Source: Miscanthus floridulus (Eukaryota > Streptophyta > Magnoliopsida > Poales > Poaceae). From it: a stretch of DNA of 64,000 bases. The stretch's first letter is position 1. Each line of letters starts with the position of its first letter. The stretch is taken from positions 105,263,158 to 105,327,157 of the forward strand of contig NC_089587.1 in assembly GCF_019320115.1 (NCBI RefSeq). The letters are read 5' to 3'. The position numbers and the translations under genes were made by a program. The notes beneath the pieces were generated by a model. That model did no database searches and was not told where the DNA came from. It saw nothing but the letters and a program-made list of their open reading frames with translations. Below are positions 1 to 64,000 of this stretch, in pieces.

Positions 1-903
1 CCTCCTAACAACCTACACCTTATGAGCCTATGGGTGACTAGAAGATCCAGCAACCACCTACTTGCGCTTCCACTCCGCCTGAGAATCATGCTGAAGTCCC
101 TCCATAGCAATGGCTGCATTCATCAAAGCACCAAAAGTCTGATATCCCCTAGTGTATAGCTCCTTTTGCAAGATGCAAGAGAGGCCACGGTAGAAATAGT
201 CTCTCTTCTTCTCATTAGCGTCTACATGGGTCCCAGCAAACTATGCAAGATGGTTGAACTTGTTCACATAATCCATCACAGTCATACGCCCTTGCTTTAG
301 ATCCAGGAACTCAGTCAACTTCCTATTCAGCAAACCAGCGGGAATATAGTACTTACGGAAAGCAGTGGTAAACTCCTGCCAAGTCACACGGTGGTCTGCC
401 GGCTACATGGCATTGAAAGTATCCCACCACGCACTGGTAGATCCCAGAAGTTGCTGTGTGGTAAAGCGCACCTTCTGTTCTTTAGTCACAGTGAGCAGCT
501 GAAACTTCTGCTCCAGAATACGAAGCCAATGCTCCGCATCCAGAGGCTTAGCAGTTGGTGTGAACATGGGCGGGTGTGTCTTTAGGAAGTCCTAGTAGGA
601 ATAGGGCCCCTTGAGACTACGGGCACCACCCCCATTCCTGCTGTTGCCACCGAGGCCTCCACAGGCGAAGCCACCAATAGCCTGGGCAAGCATCTCCAAG
701 GCACGGGCTGACTCACGCCGAGCAGCCAGCATCTCTGCCATCATCTCTGCATGGGTCATCAGAGGTGGTGGTGGAGGAGGAGGAGGAGCTAGAAGTGGGG
801 CCTCATGGCTATCCCCATTGGTGTTGCCATTGTCCTCACCACAACCGTTATCACCCTGGTCTGCCCTAGCGCTGGTACTCCCCCAACCAGACCTCAGGTT
901 CAT
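1..903 (-). pseudogene. Ty3/gypsy gag remnant (element A), cut by the window edge
   Basis: Read from 903 down to 1, this is the capsid (gag) part of a Ty3/gypsy polyprotein, which packages element RNA in virus-like particles. The start at 903 opens with MNLRSGWGS, followed by an eight-proline run and a helical, alanine-rich stretch (AEMMAEMLAARRESARALEML). After a TAG stop at 592-594 the same frame continues with a KTHPPMF motif and the gag core (WWDTF, TWQEFTTAFRKYYIP, FLDLKQGRMTV). At least four further in-frame stops, mostly TAG, show it is dead. The zinc knuckle and pol would lie left of position 1. The primer site and LTR to its right are in the correct order for a minus-strand element. 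Confidence 0.85.
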
Positions 904-1366
904 CTATAAACAGATAAGAACCAACCATTAGGGACAATCCTCCAGATTAGGAACAAGAGACTTAGAGAAATGATAAGGCTTTTACTAAAGCATTCTTTTA
1001 GGTTATCCTATCAATTCACTAATCCAAATTATGCGTGTGTGGGGAAGTTTAGTTTAAGCAAGATTCTCTTTTCATGATGCATGCATCGGCCTACCCGTTC
1101 ACTCAAGCCAGAATATAGCGGCATTCGTAAAAAATTTTGGCACATCGCACACTCACTTTCCGCTTTCTCAACGATTCTTACATAGCGTAAGTTAGTGTAC
1201 CTGTAGAAAATTAATTAGATAAAACCAGTGCCGCTATCCTAGATAAACCATATTGCTAGGGCTTATACTTATTTACATAATTTTATCACATCCTACTTTT
1301 TGCAAAGCTTTTGTTGGTCAAATTTTAGGTTTTGAAAAGAGTTATAAAACTTGTAACTCATTTTTG
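904..1366 (-). other. Leader of element A between LTR and gag
   Basis: This AT-rich stretch between the primer-binding site and the gag start has no convincing reading frame. It is the expected position of the untranslated leader and packaging region; I see no other feature in it. Confidence 0.5.
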
Positions 1367-1378
1367 GCTCTAATACCA
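1367..1378 (-). promoter_or_regulatory. Primer-binding site of element A
   Basis: On the minus strand the site reads TGGTATTAGAGC, one base different from the methionine-initiator-tRNA type site TGGTATCAGAGC used by many plant gypsy elements. It lies two bases inside the LTR end at 1381, the same spacing as in B and C. Confidence 0.8.
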
Positions 1379-1380
1379 CC

Positions 1381-2561
1381 TGTGGCAAAACCGCTCGAAA
1401 TAACACGCTTTCGGAGGCACTCGTCTTCAACTAGACACTAAGCACCTCGAAAGTTAGCTACATCGGACAGTTCCATCGAGCCCACCCCAAGGGAGAACTT
1501 GAAACAATCCATGTTTTACACCTAGGATCAAATAATGAGTACGAGCTCACAATACTTAGTCCATTTCATACAACAAGAGTTCTCAGAAATACATTATTAC
1601 AATACCAAGTTCGGAGTGCGGAATTTAAACAGCGGAATTGAAATAAACATCTAACGATAAGATACAAGGATCTGTCTGTGCCCACCAGAAGAATCCTTCA
1701 CACAACAGTCACTCCTCAAACTGCACCTACAACAGGGGTAAATAAACCCTGAGTACACAATGTACTCGCAAGACTTACCCGACTAGTGGGAATAATTTTC
1801 CGACTCCAAAGGATATGATAAGCTTTATGGTTTGCTTGGTTTCCTTTTTGCGAAAAGCATTACTAGTAGTTAATCCTTATGTATGTATTTTATTAGCAGT
1901 CATGATTAGTTCATTAGCTAACCATTCTATGTAAGCACTTATTCTACTTTCAAGCAAGAGTCGAGCAATCAAATACATTTCACCATCTTTCATCTTCTAG
2001 TTATTACTACGGTGCTAGATCATAGCCAAATCATACCGTATCCCACGGTGATTTCTTGAACCAATGTATCCTAGTTGGTTACCCTGAAACACACGCCCCG
2101 CTTGTACCCTAGGCACAAGCAAGACCAACCCATCACTCTCCTATCAAGGGGTCTAAGTCTCTGTCCAAACTTGGACTCCAAGCCCCCACTCCTAAGTCCC
2201 AGACTCAGTGTGGTGCTTAGACCTCCATCATCCCTGCCTCTAATCAGTCGGTCCAAAAAGAGCCAGAACTCACGACAAGAGAGCAATGAGCCTTCCCACT
2301 CCCATAAGCAAGTATGTGCTCAGGATAATAAGTATGTGACCTGACTAGAATCCACAGCAACGGATGGTCCTTAACCGACATGGACAGGGAAAACAGTGTA
2401 ACCAAGCTATGCCCCATTGGCCATGGGACACAACCTTTCACCATTTTATCATGAGAGTAATAATAATAATCACCTATTATGAGTAATGGCAGGTTACTCA
2501 CGCTATTGATAGCCCAAGCATAGTAGCTACTCGACCTATGCTAGTAGGACTCATAGGTAGG
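1381..2561 (-). repeat. 5' LTR of element A, U5-proximal part
   Basis: The LTR begins (plus-strand view) with TG at 1381, two bases from the primer site. It is interrupted after 2561 by element B and resumes at 16923. Continuity is supported by the GTAGG duplication at the two break points and by the matching order of motifs relative to the related LTR of B. Summed with the distal part it is about 3.9 kb. No gene is recognised in it; short open frames on both strands are not conserved. Confidence 0.75.
2557..2561. repeat. Target-site duplication of element B (left)
   Basis: GTAGG here matches GTAGG at 16918-16922. One extra base (C left, G right) lies between each copy and the TGTAAC/GTTACA ends. 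A 6-bp reading (GGTAGG) with one extra base only on the left is also possible. Confidence 0.65.
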
Positions 2562-3464
2562 CTGTAACAGAACTGACCAATTTATAAGAGCACAAGTACA
2601 AAAGCAATCACCGGAGTAATCAAACCATCATACTTGAACCCATATAAACCCGGTAGTCAACTGAAACCATGAAAGATTTCAAACCAACTTGCAAACAACC
2701 AAGATCATATTAATTCAACATAACAAGCAACATGTTACATCCATTTCACAAGTAGTTCACAAGTACCTCATACATTAGAGTACACATAGTTATTACAAAA
2801 CGAGTTCACAAATAGTGGAAGCAAAGTAGTTTGAGACCATCACACACACTTAGTTCAAATACAAGCCAGCACCATAGTCATATCTAGCAAAAGCAGTAAG
2901 ATAAGATAACATAGATGATCATGCCCATGATCTAGTCTTCATCCCCCACAGGGTGGACACAATACTTGCAGTAGCCGTTATAGAGCACGTCATCTGCAAC
3001 AAGGGGGAAATAAACCCTGAGTATGAGAATGTACTCAGCTAGACTAACCCGTTATAAACCAGAAATAAATGACACCAAGGAGTATGCAAGGCTTTATCAA
3101 TGGATCTTGCTTGACAACCATTTTGCATAAAAGCTTTAGTGATATGAGAGCATAATTTAGATTATGAGTAAGCAACAAGTTATCAATATTAACATGTCAA
3201 CTAGATTAGCACCTGTACTAGAGCAAGCAATTGATTTAACTTCAAACATTAGTAACCATATCCGGTATAATGTTGTATCATCATCATCATTGATTTAACC
3301 ATCAAGTTCCATTAAGTGCATCTACGTTGCCGCTGCTCAGTCAAGTTCTCACTATCCGGGAGAAACGGCGATTCGAATCGATTCCTATCCAGCTGGAGGG
3401 GTATTCCTAACACACACCCAGGCATACCGCGCGAAGGCAGCCTTAGGTCACCTTTGGTACATCT

Positions 3465-3469
3465 CAGGA
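3465..3469. repeat. Target-site duplication CAGGA (left) of solo LTR
   Basis: CAGGA at 3465-3469 is repeated exactly at 5474-5478 on the other side of the inserted LTR. Confidence 0.9.
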
Positions 3470-4369
3470 TGAAAGGTCCTAATGGCTAGAGGGGGGGTGA
3501 ATAGCCTAATAAAATTCTACAACAACACTTAACAGAATATGTTAGACAATTATGCGGCGAAGCGAGTGTTGCGCTAGCCTATTAAAATGCAAGCCACCTA
3601 CCACAATTCTATTTCGAATAGTGTATATCCACACAATAGCTATGACACTTAGCTAAATTAGTGTGCTCTCAAAGACTAACTAAAGAGCAACACTAATCAA
3701 ACAAACAAGCTCTCACAACTAACTACACTAAAGAGCTTGATAACTAGTTTGCGGTAATGTAAGAGTGAGCAAGAGAGTTATACCGCTGTGTAGTGGTAGG
3801 AACCAATCAATCACAATAATGAATACCAATGTAGACCAATCACCTCGGAATCAAATGATGAACACAATGAGTTTTACCGAGGTTCACTTGCTTGCCGGCA
3901 AGCTATTCCTCGTTGTGGCGATTCACTCACTTGGAGGTTCACGCGCTGATTGGCATCACTCGCCAAACCCTCAATAGGGTGCCGCACAACCAACACAAGA
4001 TGAGGATCACACAAGCCACAAGCAATTTACTAGAGTACCTTTTGGCGCTCCGCCGGGGAAAGGTCAAGAACCCCTCACAATCACCACGATCGGAGTCGGA
4101 GCCAATCACCACCTCCGCTCAACGATCCTCGCTGCTCCAAGCCGTCTAGGTGGCGGCAACCACCAAGAGTAACAAGAGAAATCCACAGCGAAACACAATC
4201 ACCAAGTGCCTCTAGATGCAATCACTCAAGCAATGCACTTGGATTCACTCCCAATCTCACTATGATGATGAATCAATGATCTAGATGAGTGGGAGGGCTT
4301 TGGCTAAGCTCACAAGTATGCTATGTTAATAGAAATGGCCAAGTGTTAAGCTTGAGCCGGCCATGGGGC

Positions 4370-4377
4370 TATATATA
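4370..4377 (-). promoter_or_regulatory. TATA box of the solo copia LTR
   Basis: A TATATATA core inside CTATATATAG, read on the minus strand. The related LTR at 57011-59456 has TATAAATA in the same relative position, just beyond the GC-rich repeats. Confidence 0.55.
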
Positions 4378-4424
4378 GAGCCCCAATCAAATAGAGCCGT
4401 TATACCCCTTCACTGGGCAAAACG

Positions 4425-4860
4425 CGTTCTGACCGGACGCTCCGGTCAGACTGACCAGACGCTCCGGTCAGACTGACCGGACGCTGGCTCTCAGCGTCCG
4501 GTCGCTCGATGTCAGCCACGTGTCCAGACTCAATGGTCATCAGCCTCGACCGGACGCTGCTCCTTCGAACTGACCGGACGCTGAAGCCCCTGCGTCCGGT
4601 CGTTTACAGTAAGCTCCCGAGCATGATCGGACACGTCCGATAAAACTGACCGGACGCTGAAGCCCCAGCGTCCGGTCGTTTCCAGTAAGCTCCCTGAGGC
4701 ATGTTTTTTCGACCGGACGCGTCCGGTCCACCTTGACCAGACGCAGCCAGCGTCCGGTGCTCAACCCTAGCCTACTGTGTCGTCTGACAGCTCGACCGGA
4801 CGCAGCCTTTCAGCGTCCGGTCGCTGAGTGACCCAGCGTCCGGTCAGTAGACCGACGCCA
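4425..4860. repeat. Tandem/inverted GC-rich repeats in the solo LTR
   Basis: Many imperfect copies of a short unit built on GACCGGACGC and GCGTCCGGTC, in both orientations, with CCGG cores and longer sub-blocks (for example the pair around 4570-4630 and 4650-4710). The array sits upstream of the TATA box in LTR orientation, that is, in the U3 region. A diverged version is at 58140-58560. Confidence 0.8.
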
Positions 4861-5473
4861 GCATCACTTCGACCAACTCCATTTCAACTCTAACTTCTTC
4901 ACCCTTGCTCAAATGTGCCAATCACTAAGAATTTTGCATCCGGCGCAATAGAAAATAGACATTTCATTTTCCCGAAAGCGCCGAATCCCGCCTCGCAAGC
5001 TCGGCGGGAGGGAGAGAGGGACCCAAACCCATCTCAACCCTACAACCACCTTGTGCACATGTGTTAGCATATTTTCACAAATATTATCAAGGGTGTTAGC
5101 ACTCCACTAGATCTAAAATGCATATGCAATAAGTTAGAGCATCTAGTGGCACTTTGATAACCGCATTCTGATACGAGTTTCACCCCTCTTAATAGTACGG
5201 CTATCAAACCTAAATGTGATCACACTCTCTAAGTGTCTTGATCACCAAAACAAAATAGCTCCTACAAGTTATACCTTTGCCTTGAGCTTTTTGTTTTTCT
5301 CTTTCTTCTCTTCAAGTGTAAGCCCTTGATCATCTCCATGCTATCACCATTGTCATGTTATGATCTTCATTTGCTTCTCTACTTGAAGTGTGCTACCTAT
5401 CTCATGATCACTTGATGAACTAGGTTAGCACTTAGGGTTTCATCAATTCACCAAAACCAAACTAGAGCTTTCA

Positions 5474-5478
5474 CAGGA
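5474..5478. repeat. Target-site duplication CAGGA (right) of solo LTR
   Basis: Exact partner of 3465-3469. Confidence 0.9.
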
Positions 5479-6081
5479 ATCGTGGCTCCGAGTAGCGCCG
5501 CACCCTCAGGGAGTCCACTCTGTCAGGTGGTCAATCTCACCTCGGACTTACGCCAATAGCTCCCCGCACATCCTTACTACCGCCAGGGTGCGCACTTTCA
5601 CTTCTCGGTCTTCCGGCCTGAGTTGAGCTACTCAGCTTCGCGGTCGGAATGAGTTATCCAGCCAACTAAGTGATAGGTATGCGTTCAAGATGACATGAGG
5701 ACGTATAGCGAATTGGTCCTTAACCGACACAGACGGGGATAGATCCACACCCAAGACCTCCTTGCCTTGTTGCTTCTCTATCGACCTCTCGCCTGGTCAC
5801 AATTCATTATTAACCCATGGTTATCTTCCACGATAGCAAATATAGCCAACCATGACCGGACATCATCCTAACTTGCAGGTGACAGGAAATCACCTGACTT
5901 TTACCGGTCTAAGCATGGCTAAGCTTTGATTCGCTCCTAGACCTAAATAGGATTCAGGGTACGTATATTGGCCAAGGAATAGATATATATACAATAAGTG
6001 TTTGCATCCAATTCCTATCACTTAATGCATCAACAATTAAAGATACTTAAAGTAACCATTTTCAAAACATAGGAGACTTAG

Positions 6082-6258
6082 AATGCTCCAGGGCTTGCCT
6101 TTCAGAAAAGATGAAAGTTGGTGATCGGGGCACTCAAGAACTTCTTCGTTGACTCCTTCAGGGGCCTGCACCTCCTGCTCTTGAGCTTGCTGCTACTCCT
6201 CTGGAAGTACTGGCTCGAATTCCAGAAGTGTGACTCCCTCTGGAACACCTATTGCATG
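6082..6258 (-). other. Conserved short open segment inside the LTR of B
   Basis: Read on the minus strand this encodes HAIGVPEGVTLLEF near 6258, then after one TAG stop (6193-6195) EQEVQ, ECPDH and KGKPWSI. The 3' LTR of C has the same order (HAIGVPKGVTLLEF, QEVQ, ECPDH, KGKPRSI at 42611-42792). In the best-aligned blocks the differences fall mainly at third codon positions, some at first and none that I saw at second, as expected for a segment once under coding constraint. The function is unknown. The segment ends in a GGCAAGCCC motif that could also be a GC-type splice donor. Confidence 0.5.
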
Positions 6259-9200
6259 CATATGCATAGTATAAGAATCATGCATGCACACGAGATGGAA
6301 GGTGATGATGAAATGTACAGCCATGTATGAATGGACGCATGAAAGACATAATGATACAAGATTAACCTCGATTTTACCAAGTAGGTGCATATCTCTTTTA
6401 GAAAACAAGAACGGCACACTCACCAAGTTCTAATAACCTAAGATAAAGTTGTTCATCTTCAGTAAGAGGTCTAGCACCTGCAACTAACAATTTATCTTAA
6501 TTAGCCTAGCATCTAAATCATCGTGTCAACTCATATAAAGCAAATAAGTCATTCACTGCACTCAACAGTTTTTAGACTGCAAATAGTAGCTACAAGTTTG
6601 ATCCATAACTGGAGTTCTACAGATCCAAATGCCATGATTTAAGACTTTCTAGAAAGATTATAAAATTGTCTACAACTTTCATTTAATCACCAAAGACTAA
6701 TTCAAACTCAAACTAGGTCACCCAGACTGATCTTGCAAAACTGTCCGTGAATTCCAAAGAGTAGGCAGTTGGGAGTGCTGTCTTCCAACTGAGATAACTC
6801 TCAAACTACTAGGCCAAATGTCTTGAAATTTTGACACAAGCTATATAAACAAGTCTCCTACCACTTTGTTACTGACCAATTTCATAGCAAACATCAAATT
6901 CACCAGTTAATCTGCTTAACTCTAAAATCTATCTAGAAAGTCACTATAATAGAATTATAGTGAGAATAATATTTCATTACATACACGAATAGCACCATGA
7001 GCACTACCAATGTTACCAACAGTTAACATACATCAAATGAACATAAGCAAACATAGTGGCCCTTCCTAAATAAATTATTTTTATTCCTTTATTAATTTAT
7101 TTAGATAATTAGGTTAAATAATAAACACATATCCAAATTATACAGAAAATTCTACAAAAATTACAGTATCTTATATATGTGTCCAATAGGCTACTACACA
7201 AATTTCACATCATTTGAACAAGTATCACATCCTACACAAAAATGACAAGGCATAAAGGCTTAAAATGGCATAATTAGGAAACCCTAGTGAAAAGTGTCAA
7301 GCAATAGATTTCATATTTTTCCTAGCATCCTTAAGGTACTAGGATACTCCCCACAAAATTTCATGGTCATACGATTCCTAGATAATTTATAAAAATTCAC
7401 ACAAGTATCAATCAATGATAAAAGGAAAATCTATAACTCAAAAACCATACATGCAATGACTCTCAAATTTTTACCAGAGCATCCACTAAGCAAGAATAGC
7501 TCACCCACAAAATTTCATAATTTTTGGAGCACAGAAACTCAAGGTATAATTTAAACAAGTTTGCATGCATTTAAAAACACATTTCAAGTTCCTATTTTAT
7601 TCATCCAAAATTTCCACTTCAAGTGCTCATGTCATATTTTTATTAAATACTAGACTTCACTGTGATTCTACCAAATTTAGAATCACTCCATTTGGATCTA
7701 CCAATTTGGAGATACAAAATTCACAAAACAGCATCAAAATCTGAAATAAAGAACTAGCTTCACTAGCTTGAATCACTGGCGCATGGGACCCACCGGTCAG
7801 GGGACCCCACATGTCAGCGGCGCCAAAACAGAGCACGGCGGGGAATCAGCGCGGGAGCAACGGAGCTCGCCGACGGCGGCTTCTCCGGCGAAACCGACCC
7901 CACCACGGCGTTCACCTCACTCCCCCCGCATCGTTTCATACCGGTGGCTAGCCTAGAGGTGCACGGAAGGGGCTCGTCGCTGGCCATGGCGGCTCAGCGG
8001 CGCGGCATGACGGTGCTCCGGTGAACCCCAGCGCTAGGTGCCCAGACAAGGTGCGCAAAAGCTTCAAGGGACCGAGGCGGACCTCACTACGCTACTAGCA
8101 CTGGATGTGGTGAACTAGTGGAGTGCGGCCACATGAGGTCACCGGTGCGGCCATGACGCACGGCGGTGCGCGGCCATGATCCAGCTCGGCTGGACCGGCA
8201 TTGACGGAAACGTCTACGCTAGAGCAACTACACATGATGGAGAAGATGATGTAGCAGAAAAGGGACACGGAAGAGCGCCGGTCAGCAAGTTCCACAGCGA
8301 GCCCGCACTCTGGCGAGGTGCCGGTCATGGCGGGGGTTACAGGATCGGCCAAAGGACCCTCACCTAGCCATGGACACGACTGCGGAGAGCTCGAGCGAGT
8401 AGAGCAGTGTAGGGCGCTTCTATGTGCGTGAGTGATTTCTCAGGGGCTGGCCAGTAGAGGAGCTACGCGATGGCGATGCTAGCTCGGCGGCAATGGTGCG
8501 ACGATAGCTTTGCTCTCGGTGGCTCAGACGCGCGCGAGAAGGAGATAGAGAGCAAGGGCGAGTGGGAGGGCAGGCGGGCACGGCCTTCAAGCGGTCACCA
8601 GTGGGCAGCGGCGTCAGGCCAGCCACAGAGCGTGGTGGCCACGCGGCGGCCGGTGTCTGAGCCCGGTCGGCACAGTGCCGAGTTCAAATTTTCAGCATTC
8701 AGTCGCCGATCAACCGACTGACAACGCCTTTTCATCGCCTCCAAACTCAAAAACGGTGGCGAGTTAGCAATTTCTTCTTGAATCAAAGTTGTAGAGCTAC
8801 AATAGGGCTACAACATTGCTTTAGCAAGTATCATCTAACTCTCAAACAATCACAAGTTACATCAAGCCAAAGTCAGCTTCAATAAACTGTAAATGCAATC
8901 CAGACTTAGAAATTTTTCAAGTGTAGAATCAGCCCCCAAATCTGACTTGTGGGCCATGTTTGGGACTGTTGCAAACATTTTCATGACTTGACCTCTAAAC
9001 AAAGTTTGTTCCATATATAATTTGCTACAACTTTGCTTTAGGTTGCTTAGACATGCAAACACTCTAGGCTGTACTTTTTAAGTGGTCAAACAACAGAGCC
9101 CCATGGGTCAACACAAGTCAAGCCATTACTTGGAAGTGTAATTAGGCAATATGGTCAACATGAACATTGTTCCTAATGACATTCTAAGTATAGCTAAGTT

Positions 9201-9401
9201 GTTTAAGAGGACATTTGACACACATTTGCATAGACCACACATGAGCACACACAATTGCTAGCATAAAACCAAGCAGTTCAAATAGAAACACACATGAAAT
9301 GATAACATTCATAATGGTATGATGCTTATGAATGAGATGATGATGCACATGCTCATGTGATGCAAGTGTTTTAGTGCAACCATAACACTGAGGTGTTATA
9401 G

Positions 9402-9412
9402 CCCTCCCCCTT
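9402..9412 (-). promoter_or_regulatory. Polypurine tract of element B
   Basis: On the minus strand AAGGGGGAGGG lies immediately upstream of the 3' LTR, the position of the plus-strand DNA synthesis primer in LTR retrotransposons. Element C has the near-identical AAGGGGGGAGGG. Confidence 0.85.
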
Positions 9413-12400
9413 ATAAAAAATCTCGCCCTGAGATTTGAAAAGTGTACCATTTTGAATAAAAGGTAGGGTATACATCCTTCAAATAATCTTCTCGTTCCCA
9501 CGTTGCATCACTTTCACTACCCTGGTTACTCCACATAACCTTGTAAAACTTGACCACACGGTTCCGGGTTACTCTCTCTCTCTTGTGTCGATAACCCGCA
9601 CTGGCCTTTCTTCATAGGATAGATCTGATTTCAACTTGATATTTCTCAGTGAAACTCTTTCTTCGGGAACACGGAGACATTTCTTCAATTGAGATACATG
9701 AAAAACATTGAAGATAGCTCTCATCTCGTAAGGTAACTCTATCTTGTAAGCTACATTCCCACTCTTCTCTATGATCGGATATGGGCCTACATACCTAGGT
9801 ACAAGCTTCCTCTTTACACCGAACCGCTGCACACCTTTCATCGGTGATACCTTCAGATAAACATGATCACCTACTTCAAACTCAATGGGCTTTCTTCTTT
9901 TATCAGCATAGCTTTTCTACCTAGCTTGAGTGGCTTTCATATGTTTTTGGATAGTACGGACTTGTTGTTCAGCCTCTTCAACAAAATCAATGCCGTAGTA
10001 TCTCCTTTCTCTAGATTCCACCCAGTTCAAAGGAGTTCTACACTTGCGACCATACAACGCTTCGAACGGGGCCATCTTGATACTTTCTTGATAACTATTA
10101 TTATAGGAAAATTTAGCCAAGGGTAACCACTTATCCCATGAACCTTTGGATGATATGACGCAAGCTCTTAACATGTCTTCCAATATTTGATTCACCTGCT
10201 CCGTCTGTCTAGAGGTTTGTGGATGATAAGCAGAACTTCTAACTAAGTTGGTCCCTATCATCTTATGCAATTGTTCCCAAAAACGAGCGGTGAACTGAGG
10301 TCCTCTATTAGATACAATGGTTCTAGGAACACCATGGAGATGTACTATCTGATTAAAATATAACTCAGCATAGTCACTTGGTCGATAGTCAACTCTAACT
10401 GGTATGAAATGAGCAGACTTTATTAAACGATCCACTATTACCCATATGGAATTAAAATTCTTTTGGGTAGGGGGAAGCCCAACAATAAAATCCATACTAA
10501 TCTCTTCCCATTTCCATCCTGGTATAGACAATGGTTAGAGAAGTCCAGTAGGCTTCATGTGAATTGCTTTGACTCTACAACAATTGTCGCACCTTGCAAC
10601 ATAAGCTGTGATTTCTTTCTTCATCTTGGTCCACCAAAAGCGAGATTTCAAATCTTGATACATTTTGCTACTTCTCGGGTGGATAGATAACTTGGATGAG
10701 TGAGCTTCTTCTAAGATTTGGTTTCTAAGCTCTTTGTCCTTCGGTACTACAAGTCTGTCCTTAAACCATACAACACCCTTCTCATCAATACGAAAGTATT
10801 TTGTCTCTTGTTCCTTCATCTTTCTTTTGATGTGGAACACACCCACATCGGTTTTCTGAAGCTCGATGATTTTACTTTCCAGAGAGCAACTAAGGGTAAT
10901 ACTGTGCAACACAGCAGGATGTAATAGATGTACCAAATGATAATCTGCTTCCAAGAGAGAATTGTAGTGAGATTTCCTACTCAAAGCATCAGCAACAACA
11001 TTTGCTTTACCCAGATGATAATGGACTTCCAAATTATAATCTTTAATCAACTCTAGCCATCTTCTCTATCTCATGTTCAATTCTAGTTGAGTGAAGATAT
11101 ACTTGAGACTTTTATGATCGGTATAAATATGGCACATATTACCGAGCAGGTAATGCCTCCAAATCTTCAAAGCATGAACCACAGCAGCTAACTCAAGATC
11201 ATGAGTTGGATAATTGGCTTCATGCTTCCTTAGCTGTCGTGAGGCATAGGCGATAACCCAACCTTCCTGCATAAGGACACATCCTAAACCAGTACCTAAT
11301 GCATCACAAAACACATCAAAAGGTTTCTCGATATCAGGTTGCGCCAAAACAGGAGCTAATGTCAACAAGGTCCTTAAAGTGCAAAAAGTAGTCTCACACT
11401 CCGGAGTCCAAACAAACTTCACATCTTTTTGAAGCAACCGGGTCATGAGCTTGGCTACCTTAGAGAAATCCGAAATGAATCGATGATAATATCTAGCCAA
11501 ACTAAGGAAACTTCTAACCTCATGTACTGAGGTGGGTGCTTTCCAATACATGACTTCTTGCACCTTAGATGGATCAACCGAAATCCCTTCATCGGACAAC
11601 ACATGACCTAAGAAAGGTACTTTCTTAAGCCAAAACTTATATTTACTGAACTTGGCATAAAGCTTATGCTCTCATAGCCTGGATAAAACAACTCTCAGAT
11701 GCTCGGCATGTTCTTCAGCATTTACAGAAAAGATCAAGATGTCATCAATGAAGACAACTACAAACTTATCCAGTTCCTCCATGAATACAGAATTCATTAG
11801 ATATACGAAGTAGGCAGGAGCATTGGTCAGACCGAAAGACATAACTAGATACTCATACAACCCATATCTGGTGGAGAAAGCGATCTTAGGCACATCCTCC
11901 GGTCTAATCTTTATCTGATGATAATCAGATCTCAAATCAATTTTGGAGAATACCTTTGCCTTAGACAATTGATCAAACAAAATATCAATACGAGGCAGTG
12001 GGTACTTGTTCTTGATTATGACAGCATTGAGTGGACGATAATCCACACACATGCGCAATGACTTGTCCTTCTTCTTCACAAATATGGCAGGACAACTCTA
12101 GGGAGAAGCACTAGGTTGGATAAGACCTTTCTCTAACAGATCTTGGAACTAAACTTTAAGCTCTACTAACTCATTAGGCGGCATCCTATAAGGCCTCCTA
12201 GAAATAGGTGCAGTGCCTGGCACTAACTCGATCTTGAACTCGATGTCTCGATCAGGCGGTAAACCAGGTAAATCATCAGGAAATACATCTAGAAATTCAC
12301 ACACTACTGGAACGTCCTCAATTCTCAAGGTCTGGATAGCATTAACAGTGTTGTGGAGTTCTAGCTCTCTGGGAAGTGGCACAAGGAAAGCCTCCTTACT

Positions 12401-12769
12401 GATAGGATCCCTCAACATCACGACCCTAGTGGAAGTATCAATGAGCACTCCATGACCGCTCATCCACTTCATTCCCAAGATTACATCTATCCCTAATCCT
12501 AGCAAAACTACCATATCGGCCATAAACACTCATCCCTCAATTTCGATACTCACACCCAGCACTATTTGATTAGTCGAAATATTACTTCCAGCTACACTAA
12601 TGCAATAACTACCCGAGGATACTGTAATTACCTTCTGATTGTATTTCGATGCAAAAGCTGGACTCATAAATGAATGCGAAGCACCAGAATCAAATAGTAC
12701 AACTGTCGGATGGTGATTCACAAGGAACTTACCCACAGTAACCACCTCTCCAGAGGGTATCTTAGTCAT
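9410..12769 (-). pseudogene. Element B pol: protease, RT, RNase H, integrase, chromodomain-like tail
   Basis: This is the enzymatic half of the B polyprotein, in the same frame as gag from 13825 down to 9569. Visible in order: protease active site DSGASHSF (about 12690), RT fingers ([11 protein letters not shown], about 12040), RT catalytic motif FIDDIL (about 11740), RNase H start ([14 protein letters not shown]) and [11 protein letters not shown] (about 11110), integrase zinc finger ending CDNCCRVKA (about 10570), catalytic-core pieces MDFIVGLPP, SNRGPQF and HPQTSRQTEQ, and the PRYVGPYPI motif (about 9790). SNRG replaces the usual S-D-R-G, so a catalytic Asp is lost. After a GA-repeat slip at 9569 another frame carries a chromodomain-like tail (KVMWSNQ, ATWERE, YPTFYSKW). 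Several TAG stops confirm a dead copy. Confidence 0.9.
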
Positions 12770-13825
12770 GTTGGTGTAGTTAACATGTCATTGATGAGCA
12801 CCCGAATTCCCTTGCTTCTGATGGTTCTTCTAAGGATAGGGGCAATTCTTGGACCAATGACCTGTCCTGCCACAATTCTAGCAGGGCCTATTAGTTAGCA
12901 GAACAAAAGAATTCCCTGGTCCTATGGTGCCCTTTGGAAGAGGTACATTAAATGCCTTCTTGAAACCAATCTCTGCCTGATTCTTCTTCTGTGGCGGCCG
13001 GTACCTAACGGCTGTAGTTGGTGGGCAAAACTAAGTCTTCGTTACTAGAGCTTTAGCCTGAGAGGCACCTGCCTCAAAGGCCCTCTTGCGATTTTTGGAA
13101 GCAGCATGGACATTATTGTTATTCTCTTAAGTGAGAGCATCGCTTATGAACTCATTGAAAGTGACACTCTTGTTGTTCCCCATGGACTTCATCAGTTTGG
13201 GACTAAGCCCTCTCTTAAAGCTAGCAATTCTCTTTGATTCAGACTCAACGAATTCTAGAGCATACCTTGCCAGATGATTGAAGGCATGAAGATATTCAGA
13301 GAGTGTCTTGGTGCCTTGCACCAGCTTCATAAACTCATTGTGCTTTATGGCCATCAACCCGAGAGGAGTATAATGACTCTTGAAAGCCTCCTAGAATTGA
13401 TTCCACATGATCTAGGCATTCTCTGGTAGGGTGGACCGATAATGTCACCACCATATACCTGCTGGTCCTTGTAGCTGATGCGAAGCATACTCCGCCTTCA
13501 TCTGCTCCGTCACTCTGAGCAAACAGAACTTGTGCTCAAGCGTGTTTAGCCACTCTTCTGCTTGGAGCGGCTCTTCAGCTTCCTTGAATACGGGCGGCTT
13601 GGTATCTTGGAATTCTTTGAAATCACTAAACTGGTTAGGCTCTGGTCCTTGTCGTTGATTGCAGCCATGTGCTTGATGCTGGGCCAGGGTACGCATAGCA
13701 TCCCCCAACGCACGCTGACCTTCCATGAGCATGGACAACAGATCAGACGGTGTAGGCGGTGGTGGCAGTGGAAGATCATCATCACCACTATCCCCAGCAC
13801 GGCCTGAATGCAGATTGTGCGACAT
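12770..13825 (-). pseudogene. Element B gag
   Basis: Capsid/nucleocapsid part of the B polyprotein. The ATG at 13825 directly follows a CTGCAG sequence, as in C. It opens MSHNLHSGRAGD, has a proline run, then the gag core (KPPVFKEAEEPLQAEEWL, ASHQLQGPAGIWW, FMKLVQGTKTLSEYLHAFNHLARYA, SFKRGLSPKLMKSMG). Near 12870 is a CCHC zinc knuckle whose second residue is a TAG stop where C has tryptophan (PC-stop-NCGRTGHWSKNC). It is in frame with pol, so gag and pol formed one ORF. Several TAG stops show it is inactive. Confidence 0.88.
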
Positions 13826-14176
13826 CTGCAGAAGTGCATTTGTGAGTAATGATGGACGATGTCAGATACATTGCAGATGAATTATAGAATTATGACAAAC
13901 TGAACTTATTGGAGAGATTAATTTCATGCAATAAATAGAGGCACAATAATTCATCCTCATAACATCGCCAATAACATTACTCTGCACATTCTCGCGATGC
14001 ATATGCTTACATGCCAAATTTTTGCCAACATCAAAGCTGGACTTTTATTTATAGCTCACATCAATATGGAGTCAACATGCAAATTCCAGAGATTACATCC
14101 AAGTCTCTAGCTGAAATTAAGTTATGTGTTCTTCCAAAATAAAACAAAGTGCATCTAGCTTAGTGCTACAGCCAAA
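13826..14176 (-). other. Spacer between extra ORF and gag of B
   Basis: 351 bases, AT-rich, with no supported coding potential. Its gag-proximal end reads CTGCAG immediately before the gag ATG, which resembles a splice acceptor. Confidence 0.4.
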
Positions 14177-15208
14177 CTACACATCTTCATCAGTGTCAGC
14201 ATCGATCACTTCTTCACCATCTTCATCCTCGATAGGGATGAGTTCCTCCTCTTCTTCATCTTCTTCATCTTCTGGTACTGCGATGACATTGGCATCTAAT
14301 TCCATGCCATCATCATCAGCGAAGATCACCTATGGTCCTCCCACCACGGGGTACACAGGAATAGGATGAGGAATCGGATTGAGCTGATTGTTGAGACGGT
14401 GAACATCAATCTGCAGTTTTTCAATTTGGCGGAGGAGTTCATTCTCTTGGATTTCCACCCGAATTCCTGTCATGATCCTAGCATTGTCCCTGGTTTGAGC
14501 TAGACGGAGTGCGTCATCTCGCTCACGAGTTAACTGCATGATTTGATCTTGGTTAACATCTCTTTCTCTAACAACACTTATGAACTGCTGCCTGCGGTTT
14601 TCCAAAGCACTCATAAGACCACCGATATCATTTTGAGTTGTCCTAAGCTCCTTACCATTCTTGCATGCATGCTTCTTCCACGTGAGCTGTTCCTTTAGTG
14701 CCTACCGAAGGGCTGTCAAGGCACCGACATAAGTGCCCTGGTGATCCTGAAACAGCTTCAGAACAGCCATCATAGCACTCATGACAGGCCCTGAGCTCTG
14801 TGCCCTTTCTGCCTCAGTCATGACCAAGGGATCATCCTCAAAATTCAGCCACTCTACCTTAGATAGAGCTACTCGAGGAATGGACTTAGCTAGTCCGGCG
14901 ATCAACTCGTCACCAAACTCCTGACATATATCAAGTAGAACTTCCAAAGCTGCCATCTGTGCCCCTTCCCAAGGGGTCCGTCCATCGGCTTCGATGCTCT
15001 AGCCAAGCCACTAGGGTCTGTTTGCGTGAGATGGGACAACCACCTCAATGTCATACCACAGCATCCCACATTCAGCCTCTCCTTGTTTCCAAGTATAACG
15101 AGGTGGCTCCGCATATCCCATGGAATGTAGCACTCTCCATAGCAGGGTAGGAGTGCCAAACATGTGCATAAATGTGTCGCTCCTAGGCGGTAGTGCTGGT
15201 GCGGCCAT
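14177..15208 (-). pseudogene. Extra ORF upstream of gag in element B (coiled coil plus acidic tail)
   Basis: One unshifted frame of 344 codons runs from the ATG at 15208 to the stop at 14177, broken only by four in-frame TAG stops (15011-15013, 14999-15001, 14702-14704, 14330-14332). The N-terminal third (MAAPALPPRSDTF, SMGYAEPPRYTWKQGEAE) matches no family I can name. The centre is heptad-like and charged (residues about 198-290, QIMQLTRERDDALRLAQ, ELLRQIEKLQIDVHRL), typical of a coiled coil. The C-terminus is strongly acidic and ends EDGEEVIDADTDEDV. The C-terminal half is homologous to the extra ORF of element C; the N-terminal parts differ. The ATG follows CTACTACAG, a splice-acceptor-like sequence. 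The function is unknown. Confidence 0.75.
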
Positions 15209-16005
15209 CTGTAGTAGCATTGCAACTTGGGTGTGAGAGGATTACCTTATAGGATGAGAAATCTATAACAAAATAAATAAAGATAAGGGAGGGAGTAATG
15301 CAAAAATGTAATGGCATGAGTAAACATGATGCATGCATGTTCCGTACGTCCTCATGAATCTTAAGAAAAATTTAAAATTCTAGAGACATAGACGGTGGCA
15401 TACATACGTTCTCTCATATACGTATCTAGTCGAGCTACACGTTGCGTTGTTAGTGTACCTACAGAAAATTTCATTGCAGCCCATTCCAACAAAAGAAATA
15501 AGCACGCAATGAAAGCAGTAAACTAAGATACTCTCCATATATACATCCCCAGATATATATACTTTGGTATCCAAAGCTACCCGATAGATACACCCGCAAT
15601 TAAGTACCTTCATATGTACATGTGTGCAACATGTAAACTTTCCGGTAACCACAACTAACTCTCCCCTAGATCGACAGTTGGACGGTCATGCTCTCACAAC
15701 TCACTTTACCTGGGCGTAGAGGCAATTGATCCATACATTACCACCCAAGCGGATGGCATCCATACAATAGCACGCCATATGGACGACGAAATAAAATGAA
15801 AACAATTACCCCCAAAAGTCATTACTTAAATAAGCCACCTGAAAGTCCTTATTTGGGCATAGAGGATATGACCACTAGCACACTTAAGTAAAATTTCAGA
15901 TTTGAACACACCTATATATAAGTAGCTATAAGTTGTCAAAACTAATTTTCACAAACAAAAACCTTTGTTTTAAATACACATATGACATGTTTAATGTTGA
16001 ATCTA
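15209..16005 (-). other. Leader of element B
   Basis: About 800 bases between the primer site and the extra ORF, AT-rich and without a convincing gene. Its sequence is recognisably similar in layout to 33469-34208 of element C (shared motifs such as the Ccaaataagga-like stretch and the gtacctacag-like stretch), so it is part of the element rather than host DNA. Confidence 0.55.
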
Positions 16006-16017
16006 GCTCTGATGCCA
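16006..16017 (-). promoter_or_regulatory. Primer-binding site of element B
   Basis: TGGCATCAGAGC on the minus strand, one base from the initiator-methionine-tRNA type site, two bases inside the LTR end at 16020. Confidence 0.85.
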
Positions 16018-16019
16018 GC

Positions 16020-16841
16020 TGTAACAGAACCGACCAATTTATAAGAGCACAAGTACGAAAGCAATCACCGGAGTGATCAAACCGTCATACTTGAACCCAT
16101 ATAAACCCGGTAGTCAACTGAAACCACGAAGGATTTCAAACCAACTTGCATACAACCAAGATCACAGTAATTCAACATAACAAGCCACATGTTACATCCA
16201 TTTCACAAGTAGTTCACAAGTACCTCATACATCAGAGTACACATAGTTATTACAAAACGAGTTCACAAATAGCGGAAGCAAAGTAGTTTGAGACCATCAC
16301 ACACACTTAGTTCAAATACAAGCCAGCACCATAGTCATATCTAGCAAAAGCAGTAAGATAAGATAACATAGATGATCATGCCCATGATCTAGTCTTCATC
16401 CCCCGCAGGGTGGACACAATACTTGCAGTAGCCGTTATAGAGCACGTCATCTGCAACAAGGGAGAAATAAACCCTGAGTACGAGAATGTACTCAGCTAAA
16501 CTTACCTGTCGTAAACCAGAAATAAATGACACCAAGGAGTATGCAAGGCTTTATCGGTGGATCTTGCTTGACAACCATTTTGCATAAAAGCTTTAGTGAT
16601 ATGAGAGCATAATTTAGATTATGAGTAAGCAGCAAGTTATCAATATTAACCTGTCAACTAGATTAGCACCTATACTAGAGCAAGCAATTGATTTAACTTT
16701 AAACATTAGTAACCATATCCGGTATAATGTTGTATCATCATCATCATCGATTTAACCATCAAGTTCCATTAAGTGCATCTATGTTGCCGCTGCTCAGTCA
16801 AGTTCTCACTATCTGCGAGAGATGGTGATTCGAATCGATTC
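16020..16841 (-). repeat. 5' LTR remnant of element B
   Basis: Begins TGTAACAG next to the primer site and aligns without gaps over 822 bases to 2563-3384 of the 3' LTR (about 33 mismatches by eye). It stops abruptly at 16841 in the middle of a GAATCGATTC segment; the remaining roughly 4 kb of LTR is missing. It is followed by a 7-bp filler (16842-16848) and an inverted copy of its own first 68 bases. Confidence 0.85.
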
Positions 16842-16848
16842 ATCAGAG

Positions 16849-16916
16849 TGACGGTTTGATCACTCCGGTGATTGCTTTCGTACTTGTGCTCTTATAAATT
16901 AGTCGGTTCTGTTACA
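16849..16916. repeat. Inverted 68-bp copy of the LTR inner (U5) end
   Basis: The reverse complement of 16020-16087 with one mismatch (67/68). It forms the outer terminus of element B on this side and ends GTTACA. GTAGG follows after one base. Confidence 0.92.
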
Positions 16917-16917
16917 G

Positions 16918-16922
16918 GTAGG
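16918..16922. repeat. Target-site duplication of element B (right)
   Basis: GTAGG, the partner of 2557-2561. Confidence 0.65.
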
Positions 16923-19656
16923 TTATCTATGCATGTAGTTTCAATATAAATCTTGTAACGTAAATGCACATCACATATATATATCCAGTGATCATTCAAA
17001 ATAAGGGTTATACACCGGGGCTTGCCTTGGACAGGCAGAGTGTCAGCTAAGTCAGTCGCCGGTGGCTCCAAGGCTTCCTCCTATACGAGAACCTCCTCCT
17101 CGTACTCCTCAATCACCTCCTTATACTCCTACTTTCTGACGGTCATGAACTCCATCAACTCGTTCTCTACATGCATGCAATGACGATGTAACCCTTAATA
17201 TTAAGGCAACAGTAATTCTTAAGATAAGAATACATCTACTAAGCCACTAAGCTAGCTCTAATGGCTAAGATACTAACTACTTATCATTTCTCTACCAAAT
17301 AGATTCCAAGCTCACCCTACAAGTGCTTAATTTTTATAAACCAATATCATGCCATTATTCATTTGACCTTAGCGGGTATTTAGCTACCATATTAAATAGT
17401 CTATTTTAGGGCTACAAAAATTATAGCAAGCACCTAATAATGCCATGAAGCTACTACAAAAATTTTAGAGTTAAAGCTATTACAGATTTGCCACAATAAT
17501 TCCTACAAATATTATCATAATAATTTTAAATGCTTTCAATTGATTTAATATATCTCAGCATCATTATAGATAGGCATAAACTAATCACACCAACAGATAG
17601 ATCACATTTTTAGCAACCTAATAAAATTGGTTGCACAATTTTTGGATACCTACATGATTTTATATGATTTACCCAAGATCAGCTTAAAATTAAATCAGAA
17701 AATCCTTATGAAAAAAGAAAAATGAATTCTCCCGCGCGGCCCACGCGACGCAGCGCGCGCGAGCACGCGGCGGCCCACAGGCGTGGCCCACGTGAGGCCG
17801 GCCTGTAGCGCGAGGCGGCCCGTGGCGGGGGAATCCCGCGTGAGCTGTCATATTAGCAAAAACGCCCCTGGGCTATGAACAAAACAACCCGCAGTGCATG
17901 TTACTATTCCTAGAGACAGCACCTATGTAAAAAGACCCTTGTACTCTCTCCTCTTTACAATGGCATGGTCCCTAGCCTCCCCCGCATGCTCCGGCACGGC
18001 GAGCGGTCGCACTGGCGACAGCGTCGGCCACCCGGGACCCATGCTAACCTAGCTAAGAGGCTAAATCTCACCAAGGGGGTTGACGCGAGGCGTTGGGCGG
18101 CGGTTCCACGAGCCAGGACGTCGTAGAAGGACCTCTCCATGACGGTGGGCATCCTACGGCAAAGGCGACGGTGTTCTGGTGAGCTGCAACAACAACAAGG
18201 CAGTAGGTGTAGCGAATGAGCAACAACGACTCACGGCAGCCGGAGATGACCCGAGCGAGGCTAGCCACGTGCGCGCTGCGAGGTGAACGGCGGACCGCAA
18301 AGGCATGGCCGCGTTAGTGGCGAGGAGGCGACACAAGAGCTGCGACTAGCGTGTGGATGACGAAGAGTGGTTCTAGGTGGGGCTAGTGGTGTGGTCAATT
18401 CGACGCGAGATGGCGAGGTTGGAGCTGGCCACGATGAGGCGGGCTAGGCCTTAATGGCGCGGCGGCGGGAGCAAAGCTCCAAAATTAGAGCTTGGCCTGG
18501 CCGTAATCAAGGCGGGGTAGGGGCAGTCGACAAGAGGACGTAAAGGCGGAGACACGGGCACGAGGAATTGATGAGAGGTGCTCGCTCTTTGGCTCACCGT
18601 GACCGCGACTCGACGACGGCGGAAAGTAGAGGGAGAAAGAGAGAAACGGGGCGCGACAGGTGGGCTCGGTTCGTCCTCGCCTTGGCGGGAAGCGAGAGGT
18701 TGTGGCCGAGGGACCTACGTCCAAGCATGAGGGGACGAGCGCGAGCGTCCGCGACCGGCCATGGCCTGCTCACCGCAACGCCATTAATAGCGTGACGATG
18801 GCGTGCACGGCCACGTGCGGACGGCACCCAACCGGGCCAGGGAGGGGGCAGCGCGATGTAGCGAGCAGACGCGAGTATGAGAGTGACACGACGACAGCGA
18901 CAACGTCGTGACACGAGGCAGCAATGGGCGGACGCGACGACAGCGACAGCGCGAGGCAGGACAGCAGGGCGCGAGGCCAATGGCTCGCTGTGGCTGGCCT
19001 CGGCCAAGCCCAGGCAGCCCGACCGACCCAGCGTGGCGGCGCAGGTTGACCGCACGAGACGTGACCATGTGCGTGGAGTGGGGAGGCCGCGCGGTGACCG
19101 CGCACACGGCACCAACCAACCCGAGACAGGTGACGCGCACGAATTTTAAAGCGCTGCTCATGACCAAACTGTTGCTCCTAAACCTAAACCGGCTTCACTA
19201 CACTCAAGATGGCATATGGAACTACTAAATCGAATCATAGCACTACACCACTCCTTACCCCAATCTCTCCAAATAAATTGCTAAACATAGCAGCGTCTAG
19301 CTGTTGACAGACTTGGAAATTTTAAGTTTTGAACTGAACTTGATTTCAATTTGCGATTTCTATGCTATTGAAATTATTACAAAGCAATATTATTTTTCAA
19401 AAGAAAATATTTCATTGTCATCTACAAAGTTTGTACTTCAAACTTTATTTAAGTATCACACACCTGTTCTTTAGTATTTTTGCTTAATAAAAATCATTTT
19501 TAAACCCTACTTGATATGCATGAACCATCGAACCAATTTTTGTTTAGCATTTTTATTGATCATTTTGAGTTACAGAAATTGATCTACACATTCACCACAT
19601 GCATTAACACACAAGTATGATGCTCATGACATGTTTTAGTAGATGATTAACGGGTG
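16923..19656 (-). repeat. 5' LTR of element A, distal part
   Basis: Continuation of the LTR that starts at 1381. It keeps the motif order of the B and C LTRs: a GGGCTTGCCTT block near 17020, AT-rich middle, GC-rich block about 17730-19150, and a U3 end near 19651-19657 (minus strand ACACCCGTTAATC, compare TGTAACACC of C). The exact outer boundary is uncertain because the L1 begins there. Open frames in the GC-rich block occur on both strands and are not conserved between LTRs, so they are not called as genes. Confidence 0.65.
17003..17169 (-). other. Counterpart of the LTR short open segment in element A
   Basis: Minus-strand reading gives a segment with two TAG stops, rich in Glu (KEVIEEYEEEVLV, EEALEPPATD) and ending VQGKPRCI, in the same LTR position as KGKPWSI in B and KGKPRSI in C. 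Only the end and the general acidity are conserved with B and C, so homology is weaker here. Confidence 0.35.
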
Positions 19657-21021
19657 TATATCATTGATTTTGGCTTTGAAAGAGAGGTACTTGAAGAAGG
19701 TGGTGAAAAGGTACTTAAGAGTGGGATCAAGGTCACTGAGGATTCACAGCCTTCACCTAAGAGATCTAAAGCTGATGACTCATCTGACAAGTATGTGCCA
19801 AACAAGGAGGAAACAGATAACAGTAAGAAGATGTCTTCTCTGAGGGATGGTAAACAAGTGCAGCAAGGATGGTCTGCTCCTCCAAAAATAGACTACAGAA
19901 GGAGAAGTGAATCAACATTCATGAAGGATGCTCAACATGCTTACAGGGGTGCCCATCAGGGAGAAGATGATGAAAAAGTACACATTCCTGATACCTTGGA
20001 AGACTCACACTCTGACAATGATTCCTTCACTGCAAAAGTTCAGCAACTTACTGGTGGCACCTCAAATGCTAAGGAGAAGGGAGAATCATCGAAACAAATC
20101 TGGTTTATGCAAGGTGAAGTTGAAGTTGTAAATCCAGTTGATCATTTGCCAGCTGTTAAGAACTTGGAGATAATCTCATCTGCCAAAGCTGATGATGTTG
20201 AGATTGATTGTGATCCTATAGCCAATATCTCTTCCACATCTCCTGAGATATTCATCACAGATGACAATATTGTGAATACTCAGGGTAGCATTGGTGCTGA
20301 AAATGAATGTGCTGGGGTTGAAAAGGGTGACATTGTGATGGACTCTGCTAATATGGTGACCAGTCAGTCTTTACATTATGGAAGATTCTGTGAAAGCTGC
20401 AGAAAAAACTGTGGATTTGACAGGCCATGGCGCTAGTCAGATATCTCAAAACAAGAATGCAGTTGCTTCTGATGATGGAAACCAACAAGTCCAGAATAGA
20501 AGGAGAAGTGAAAGGCTCATCAAGGACACACATCTAAGCATTAAGGAGAAGAATGAGAGGATAGCTCAGAAAAGAAACTTGGAAGGTAACCCAGTGAATG
20601 CTAATTCTTTTTCTGTACTTCCAGTTGAGGAATTGATTAGTATTTCTTGTAACATGGGTATTGCCATACAAAATGATGCTTTTGATACTTTCAATTTGAT
20701 TAGAGATTTAGAGAAAGCTAGAAATGACTTATATTTAAAACAAAGTGAAAATAAACAGCCTTCTCAAACTGAATCAGTTGGGAATGAGCCTGTAGAAAAT
20801 GCTCCCTTGGAACTTGAGTGGTTACATGATGAGTCTTCCGAAACAGAAGACTTTATTCTGGTTGAATCCAGGAAAAAAAGGAGGGAGAGTAAGAAAAAAG
20901 TGAAGATCTCTCCTGAAAAGAAACTGAAAAAGCAAGACCAGGAAAATTCTGACTAGCCAAAGAAGAGAGGTAGGCCTAGTAAAGCCACCATCTCTAAAAA
21001 ATCAAAATCCAAAAAAAGTTA
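19657..21021 (+). pseudogene. LINE (L1-type) ORF1 remnant
   Basis: First ORF of a plant L1, expected to encode a nucleic-acid-binding protein of the LINE ribonucleoprotein. The reading frame is open from the junction with the element A LTR (IIDFGFEREVLEEGG) with no start codon, so the N-terminus is missing. A frameshift lies between 20370 and 20436 and a TAG stop at about 20954. The C-terminus is lysine-rich, and after the TAG the frame shows an AT-hook-like PKKRGRPSK followed by a TAA at 21019-21021. ORF2 starts at 21025, three bases after this stop. Whether the front was lost by 5' truncation or is separated by insertion of element A cannot be decided inside the window. Confidence 0.75.
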
Positions 21022-21024
21022 ACA

Positions 21025-22597
21025 ATGCAAGGTCTGATATGGAACTGTAGAGGCCTCAGGAAAAAAGGGGTAACCACATTCTTAAAAAATCTCATGATTC
21101 AGTATTCTTTTCATTTCATTGGTCTCCAGGAGACAATAATACAGGACTGTGATGATAAAATACTAAGAAAATTTGATTATTCTCAAGATTATCTTTGGCT
21201 CAATAATCCATCCAGAGGTAAATCTGGGGGTATTTTAGTGGGAGTCAGGAAGGAATTTTATGATGTAGGATCTTTTCAACAAGGTGAATTCATGTTACAA
21301 ATGAATCTTTGGGATAAGACAAACAAGATCAAGTGGAATTTGTTAGTTGTGTATGGGGCTGCTCAAGAAGAGAATAAGGTGAATTTCCTCTCTGAATTAT
21401 CTGCATTTTGCTCTAGAAATAAGGACCCTATATTAGTTGGGGGAGATTTCAATATAATCAGATTTGCTAATGAAAGAAATAGGTCAGGAGGGACACAGAA
21501 ATTCACTGACATGTTTAATACCCTGATCGACTTCCATGAATTAAGAGAGATCATCATGTCTGGTGGGTTGTATACTTGGTCTAACAATCAGGAGCACCCA
21601 TTACTGGAGAAATTGGATAGGATTCTGGTATCTAGAGAATGGGAGGATGCTTTTCCAAATGTAATAGTCAAAAAACTTCCTAGAGAAGTATCTGATCACA
21701 ATCCTCTCATCATATCCTCTGGTCCTTGTAAATCTATGAAACATTTGCAATTCAAATTTGAATTAAGCTGACTGAGTAACCCAGACTTTTATCCTGCGGT
21801 TAAAAAGATCCAGGACAAGCCGTGTAGAGCAGCTACTGCCTTGGACAAAATTCAACAAAAATTAGAGATGCTGAAACAATACTTCAAAGGCTGGGGGTTT
21901 AATGTTCAAGGAGAATTGAGAAAGAAAAGAACAATCATTAGTAATGAGCTCTATGATCATGAAAATATTGAAGAAATTGATGGTCTTGATGCAGACCAAA
22001 TGATCAGAAGAGTGGAACTCATGAAAGAAAATCTGCAATTGTTAGATCAAGAAGAGACCTATTGGCACAACAGATGTCATGAACAGTGGATTTTGAAAGG
22101 GGACAATAATACTAGTTACTTTCATAAAATAGCCAATGGCAGGAAAAGGAAAAATACAGTTATTACCCTTGAAAAGGACGGTGAAATCATTGAGGAGATG
22201 AGAATTTGTTAAGACATGCTACAGAATACTATTCAGATCTTTTTGGCCCAGAGGAAAATCATGACATTCATATTGATCAAAGCATTTGGGCTGAGCTTGA
22301 TCATGTAACTGATGCTGAGAATGAAGAACTATGCAAACCTTTTTCAGAACTTGAGATAAAAAATGCATTGGATCAAATGGAAAAAACAAAGCTGCTGGTC
22401 CTGATAAGATACCTATAGAATTCTATCAGGTATGCTGAGATATTGTCAAAAGTGATATTATTCAACTTTTAAAATATTTTCATGCAAATAAGGTTGATAT
22501 TAGTAGAATTAATTATGGAATTATTACTCTTCTCCCCAAGGTATCTGATGCTTAAAAAATACAGCAGTTTAGGCCCATCTGTCTGCTTAACTGTCTG
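21025..22597 (+). pseudogene. LINE ORF2, first part: endonuclease and RT N-terminus
   Basis: Starts MQGLIWNCRGL and shows an apurinic-type endonuclease domain: catalytic Asn (WNCRG), Glu (GLQET, about 21128), GGDFN (about 21440) and the terminal SDHNPLI (about 21690). This enzyme nicks target DNA to prime reverse transcription. The frame is broken by a TGA at 21769-21771 where related proteins usually have Trp, and by frameshifts near 22205 and 22385 before the AAGPDKIP and FRPICLLNCL motifs that open the RT domain. The sequence then stops at the insertion of a second LINE and resumes at 24085 with YKLITK, the natural continuation. Confidence 0.9.
22589..22597. repeat. Target-site duplication of the nested LINE (left)
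   Basis: AACTGTCTG, repeated exactly at 24076-24084 after the poly-A tail. Removing one copy and the insert rejoins the host RT frame. Confidence 0.9.
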
Positions 22598-24075
22598 GAG
22601 AAGCAACGGGGCTCAAGACAAACTTACAAAAGAGCAATGTATTGCCCATCAGATGTGGTGATGTGGAGCTTGCAGCAGTGCAAAACCTGCTGCCCTGTGC
22701 ACTCACTGACTTCCCATGCAGATATTTGGGACTGCCTCTCGCTTTGAAGAAGCTTACCAAGGCTCAAATTCAGCCTATTATTGACCGTATTGCTGATCAG
22801 CTTCCTGGCTGGAAGGCAGATTTGATGACCAAGGTTGGAAGAATGGTTCAGGTTCAGTTTGTGCTCACCGGTATGCTCGTCTATCTAATTATGGCCATCG
22901 ACTTTCCACCTTGGGCTATTAAAGCAGTGGATAAAATTCGGCGTGGGTTCCTTTGGAGAGGCCGCAGAGATGCAAAAGGAGGGCATTGTCTTATTGCTTG
23001 GGGTAAGGTTTGTATCCCTAAAGAACTTGGGGGTCTAGGAATTTCAGACCTTAAATCCCTTGGTTGGGCATTGCGAATGAGATGGGCCTGGTTACAAAAA
23101 AACAGAACCATATCACCCATGGGCTAATCTTCCAATTCATGTGCCAGATCAAGTTGATCTTGCACCTCGTCTTTTCGCCGCTATCCCTAAAAGGAGGACC
23201 AAACAACGAACTGTCCAGGATGCCCTTACCAACCAGACTTGGATTTCTGATATAAAAGGGGCTCGCACGGTCGGTGTAATGGTTGACTTCCTCCTCCTTT
23301 GGGACGTCCTGTCTGATTTCTCTTTGCAACCGGGTGTTGAAGATAGGCATATTTGGCAGTTTTCCTCAGATGGAAAGTATTCGGCCAAAACTGCATACAA
23401 GGGATTTTTTGTGGGGTCTATATCTTTTGAGCCCTGTGAAAGAATTTGGAAGACCTGGGCACCGCCCAAATGCCGCTTCTTTGTTTGGTTGGTGGCTCAC
23501 AACCGTTGTTGGACAGCGGATCGCCTTGCACGCCGTGGACTACCTCATCCTGAGCACTGCCCTTTGTGTGATCAGGCTGCAGAAACCATTGATCACCTCT
23601 TAGTTCAGTGTGTCTTTGCAAGAGAATTCTGGTTCCGCTTCTTTTCTCGGATGGGACTCCAAGCGCTTTCCCCGCAGTCCACAGAAATATCCTTTCACTC
23701 GTGGTGGGAGAGAGTAAACAGTGCTGCTAGTGACATGGCAAGGAAAGGAATCAACTCTCTCGTGATCCTGGGAGCTTGGACCTTATGGAGACACCACAAC
23801 AGTTGTGTTTTTGATGGTGCAGCCCCAAGTGTTGCAGGCGCTCTTGCTGTAGCGGAAGATGACAGAAGGTCGTGGTCTTTGGCGGGGGCTCGAGGATTAT
23901 CCCTCTTGGATGCCCTCGCTCCGGGTGGTTAGCGTCCTCTATGTCTAAGGCGCGTTAGCTTCCTAGTAGCAGCAGCAGCTGCTGCAATGTGTTTTGTGTG
24001 TGTTGTGTTGTATGGGTTCTTACCCCCCTTCTTATTATCTTCTTAATACAATGAAGCGCAGTTTTCGAGAAAAAA
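22598..24075 (+). mobile_element. 5'-truncated second LINE nested in the first LINE
   Basis: A 1478-bp LINE 3' end inserted in the RT region of the host LINE, flanked by AACTGTCTG and ending in an A tract (24070-24077), the hallmarks of target-primed reverse transcription. It encodes the C-terminal third of ORF2 (PCRYLGLPL, GWKADLMTKVGR, WGKVCIPKELGGLGI) and a zinc-binding RT-associated domain (CPLCDQAAETIDHLLVQC near 23560), ending at a stop at 23930-23932. One frameshift at an A run near 23093-23100 separates 22642-23127 from 23141-23932. It is less decayed than its host and belongs to a different LINE family, with a higher GC content. Confidence 0.9.
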
Positions 24076-24084
24076 AACTGTCTG
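24076..24084. repeat. Target-site duplication of the nested LINE (right)
   Basis: Exact partner of 22589-22597. Confidence 0.9.
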
Positions 24085-26188
24085 TATAAATTGATAACCA
24101 AAACCCTGACTCTGAGGTTTGAAAAAGTTGCTGATAAATTGATTCATCCTACTCAGACTGCGTTCATGAAAGGTAGAAATATTATGAATGGGATAATGGT
24201 ATCACATGAAATCTTGCATGAGACTAAAAGAAGAAAACAAATTGGAATTGTGCTGAAACTTGATTTTGAAAAGGCCTATGACAAGGTCAAATGGAGTTTT
24301 TTGTTTGAGTGTCTTGCTGCTAGAGGATTGTGTGCCAAATGGTGCATGTGGATAAAGCAAGTGGTCTCAGGGGGAACTGTCAGTGTTAAACTCTATGATC
24401 TCATTGGCCCATACATTAGAAGTTACAAAGGTGTGAGGAAAGGGGACCCACTATCCCCTATTTTGTTTAATTTTGTTGCTGATGGCCTCTCAAGAATGAT
24501 TATGAAAGCACAAGCAAATAATCTATTTCATGGCTTGATTGACCACATCATAGATAAGAGAGTGGCAGTACTATAATATGCAGATGACACCATTATATGT
24601 CTAAAGCATAGCATTGAAGGGGCAAGAAACTTAAAGTTACTGCTTTACATGTATGAACTCATGACTGGGTTGAAGATTAATTTCTATAAAAGTGAAGATT
24701 AATGATGAGGAATCCTGGGCTAATGTTTATGCTGAAATCTTTAACTGTCAAATGGGCACATTCCCAATCAAGTACCAAGGTGTACCTGTCAGCCCCAGCA
24801 GGCCACACATTTCTGATTGGATGCCTTTGTTAGAAAAGAGTAATAAGAGATTGGATGTATGGAAGGGGGGACAATGTCCATAGCTGGCAGGACTACCCTC
24901 CTAAGTTCCAGTCTTAACAATGCCCCAATCTATCAAATGTCAATTTACTTGCTTCCTAAAACAATTGTTTACAAACTTGATAAGATTAGGAGGACCTTCT
25001 TCTGGCAAGGAGGGGGAACTAGGAGAAAATACCACTTGATTAGATGGACTAAGATCTGTAAGAGCAAGAAGAAAGGGTGTCTTGGTATCAAAGATATTTG
25101 GCTGATGAATATTAGTCTTTTGACTAAGTGGTGGTGGAAACTTGATAATGAAAAAGGATTCTGGCAAGATATTATTCATTTCAAATACATCAAAAAAGAA
25201 TCAATCTGTACTGCGAAGCACAGGCAGACTGACTCTCCCATCTGGTCTGATCTATTGAAGGTTAGAAAGATATACATTCAGGGTAGGAGAAACAAAGTAA
25301 AAAATGGTCAAAAAACTTTTTTTTGGAAGGATACATGGTTATATGACCAACCCTTGTATATGATATACCTTGATCTGTTTAACATGTGTGAACTCAAAGA
25401 TATATCTGTATCCCAATTCAAAGCTGATCCTCGATTAGTAACCTTTTCTAGATGGCTGATTAGTGACTGGAAACTGAACTGGGACAGAGTTCTCCATGAT
25501 GTTTCAAAAATACAGTTGTGTGAGGGTGAAGATTGGATTTTATGGAAGTTTGGAAGTAATGGTCATTTTTCTGTCAAATCTGTCTATAATGCTTTAACTG
25601 CACATGATTCTGGGATTTACCATAAGAAAATTTGGAAAGGGAAAATCCCTTCCAAAATAAAGATTTTTCTCTGGATGCTTTTGAATAATGCTGTTTTGAC
25701 AAAAGATAATATGATTAAAAGAAATTGGCCGGTGATCCTTCTTGTTATTTTTGTACACAACCTGAAACTGCCAATCATCTGTTCTTTCAATGTAGTATTG
25801 CAAAGGCTGTGTGGGCTATTATTGCTAAGAGTTTGGGTGCTGTTAATATTCCTAACTGTGGAACAATGTTGGGCCTGGTGTGAGACATGGCTACCAAATG
25901 GCAAAAAAATTCACACATTTGGCATTGCTGCTATTTGTTGGGCTATTTTGGAAAAGCCGCAACAAAGCTTGTTTTGAAGGGAAATATATCCAAGACCCTG
26001 CTACTATTGTTTGCTATGCTTGTATGCTCATGGGTTATTGGGCAGGTCTCTATATGGGAGTTGACAAGGAGGAATTGGTCGAGGGTATTAACACTATGCT
26101 GAAGATTGCGGCGAAGCTGGTGAGCAAGAAGAAGAAGACCAAGGGGACCAATCGGCTGGAGGACGACAACAACAACAATGCAAGCTAA
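24085..26188 (+). pseudogene. LINE ORF2, second part: RT and C-terminal domain
   Basis: Continues the RT of the host LINE: TQTAFMKGRNI, LKLDFEKAYDKVKW (about 24260), KGDPLSPILFNF (about 24440) and the catalytic YADDT at about 24577, directly preceded by a TAA stop. A frame change near 24690 and another near 24880 separate the thumb region (SIAGRTTLLSS, KKKGCLGIKDIWLMN). Near 25620-25800 is the zinc-binding RT-associated region (IWKGKIPSKIKIFLWM), where a frameshift at about 25730 splits the Cys/His motif from the upstream frame. Multiple lesions make it inactive. The order and spacing are those of a plant L1. Confidence 0.88.
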
Positions 26189-26496
26189 AAAGAAGCTGAT
26201 GAAGAAAGGCGTATCGGAAGCTTGGGAAGTTCTCTGGTTGCTGTGACAGATAGCTACTTTTGTCTGTAACTACTGAGAAGTCTTTTGTGGCTTGCTTGAT
26301 ACTTCTGGATGTTCTGTTTTCTGTGTCATCTAAAACGTGATATTTGGAGCCTGAAGGATCAGTGCTAGGTAGTTTAGTAAGGAGGGTAGCTTCTAAACTT
26401 TTTGCAAACTCTCTATGTTCTGTCGATCTTTCTGAAAACGTTGTATTTCAGTTAAGCTTTTAATGGAAATGGGGTAACGCCCCCGGTTCGAAAAAA
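26189..26496 (+). mobile_element. 3' untranslated end of the host LINE
   Basis: About 300 bases between the last coding motif and a short A tract at 26491-26496, ending GGTTCGAAAAAA. This type of terminus is common in grass L1s. No clear target-site duplication could be matched to the left end at about 19657, in keeping with the left end being interrupted. Confidence 0.65.
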
Positions 26497-26998
26497 TATA
26501 TAAGCACCAAAATGAGCCTATATAAGATTTAATTAATTCTAATTTAGACACGATTAGATAGACAACAGTGTCCCCTTTTAAAATACGAAACTTGTTTCAT
26601 TTTTTAGATAAATCATTTTTTGACACGATTTTATAATTTTTGAATCCACAATTTAAAAAATGTTTGGACAATTTTTTGAAAAAATATAGTTGGATTTACC
26701 CATGAAGTATCAATGTGATCCGATTTACCTCTTCTTAGCTAGCGTGGCGCCATGTGGCATGGTTGACGTGGCACTACGTCATCCAAAATCATCATCAAAA
26801 TCGCTCAGGGCGTAAAAAAAAAGGGTTTAAAAGTTGAAGGGATCAAAAGATCGGTGTTATAATGAGAAGGGAAATTGAACTACCACAAAAGTTGAGGGGT
26901 CAAAAGGGCTCCTTTTCCTAGTTATTAATATGAATGTGTGTTCAGTCAAATCTGGTGGGCTCATAACTGGCCTTTATACTTGCCAGGAAGGACTGGGC
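26497..26998. other. Unassigned AT-rich sequence
   Basis: No gene seen. The stretch around 26820-26920 (repeated themes of aagttgaaggg and ggggtcaaaag) resembles the ends of grass DNA transposons, but I found no paired inverted terminus, so it is left unassigned. Confidence 0.3.
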
Positions 26999-28129
26999 TT
27001 AGACTGTCTCCAACAGAGTTGGCAAAACACGACGCAAACGCAAAATACGTCCTCCACAGTGTTTTAGGTGAAAGAAACAGGCTCCAACAGAAGACGCAAA
27101 CAGAGCACCCATTTTGTGTACCAGGTGAACCAGAACGCAAATAAGCGTCGCCTCTCTCCACGACGCAAATCTCTGGCTCTTCCTCGCTCCCTCCGTCACC
27201 TCTTCCTCGCTCGCTCCGTCGCCTCGACCCTGGATCCACGCTAGCGCCGCCCGCCTCCGCCGCTCTCACCCACTGGGAACATCGCCCCCCCCCCCCCTTC
27301 CTTCCTGATGCAGTCGCAGGGCCTGCCCGACGCTTGCATGCCTGGATGCAGCGACTGTCCTTGGCGGCTGCGTGCGAGGATCGAGTATGCAGACATGGCC
27401 ATGGCATCCTCTCCCCCGGCGGCTGCGTGCACAGATCCATGATGGAGATGCGGCAACAATTTTGAGCTGACGCGCTGACTGCCTTCCCCTTCATCAAAGT
27501 TGTCACGATCTGGTGCATTCATCCTCTTCTTGGCTGGCGGCGGTAGGGGCTCGCGCTGTGAAGATAGCTCGCACGACTGGAGGACGAGCTCACCGTGGGG
27601 TTGGTGGACGAGCTCGCCGTGGGGTTGGTGGACCAGCTTGCCGCGATGAGGCTAGGGCCGAAGCTCGCCCACACGGTGGCGGTCGGTCCAGATCTCGCCG
27701 GGCACAGCGACGCCAGGTCTGAATTCGCGCGGTGAGGCTGGGGCCGGATCCAGAGCTCGCGCTGTGAAGATAGCTCACACGGCGACGGCCGCCCCGGACC
27801 CCACTCCTCTTCTTCCTCAACGCCGGCAGCCACTCCCTTCTTCCTCAAGCTCCTCCTCGGACGACGGCGAGGTGGGCCCACGGCAGCGCGCGGCCAGGAG
27901 GGGAGCCTCCGGCGCGGCGAGGAGCGGCCGCCGCGAGGAGCAGCCGGCGCGGCGAGGAGCGGCCGCTGCGAGGAGCAGCCGGCGCGGCGAGGAGCGGGCG
28001 GCGCTTGGCTAGGCGGCCTTCTGCGTTGGACTTTTTGTGTCCATTGTTGAAAACGTGAAGTTTTGGGTGCGCGACCTAAACCAACGAATGCGTCCCGTAT
28101 TTGGGTTCGGGCGGTTGGAGACAGTCTTA
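26999..28129. mobile_element. Non-autonomous TTA-flanked DNA transposon (PIF/Harbinger-like)
   Basis: The termini GACTGTCTCCAAC (27002-27014) and its perfect reverse complement (28114-28126) are flanked by TTA on each side (26999-27001, 28127-28129). A 3-bp TTA duplication with CTCCAAC-type inverted repeats fits PIF/Harbinger, but no transposase is present, so the superfamily is an inference. The 1125-bp interior is GC-rich (about 27130-28010) with a C run at about 27285-27297, an internal direct repeat of CTGTGAAGATAGCTC (about 27557 and 27761) and long but low-complexity open frames on both strands. The GC-rich core could be captured host sequence; I cannot name its source. Confidence 0.7.
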
Positions 28130-28315
28130 GGCCGACGAAATGCCTGTTCAGCCTAACAATGATGTCTGGGCCCAGCTTAGTAGGATAGGCTGCCCCCAAG
28201 TTTCCTTTCCGGTGTGCCGGTGTGGCCCATATCGATATGGGGACGGGGATGGGGACGGCCTACTGGCCTAGTAAGCCCAGGATGGGGACGGGCCTACTGG
28301 CCTAGTTTTAGGTGG
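28130..28315. other. Short unassigned stretch with a direct repeat
   Basis: Contains two nearby copies of a segment with ATGGGGACGG and CCTACTGGCCTAGT (about 28236-28274 and 28271-28307). Otherwise nothing is recognised. Confidence 0.4.
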
Positions 28316-28637
28316 TGGTTGGTTGCCCCTCCTAAATTTTAGTCGTTGTCCCATCGAATGTTTTGACACATACACGGAGTATTAAATATAGACTAATTAC
28401 GAAACTAATTACATAGTTTGCTACTAATTTGCGAGATGAATCTTTTAAGTCTAATTAGTCCATGATTTGACAATGTGGCTGCTACAGTAAACATATACTA
28501 ATGACGGGATTAATTAGGCCTTAAAAATTCGTCTCGTGGAGTACTGATAGATTATGTAATTTATTTTGTTATTAATATATAAACACCCCTATACAACTAT
28601 TCTCCTAACACACCTTGTAAATTTTAGTCACTAAATC
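28316..28637. mobile_element. Grass MITE, copy 1
   Basis: About 320 bp with mirrored ends (CCTAAATTTTAGTC near the left, TTGTAAATTTTAGTCAC near the right, imperfect) and the interior typical of a very common grass MITE family (GACTAATTACGAAACTAATT, TCTAATTAGTCCATGATTTG, GCTACAGTAAACAT). It is homologous to 30778-31087. The boundaries are approximate and the superfamily is not decided. Confidence 0.7.
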
Positions 28638-28880
28638 TAAATATGGTGCCCCTGCCCTTCTGGGTAGAGTAGGTAGCATCATTGTGCAATCTGCTCGCAA
28701 GTCGGAATGATGGGGGATCCTGTCTTTCGTTGACCTGCAGGCTTTTTCCAGAGCACGCGTTGGGCCCAGCCTCTCAGCTCGTGCAAGCAAAGCCCACTTT
28801 GCATGCCTGGCCTGGCCCATATCAGGAGGAGGAGGAGGGGGAACCACTTTCCTAGTAAAGCCGACCTCTGTCTGAAACAC
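28638..28880. other. Unassigned sequence between MITEs
   Basis: About 240 bases with no supported gene; an open frame on the minus strand reads into both neighbouring MITEs and is not credible. Confidence 0.3.
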
Positions 28881-29128
28881 TGAGGCCTTGTTTAGATCAC
28901 CTCCAAATTTCAAGTTTTTTCACTCTCTCTCCATCACATCAATTTTTAGCCGCTTGCATGGAGTATTAAATGTAGGTAAAAAAAATAACTAATTGCACAG
29001 TTTAGTTGAAAATCACGAGATGAATCTTTTGAGCTTAGTTGGTCCACGATTGGACAATATTTACCAAATAAGACGAAAGTGCTACTATTCACCAGTTTGA
29101 AATTTTTTGCAATCTAAACATGCCCTGA
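28881..29128. mobile_element. Small MITE with GGCCTTGTTTAG-type ends
   Basis: The 242-bp element 28884-29125 starts GGCCTTGTTTAGAT and ends ATCTAAACATGCCC, an imperfect inverted pair, with TGA on both sides (28881-28883, 29126-29128). The size and ends fit Tourist-like/PIF-type MITEs of grasses; superfamily by recall only. Confidence 0.7.
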
Positions 29129-30777
29129 ATCATCCCATCTGCCCGCCATCGGCATGTCGCTCGCTGTCGCAGCGCCCGTCTTTTTATTTTTTCTTTTCGT
29201 CTCTTTCTCTAGTTTCACCTGCAATTGCCACTGCACTGCAGTCAACGTTGCTGAGCACTAGTTTTTTTTTGGTAATGTACTAGTAATGTGATTCACGTAG
29301 CCCCAGCTTGCGCCTCGGTCAGCTTGTAGTGAGCGTGAGCTACCCCCAGCGTCCGTTCGTTGTGCAAGGCGTGGTGGGGCGGCGGCGGCTTTTGCACCTC
29401 GTGCAGGCCCAGCTCTGCAGACTTGCAGGGCTGTTGGGGCGTTGGCGATCACTGCAGGCCAGCGTGCGTGCGTCTTCGCTGTACAGCACGCTGGCACGGG
29501 CGCAATACTTGTTAAGCTCTGCTCGTCCGTCATCTTCTTCTTTGAGAATTGAGACAGGGAGCGCTGCATAATATTCGTATTCCTCTGAGAATTGTCGAGA
29601 AGCACAGGCGCCGGCGGTGTAAGTCGTGTAATAATCATGTTCAACCATGAATGAACCTAGTCGCTGTCGCAACTACGGGACCATTGAACGGGACGGAGTA
29701 TCCGATGGCAGCTCTTTTTCCGGCTGCTGTCACTCTCCCTCCCTTCTCCATAACATACAGCCTGGTCCTGGCCGATCCACGTCCACCGGCGCAGCGCAAT
29801 GATGTCTGCAATAATCATCCCCGGCCATGGCGAGGATCGGAGCCGGAGGCGATCATTGCGCGCGGCACGAACGACCGGGGGCGCATCGATCACCTCGCAC
29901 GGACACGCACCGATGAGAGTTGCGTGTCCTTTCGCAGGGCCAGGGCGGGTGCCATGATGGCTCCAACCGTCTCTGGTGATTGGCCGGACAGGGACACTCG
30001 ATTCGATGCAGCTTTGGACCGCCTCCTGTCGCTTGCTCGTTCGTACTTTGGCCCAGCCCAGCTGCGGCCTGTGATAGATAGATGCATGCACCATCCATTG
30101 CTGATCCGACACTGCGGTACTGATGATCCTGTATCCGTAGACGTAGTACACTCCGTATTTATTTAGATCCACTCACTCGAGTATCTGTCTGGTCTGGGGA
30201 AGATTGCCGTGGTAGGGACGAACTTCTCTTGCAACGAAACTCAATGGTGTATCCCAGCCTCTTTTGACACATGTCTCTTGGCACATGATTTGGTAGCTGA
30301 AGATCGATGTGAGGAATTTGACCACGCAGGCGAGGCGCGACCACATGGGTGGTGCCTCCACACTCCGCCGGGCAGTCAGCGCCGTGGCGGCAACGCACTC
30401 GGCTCAGTTGTCTCGACGCGCGATTCCACCCAGGTTCACTCACTGGTAAATTGCCCGGGCGGTCGGGCGATCCAGGTGTGCCGCGTGCCGGATATGGTCA
30501 ACTACGCCCCGTGCGCCGCGGCAGATCGAGAGGGGGAACGAATTAGTTACGGTTGGAGGCAGCGGCGCACACGGCGGTCGGGCGATCGCCAGAACGGCGA
30601 GCACGCGCTGCAACTGCAGGCATGAGGAAACCCGGGCGGCAGTTGGGTGGGTCTTTCCACATCCGCCTCTGTACGTACTTGCCTTGTAGGGTTGCTGCTG
30701 ATTCGTCCCGTTGGCAGAGGAGGACGGACGGACGGACGTGTCGAGAAGACGACAACTCGACATCGAGATCCATCCGA
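29129..30777. other. Unassigned, possibly low-copy sequence
   Basis: About 1.65 kb of mixed composition. Long frames occur on both strands at 29651-30172 and 29258-29672, but they overlap antisense, lack recognisable motifs and have no supporting codon pattern. No transposon termini were seen. This is the best candidate in the window for non-repetitive host DNA. Confidence 0.3.
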
Positions 30778-31087
30778 GGCCTTCTAAAATTCCTGTCACA
30801 TTGAATATTTGGACACATGGAGTATTAAATATAGACTAATTACGAAACTAATTACACAACTTACGACTAATTTACGAGACGAATCTTTTAAGCCTAATTA
30901 GTCTATGATTTGACAATGTGGTGCTACAGTAAACATGTGCTAATGACATATTAATTAGGCTTAAAAAATCGTCTCGCAAATTAGCCTTCATCTGTGTAAT
31001 TGATTTTATAATTCATCTATATTTAATGCTCCTTATTAATATCTAAATATTTAATGTGACATAAATTTTAGGAGTAACTAAAGAACC
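30778..31087. mobile_element. Grass MITE, copy 2
   Basis: The same family as 28316-28637 (shared GACTAATTACGAAACTAATT, CTAATTAGTCTATGATTTG and CTACAGTAAACATGTGC segments), with mirrored ends (CTTCTAAAATTCCTGTCACA versus TGTGACATAAATTTTAGGAG). The boundaries are approximate. Confidence 0.75.
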
Positions 31088-32586
31088 ATACACCCTCTTA
31101 GTACTCTAAGATCTATGCAGACAGGTACACTTTGCCGTAGGTCTATCGGATTGATAAATCTTGTAGATGGCTAAAACCCTGTGGTAAGGAAGGGCTAGCA
31201 CGGTACCGAGTCAAACCATTTGAGTTTAGTTAATTTCATAAAAAAGGCCTAACAATATTTATATATTAAATATGTGTCACTAGCTAGATTCATCATAAAA
31301 AATATTTTTTAATAGTATACATATTTCATGTTATAAATATGCAATTTAAAATATTTTTACATTTTTGGAGGAAAGTTTCCTGTGATCAGTTTCATCAAAA
31401 AAAAAGTTTCCTGTGATATGCGAAAACAAGGTGATCCAATTTCACCTGTGGACCTAGTATTTGCAACTTGTGATTTCGGGGAGATGTTCTGCGGCTTTAT
31501 TCAACTTCTTGTTGTGAATCTCTAGTTCAAATTACATATTTTTTGGGTTTGTTTGAATGCATTTTGCCTTTTCTCCAAAACTCTCTATAGCTGAAATCTG
31601 TGAAAACCGTCGGATCTGTCTGCCCGTCTGCACTATGAAAATATGGTCATCCGGCATGCATACCAAGGGATCTAGTTTTCACTATGTTTTAGCGTTTTCC
31701 CCCATTCTTTGCTTCTTTGGCTTCCGCACCTAGCTTCGTTTCAAGGGTCAGCAGATACGTTGTTACTACGTGATCTTGGCATGAGTTAGAAGAGAAAAGT
31801 GTTTGATTGGATTTGGCATATACATCAAGTTATTCCTTAGAAAGGAATTTTTATCGACTACCATTCACTACCGTCTAAGCTGTGTTTTCTAGTCCTTCAC
31901 GACCATTTTGAGTTAGCCATGAGGTCCGCCGTTGTGAGATCATACCGAGAGAGTGGTTGCCATGCCGTGCAGCCTTGCTCGTATCTCCCGCGTGGGCAAG
32001 GTTATCCTTGCCTAGCTACTGGGCAAGATCGTTGGACAAACCGAGTTTCATGCTTGCTACGTACTAAATAGTAAATAGGCATCTTTGCCGAGGGAGGTGA
32101 TGCATGCAAGGGACCAAGCAAGCCTTCAACTCCTTGCAAGTACAACGTATAACTTGTTGTCTCTATGTGAGAATCAGTACCGTCCATTTCAAATTTATAA
32201 ATACCATTTTGGATTCTATGAAGTTTGGAGGATTTTGATCTGTAACAGTATTTTTGTCTAGATATAGTGTATATTCGATATTACGTGCCATTTCATTATT
32301 GTATTTCTAATTTTAAATTTCAAAGAGACACTTTAAATACAAATTAATCTTGGAACTGTAAATAATAAAAACAATCCACTGATCACAGTATCAGAAAAAT
32401 CAACTCTCACCTCCACAGTAGGGTCGAACTGGCATGAATACGGATGGAATTCGAATGATCTTAAACAGAGATCCATATTTTTGGTTAGATACAGATACAA
32501 ATCAGATATCTCAATTTAGTTCATAGCATTTATCCATTTTGGAAGTACAAAATTATTATACAAGTAGGTATCAAAGTATGCCAGGG
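31088..32586. other. Unassigned AT-rich sequence
   Basis: About 1.5 kb with no supported gene, RNA or transposon end. It abuts the truncated 5' LTR of element C without a target-site duplication, so the left end of C has been lost together with an unknown amount of flank. Confidence 0.3.
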
Positions 32587-33454
32587 TACCCTTGCAAAGC
32601 ATGCCAGGGTGAGAGTTAGGAATACCCCCTCAGCTGAGTTGTAATTCGATTCGAGTCGCCGTCTCTCCCGGTTAGTGAGAACTTGACGGGCTTATCTCCA
32701 AAGTAGATACACTAAATAACATAATGGTTCGAAAATGATGATATGATGATGACAGTCTTATTATACCTGCTATGGTTAATATTGTTTGCTCCTAATAAGT
32801 GAGTGCTCTAGTACAGGTGCAAATCTAGTGGGCATGTAAATGATGATAAACTTGATGCGAAGTTTAAATTGGTTACTATATTCATAAGCTCTTTTATGCA
32901 ACTGTGTCCAGCTAGCCCACCTCATAAGCCTTGCATGACCCTTGGTGTCTTTTATTTCTGGTTTTGACGGGTAAGTCTAGCTGAGTACCTTCTCGTACTC
33001 AGGGTTTATCTCTCACCTATTGCAGATGACCAGTTCTACTTTGGTTGCTGCAAGTATTGCCTTCTCCCGGCTGGGGATGAAGACTAGACCGTTGGGCATG
33101 GTCTCTACTAGTTCTCGTACCTGAAGATGCTTTTGTGGGACATGACTAAGATCTGGCAATGTATTTGAAACTATGAAGTTATGTACTAAACTATGTTGCT
33201 TCCACGAACTTGAACTTGGTTTGTAATATTTTATTTGAACTCTGATGGATGTAATCCGAATGCTACTTGTGAAATATTGTAACGAATGATGTGTTGTGTT
33301 GAATCATTACGGTCTTGGTTTGTATGTCGAGAGTTGGTTGAAATCCTTTGTGATTTCCGAACTACCGGGATTATGGGAGCTTAATACAGGAATTTGATCA
33401 CTTCGGTGATTGTTTTTGTACTTACGTTCTTATGATTTGGTCGGTTCTGTTACA
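32587..33454 (+). repeat. 5' LTR fragment of element C
   Basis: Starts abruptly with TACCCTTGCAAAG, which matches 43951 in the 3' LTR, and ends CTGTTACA two bases before the primer site. About 3.8 kb of LTR is missing at the left. Confidence 0.85.
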
Positions 33455-33456
33455 GC

Positions 33457-33468
33457 TGGTATTAGAGC
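33457..33468 (+). promoter_or_regulatory. Primer-binding site of element C
   Basis: TGGTATTAGAGC, one base different from the initiator-methionine-tRNA type site, spaced two bases (GC) from the LTR end as in A and B. Confidence 0.85.
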
Positions 33469-34208
33469 AAGATTCGACACTAAACATGTCATTTGTGTAT
33501 TTAAAACAAAAGTATTTGTGAAAATTCTAAATTAAATACTAAGTATTGCCAGTGGTCATATCCCTTATGCCCAAATAAGGATTCTTAGGTGGCTTATTAA
33601 AGTACTAAATTGGGGGTTCCTACTTGTTTCTGTTTCGTTGTCCATATGGCATGCTTTTGTATGGATGCCATCCGCTTGGGTGGTAATGTATGGATCAAAT
33701 ACCTCTACGCTCTGGTAAGTGGGAGTTGTGAGAGCATGACCGTCCAACCGTCGGTCTAGGGAAGAGTAGTTGTGGTTGCTCGCATACTTACATGTTCGAT
33801 CATGTATCTATGAGAGTACTTAAATATGGGTATCTCTGTCGGGTAGCTGTGATACTAGAGTATATACATTGGGGGATGTATTTATAAAAGTATTTAGTTT
33901 ACTGCTTACTTTACATGCCTTGTTGGGAAATTATTGGGCTGAAATGAAATTTTCTGCAGGTACACTAACAACGTATCGTTGTAGATCGACTAGCTACCGT
34001 ATACGAGAGGACGTATGTATGCCACCATATATTTCGCTAGCCTTTAAATTTTTCTAGGTTTGTGAGGACGTACGGATCGTGCATGCATCATGTTCAAGCA
34101 TACATAGCATTTTTGCATTACTCCCTCCTTTTAAAATTGATGGTCCCGACTAATTAAATTTTGTATCCCTTACATGATTCTCCCCTTACGTTGCAACTTT
34201 TTGCTACA
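33469..34208 (+). other. Leader of element C
   Basis: 740 bases without a convincing gene. The last bases, a pyrimidine-rich stretch ending TTTTTGCTACAG, resemble a 3' splice site directly before the extra ORF; B has a comparable CTACTACAG. Confidence 0.45.
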
Positions 34209-34796
34209 GATGGCCGCACGAAACGCACTGCTCGCAAGTCCGCCGGAGGCAGGGCGCCTCGTCATCGGTTAGCTCCTCGTGAGCCCCGTCCGGAGCCTAC
34301 TGAGGCAGAAAGGCTGAGGGCAGAGCTGGCCCTAGTGACTGCTGAGAGGAGTGCAACTCAGCAGCGTTTGGAGGAAGTAACACAGGAACGGGATCAAGAA
34401 ACCCTGGAGGTTCAGAGGAGGTTGACAGTTGCTCACCGCAACTATGAACGCATGTTGATTCACGTGCTGAACCAATGGAATGAAGCCTAGCACGAGGAGA
34501 ATGTGTTGAGAGCGCGACAGGTAGAACTCGGGCAGCAGTTGGCAGCTGCCGAAGAGTACAATGACCATCTCCATAAGGAGGTTCACCTGTTACACAATCA
34601 GCTTCACCCTCTTCTACCACCTGATGATGAGGATGAGATGGGCTCTGGTGTCATCATGGCTGAAGTTGATGATGACATTGAGGTTAATGGACCTGAGGAC
34701 GTTCCACCTAAAGAGGAGGAAGATGAGGAGTTAGAGCCTGCTAGTGATGAAGATGGAGGAGAGATCTTCGACACTAACTCCGAGGACGATGCGTAG
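34209..34796 (+). pseudogene. Extra ORF of element C with a histone H3 tail-like N-terminus
   Basis: A single frame of 196 codons, broken once by TAG (34488-34490) and ending at 34794-34796. Codons 3-22 (34215-34274) read RTKRTARKSAGG then RAPRHRLA, which matches residues 2-21 of histone H3 at 15 of 20 positions, keeping K4, R8, K9, S10, G12-G13 and R17. Then follow a proline/charged linker (PREPRPEPTEAERLRAEL), a heptad-rich region (residues about 35-140) and an acidic tail ending DEDGGEIFDTNSEDDA. The C-terminal half is homologous to the extra ORF of B. The only ATG at the start (34210) is in a different frame, so the H3-like frame needs either an upstream exon or has lost one base. The function is unknown; it is not a histone gene because the histone fold is absent. 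Confidence 0.75.
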
Positions 34797-35210
34797 TTTA
34801 GCTTACTACTTAGCTAATGCACTAGAGCTAGTCTTTTGTTGATCCTCATGCATGAATGAGTAGATTTGTAATAAGTTAATCGTTGGGATGTAATATCGAA
34901 CCCTATGTTATCTTGGATGTAAGTTTGGAACCTCTATGGCTTGGATGTAACCTATCAAACGTGTTATGCTCCACGTATGTGAGCCTTTGATAATTTCCGT
35001 CTGTGTGGTCTATCGATCTCATTGCTGGTTAAGTTCATCGCATTAATATGTCAATTGATGCGCTTGATGCGTTGTGTGATTGTGATGGATGATTGTGCCT
35101 CTATTGATAGTATAAATTCATTTTCTCCATTGGAGTCAGTTTGACATAATTATACAATTCATCTACAAAATTTCCACATCGTCAGTGCTCATTGGCTATA
35201 CATTTTGCAG
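34797..35210 (+). other. Spacer between extra ORF and gag of C
   Basis: 414 bases, AT-rich, no gene. It ends CATTTTGCAG directly before the gag ATG, again like a splice acceptor. Confidence 0.4.
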
Positions 35211-36227
35211 ATGACTTATAATCTTCGTCGCGGTCGTAGCATGGGAGATGAGGAACAACCACCTCCTCCACCGCCCACACTAGCTGAGCTAATGTAGACA
35301 GTCGTCGAAAGTCAGCGCATGCTAGCTAAGGCTATGCGCCAACTGGCTAACCGTGATGACCGACATGTCCGCCAGAGACCCGAGCCGAACCAGTATAGCA
35401 GCTTTAAGGACTTCATGGACACAAAGCCTCCTATCTTTCGAGAGGCAGAAGAACCATTACAAGCTGATGAATGGTTGAGTACGATAGAGCAAAGGTTTGG
35501 ATTGCTCCGCTTGACAGAAGGTATGAAGGCCTCATATGCAGGACACCAGCTCCAAGGCCCTGCAGGCATCTAGTGGACCCATCATAGGACCACCTTCCCT
35601 GCAAACGTCGAGATAGTTTGGGACCAGTTCCAGGTAGCTTTCAGGGGACATTTTATCCCTCCTGGTCTCATGGCCATCAAGCATACCGAGTTTATGAAGC
35701 TAACCCAAGCCAACAAGAGTCTTAATGAATACCTCTAGGCATTTAATAACCTGGCGAGGTATGCTCCGGAGTTTGTTGATACTGACGCCAAAAAGATAGC
35801 TAGCTTCAAGAGGGGACTTTCCCCTAAACTGATGAAGTCTATGGGCAACTACAAGTGTGTCACCTTCAATGAGTTTATCAGTGACACCCTGACTCAGGAG
35901 AATAATGATAAGGTATATGCTGCTTCCAAGACCTGTAAAAGAAACTTTGAGGCAGGTGCTTCTCAGTCTAAAGCACCAGTGGTATCCAAAACCCAATATC
36001 GTCCACCCAATGCTAATATCTGGTACCGCCCACCTCAGAAGAAGAATCAAGCTAAAACTGGTTTTCGCAAGGGGTACACAATTTCCTTGCCAAAGAATAC
36101 CTCTGGGCAGGGCAGCTTCAATGTCCCACCAGCTAATAGGCCGTGCTGGAACTGTAACCAGCCTGGTCACTGGGCTAATAAGTGTCCCTATCCTACCAAG
36201 CAGAATGCTTAGGGAAATGTCCGTTAG
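35211..36227 (+). pseudogene. Element C gag
   Basis: Begins MTYNLRRGRSMGDEEQ plus a proline run, then the gag core (DTKPPIFREAEEPLQADEWL, GHQLQGPAGI, FMKLTQANKSLNEYL, SFKRGLSPKLMKSMG) and a complete CCHC zinc knuckle CWNCNQPGHWANKC near 36144-36185. In-frame TAG stops lie at 35295, 35571, 35736, 36210 and 36225. The frame runs on into the protease, so gag-pol was one ORF as in B. It is homologous to 12770-13825 (minus strand). Confidence 0.9.
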
Positions 36228-39200
36228 GGGCGTGTTCACTACACTACTATGGAGGAAATTCCTGCTGGTGAAGTGGTCACCGCTGGTAAGTTCCTTGTTA
36301 ATGATCACCCTGCAGTTGTGCTCTTTGATTCGGGTGCTTCGCATTCCTTTGTGAGTTCTACTTTTGCATCTAAGCATAAGATGAATGTGATTACAATTGT
36401 CAAGGGTGGTTATTGTATTAGTGCTGCTGGAAATAATATCCTAACTAACCAAGTAGTTAAAGATGTAAAGATTGAGATTGGGGATCGAGAGTTCCTTACG
36501 GATCTTGTAGTTCTGCCGGGGGTAGGAATCGTCCTAGGAATTAAGTGGATGAGCGGGAATGGAGTATTGATCGATACATCAACCCATGTGGTAATGTTGA
36601 GGGATCCCGTGGATAAGAAGGGTTTTCTAGTGTAGTTACCTCGTGATATCGCTATCCACAATACAGCCAATGCTACCCTAGCCAAAGCCATTGAAGATAT
36701 ACTGGTTGTTTGTGAGTTTCCAGATGTCTTCCCTGATGACTTGCCTGGATTACCTCTAGACCATGAAGTAGAATTTAAGATAGAACTCATTTCGGGTACG
36801 GCTCCTATTTCTTGAAGGCCCTATAGAATGCCGCCCAATGAGTTGGCTGACCTGAAGAGTCAGTTGAATGGGCTATTAAAGAAAGGTTTGATTCGGCCTA
36901 GTTATTCTCTTTGGGGTTGTCCGGCTATCTTTGTGAAGAAGAAGGACGAGTCTCTGCGCATGTGCGTGGATTATCGTCCCCTTAATGCTGTTACTATCAA
37001 GAACAAATACCCTCTTCCTCACATCGATATTCTGTTTGATTAGCTCTCCAAAGCTAAGGTATTCTCCAAGATCGATTTGAGGTCCGGCTACCATCAGATC
37101 AAAATTTGTCCTGAAGATATACCTAAGACAGCTTTCTCTACTCGTTATGGCTTGTTCGAATACCTTATCATGTCCTTTGGGTTGACAAATGCTCCGGCAC
37201 ACTTTATGTACCTGATGAATTCAGTATTCATGCCAAAATTGGATAAGTTTGTCGTCGTGTTCATTGATGATATCCTTGTATATTCTCAGAATGATGAAGA
37301 ACATGCTGAACATCTGAGAATTGTTTTAACTCGATTAAGTGACAACTAGCTTTATGCTAAGTTCAGCAAGTGCGAATTCTGGTTGAACAAGATACCTTTT
37401 CTAGGTCATGTGTTATCTGGAGATGGAATTTTGGTTGACCCTACTAAGGTGCAAGAAGTCCTAGTGTGGAAGGCACCTACTACGGTCACAGAAGTCCGAA
37501 GTTTCCTAGGTTTGGCTGGCTACTATCGTCGCTTTATCCCGGATTTCTCAAAAATCGCTAAGCCCATGACTCGACTACTTCAAAAGGATGAGAAGTTTGT
37601 GTAGACTCCGAAGTGTGAAGAGACTTTCCACACTTTGTGGACCTTACTAACCTCTGCTCCTGTATTGGCACAACTTGACATCGAGAAGCCTTTTGATGTC
37701 TATTGTGATGCATGTGGCACCGGTTTGGGGTGTGTTCTTATGCAGGAGGGTCAAGTCATTGCTTATGCTTCGCGCCAGCTTCAAAAACATGAAGTCAATT
37801 ATCCTACCCATGACTTAGAGCTAGCCGCGGTTATTCATGCCCTGAAGATTTGGAGACATTACTTGCTAGGTAATGTGTGCAACATCTATACTGACCATAA
37901 AAGTCTGAAGTACATCTTTACTCAACCCGAGTTGAACATGCATCAATGACGATGGTTAGAATTAATCAAAGACTACAACCTTCAAGTGCACTACCATCCT
38001 GGTAAGGCAAATGTGGTTGCTGATGCCTTAAGCAGAAAGGCCCATTGCAATTCCTTAGTTAGTGAAGACTTTCATCTAGCACACCTCCTTCATCCTACAG
38101 TACTCCACAATATTACTGTGGATTGCTCTCTTAGAAGTTGAATTATCAAACTCTAGAAGACTGATGTGGGTGTGTTTCATATCAAGCGAAAGATGAAAGA
38201 TCAGGAGACCAAGCACTTTAGGGTCGATGACAAAGGAATTCTCTAGTTTAATGATAGGCTTGTAGTACCCAAAGACAAAGAACTTAGAAATCAAATTATG
38301 GCTGAAGCCCATTCATCTAGATTGTCCATCCATCCTAGTAGCAGTAAAATGTATCAAGATCTCAAGCTGTATTATTGGTGGACCAAGATAAAGAAAGAAA
38401 TCGCAGCCTACGTGGCAAGGTGTGATAACTGTTGCAGAGTCAAGGCTATTCACATGAGGCCCGGATTATTGTAGCCACTCTCTATTCCTGGCTGGAAGTG
38501 GGAAGAAATTGTCATGGATTTCATTGTTGGATTACCCAGTACCAAAAAGGGTTGTGATTCCATCTGGGTTATTGTAGATCGTCTAACTAAATCTGCTCAC
38601 TTTATTCTGGTCAAGTCTACCTATCACCCTCACAATTATGCTGAGATTTACTTTCAACAAGTGGTACGTCTCCATGGTGTACCCAAATCCATTGTTTCAG
38701 ATAGAGGACCGCAATTCATGGCTCGCTTTTGGGAGTGCTTACATCAGAATCTTGGCACTCATCTAATCCGTAGTTCTGCCTATCATCCGCAAACATCAGG
38801 ACAGACTGAGCGTGTTAATCAAATTCTTGAAGACATGCTTAGAGCTTGTCTTATCTCTTGCAAAGGCTCTTGGGAGGAATGGTTGCCTCTCGCTAAATTC
38901 TCTTATAACAACAGTTATCAAGAGAGTATCAAAATGGCTCCTTTTGAAGCTCTTTATGGCCGCAAGTGTAGAACTCCTTTGAACTGGGTGGAACCCAGAG
39001 AAAGAAGATTCTATGGTATTGATTTTGTAAAAGAAGCCAAAGAGCAAGTCCAAACTATACAGAAGAATATGACTGCCGCTCAGGCTAGACAAAAGAGCTA
39101 TGCTAACAAGAGAAGAAAACCTATTGAGTTTGAAGTAGGTGACCATGTTTATCTAAAGGATCCCCTATGAAAGGAGTAAAGCGTTTTGGAATTAAAAGGA

Positions 39201-39607
39201 AGCTTGAGCCTCGATATGTTGGACCTTACCAAATTATCGAGAAAAGTGGAAGAGTAGCCTATAAACTCGATCTACCACATGAGATGGGAGCTATATTCCC
39301 GGTATTCCATGTGTCCTAGCTGAAGAAGTGTCTTCGTATTCCCGAGGAAAGAATAGCAACGAGGAGAACCAACTTGAAATCTGATCTTTCTTATGAGGAG
39401 AAGCCCATGCAAGTTCTGGATACTCAAGAAAGAGTGACTCGTAGGCAAGTAGTTAAGTTATACAAGGTAGTTTGGAGTAATCATAGTAATCGGGATGCAA
39501 CATGGGAGCAGGAAGATTATCTAAAGGAAAATTATCCGGCTTTCTATATTAAATGGTACGCTTTCCAAATCTCGGGACGAGATTTTTCTAAGGGGGGAGG
39601 GCTGTAA
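36228..39607 (+). pseudogene. Element C pol: protease, RT, RNase H, integrase, chromodomain-like tail
   Basis: In order: protease DSGASHSFV (about 36327), [13 protein letters not shown] (about 36960) and catalytic FIDDILVYS (about 37260), RNase [14 protein letters not shown] (about 37700) and [11 protein letters not shown] (about 37890), integrase zinc finger HSSRLSIHP to CDNCCRVK (about 38310-38440), catalytic core MDFIVGLP, SDRGPQF and HPQTSGQTER (38514-38815), a GPY motif (RYVGPYQI, about 39210) and a chromodomain-like tail (YKVVWSNHSNRDATWEQEDYL, split here only for reference to 39455-39525). Stops: TAG at 36633, 37041, 37347, 37602, 38154, 38244, 38472 and 39317; TGA at 36813, 37947 and 38139; one frameshift near 39165. 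The final TAA (39605-39607) lies inside the first bases of the 3' LTR. Confidence 0.9.
39590..39601 (+). promoter_or_regulatory. Polypurine tract of element C
   Basis: AAGGGGGGAGGG, one base before the LTR start at 39603. It is also translated, as the pol frame runs through it. Confidence 0.85.
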
Positions 39608-42601
39608 CACCATAGGTGTTTGGCTTCCATAAAATTGCATTTCATTTTATAAACATATGCATCATCTATGTCATCATGCCATTGTCACTGAAACATACAT
39701 ATGCAACATTCGCAAATTCTGTTTGTTTCACACTTGATTTGCTTGTGAATGGTAGTAGTACAACATGTGAATGCAACATGAGTCTCTCATACCTTGAAAC
39801 ATGGCAACATGGTAGGAATGTGGCAAGTTAAAATTGCAACAAAAGTAATGAAACATGTGAAACATGGAATTGCAACATTTGAGTGAATTGCTTGTTTTGT
39901 TGCTTCATCACATGTGATCATTAGAAATTGGTATAGCACTTGTGTAAAGTGGTTGATTATGGTCTAATACACCTTAACTACACTTAGGGTAATTGTTGGG
40001 ACATTGTTCATGTGGATCAAAATGACAAAAATGCCCTCAAGTGGAGGTTTGACTTTGAATGACCCTTAGAGTGACACTGTTTGACTGATTCAAAAGTCCA
40101 ACTTAGAGATCTTGCATGGATGTGCACTCTTTACCAAAGTTGTAGCTAATTTATCAAGGAACAAAAGTTGTTTTATGATTAACTCATGAAAATGTGTGGA
40201 ACAGCCTCAAACATGGCCCACAAGTCATTATTGATGGTGGATTCAACACTGAAAAATATTTCTAAGTCCTAACTGCATTTTCAGTTTGATTGAGCCAACT
40301 TTGGCTTGATGTAACTTCTGATCCATGGCGAATTAGATGATGGTCCTTGAAAAGAAGTTGTAGATGGATGGTAGGCCTATATTTTTCATGTACACAGTTT
40401 TTGCAATGGATCAATGGTTTAGCCGTGTTGACACGTTGAAGTCGCGCTGTCAGGCGGTTCAAGTCATCTGAATGGGAACTACAGTAACTGACAGTCTTTA
40501 GAAAATGAATGCCGCATGTTTGCCACCCATCGCCGGTCTCTTGCTCATGCTGCCACGCGCCGTGGGCATCCTGGCGCTGCTGGCCATGCCTTGAACTCGC
40601 ACGCGCCTGCCCGAACGAGTCGTCAGCTCCATTTGCACTCCTTCGCCTCCACCGCGCGCAGCGACAAGCCACAGCAGCTCCTCCATTTCCGACCGAGCGT
40701 CGCCATCACCTTGCGCGCTCGCCACTGCAAAAACGCACCAGCCATTTTGCCCCTAGCTTCGCCGTGATCTCCTCTACCACCTCCACCTTTCAGTCGGTTC
40801 GTTTGAAGCTTGGTAAGGGCGTATTCGCCATTTCTTCCACCGCTGTCATGGCGAGACCTCGCCGGAGTTGGTGCTCCACGTGGCCAACTGCCACCGTAGC
40901 CTTCCCATCCTCTCTTTCCCTTGCGCTAGGTCCTGTGAATGCTACTGAGGCTCATAGGGTCACCCACTAGGGCCGTGACGCCGTCGCCTCGCCGGAGCCG
41001 ACCAAGCCGTGGCCGTGCGCCGCCATGGCCGTCGCCACCCCCTTTAGCTGCAGTAATAGCTGAAATTGATGGCACCGTTAGATGCACATGGGTGAGGCGA
41101 ACACCATAGCACCGCTGGACTCGCCGGAGATGTCACCGGCGACGAGTTGCGCCGCCGTCTTTTCTTCCTCCCCTGCCTGTCTCTCTATCTCGTGGGGCCC
41201 CTTCGTCAGTCGCTGAAGCCGAGGCGGGAGCCAGTGTGGGCCGCGCCGAGTCTGGGCCGTGCCAGCGCATGCTTCGTAGGCCGCCGTGTCCTTCGGGCCG
41301 GCCCAGCAGCAGAGTTAGGGTTTCAAAAATTGTTTTGTTTTATTCTTTTCATAGATTTATGTATAGATTCAAAAATATGTATCTCCTAGTTGGTAGATTC
41401 ATATGATGTGGTTCCAATTTTGTTGAGTTCATGATAATGTCTAGTTTTTATTAAAAATATAACTTATGCCATGTTCTGTTATGAAAAATGGAGTTGCTAA
41501 TTATCTCTTTTAATCATAAAGGAAATAGGGGTAATTATATCTTTTTCTATGTAGCTCCAAATGGCATGAAATTTTTATGGTGTACTGCTCATATCATGAA
41601 TAGCTTGTAGTTAAATTTTCATACATTTTGGACACTGTATGTAGGAGATAGAAAATTCTCTTGTTTGCATGGATGGATCTTGTGTGAATTTTCATAATTT
41701 TTCTATAGATCCAGTAAAGGTAAAATTTGGTGAGTGCTATTCTTATGCTAGAATGATGCTAGGAAAAATGTGAAATCTGTTGCTTGACACTTTTCATTAG
41801 GATTTCCTAATTATGCTAGAAATAGACATGCCACCTGTTATTTTGGATACAACAAGTTCTGCTTGCCTAATGGCTTTGAAATTTTTATGGTAGTCTATGT
41901 GAAGCATGATATAGCTACTGTAATTTTTGTAGATGTTTCTGAATAGTTTTACTATATATTGCTTTAATCACCTAATTAACTAAATAAATTAGAAAAGGGC
42001 ATTAAATAATTTATTTAGAAGTTGGCACTATACTTTCTGATGTTCCTATGGTATGTGCAACAAGTTGGTAAACTTGGTTTGGTCCAATTATGCTTTTGCA
42101 TCATCACTAAATAATTAATTTAGTAAACTTGTCATTTCTGGACAGATTCTATGTTTACCTAAATTCGATTTGGTTAACGTAAGAATCATGCTTTGATGTT
42201 TACAAATGATTTGTAGAGAATTTCATAAGCTTTCCAGAATGTCCTCTTGCAAGTCATTTGAAATTGTAGAACTCTTGTTGTGATTAAATTAAGGAACTGC
42301 TCGTTTGCATATGAAACTTTAACTGTTGATTTAAGTATACCTTTACTATTTCCTAAGCTTGTGGTAATGTTCCTAGGTGTTAGTCCTTTAACTGAAGATG
42401 AGCATCTTTATCTTAGGTTATGCAAGCTAGGTAAGTAGATCTCGTTCTTCAAGTTAAGTTAGATACATGTTTTAAAGTGATTTGAATAGAGCTATTCTTA
42501 ATCGGTAAACGAGTGTCCAGTGATGTTTTCGTTAAACACTTACTGTGATTCATTCATCATGAGCATCATGTCATTCCTTATGCATCCATGATATTTATCT
42601 T

Positions 42602-42792
42602 GTGCATCGGCATGCAATAGGTGTACCGAAAGGTGTGACACTACTGGAATTCAAGGAACCGAGCGAGCAGCAGCAGCAGACACCGGAGGTTCAGGAGGTG
42701 CAGCCCTCGGGAGAAGTGCCAGACGAGGTCGCCATTGAGTGCCCGGATCACCATCCGTGCAACTTTGTGAAAGGCAAGCCCCGGAGCATATT
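42602..42792 (+). other. Conserved short open segment inside the LTR of C
   Basis: Encodes HAIGVPKGVTLLEF, a Gln-rich stretch, QEVQ, ECPDH and KGKPRSI without a stop. It is homologous to 6082-6258 in B. Compared codon by codon, GTT/GTA, CCA/CCG, GGA/GGT, GTC/GTG and CTT/CTA are silent and only two changes are Glu to Lys in the first block. It ends at AAAGGCAAGCC, which fits the GC-type splice donor pattern AG|GCAAG. No ATG is obvious directly upstream in this copy. Confidence 0.5.
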
Positions 42793-43395
42793 AAGCCTCC
42801 TAATTTCTGAAATGCAGTTAAAGTATTATTGTCACATATATATATTGTTGCATTAAGTTTAGGTGTTGGATGCAAACACTTGCTGCATTGGTTATCCAAT
42901 CCTTGTCCAGATATTGATACCCTGAATCCTATGTAGCTCAGGCTCGTGTAGTGCTTAGCCCTGCTTAAACACGGTAGAAGTCAGGTGATTTCCTGTCACC
43001 TGCAAGATATAGGAAGATACATATGGCACGGTTGGCTATATTTGCTATCGTGGAAAAGAACCAGTCATAATTTGAAATGAAGACCGGGTGGAGGCTTGCT
43101 GGTTTGCAGTGACTCCGTCTGTGTCGCTTAAGGACTGAATCTTGGAGTCTTTCCTGTTCATGTTGAACGCATGCCTCTCTCTTAGTTGGCTGTGTCTGAA
43201 GACTGACCGCGAAGCCGAGTAGCTCACCTCAGGCCGGGAGTCGATAAGTATAAAGTGCGCCTCAGAAGGGAGCCGTAGGCGTGAGTCCAAGGGCAGGTGA
43301 TTTAAATGTCCTGATCATCCTGACAAAAGGGTAATCCTTGAGAGTGCTGGTGCTGATCGAACCCATGAATTTGGTTCCTGAGTTGTTCCAAAGGT

Positions 43396-43948
43396 GACCC
43401 ATGTCACCCTGGGCATTCAGTCAGACCGAACCGATCGGTTCGGTTCCTCGGTCATTCGGTCAGTTCGGTCATCAGAAACCTAGGACCGATCGGTCTTTGC
43501 AAAAAACGAAGACCGAGGAAGTTCGGTCTCGGTTAGTTCAGTTCGGTCTCGGTCACGACCGAACTAACCGGACCTGAGTAGCAGCCACAAATAATAGCAG
43601 AATCTATAGCAATTTTCAACAGCATGCTTGCTATTTGAAGGCAAAAAAATAACAACACAATATATAAAACAAACCACACATTATTATGACAAGTTCTAGC
43701 ACACAACTTTCTCAGTTCTCACAAATCACAATTACACATTACGAACAAAGTCTACAGAACTACGGTCAGTTCGGTCACTTCGGTTAACCGACACATATGA
43801 CCGAACTTCTATCGGTTACTTCGGTTAGTTGGGAGCCAGGACCGAACTCATGACCGAACTTTTCGGTCTCGGTCTTTTCGGTCTTGGTCTCGGTCTTTTT
43901 GGTTCGGTCTTCGGTCTTCGGTTAATTATGCCCAGAGTGAGACCCATG
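43396..43948. mobile_element. hAT-like non-autonomous DNA transposon in the C LTR
   Basis: The 537-bp insertion (43404-43940) has ends TCACCCTGGGCAT and, inverted, TCACTCTGGGCAT, and is flanked by a perfect 8-bp duplication GACCCATG (43396-43403, 43941-43948). An 8-bp duplication and short inverted repeats fit hAT. Both subterminal regions are packed with GGTTCGGTC/GACCGAAC motifs in both orientations, the kind of clustered sites bound by hAT transposases. The middle is AT-rich and has no open frame. Confidence 0.82.
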
Positions 43949-44819
43949 GCTACCCTTGCAAAGTATGCCAGGGTGAGAGTTAGGAATACCCCCTCAGCTG
44001 AGTTGTAATTCGATTCGAGTCGCCGTCTCTCCCGGTTAGTGAGAACTTGATGGGCTTATCTCCAAAGTAGATACACTAAATAACATAATGGTTCGGAAAT
44101 GATGATATGATGATGATAGCCTTATTATACCTGCTATGGTTAATATTGTTTGCTCCTAATAAGTGAGTGCTCTAGTACAGGTGCAAATCTAGTGTATAGG
44201 TAAATGATGATCAACTTGATGCGAAGTTTAAATTGGTTACTATATTCATAAGCTCTTTTATGCAACTGTGTCTAGCTAGCCCACCTCATAAGCCTTGCAT
44301 GACCCTTGGTGTCTTTTATTTCTAGTTTTGACGGGTAAGTCTATCTAAGTACCTTCTCGTACTTAAGATTTATCTCCCATCTGTTGCAGATGACCAGTTC
44401 TACTTTAGTTGCTGCAAGTATTGCCTTCTCCCGGCTGGGGATGAAGACTAGACCATTGGGCACGGTCTCTACTAGTTCTCGTACCTGAAGATGCTTTTGT
44501 GGGACATGACTAAGATCAAGCAATGTATTTGAAACTATGAAGTTATGTACTAAACTATGTTGCTTCTGCGAACTTGAACTTGGTTTGTAATATTTTATTT
44601 GAACTCTGATGGATGTAATCCGAATGCTACTTGTGAAATGTTGTAACGAATGATGTGTTGTGTTGAATCACTATGGTCTTGGTTTGTATGTCGAGAGTTG
44701 GTTGAAATCCTTCGTGATTTCCGGACTACCGGGATTATGGGAGCTTAAGTACAGGAATTTGATCACTTCGGTGATTGTTTTTGTACTTACGTTCTTATGA
44801 TTTGGTCGGTTCTATTACA

Positions 44820-47234
44820 CCGGGGTTGGAACCACCTGTTCCACGACACGGGCCACCTCAGCGCCGGCCATCTCCTACACCCGGGAAGTATCATCGGAGG
44901 AGATCGGAAGAACTTCCACCTCCTGGGTGCTCTCCCGCAACGACGGTAGGCCTTGAACCAAGGGTGCTGCCGAGGCCTCCACGGCCCTCGTCTCCACTTC
45001 TTGGGCCAACAGCCTCGCCGCAATCATGTCAGCCTCGGTGGTCCTAGGGACTCTGGCCTCCACCATCATGGCCTCGGTGGTCCCAGGGGCTCCGGCCTCT
45101 ACCACCATGGCCTCGGTGGTCCCGGGGGCTCTGGCCCCCACCACCATGGCCTCGGCGGTCGCGGGGGCTCTGGCGCCCGCCGTAGCTACCTCGATGGTCC
45201 TGGGCGCCGCGGCCTTCGTCGCCCCGGCCTATGAAACCACAGGGACCTTGATCCCGGCGGCCTCCGCAGGCAAGGGAACCTCGGCCCCATCCGACCCATG
45301 ATCCTCGCCATCATGGGGCGGAGGCGCTCCCTCCCTCGCCTGTGTCAGGGCCACCCCGGCAGCCCCTCCTTGGGTGGCTGGCTCCTTCAGGTTGGCCCTC
45401 ACCGACGCCACGCCACGTTGCAGGGCGGCTTGTGCCTCCACCACCCAGTGGGCGGTGGAGCCAGGGTTAACCTTGAGTGCTTTTAGGGGCGCCAAGGTAG
45501 GCACCTCTGCAGGCCACTTTTGGCTAAGGACAAAGTGTTTACAAGGTCAGCACAAGACAAAAGAACGGACGGAAAGCACCGCGACTCCACCAAAAATACA
45601 CCTACCTCGAGCGGGGCGGCAACCGCTTCGCCACGGCGACCCTCGTCCGTGCAGGCGGTGGTGGCGGCAGAGGCACGACCTCCGTGTCCATCGGTGCCAG
45701 ATGGTCCTCGATGGACCCCGACGCCCCCTCGGTCCCCTGTGGGGGCAGTTGCGTCGCCCCCACCGCCACCTGCTCCACCGCTACCACCGATCCCACCGGG
45801 CAGATGGCACGCTTTCCCAACGCCTGCTCCTTGGGCGTGTCGGCCTCAGCCCCGAGGTGGGCAACCGCCGACCCCGGGGCAGCTCCTCCTCCTCCTCCTA
45901 GGAGCGCTGGGCTGCTTGCCAACGTCTCGGGCATCGCCTCCCCTACGTCAGGGAGATGGTCCAGGGGACCCCGCCCCGTCTCGCCCTCGTCATCCCCGTC
46001 CGAGGCATCTGTCGATATCAACGGCGACGGGGACTCCTCCAATGGGAGGCCATCCTTCCTTTGTTGGCGGCGGCACTTGTCCAGTTCCTCACACACGAGG
46101 ATCTTCTTCGTGCGCTTCGCCGCCTTGGTGTCCTTCCGCTTTTTCTGGGCCTCGGCATGCGCCCGGTTGATCGCCCGCTGCCTCATGTCCTCGGGGATGG
46201 GCGGTGGAGAGGCGCGCACGTCCCTCATCCCCTGCAGGAATGGCGAACGCGCATAAGGGAACGAGAAGTAAGGAGAAATGGAGAAGGCTCGGGGGCTGCA
46301 GTGGCGTGTGACTTACCAGTGAGAGGAACCCCCACGACGGGCGCATCGCTATGGGGGTCAGGTTGCCACCCCTCAGCTTCACCTCCAGTGTCTCCCCCAC
46401 CCGGCGAAGAATTTCCTCATCAGAAAGGGCGGAGGAGGACATCCAAATGCCCTCATTTGGCTCACCCGGCCTCATCTCGAACAGGCACCGCCGCCGAGCC
46501 ATCAGCGGTAGCACCCTTTGGCGGTGGAAGGCAGCCACGACCACGGCCACAGTAAGGCCATGACTCTGTAGCCTCTCTAGCCCCTCTAGAAGCGGCTGCA
46601 GCTTGGGCTGATCCTCTCTCGGGACGCCATACTTCCACCTCTCCGGGCAGCTCCCCACAATCCGCCCAGTGTAGGGGGGAAGTCCTCTGTCATCGTTGTT
46701 AAGATAGAACCAACTCGTGTACCATCGACGATTGGATGACGCAAGCTGGGCCAGGATGTAGAGGTACTGGTGGTCCTGACGCACTTGGAGAGTGCAGCCA
46801 CCGGCCCTCACCGCTTTCCTCGTGCCCGACGTGCCCATCGGCTTAGTGGTGTGCCCCGCCCGGAAGAGATGGAGCCACAACTCCTAATGGGGAGCAATCC
46901 CCAAGTACCCCTCGTAGACAGCGACGAAGATGGCCACCTGTGTGATGGAGTTGGGGTTGAAGTTGTGGAGCTCCATGCCATAGTAGTGCGGGAGCGCCCG
47001 CATGAACCGATCCACCGGAACGCCGAGGCCACGCTCGTAAAAGGAGACGAAGCTCATGATGTAGCCATCGTGAGGCCTCGGCTCTGGCTCGCCCGACGGA
47101 GCAATCCACTCCGGCCTATTGGGGTCCATCACCAGACGAAGGAGTCCACCATCGACAAGCGACTAGAGCATCTCCATAGTGACGTCAGACGGATCCCAAG
47201 GGTCTACCTCGATGACAACAATGTCGCCGGCCAT
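44820..47234 (-). pseudogene. Antisense three-exon gene of element D (gypsy-associated conserved protein), truncated
   Basis: Exon 1 runs from the ATG at 47234 (MAGDIVVIEVDPWDPSD) to 46317 and contains the conserved core (YIMSFVSFYERGLGVP, HYYGMELHNFNPNSI, VAVYEGYLGI, HLFRAG, RRWYTSWFYLNND), which I recall as the 'putative gypsy type transposon' family (Transposase_28). Intron 1 is 46316-46232 (GTAAGT to CTGCAG); exon 2, in phase, is Lys/Arg-rich near 46120 (KKRKDTKAAKRTKK). Intron 2 is 45605-45524 (GTAGGT to CCTTAG); exon 3 continues in phase (KALKVNPGSTAHWV, then imperfect 13-residue repeats around APGTTEAMVVEA) and is cut by element C at 44820. Stops inside (about 47163, 46881, 45229, 44875) are TAG where checked. 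The function is unknown. Confidence 0.72.
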
Positions 47235-47259
47235 GAGTGCGGTGGAGGGTTCGGATGCG

Positions 47260-47288
47260 GTGGTGAGTCTCTCTCTCTCTCTCTCTGG
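47260..47288. repeat. CT dinucleotide microsatellite
   Basis: A (CT)n run of about ten units in the short leader upstream of the antisense gene start. Confidence 0.8.
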
Positions 47289-47689
47289 CTCGCCCTTCTC
47301 CCTTCTTCTTCCTGGCACCCGCTGCTCTAGCGACGGCTCAATGGGGGCAGAACTAACGCATGAAAGGTAAGGTGAGGAGGGGCGAGGCTTGTTGCATATT
47401 TATACAGGGTAAAGACGAAATGGACGGGCGATGAAATCGAGGAAGTTTTCTCCGGATCCAGCACGGTTAACCCCGATCCGATTTTACCACCCACGTGCCC
47501 ACCTTTTTCTCATTAATTATGGGAATAGTTACGTCCCATCCACCACATCACGCCCGACCGCTGCGACAGCAGGCGTCATTCCGTCTCCCTAGAAAACCGC
47601 CTCAAAAGGCGTGCCAGCCGTTGCCGAGCCGATGGGGGAAGATATTCCCCCCCGCCCTATTCCTTTCAGATGAAGGAACCGGGCTCTGA
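47289..47689. other. Upstream region of the antisense gene
   Basis: Carries no gene. On the minus strand CCCTGTATAAATATG (about 47394-47408) contains a TATAAATA-like box about 160 bases upstream of the antisense ATG, a plausible promoter for the antisense gene. Confidence 0.45.
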
Positions 47690-49270
47690 GCCTATTATGG
47701 TCTAGGGGTTTGAAGGCTGGGCCCCTAGAGGTTTTGATAGCCACCCCAGGACAATAGAGTCAGGGACGACCATGGGCGAGCCCACACAGGGCCAAGGCCC
47801 AAGCAAGCGAAATGCTTAGGACGCCCTAAGTCATGTCCAAGACCGGCAAGGAGGTCTCCGAATGGGATCCCATCGTAGGGAGGCGCCGAGCCACCGAGGC
47901 CCAGCAAACGGCCTCAGCACCCACTAGAGAAACCATCTGGTACCATTGGAGTGCATCTCTGGACCACTAGCCGTCCCCTAGCGAACGGGGCGCGGGCCTC
48001 CACTCGGACCTACCCGATAACAGCTCACTGAAAGTGCCACCGCTAGTGCCCACCGAGGGTAGCCTAGCACATTCCACCCCTCCTTCCGAGCAAAAAGGAA
48101 GCGTGAGGGTCATACAAAAAGCCAGGGGAATCCCTGACGAACCTCTTGCTCCGTGCAGAGGCTAGGGCGCTCTTCCTGCAACTTTGCCGAGACCTAGCGA
48201 CCTCGGCTCACACTCGAGGGGGCTCGGCAAAACAACCCCTCCTTCCGAGTGAAAAGGAAGCGCGAGGGTCGTACAAAAAGCCAGGGGAGCTCCTGACGGC
48301 CCTCTCGCTCCGTGCAGAGGCTAGGGAGCCCTTCCTGCAAATATGCCGAGACCCTGTGACCTAGGCTTGCACCCAAAGGGGCCTCGGCAAACAAACCCTC
48401 ATGCGCGAGGGGCGTACAAAAAGCCAGGGGAACTCCTAACGGGCCTCTCGCTCCGTGCAGAGGCTAGGGGGCTCTTCCTACGACCTTGCCGAGACCCAGC
48501 GGCCTAGGCTCGCACCCGAATGGGCTCGGTAAACAACCCCTCCGTCTGAACGAAAAGGATATGTGAGGGTCGAACAAAAAAGCCAGAGGGACCCCTGACC
48601 GCCCTCTCACTCTGGGCAGAGGCTCGGGGGCTCTTCCTGCACCCAAGACAAAGACAAATGACCTAAGCCCGCGCTAGAAGTTTCATTACAAACACAATAA
48701 AGGGCACCGAGCCCGTTACGGTCTAGGGGTTCGGAGGCTGGGTCCCCTGAGGTTTCAACAGCCGCCCCAAGGCAACAGAGTCAGGGACGACTATGGGTGA
48801 GCCCACGTATGGCCAAGGCCCGAGCAAATAATCACTCGGGGCGTCCTTAGTCGTGTCCGAGACTGGCAAGGAGGTCTCCGAATGGGATCCCACCGTAGGG
48901 AGGCACCGAGCCATAGGGGCCCAGCGAACGGCCTCGGTACCCACTAGAGAAACCCGCTGGTACCCTTGGAGTGTGTCTCTAGACCACTAGCCGTCCCCTA
49001 GCGAACGGGGCTTGGGGCTCCACTCGGACTTACCCGATAACAGCTCACCGGAAGTGCCACCGCTCGTGCCCACCGAGGGTAGCCTGGCACATTCCACCCC
49101 TCCTTCCGAGCGAAAAGGAAGCATGAGGGTCACGCAAAAAGTCAGGGGCACCCCTGATCGCCCTCTTGCTTGGTGCAGAGGCTCGGGGGCTCTCCCTGCA
49201 ACCTTGCCGAAACCCCGCGACCCAAACTCGCACTTGTGGGCTTGGCAAATACGATAAAAACTCCTCACTC
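47690..49270. repeat. Tandem-repeat region of element D
   Basis: Two levels of repetition. A segment of about 450 bp (47690-48120) recurs at about 48712-49145, offset by about 1021 bp (shared GTCTAGGGGTT, CAACAGAGTCAGGGACGA and CCGTCCCCTAGCGAACGGGG). Between them lies an array of about four units of 150-160 bp (starts near 48077, 48236, about 48395 and 48537), built on CCCCTCCTTCCGAG, AAAAAGCCAGGGG and GTGCAGAGGCTAGGG. No coding potential is supported. Confidence 0.8.
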
Positions 49271-49465
49271 AAGCACGAAAAAAGCCCCTGGAGGAGTAAA
49301 ATCCACTCCTCTAGGGCCTCGGGGGCTACACCCGGTGGGTGCGCTCGCGTGCACCCACCGAAACCTCAAGAAGCGAGACACAATCCCTACAGGAGCGGCT
49401 ACAAGCCAAGTCTTGACAAACCCTTAGGGAGAGTGCACGCACTCCCCCTAAGGCTCGGGGGCTAC
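49271..49465 (+). other. Region before the 3' LTR of D, with polypurine-like end
   Basis: Contains two CTC(GGGGGCTAC)-type purine-rich stretches (about 49318-49329 and 49453-49465). The second directly precedes the LTR and is the likely polypurine tract. Confidence 0.5.
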
Positions 49466-50781
49466 TGTCGGGTACCACAAAATAGGGTACCCCGAGCGTC
49501 CACCAAAAGAGTCACTTAAATCCCATCAAACAACAAAGTTAGAAGGTAAGCCGTGGGTTCATGACCAGCCCCGTCGTGACCCACCGGCTCTCCGCCTCAC
49601 CTGAAGCCTCGCACGGGAGGTCTCGACACCCTGATGAAATCTTCGCCTCGCGCGAGGCCTCTCACGAGAGGCCTTGGCAAGGATCCCAATCTCCGTCTCG
49701 TCCGAGGCCCCATGCGTACAGCCTCGAACAAGACAGCTATTCTCTGTATCGCTCGAGGCTAGCTTATCAATAACCCATCGCTCCCGCCTTGACCAGCCTT
49801 CTCGACAGCATGTCATGTCCCATTAATGTGTCAACCACTCCCGCAATCTTAGCCGGACGATGGCTCGACACCATGGAGTGGCCGACGGGACAAGAAGTCG
49901 CATCAACGCCATACCGGCTAAGACAAGGCGCGGCGGGGATTACCGGCCACTGTGTTCAGGCACTGTGCCTACAATCAGGGCCGGCGCTACGCTGTGCCCC
50001 ATAACACATGCCCTGAAGACAGCGCGGCATGGGAAGTCTGGCCCAGGCCATCATTGCCTCCGAACCAGCGTACCAGATCGACCGTTCCCTCCGAGCCTCG
50101 ACACTCTACGTCAACGCCTCGGCCATCTCGGGATTCACGTATGCCAAGACCCCCCATCACGGTTCGGCCTCGGCACCAACCGAGCCTCGACTTCACGCAC
50201 CGACAATCTATAGTGACCTGCATGTTGACCACCACGCCTGCTTCGAGGCAGCCCTGGAGCTCCCATGACGCATAGGATCGGATGTGACCAGCACGTCGCC
50301 CCAGCGCTTCAAGGACGGACCACTCCGATGACCACGCCGTCACAGGAAAAGGCGGCAGGGCTCGGACACGCCGCCTCCATTCGCACGATGCCGTATAGTT
50401 AGCACACGTACTACCCTTGTCCTCCCTTCAACTATAAAAGGAAAGGACTTGGGCCATTTCTAGGGGAGGACACAGGCACTCACAAAAAACAACACCCTAT
50501 AACACGCATACTCCCGGGCCGCCTGAGAGCAACATCTCAAGCAGCCCACATCACTCCCCGCTGAGACCTGGGACTAGCTCCCTCTCTCACCTGGCTTGTA
50601 ACCCCCTACTACAAGCACTTTGGTGCAAGGAATACAAGATCGATCTCTTAGACTGGACGTAGGGCACCAATTGCCTGAACCAGTATAAGCCTTGTGTCTC
50701 TTTGCATCACCATCCAGGATTGGGAACACGCAGCACAAATTCACTAGTTGGTTGAGGATCCCCCGGTCCAAAACACCGACA
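49466..50781 (+). repeat. 3' LTR of element D
   Basis: 1316 bp beginning TGTCGGGTACC and ending AACACCGACA, the TGTCGG/CCGACA ends typical of grass Tat-type elements. It is followed by TATAG (50782-50786), the possible right-hand duplication whose partner is lost. It contains a TATA box and the ACTACAAGCACTTTGGTGC region near 50610, which also appears in diverged form in the E LTR. Confidence 0.85.
50433..50440 (+). promoter_or_regulatory. TATA box in the D LTR
   Basis: TATAAAAG followed by a purine-rich GAAAGGAC stretch, in the position expected for the U3/R boundary. Confidence 0.65.
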
Positions 50782-50786
50782 TATAG

Positions 50787-52104
50787 TGTGTAAATCAATT
50801 CCTGTGACTTGAAACGTTCATCGAAAACGCAAAACGAATGTTATATTTCATGTCACGTTATATCGCTTAGAGTTTTAAATGAATTTTTATTGAATGAAAA
50901 TGCTATAGGACGCATACCCGACACTTTAATAAAGTTGGTAGTGTAAGCTTCATATGTGATGATGAAATACTTGCGGTCGAGAACGGGATTTGCTAGCTAG
51001 CTTATTTAATAGCTCAAAAATCGCATTCGACTCGAAACCAATCAAGACGTAGTCAAATTTCTTGAGTTAGAAAATTGGTTGACGAGGCTAAGTTTGGGAA
51101 TTTTTGTAGACGAATTGGATTAAGTAGTGTAATTTCATGGTTGGATTTAGTAGCTTGATATACCATCTTGAGCGTAAAATAGTTGGTTTAGCAACTGGAT
51201 CATCGACTTGGATTTTTTAGCAGCTTTAAAAAGCGTGCACGACGTGTTCCAGACGGTTGTAGTGTCTGGGCACGATCACCATGCCCACACTCGGTGTTGC
51301 CGCACCGGCCGCCCAACGTGCACGCGCGTGCACGCCCGCACGTGTGCCACCACGCTGGCTGGTTCTGTCGCTGGCTCCACGCTGCTGGCCTTTGCCACCT
51401 GCTGCAGCACCTTGGCACGCGACTCGTGCGCACATGTGCAGCTACGGCCCGGCGAGCCTGGCCGCTCTGCCATTGCCATCGAGTCGAGCTGCGTCCCAGG
51501 TCACGCTGTGCTCCGACCACCGCTTGCACAATCACTGCTGCTGCTGGCCCTTCACGACTGCATACGTGTGGGCTTGCCCCGCCTGCCTTCGCCATCATGC
51601 CCACTCTCGATGCGACGCCACATTGCTACGTCTCTAGACCGGTGTTAGCCACCTAGGCGTGCAGGGCCGAGCCATCGTCATCTTGCGAGTCAAGCCGCTG
51701 TGGTTGCACGTCGTCGTGCCGATCTCGTACACGCATGGAGCCATCCCCGTCGCGCTGTCGTCCTCTCCCATTTAGTGGCTATGCCACGCCACGCTCCCTG
51801 TCACATCGCCTTGAATGGCGTCGCGCCGGCCGAGCCACGCCAAGGCAAAACCCACAGAGCCTAGCCCTATCCTCGTAATTGCGCGCGTTTGGAGCTTGAT
51901 TTGGAGTCTAGTGTCACGCCAAGCCTACCACTGTTGTGGCCGTATGATGTCGGGGCGTCAATTTGAGTTTTCCCCAATCGTCGGCCACCATAAGACCGAG
52001 TTGAGTCGTCTATCTAATTAGCCTTGCGTAGTCCACCTCCTTCCAATTAACTATGCACCCAACTAGCTCTGGTAGTTAGCTCACAATTAGAGTCGACCCT
52101 AAGA
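50787..52104. other. Unassigned sequence left of the pol fragment
   Basis: An AT-rich part (50787-51230) is followed by a GC-rich part (51230-51840) with open frames on both strands and no recognisable motif. This composition switch resembles the gypsy LTRs in this window, so it may be a diverged LTR or leader, but I could not align it convincingly. The phrase AAGACCGAGTTGA occurs twice (51991 and 52091). Confidence 0.3.
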
Positions 52105-52834
52105 CCGAGTTGATGCTATTCTAGGAATGAACTGGTTATGGGTGTATGGGGTAGTTTTGGATTTGAAGTAGAGAAGTGTGGAGTTATGGCTTTCTTCTTC
52201 TGAGGATAGGATGTCTCTTCTTATACCCTCAGATCTAGCCTTATCTGTTGCTGCTCATACTGAAGCTTCTCCTGATCTTGCCTCTATTCCGATAGTATGT
52301 GAGTTCCTAGATGTTTTTCCTAAAGATCTACACGGGTTGCCATCAGACAGAGAGGTGAAGTTCTCCATTGAGCTAGAGCCTAGTACTGCTCCTATCTCCC
52401 AACACCTATACCGCATGGCTCCAAAGGAATTGGCTGAAATGAAGAAGCAGTTGGAAGAGTTGCTAAAAAAGAGCTTCATCCATCCTAGCTCTTCACCTTG
52501 GGGTTGTCCAGCCATTTTTGTGAAGAAGAAGGATGGCACTCTTTGGATGTGTGTGGATTACCGTCCTCTTAATGTGGTAACCATTAAGAACAAGTATCCT
52601 TTGCCCCGCATAGATACTTTGTTCGATCAACTAGCTGGTGCCAAGGTGTTCTCCAAGATTGACCTTCGTTTAGGCTATCATTAGATCAAGATTAGACCAC
52701 AAGATATACCAAAGACAACTTTTTCTACTAGGTATGGGTTGTATGAATACTTAGTCATGTCTTTTGGTCTCACCAACGCTCCTACATTCTTCATGTACCT
52801 GATGAATTCAGTCTCTATGCCGGAGCTGGACAAG
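52105..52834 (+). pseudogene. Ty3/gypsy pol fragment (element F)
   Basis: Carries the end of a protease (AILGMNWLWVYGVVLD), the linker to RT ([19 protein letters not shown]), RT fingers ([39 protein letters not shown]) and palm ([19 protein letters not shown]), stopping in MPELDK at the LTR of element E. The TAG at 52681-52684 sits where C and B have glutamine. It is related to but clearly distinct from the pol of B and C. The rest of RT was expected to the right of E, but E is itself truncated and no continuation is visible. Confidence 0.85.
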
Positions 52835-52939
52835 TGTCGGGGACCTAATACTGGGGTACCTAATGAGGTGGTACTAATGACCATTGAATGTTGACACTTC
52901 CAGTCAGACAAAGAGCACTACTACGCTTCTTGCCCGAAT

Positions 52940-53395
52940 GACGAAAGACTGGTTCCGCCTCGCCCAACGTCCGAAGGCAGGCTCCGCCTCGCCCGACCCC
53001 CGAGGGCTGGCCTCCGCCTCGCCCAAAGACTAAGGGTTGGCTCCATCTCACCCAATGTTCGAGGGCATGCTCTGCCTCGCCCAACCCACGAGGGCTGGCC
53101 TCCGCCTCGCCCGATGGCTAAGGGCAGGCTTCGCCTCGCGCGACATTCGAGGGCAGGCTCTGTCCCGCCTAACCCCCGAGGGCTGGCCTCCACCTTGCCC
53201 AACGGCTAAGGGCTGGCTTCGCCTCACCTAATGTCTGAGGGTAGGCTCCGCCTCGCTCGACCCCCGAGGGCTGGCCTTCACCTCGCCCAACGGCTAAGGG
53301 CTAGCTCCGTCTTGCCTGATGTCTGAGGGCGGGCTCCGCCTCACCAGACAACTAAGGGCGGGCTCTGCCTCACCCGACGATTGCACCCTACCCCT
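52940..53395. repeat. Tandem repeats in the E LTR
   Basis: About fifteen imperfect units of 28-32 bp built on GGCTCCGCCTCGCCCGA and CGAGGGCTGGCC or CTAAGGGCTGGC, with a higher-order pattern of about 90 bp. They lie upstream of the TATA box in the U3 region. Confidence 0.8.
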
Positions 53396-53947
53396 TCATG
53401 ATGGCAAGCATAGGGTACGACTAGACATTTGAGTCAAACGTAGTATCAAGGACCATGCCCTGCACGCCTGCAGGAAGGTACCATTAGGATACTATGGGAT
53501 GGGCGCTTTAGGTCCTTTCTGACACAACAATGCCTGAATAGTGTTGTAGGCACCGACTTTTGTCCCATAGTGTATTAGGCACCGCCTTCAGTCCTCGGGC
53601 CTGGATACTAACACAGGCATATGACAGCCACTCTGGTCCAACATAGAAACCACATCATCTACAGTGATGGACGTATGGTCACTTCCCCTATTACTCCCCG
53701 AGGGGTCATAGCTCAGCTCTCCGGCACGCCGCACCGTACGCCGGCGTAGGATGGGATGCACCCACTTGCTAAATGAGGCCAGGGCATGACCTATGAGGAT
53801 CAGCGAACACACCACCTCTGACACGGCCTGCCATGTTAAGTAGGGTAGGCACAGGGAAAAAGGAAGACCTAGCTCCCTCAAAGGACCTTCTATACCTTCG
53901 GCATTTTCCTTTTTCTCCCATCTATAACCCCTGCTCCCCCCTTGGTC

Positions 53948-53955
53948 TATAAAAG
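53948..53955 (+). promoter_or_regulatory. TATA box in the E LTR
   Basis: TATAAAAG followed by GGAGGG, matching the arrangement in the D LTR. Confidence 0.65.
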
Positions 53956-54281
53956 GGAGGGTAGGGCTCCCCACTAGAGGGACCAACTTTTGATGGATTA
54001 GTTCAACATACACAACACATCACGCATACCGCCGAGCAGCGACCGAGCTCTTGGCATCCTTTCGACCATTCCATTAGAGACCTAGGACCTCTCCCTCTCT
54101 CAACCATTTGTACCCCCTACTACGAACCTTTTTTGGTACTAATAACACGAGCAGCAGTAGACTGGACATATGGACATTCAGCCCAAACTAGTATTAATCT
54201 TGTGTCCTTTAGTGCACCATCCGAGCCTAACGTGCAACAATTACAAATTTATTAGCCGGTGTTTGTTTGAAACACCGACAG

Positions 54282-54300
54282 TTGGCATGCTAGGTAGGGG
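54282..54300 (+). promoter_or_regulatory. Primer-binding site of element E
   Basis: TTGGCATGCTAGGTAGGGG lies one base after the LTR end. It resembles the TTGGCGCGCCAGGTAGGGG leader of RIRE2/Cinful-type elements. I do not assign the tRNA. Confidence 0.65.
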
Positions 54301-56450
54301 CCTTTGCGTGTTCCAAATCAGGCCTCGGATGGCTAACCACGCAATTAGCTGGGTCCCGGGCGTGCACATGTGTTTCGGTGACCTAGACTTCATCGTCACA
54401 CTAGGAGGAGAGTTGGCGCTGGCCCACGCCGCCGTCCAATCTCTCCCCTCTATCAACTTCGACAACGAGAGGCTTGAGCGCCAGCCCGGCATCTCCCTTG
54501 GACCACTGCCATCTAGGGAGGACCCACGCTACCTCACCCTCTCCCTAGAACACTCTGCATGGAGAACCCCGATGGCATTTCTGTTCGATCTCCGCAACGT
54601 CGCGGCGACCGTTAGCCACCTTGTGGCACAACGCACGATCCTGTCCCCCTCGAACAATGAGTTCATAGGGATGATTGAAGGCATTATGGAATCCCTCCAT
54701 GGCCTCCTCGCAGAGGGGCCGGGGTCGAACTCTGGCTTTGACTCCAGCACGGGGAGCCATCATCCCTCCCGAGAATGTTTCATGGCAGAAACCTTTGTGG
54801 GACATGTCGAAAGCATCTCCACGGAGGAGACTACCCCGGCAGGCAACCTCGGCGGCGCAACCGAGAGGGGGGCAGCAGCCCCACCTCACATAGGGGTGGA
54901 GCAGCTGAGAGCCCGAAAGCGAGAAATAGACGAAGCTGGACAACAGCTTGTTCGGGAGTACGTGGAGGTCGATGAGGAGATCAGGCGCTACGGAGATGGT
55001 GGGCACACACGCGTCGTGGCCCGCGACGTAAACCGAAGGATCATCGCCGATGATGAAACCCTTCCCCACTTCACTCAGGTGAGCTAGAACATCACTGCCA
55101 CAATGGCCTTGCTCCATGGCCTTCCAGAGGCTGCAACGCCTGAGGATCGTCGGGTCCAGCGCGAAATCCGCATGCTACTTGAGCGTGCGGCAGCGCAGCA
55201 AGCAGAGAGCTTGTTGTCTCGGCAACGTGAGCCTAACACTAGCCAGCGTATGCCCATAGTACGTCCTGCCAGGGACACATCGGTCCACCAAGCGCCGCAA
55301 GGCAGTGGGCAGCGCGCTGCAACCTCGGTACATCAATGTCTCAGCCACAACCGCAACACACGCAGCACCCTCGATGCCCACAGACATACCTACAGCGACC
55401 TGAGGGAAGGAGCCCACCACGGCTATCATCCTTGACGCAGCGGACGCTACAACAGCGACAAGGACCGGAGCCTAAGCCCCAGCCTCCCAGGGCCTCAGGC
55501 ATTCATCTGGCACATCCTCAATGTTGCATTCCCGCCAAGGTATCGACCACCTACTAATATCCCTAAGTACTCCGGGGAGACAAACCCTAGGCTTTGGCTT
55601 GAAGACTATCGGCTTGCCTATCTAGCCGGTGGTGTGGATAATGATGACTTCATTATCTGCAACCTTCCACTGTTCTTGGCCGATTCAGCTCGGGCATGGT
55701 TGGAACACCTGTCGCCCAATGCAATCCAGAGTTGGGCGGATCTGAAGGAGATCTTTGTGGGAAACTTCCAGGGCACGTACAAACGCCCTAGGAACCCATG
55801 GGACCTCAAGAACTGCCGCTAGAAGGCTGGTGAGACCCTTCATGGGTACATCCGGTGCTTCTCCCGGCAGTGCAACAAGCTCCCCAACGTCATTGACGCC
55901 AACGGGATAGGAGCCTTCCTGTCTAGGATGACCTGCGAGTCCTTGGTTCATAAGCTAGGACACAAGGGCCCACAGACCACCAAGGAGCTCCTAGACATCG
56001 CCACCAGCCACGCCTCAGGAGAAGAGGCAGTCGGAGCGATCTTTGATCACCTCGAAGGCAAGGCAAAGCAGGACGACGGTGCTGACGAAGGCACCTCCAA
56101 TCATTTCGCCAAAAGAAAAAATAAGAAGCAATGGCGCGAGGACACACTCGTGGCTACTGCTGACCACAAGGGTGGTCGGAAGCCCGCGGGGGCGCTCTGA
56201 ACCACTTCGAGAAAATACTCAAGGGGCCATGCCTGAACCACGCCTTCCCCATAAAGCATCCACTCAAGGACTGCAGCCTCATGCTGAAGTTCTTGTCCGG
56301 AGGCTCCAACAAAGGGGAGCAGGGGAAGGAACCTACCCCTGCTACGGACGATGCCAGGAGAAGGACGACTGCTTTCCAACGCTAGACAGCTGCCTCATGA
56401 TCTTCGGGGGATCAACGGCCTATGACTCCAAACATCGTCAGAAGGTCGCA
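54285..56450 (+). pseudogene. Element E gag region
   Basis: A long frame (to 55087) with no known motif in its first part (GVHMCFGDLDFIVTLGG, heptad-like QLRARKREIDEAGQQLVREY) continues after a TAG at 55085 and further lesions near 55435. The gag core is at about 55540-56200 (PRYRPPTNIPKYSGETNPRL, WLEDYRLAYLAGG, RAWLEHLSPNAIQSWADLKEIFVGNFQGTY). After a TAG at about 55821, AGETLHGYIRCFSRQCNKLP and a lysine-rich FAKRKNKKQW follow. The Tat-type end region (FEKILKGPCLNHAFPIKHPLKDC) is in another frame. Multiple stops and frameshifts make it inactive. The long N-terminal extension before the gag core is usual for Tat-type gag. Confidence 0.8.
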
Positions 56451-56633
56451 CACCGCCATGTCTGCACGACCCAACCGGCCACACCTCCCATTCTTCGGTG
56501 GTCGGAGTCCATCATAACCTTCGATCGGACTAACCATCCAGATGCCGTCCCACACCCAGGAAGGTATCCACTTGTGGTCAACCCGATCGTCGGCCCAAAG
56601 CGCCTCACCAAAGTTTTGATGGACGAAGGCTAA
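56451..56633 (+). pseudogene. Element E protease start, truncated
   Basis: WSESIITFDRTNHPDAVPHP and KRLTKVLMDEG, the region leading into the aspartic protease of Tat-type elements. The expected active-site neighbourhood is altered (MDEG where relatives usually read MDGG) and the sequence stops at 56633, after which homology is lost. Confidence 0.65.
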
Positions 56634-56640
56634 TGGAAAC

Positions 56641-57005
56641 GGGGATCTCGATCTTCCGTCAGGTAGAGGTAACTATCGTTGTGATGGAGAATGACACACC
56701 GATCCAGCTTCAGATCGAAAGATCGAACCCTGCAATCTTAGCACCATAGCTCCTCTAGTTATCAACCAAGTCATGGACCAGGTTGACCTCGCCAAGAAGG
56801 CTAATCCCTGCCTGCGCAACGAAGAACACAAGCAAGAACAAGAAAGAACACAACCAAATTGCAGATGAATGATTAATCTCATGAAGTTGGGGTCTCACAA
56901 ACTGATGAACGGCGAAACTGTTCTTGATAGAATAATCTAAGCAAAACCCAAACCCTAATGGAGGGGCGATGGCTGTTTATAAAGACTCTAGGGTCATACA
57001 AGACC
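56641..57005. other. Unassigned sequence between elements E and G
   Basis: About 365 bases. The stretch 56700-56950 (CTCCTCTAGTTATCAACC, CAAGCAAGAACAAGAAAG) does not continue the E protease and looks like part of another dispersed repeat. No gene is seen. Confidence 0.3.
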
Positions 57006-58086
57006 CCTGGTGAAAGGGTCGAGATGGCGACTAGAGGGGGGTGAATAGTCTTTTCTAAAACTTAATCTCGTCAGCTAACCGAAACAAGTGCAGAATTATA
57101 ACTATCGGTCTAGCCAATACTACACCCCTCTATCTATATTCACTAGCACCTTTCAAAGATACTAATTAGCAACAAAGGTGCCAGGCTAGCTAGAGCTCTC
57201 CTAACCAATTCTAGAAGCAAGGTCACACAAACCTATGCCACTAGTACTTTAAGCGACAAGGGAGCTCCTACACATGCTAGTAAGCAAAAGCACAAAGCCA
57301 ACTAAGATCACTATCAATGCTCAATAACAAGGCAACCAATGTCAAATTAGAGAGCACAATTACTTAGCTACACAAACTAAGCAATGTGACTAACAAGGTT
57401 ACGCAAACCAAATTAGCCACGCAAGGGAGCTACTTCTATGCTACACAAGCAAGAAGGTAACTAGTAAGCTACACAAGCTAACTAATTACAAGAGCAACTA
57501 CACAAGCTTAATATGTATAAAAGTAATTGCAAGCTTGTGTAATGGGGATGCAAACCACCAGGAAGAACAAGGTTGACACGATGATTTTTCTCCCGAGGTT
57601 CACGTGTTTGCCAACACGCTAGTCCCTGTTGTGTCGACCGCTCACTTGGTGGTTCGGCGGCTAATTAGCATCACCCGCTAAGACCGCATGTCGGGCGCCG
57701 CAAGAACCTACCCCAAAAGTGAGGGTAGCTCAATGACACGCTTTACTAAAGTTGCTCTTCATGGCTCCTGCGAGGCGAGCACAATGCCCCTCACAAAGCA
57801 CTTCTCCAGAGCGCCGTACAAGCTTCTAGCGGGCTTCAACGGAGACCACCACCAAGCCATCTAGGAGGTGGCAACCTCCAAGAGTAACAAGCACCACCGG
57901 CTTGCAACTCAATCACCTAGTGCCACTCGATGCAACCTCACGATGCAATCGCACTAGAATCGCTCTCTCACATAATCGAATGATCACTATCAAGTATATG
58001 TGAGATGGAGGGCTCCCAAGCACTACTACATAAGCCACCAAGGCTTTAGTGTGCTCAGCTGCCGGCCCAAGGCCGACCATGGCTTC

Positions 58087-58094
58087 TATTTATA
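58087..58094 (-). promoter_or_regulatory. TATA box of the G LTR
   Basis: TATAAATA on the minus strand, just downstream (in LTR sense) of the GC-rich repeats, matching the position in the solo LTR. Confidence 0.6.
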
Positions 58095-58139
58095 ACCCCG
58101 CAAACAAATAGAGCTGTTACCCCTTCACTGGGCAAAACT

Positions 58140-58560
58140 CGGGATGACTAGACGCTCCGGTCCGATCGACTGGACGCTGGACCTCAGCGTCCGGTCGTGC
58201 GATGCACGCCATGTGTCCCCTTCTTCAAACACTGTTCATCTGATCTCAACGGTCATCTAACGACTGGATGCACCAGCTTGAACTGACCGAACGCAGCAAC
58301 CCTAGTGTCCGGTCATTTCTAGTAAGGCACCAGATATGACCGGACGCGTCCGGTTGGTCGCGATCGGACACAGCACCAGCATTCGGTCACCTCCAGCAAC
58401 ACTACCATACCTACGTCATCACATGCCACCTTGACCGGATGCACCCTATCAGTGTCCAGTCGAAGACCGATGCCTGCCCGCTGACTGCCACTTCTAACCG
58501 GATGCTGGAACCTAGCGTCCGGTCACTACGTGACTAGTGTCTGGTCCACTATGTGAGACC
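58140..58560. repeat. Diverged GC-rich repeats in the G LTR
   Basis: Imperfect copies of GACCGGACGC and GCGTCCGGTC type units in both orientations, the counterpart of 4425-4860, with many C-to-T/G-to-A variants (for example GACTGGACGC and GTGTCCGGTC). Confidence 0.75.
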
Positions 58561-59456
58561 CTATCTTTTTGGAACAGGGCACCGGTGGCACCGTCGGACT
58601 GTCCGCACTCTACGGGCAGACACTCCGCCGGTGGAGTTCCGAACCCTTCTCACCTCCGTTCCATCGCCGAGTTGATCCACATCAACTCCAACTTCATCTC
58701 CTTTGTAAATGTGCCAACACCACCAAGTGTACACCACCATGTGTATGTGCGTTAGCATTTTCACAATCATTTTTCAAAGGATTAGCCACTCATCTTGCCA
58801 CGCCACTCAATCCTAGCGACGATGCAAAGTTAGATCACTCGAGTGGCACTAGATGACCGATATACAAACAAGTTTGCCCCTCTTGATAGTATGACCATCT
58901 ATCCTAAACCCGGTCATAAACTTCTCTACACACCTATGACCGGTGAAATGAAATGCCCTAGGTTATACCTTTGCCTTGCGCATTCCATTCCATCTCCTCC
59001 AATGTTGATGCAACACATGCACCAACATGATCAACAATGATATGATCCACTTCATATCATCACGTGATCATATTGGTTCATCGATCTTGACATCACTTGC
59101 TTTTCACCGTTGCCTTTGTCCATCGGCGCCAAGTCTTGCTCAAGCTTCACCGCCACGTGGTCCATCGCTCCAAAGCCACCGACTTGCCCTTCACGCTTGC
59201 AACCGGTCCATCAAGCCAAGCCTTGTCTTGATCTTCTCCACCTTGATCACATGACTCAATGTCATGTCTCGTGTGCAATGAGCTCCTCCATCATCACATG
59301 TGTGAGCTTTGCAACATCTCCAAGCCATTTTCACCTTCATGGCATATGTTGCTCACACATATGTACCTATGGACTAATCACCTGTGTATCTCACATAAAC
59401 ACAATTAGTCCACCTAGGTTGTCACTCAATTACCAAAACCACACAAGGACCTTTCA

Positions 59457-59470
59457 ATCTCTCCCTTTTT
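59457..59470 (-). promoter_or_regulatory. Polypurine tract of element G
   Basis: On the minus strand AAAAAGGGAGAGAT immediately precedes the 3' LTR. Confidence 0.75.
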
Positions 59471-62400
59471 GGTAATTGATGACAACTCTACAAAGATATG
59501 GAAATTAAGCTCTTTTGGATTCATGTTGCTTGCCCAATCAATTTTACCATGTGAAAATGATTTTGGACAAGTACCACAAACCCAAAATGGTAGTATTAGC
59601 TCCCCCTACATATGTGCTAGAGTATCTAATTTGAAGCTTGCACATATGCATAGATTGAAATTGTGGGAGAGTAATTTCTACAAAATGATGCTAAGGTGTA
59701 TAGAATAAACCTTTGAAGCGTGTACCAATCGGAATTGCACCTTTAAGTTCATCCTTAGCACCATGGTTAGCTAGATATCACATGGAAATAAAAACACTAG
59801 ATACCTCATGAGATCAACATTAAAAGCAAGGTACTAGCATTACTTGTAGAGCATACCAAGTGTCTAGCTATCATCCTATGCATGCTAGTTATCAAATCAT
59901 CATTCAAGTTCTACAACTAGCATACACCACACAAGCATGCATATTGAATTTAAAAACTTATGCAATGCAAGCAAGCACATGAATATGCACATATCAAATG
60001 CAATCAATCAAAGTTCATGAGCTTGCTCCCCCTACTTGTGTGCTTCTCTTGTCCAAGAATTTTGATCCATCCCTTTTCTTCAATGTTGCTCCATCTTTGT
60101 CCATATTCATGTCCCTCTTAAGCTTTCATATCTTATTTCTCCCCTTACACAATTTATCTCTCCCCCTTATATAAGCTTCCATATCTTTGTACACTCTCTC
60201 CCCCTTTGTCATCAATTTCCATAAAAGGTGTGTTTCTCATTGATGCAAGGGTATACATTTTGGGGTAGATGGTTGAGGCTTGAGTCTTGTATTTTTTATG
60301 GACATCACTTGATTGTTGGAATGACCCCACTTGTAGATACCAACTATAACTTGTACCACTTGTATCTTGTGTAGGGCTTCTTGAGATACCACACTTAGAT
60401 TCTTTGATCTTGTTATCAATTTGTGTGACACCTCCCCCTGTGTGATAGCATGGGTCATCCATTTGATACACTTGAGCTCTTGTAGGTGAGGGATGCATTC
60501 TTCATTTGATGATTACTTAAAGTTGAGGATCACTTGTGGAACCATTTTCTTGCATGATTGATATTATGTGTAGATGTGATATCACTTGAAAGAATCTTCT
60601 AGTATGGAACCACTTGTTGGATTTATCAATAAAAACCACTTCTTGAACATTTGCTATCTTCATGAGTACCACTTATAGGATATCACTTGTGAGTTGATCT
60701 AGACATAACTTGTAGATTCTTGATGAAATACTTGAGTCTAGATACTATTTGAAACAAACGAACTAGATATCCATTTGCATTGTTGTCTTGTGCTTGTACT
60801 CTTATCACTATCATGAGCTTCTATGATTGACTTGAACTAAATTGATTTGCCTGAGCTTCCAAGTCTGGTTTGAACCAATGACAAGCTTCTTCACACCTCT
60901 TGCAAGGGTTATCTTGCCAATGTTGTACTTGTCACTTGTTAGCAATCCAAATTAAGTCAAGTAATTGAGTCACTAGCTCATGAACAAATTCATGTACTAA
61001 CCACTAGATCAAGTAATCATTCAAACAATAGTGGTAGGCTATGAATTTAAACATTTCATTTGTTATGCATGATCCTATGAAGCATGTACTATATGCACTA
61101 ACTGCATACTAGTAAGGGATGAGATGATCATGCACATTACAATGATACCTTTGCTATGTTGGAGTAGAGGATAGTCACATAGATTCCAATTCATTACTCC
61201 AATAGCAATGTGAAGTTCAATTATAAGCTTGGTGAAGACCAATAGATACCATGTTGAATTTCATTCTTCACCCATATGAAATGAATACCACTTATGATCA
61301 AGTGCACTTTCTTGTTGTGGTTGACTTGTTTTATTTTTTGATCTTGGCTTGCATGAGAGCATCAATTTGAGAATACTACTTGAAATATCATGACTATCTC
61401 TCTTTTGGGTGTTGCTTGCTTTTCTTAATCAACCCTTTTGATTGCTTCAACTAAGCATCTCAAATGTTCCTCGGATCACCACTTCTATGTTAGCCTTTCA
61501 AGTACCACACTTGGTTCACCTACACATAGGTGGCAAGCCCCTACACTAGGGAGAAGTGACCTCTCTCCAAGAACCATTATTGACACTCACTTAAAATAAC
61601 TTGATTGATTGATCCAAGTGATGGACTTAACTTGGTGAGTAACCTTGATTCCTTCTTTAAGTCCTTTTCTTTCTTCTTGTTTAAGCCCTTTTCTTTCACC
61701 AAATGATTTCCAATAGTCACTAGAACTTAAACTTCAACTTCATCTTGAGTTTGATCTTGATCTTTCAATTTGAGTACCGAATGTGTGCAAAGTACACTCC
61801 ACAATCAAATAGCCTTGTACTAATATCTTGTCATGCTTCTAGATCATCTCAAAACCAAACTTAGGTACCTCAAACACTTGTAAACATGTTTCCAACTTGA
61901 GGACCTTTCAATCAAAGTGACTGGAGATCAATCCAACATTTGTCACTTTTCTGACAGATTTTGTACCCTTCAAAGAAATAAGCATATCTCCCAAAGTATA
62001 AATCCAAATACCACTAAATTTGGTGGAGGTGTGCAATACTAAGTTACTTAGCAGCTGTAAAAATTTGAGATTCATTTGACTTCTAGATTGCTGCCATATT
62101 TCAATTCTTCCACCACTGCTACATGCTGAAAACTGCTGCACTATAGCTGACAAGATCTACTCCAAAACCGAAGCATCTCTTATCCATTTTTCATGAAATT
62201 TGTACAGCATCTTACACCATAAGTCTAGAGCATGTACACCAATTTTTATGCCAATCCAATAAGTGTTTATTACTCAAACATGGCTAAGATCACAGCTAGC
62301 TCCGATTCTCAATTATAAGATAGATTTCAACAATTGAGCTATACTCCATCAAATGTGAATCAAACTTGAAACTAACTTGTTTGAATACTTCCATAAGACA

Positions 62401-62826
62401 TAAATCCATTCAATCCACTTACTAAATGTCATCTTATGAATTTATCCAACACAAATCAATCCAAACTTGATTACTAATCAATTATCCATTCAATCAACTT
62501 ACAGCAATCAACTTTGCATATTTATCCAACTCAATCAACTCATATGCACCCAAATGAAATGATCAACAAAAGATATACCTTGGTTGGCTCATGATCATCC
62601 AATTAGCAAGCTTCAACTCAAATATTTGCAAGCCATCAAATAATCCAATAAATCACCAACAACTTGAATTATAGCACTTGTATGTTGATAGCGCTTGGAC
62701 TTCACTCAATTTTCTCTTGGCATTGGGTTCGGATGTGCACTAAGCTTCATAACTTGATTCAACATATGATGAACAATGTGAGATCAATTGAATCAAGTCT
62801 CCAATGCTGATGGTACCTACACACAT
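59471..62826 (-). other. Non-coding interior of element G
   Basis: 3.36 kb, AT-rich, with many short direct themes (CACTTGT, ACCACTTG, TTGTAGAT) and no open frame of note on either strand. It takes the place of pol. I see no inserted element in it. Confidence 0.55.
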
Positions 62827-64000
62827 TCATCCACTTTTTGATGGTACCCAAACAATTTTGGGACCTCTCAAGTTAGGAGCAACATAGTTAGGCGATGCCT
62901 TAGTATGAGTAGCGGGATGTTTTGCAATAGCAACCATAGAGGTACCATCATCATCCTTTCTAAGCATATCATGATCATTAATTGAAATAGGCTTAGAAAT
63001 TTTACCTAGGGGACATGAATGTGCCATGTATCCCCTTTCCCGGCATGAGTAGCACTTCCTCTTTGCTTGAGCCTTCTCTTCTTTGCTCATGTGGTGCTTC
63101 TCATTGCCTTGCCTCTCATGGATTGCTTGAGCCTTCTTCTCAAGCTTGGTAGGACACTTAGAGGCAAAGTGTCCCATACTTACACACTTGAAGCATTTGA
63201 TGTGAGCATGATCTTTCTTCTCATCTTCATTCTTGCTCATCATCTTGGCATCTTGAGTTTGCATTGGATGCCTTGCCTTTCCACCCCTTCTTGTTTTCTT
63301 CTTCTTTATCATCAAATCTCCACCATCTTCATGGTTGATCTTGGTTTGCTCTTGGGGTGTCTTCTCTTGCTCAACTTGTGGCTTTGGTTGAGGCTCTTTT
63401 AGTTGCTTCACCAATTGCTTGGTTGGGCACATTGAGGTAAGGTGACCCCAAGTGCGGCACTTGAAGCACTTCACATGCCTTAGCCTCTCTTCCTCTTTCT
63501 TCAACTTGAGCTTTTCTTCATTAGGGCAACCATTTGCAAGATGTCCCACTTCATGGCACTTGAAGTGCATGAAATGAGAAAGCTTCTCTTGTTCTTGCTT
63601 CTTCATTTCTCTTTCATATCTTCTCTTGCCCCATCTTTTGCCCTTGATCTTGCTCTTGTTCAAGCTAATGCCACTTGTGTCATTGTGGCTTTCTTGATGA
63701 TTGACTTTGCTAGTCTTGAAGCCGACTCCACTCTTGTCACCAAATTTTCTTTGAGTCTTCAACATATGCTCAAAGGTGACTTGAGAGTTGTAGCACCTCT
63801 CTAACTTGTTGCTCAATTTCTTCACTTGTTCAATGAGCTCATTATTCTCCTTCAAAAGGTTAGTCTCACAAGACATAGAAGTAGAACAAGCATCTATATG
63901 TGAAGAGCATGGCATATCTAATAAATCATCACAAGAGGTGGATACATGCTTCTTGCCTACATCACAAGGGTTAGCAATAATATGTGATTGATCAATTGAC
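62827..64000 (-). CDS. Element G gag-like protein with four zinc-knuckle-like repeats (partial)
   Basis: Open from the window edge (frame continues past 63915 as SHIIANPCDVGKKHVSTSCDD) to the stop at 62827, at least 390 codons without a lesion. It has a heptad-rich N-terminal part (ENNELIEQVKKLSNKLERCY), then a very basic region with four knuckle-like units: FKCHEVGHLANGC (first Cys missing), CFKCRTWGHLTSMC and CFKCVSMGHFASKC (complete CCHC), and CYSCRERGYMAHSC (His replaced by Tyr). It ends NLRGPKIVWVPSKSG. This is the nucleocapsid end of a SIRE-type gag, which binds element RNA; pol normally follows but is absent here. An intact gag-only ORF could still supply RNA packaging. Confidence 0.8.
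   Translation of the reverse strand, partial: SIDQSHIIANPCDVGKKHVSTSCDDLLDMPCSSHIDACSTSMSCETNLLKENNELIEQVKKLSNKLERCYNSQVTFEHMLKTQRKFGDKSGVGFKTSKVNHQESHNDTSGISLNKSKIKGKRWGKRRYEREMKKQEQEKLSHFMHFKCHEVGHLANGCPNEEKLKLKKEEERLRHVKCFKCRTWGHLTSMCPTKQLVKQLKEPQPKPQVEQEKTPQEQTKINHEDGGDLMIKKKKTRRGGKARHPMQTQDAKMMSKNEDEKKDHAHIKCFKCVSMGHFASKCPTKLEKKAQAIHERQGNEKHHMSKEEKAQAKRKCYSCRERGYMAHSCPLGKISKPISINDHDMLRKDDDGTSMVAIAKHPATHTKASPNYVAPNLRGPKIVWVPSKSG

Follow-up and report, generated by a model that had tools for sequence, protein, structure and literature searches.

What brings the tail of histone H3 to the start of a retrotransposon protein, and what could it do there? Plant retrotransposons are silenced via H3K9 methylation, and the question is raised by a locus of Miscanthus floridulus that lies in a stretch of 64,000 nucleotides, analyzed as a whole and called the window here. 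The original prediction had claimed that twenty consecutive codons in this stretch read like H3 residues 2-21 with five listed changes, and this is exact: the translation of 34215-34274 on the forward strand, RTKRTARKSAGGRAPRHRLA, is identical to H3 residues 2-21 at 15 of 20 positions, the changes being Q5R, T11A, K14R, K18H and Q19R. When the 64 kb window was searched by tblastn with a 41-residue H3 query, this segment was the best of four matches in all (E 3.6e-7), and the second best match had an E-value of 0.034.

The host element and its ORF0

The segment is part of an element with the following features, all on the forward strand:

32581..33454: 5' LTR, 3'-terminal part, 95.9% identical to 43944-44819
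33457..33468: primer-binding-site-like sequence TGGTATTAGAGC, seen in the sequence, which we take to be of the tRNA-Met type
34210..34212: ATG at which other copies begin ORF0, here in another frame than the tail and directly after an AG that may be a splice acceptor, seen in the sequence
34215..34274: H3-tail-like segment RTKRTARKSAGGRAPRHRLA (H3 residues 2-21), by translation, 15/20 identity
34215..34487: first open piece of ORF0, 91 codons, with H3-like tail, Pro-rich linker and first part of a long helix
34488..34490: TAG stop that cuts ORF0 in the window copy, seen in the sequence
34491..34796: second open piece of ORF0, 101 codons, with helix end and acidic C-terminus, stop at 34794-34796
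35211..36212: interrupted gag region, including a CCHC zinc knuckle (PF00098, E 1.1e-6)
36228..36635: retroviral-type aspartic protease (PF08284, E 1e-26)
38475..39170: integrase core (PF00665, E 6e-6, not reaching the curated cut-off)
39152..39721: frame-shifted SH3-like end of the integrase with a weak chromodomain (PF24626, E 1.6e-20; PF00385, E 0.0071, below the cut-off)
43944..44819: 3' LTR, 3'-terminal part, pairing with 32581-33454

Zinc-knuckle gag, protease and integrase thus follow each other in gypsy order, with the integrase match being below its cut-off. The shifted frame of the integrase end contains the motif RDATWEQE, which is near the Tekay chromodomain motif EEXTWEXE as given in PMC3350952, the PF00385 match itself being weak. 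The tail-bearing host is a Ty3/gypsy chromovirus-like element. ORF0 is the sense open reading frame at 34215-34796, between the LTR part ending at 33454 and the gag region that begins at 35211, and the tail therefore does open an extra reading frame of a gypsy element, as had been claimed. The gag ATG directly follows a cag and a T-rich stretch (35200-35213), like that of ORF0, which hints at alternative splice acceptors for two messages.

As an extra sense reading frame upstream of gag, ORF0 resembles the ORF0 or 5' additional ORF of Retrosat2, RIRE3, RIRE8 and other elements of the Tekay clade, the function of which is given as unknown (PMC3485330, PMC11728184). This likeness to the Tekay-clade ORF0s is one of position, whereas similarity in sequence was found here only with the ORF0 of a second element in the window.

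The window copy of ORF0 is broken by the out-of-frame ATG and the TAG stop, and open copies are present elsewhere in the genome. Since the ATG at 34210 and the tail are in different frames, the window copy cannot make the tail protein from it; when the tail frame is read upstream, a stop is reached at 34155, with no ATG between this stop and the tail.

The second element lies on the reverse strand:

2561..16841: second related chromovirus-like element, with LTR parts at 2561-3384 and 16018-16841 that are 96% identical
14177..15208: ORF0 of the second element, starting with MAAPALPPRSDTF..., without H3-like tail and interrupted by several stops

Its gag-pol stretch is 73.6% identical to that of the tail-bearing element, and its ORF0 (15208-14177) has a different, longer N-terminus together with a similar acidic C-terminal half (tblastn of the C-terminal half, E 7e-11). 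As the ORF0 of this element lacks the tail, the tail is not a feature of every ORF0. In both window elements, the alignment between the two LTRs covers no more than roughly the final 0.85 kb of the upstream one (32581-33454 and 16018-16841), and the remainder of the upstream LTRs may have been lost or interrupted. The window also contains a LINE-type reverse transcriptase with a zf-RVT end at 24055-25977 (PF00078, PF13966) and, at 52285-53377, a gypsy-pol-like stretch (67-75%) followed by tandem repeats with 88-base spacing.

Tail-bearing copies and the predicted protein

With the window ORF0 as protein query (its stop written as X), 188 relatives were found among 5.8 billion sequences, and the best 120 of these relatives were used; two N-terminal searches, overlapping with the ORF0 search, yielded 43 and 163 relatives (best 120 of the 163 used). 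Among the 137 proteins listed by the ORF0 search and the first N-terminal search, 45 carry the tail together with its Met, and in the listed matches the others begin further downstream than the tail. K9 and K4 are each found in 44 of the 45 tail-bearing proteins. No relatives were confirmed in viral and GTDB contigs. One protein (P0134), which joins a tail-bearing ORF0 to a sequence (QAKTGFRKGYTISLP) that the window element has in its gag, seems to represent a deletion copy.

In the genome to which the window belongs (2.68 Gb), the ORF0 query, which includes the tail, gave 7321 first-look candidates; the 150 that were scored all align from query residue 1, 2 or 3. From lists ranked in this way, 88 loci were taken, 78 of them distinct, and this sample is therefore biased toward the tail. 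In 76 of the 78 distinct copies the tail begins with an in-frame ATG (MARTK...), in 60 the first 94 codons are free of stops, and in 45 the frame stays open up to the acidic end. A tail-blind sample was obtained by querying with the C-terminal half of ORF0: among 9799 candidates 150 were scored, 20 of these were picked by hand, roughly one in seven down the list, and at each locus 141 bases at the expected place of the tail were examined. Tail and in-frame ATG are present in 19 of these 20 copies; the twentieth has both ends of the tail and an internal deletion. The tail-blind copies are more decayed, with R2 replaced in 8 of 19, T3 changed to M in 3 and S10 changed to F in 2 (hand count). The original prediction had left room for a one-off accident, of which copies without the tail or with the tail out of frame would be the sign; with in-frame starts in 76/78 and 19/20 copies, the H3-like tail is not such an accident and is carried in frame by many copies of the genome.

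What kind of protein does the tail belong to? AlphaFold2, run with a 37-sequence alignment, predicts residues 1-31 to be disordered, residues 32-134 to form a helix with high confidence, and residues 135-192 to be a disordered acidic end. No histone fold is thus predicted in ORF0, which appears as one helix of about 100 residues plus disorder, and Pfam lists none either, in agreement with the claim that no histone fold follows the tail. The long helix probably forms a coiled-coil dimer, which would show two tails side by side.

AG directly precedes the ORF0 ATG in 78/78 copies, and in seven of them it does so as TAG. Another in-frame ATG is present 36 nt upstream in 72/78 copies, and its use would bury the tail; the TAG form would stop a reading from this upstream ATG. 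Together with a pyrimidine-rich stretch and with the cag before the gag ATG, the AG suggests that splicing places the starts of the ORF0 and gag messages at these sites. ORF0 would then be translated from the ATG after the splice-acceptor-like site, the protein would start with M-A-R-T-K as H3 does, and N-terminal processing would expose A-R-T-K, so that the mature protein would begin like mature H3.

Descent from histone H3

The resemblance to H3 extends beyond the window copy and beyond chance. When the divergent member P0139 was compared by phmmer with 177,635 distinct PDB sequences, the best match was histone H3 (E 2.2e-5), and among the best 60 of 130 matches 59 were named H3 and one was named Cse4. 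A profile of 35 hand-picked members again found histone H3 in the PDB (E 4.2e-9), and in a single comparison by BLASTP, P0139 matches H3 at 19 of 27 positions from the Met (E 2e-10). In contrast, a Pfam scan of the 35 members with E up to 0.1 reports no histone family, and neither do the Pfam scans of the window; the tail may have been overlooked because of this.

P0139 is not the only divergent relative. In a divergent group from jgi metagenomes, 49 of 51 listed jgi rows were checked (P0010 and P0122, of the window type, were left out), and 48 match the tail pattern. T11 is found in 42/48, Q19 in 48/48, K9 in 45/48 and K4 in 43/48 of these proteins, K14 is found in 3, and the identity to H3 residues 1-22 reaches up to 19/22, which is the case in 3 proteins. 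P0081 and P0141 of this group, both outside the hand-picked set of 35, have N at the place of K9. In a subfamily formed by P0130, P0171, P0182 and P0189, K4 is changed to R (MARTRTT...KSTGGR) and the K9 position is kept. Descent from the end of an H3 gene is favored by the contiguous match from the Met and by the H3 states T11 and Q19 in the second group, and we therefore regard it as very probable that the ORF0 tail descends from H3. A selected mimicry that converged from unrelated sequence, or a chance resemblance, would have to account for an in-register match over 22 residues from the Met, some of them at positions for which no reader role is known, for the PDB matches, and for the occurrence of T11, Q19 and sometimes K14, as in H3, in the divergent group; such an origin is highly improbable, even if the similarity to host H3 genes at synonymous sites, described below, is only marginal and in this respect agrees with it.

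Can the capture be traced in the DNA? In seven of eight intron-containing H3 genes of the host, which we take to be H3.3-type, the first coding stretch has 72 nt, i.e. 24 codons, before GT, and the similarity of ORF0 to H3 spans the first 22 codons. A cag directly precedes the ATG in two of the intron-containing host H3 genes and in 71/78 ORF0 copies, but it is also present in the related element without tail and hence is no proof of exon capture. The copy L006 shares 50 of 66 nucleotides with intron-containing H3 genes, which is its best identity, vs 47 with the best intronless gene. In comparison with back-translated controls, three typical copies gave P 0.07 for an exact 15-nt run shared with host H3 and P 0.02-0.04 for nucleotide identity, and L006 gave P 0.08 and 0.16 in the first such test. 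A 23-nt exact run of L006 (P 0.00015) was considered as proof of capture and discounted, as it rests on T11, which in that lineage is possibly a CpG change and not the old state, and this again fits a resemblance that arose by convergence. At the DNA level, the evidence that a host H3 gene was captured is thus marginal. The suggested capture of an H3 gene end is likely by the protein evidence, whereas the DNA evidence is no proof of it. If the element did capture the N-terminus of an H3 gene, the tail would have replaced an N-terminus of the type seen in the related window element, rather than the reverse. At another locus, L047 (C10:108206776-108206931), a 222-residue open frame matches H3 residues 7-58 at 63%.

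Constraint on the tail and its possible use

The original prediction had stated that the ARKS motif with K9 and the K4 context are retained, and so they are: in the 78 distinct copies of the sample whose query included the tail, K9 is present in 78/78 and K4 in 77/78, and both are present in 19/19 tail-blind copies. K9 is among the best-kept residues but not alone, as G13 and L20 are kept about equally; G12, G13, R14, H18, L20 and A21 are each found in 78/78 copies. K14 and K18 are accordingly replaced in all 78 copies of the biased sample, and K14 is found in one of the 19 tail-blind copies. Position 5 varies (R, L, T, S, M and others), with R5L in 21/78 copies, and all replacements seen in at least 5 of the 78 copies are of CpG type, except R/L at the Q5 position.

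Neutral evolution across copies had also been named as a sign of an accident, and for ORF0 this does not apply. In the first 93 codons after the Met, singletons comprise 64 N and 29 S changes, vs 20 N and 30 S among variants in at least 5 copies (p = 0.0013), which indicates that ORF0 was under purifying selection before the copies inserted. The tests restricted to the tail are weak: singletons are 12:7 and common variants 5:8 in the 78 copies (p = 0.28), with 11:4 vs 3:6 in a smaller set (p = 0.09), and the pairwise pN/pS of 54 copies is 0.40 in the tail vs 0.32 in the rest of ORF0. In 79 aligned copies, common non-CpG variants occur at 1/42 sites of codon positions 1+2 in the tail vs 4/21 sites of position 3 (p = 0.039), and in the ORF0 body at 35/344 vs 44/172 sites (p = 1.3e-5). 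The corresponding counts are 41/376 in the 5' flank and 17/159 in the 3' flank; the contrast of tail positions 1+2 with the flanks (1/42 vs 58/535, p = 0.11) is limited by the fact that the noncoding flanks vary no more than positions 1+2 of the body.

Could the captured H3 start simply be a convenient initiation segment that is passively carried under the general constraint on ORF0? The pN/pS of the tail, no lower than that of the body, the tail-only frequency test without significance, the CpG-type decay of Arg codons in many copies, and a linker that is more alike between the groups (86%) than the tail would all fit this view. The near fixation of K4 and K9 in both genome samples, their retention in most members of the divergent group, the codon-position contrast within the tail, and a between-group identity of 81% in the tail vs 71-77% in the helix (linker and helix values likewise from the hand-picked set of 35) argue against it, and we consider passive carriage quite improbable. 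It is rather probable that selection maintains the tail because of a function that the tail itself has.

Which function could this be? Candidate partners are the H3K9 writers and readers of plants, such as SUVH-type methyltransferases, CMT3 and ADCP1. An H3 N-terminus that was captured and then kept as a mimic of the H3 tail, centered on ARKS and K9, is the reading to which we give about even credence. The disordered tail would be displayed from the long helix, probably as a coiled-coil dimer and thus as two tails, with the acidic C-terminus at the other end of the protein, and the ARKS motif around K9 would be offered to host H3K9 writers or readers. For the element, the outcome could be a decoy that weakens its silencing, or a tether to heterochromatin. 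That the tail does engage K9 writers or readers is a realistic possibility, if one that leans to the doubtful side. The most far-reaching version is tentative and more doubtful as a whole: a plant chromovirus lineage would carry a captured and selectively kept H3 tail on a coiled-coil rod, the host would methylate it at the K9-equivalent, and paired false H3K9me tails would divert or exploit the loop of H3K9me and DNA methylation. Any such mimicry would be partial, given the replaced K14 and K18 in the 78 copies of the biased sample and the subfamily with K4R. The chromodomain of the element itself might be thought of as a reader of the tail, but this is less likely, as the aromatic cage of the chromodomain is reported to have been lost in chromoviruses of seed plants (PMC6317226, PMC3350952).

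The main rival to a mimicry centered on ARKS and K9 is a role in nuclear import or nucleic acid binding, in which the H3-derived tail would act through its basic and disordered character, as accepted by importins, and its identity to H3 would otherwise not matter. In H3, too, the tail serves as an import signal, and Kap123 recognizes the nuclear localization signals of H3 and H4 (PMC5677370); K14R keeps the charge, and in a sunflower Tekay element the protein of the 5' additional ORF has a predicted nuclear localization signal (PMC11728184). However, a plain basic signal would not require that the uncharged G13 and L20 and largely also T6, S10 and G12 are kept while position 5 varies, nor would it go along with the loss of positive charge by K18H and, in 21/78 copies, by R5L. 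We therefore regard the import role as unlikely.

For the preferred reading, a mimic of the H3 tail, the nearest functional analogies are viral histone mimicry (PMC10208167) and the H3-like tail of shugoshin Sgo1 (PMC9253516). Influenza NS1, adenovirus protein VII and SARS-CoV-2 ORF8 are likewise non-histone proteins with ARK- or ARKS-type motifs that resemble the H3 tail; their motifs are described as short, whereas the ORF0 match spans 22 residues from the initiator Met (PMC10208167). In the consulted text of this review on viral mimics, the words plant and retrotransposon occur 0 times. The title of another study, "SARS-CoV-2 ORF8 does not function in the nucleus as a histone mimic" (PMC10833455), calls for caution, as a motif is not a function. 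In Sgo1, an H3-like N-terminal tail is likewise followed by a coiled-coil region, and this tail uses an H3-reading pocket, the BIR domain of Survivin; it differs in that Sgo1 is a cellular protein, that the H3-like part named is Ala1-Lys2-Glu3-Arg4, and that the reader is another one (PMC9253516). As to the acquisition and retention of host-like coding sequence, orchid Ty3/gypsy elements that captured an m6A demethylase domain are comparable, with an enzyme domain there and a histone tail here (PMC9289625).

The original prediction knew of no description of such a tail in plant retrotransposons. Likewise, no description of an H3 tail on a retrotransposon protein was found in CC-licensed PMC papers by titles and abstract starts, and the word histone is absent from the consulted text of papers on ORF0 or additional ORFs (main texts of PMC3485330 and PMC11728184, and PMC7264820). 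The H3-related tail is thus real and conserved, and the open-licence papers searched gave no description of it for a plant retrotransposon; its proposed use as a mimic is a strong hypothesis. If this is true, an abundant element family with an H3 tail would represent histone mimicry by a genomic parasite, and ORF0 proteins would gain a first testable function. The copies may moreover be viewed as a natural experiment on the residues of the H3 tail, in which K4 and K9 are mostly kept, K14 and K18 are mostly lost, position 5 is free, and one subfamily has changed K4 to R.
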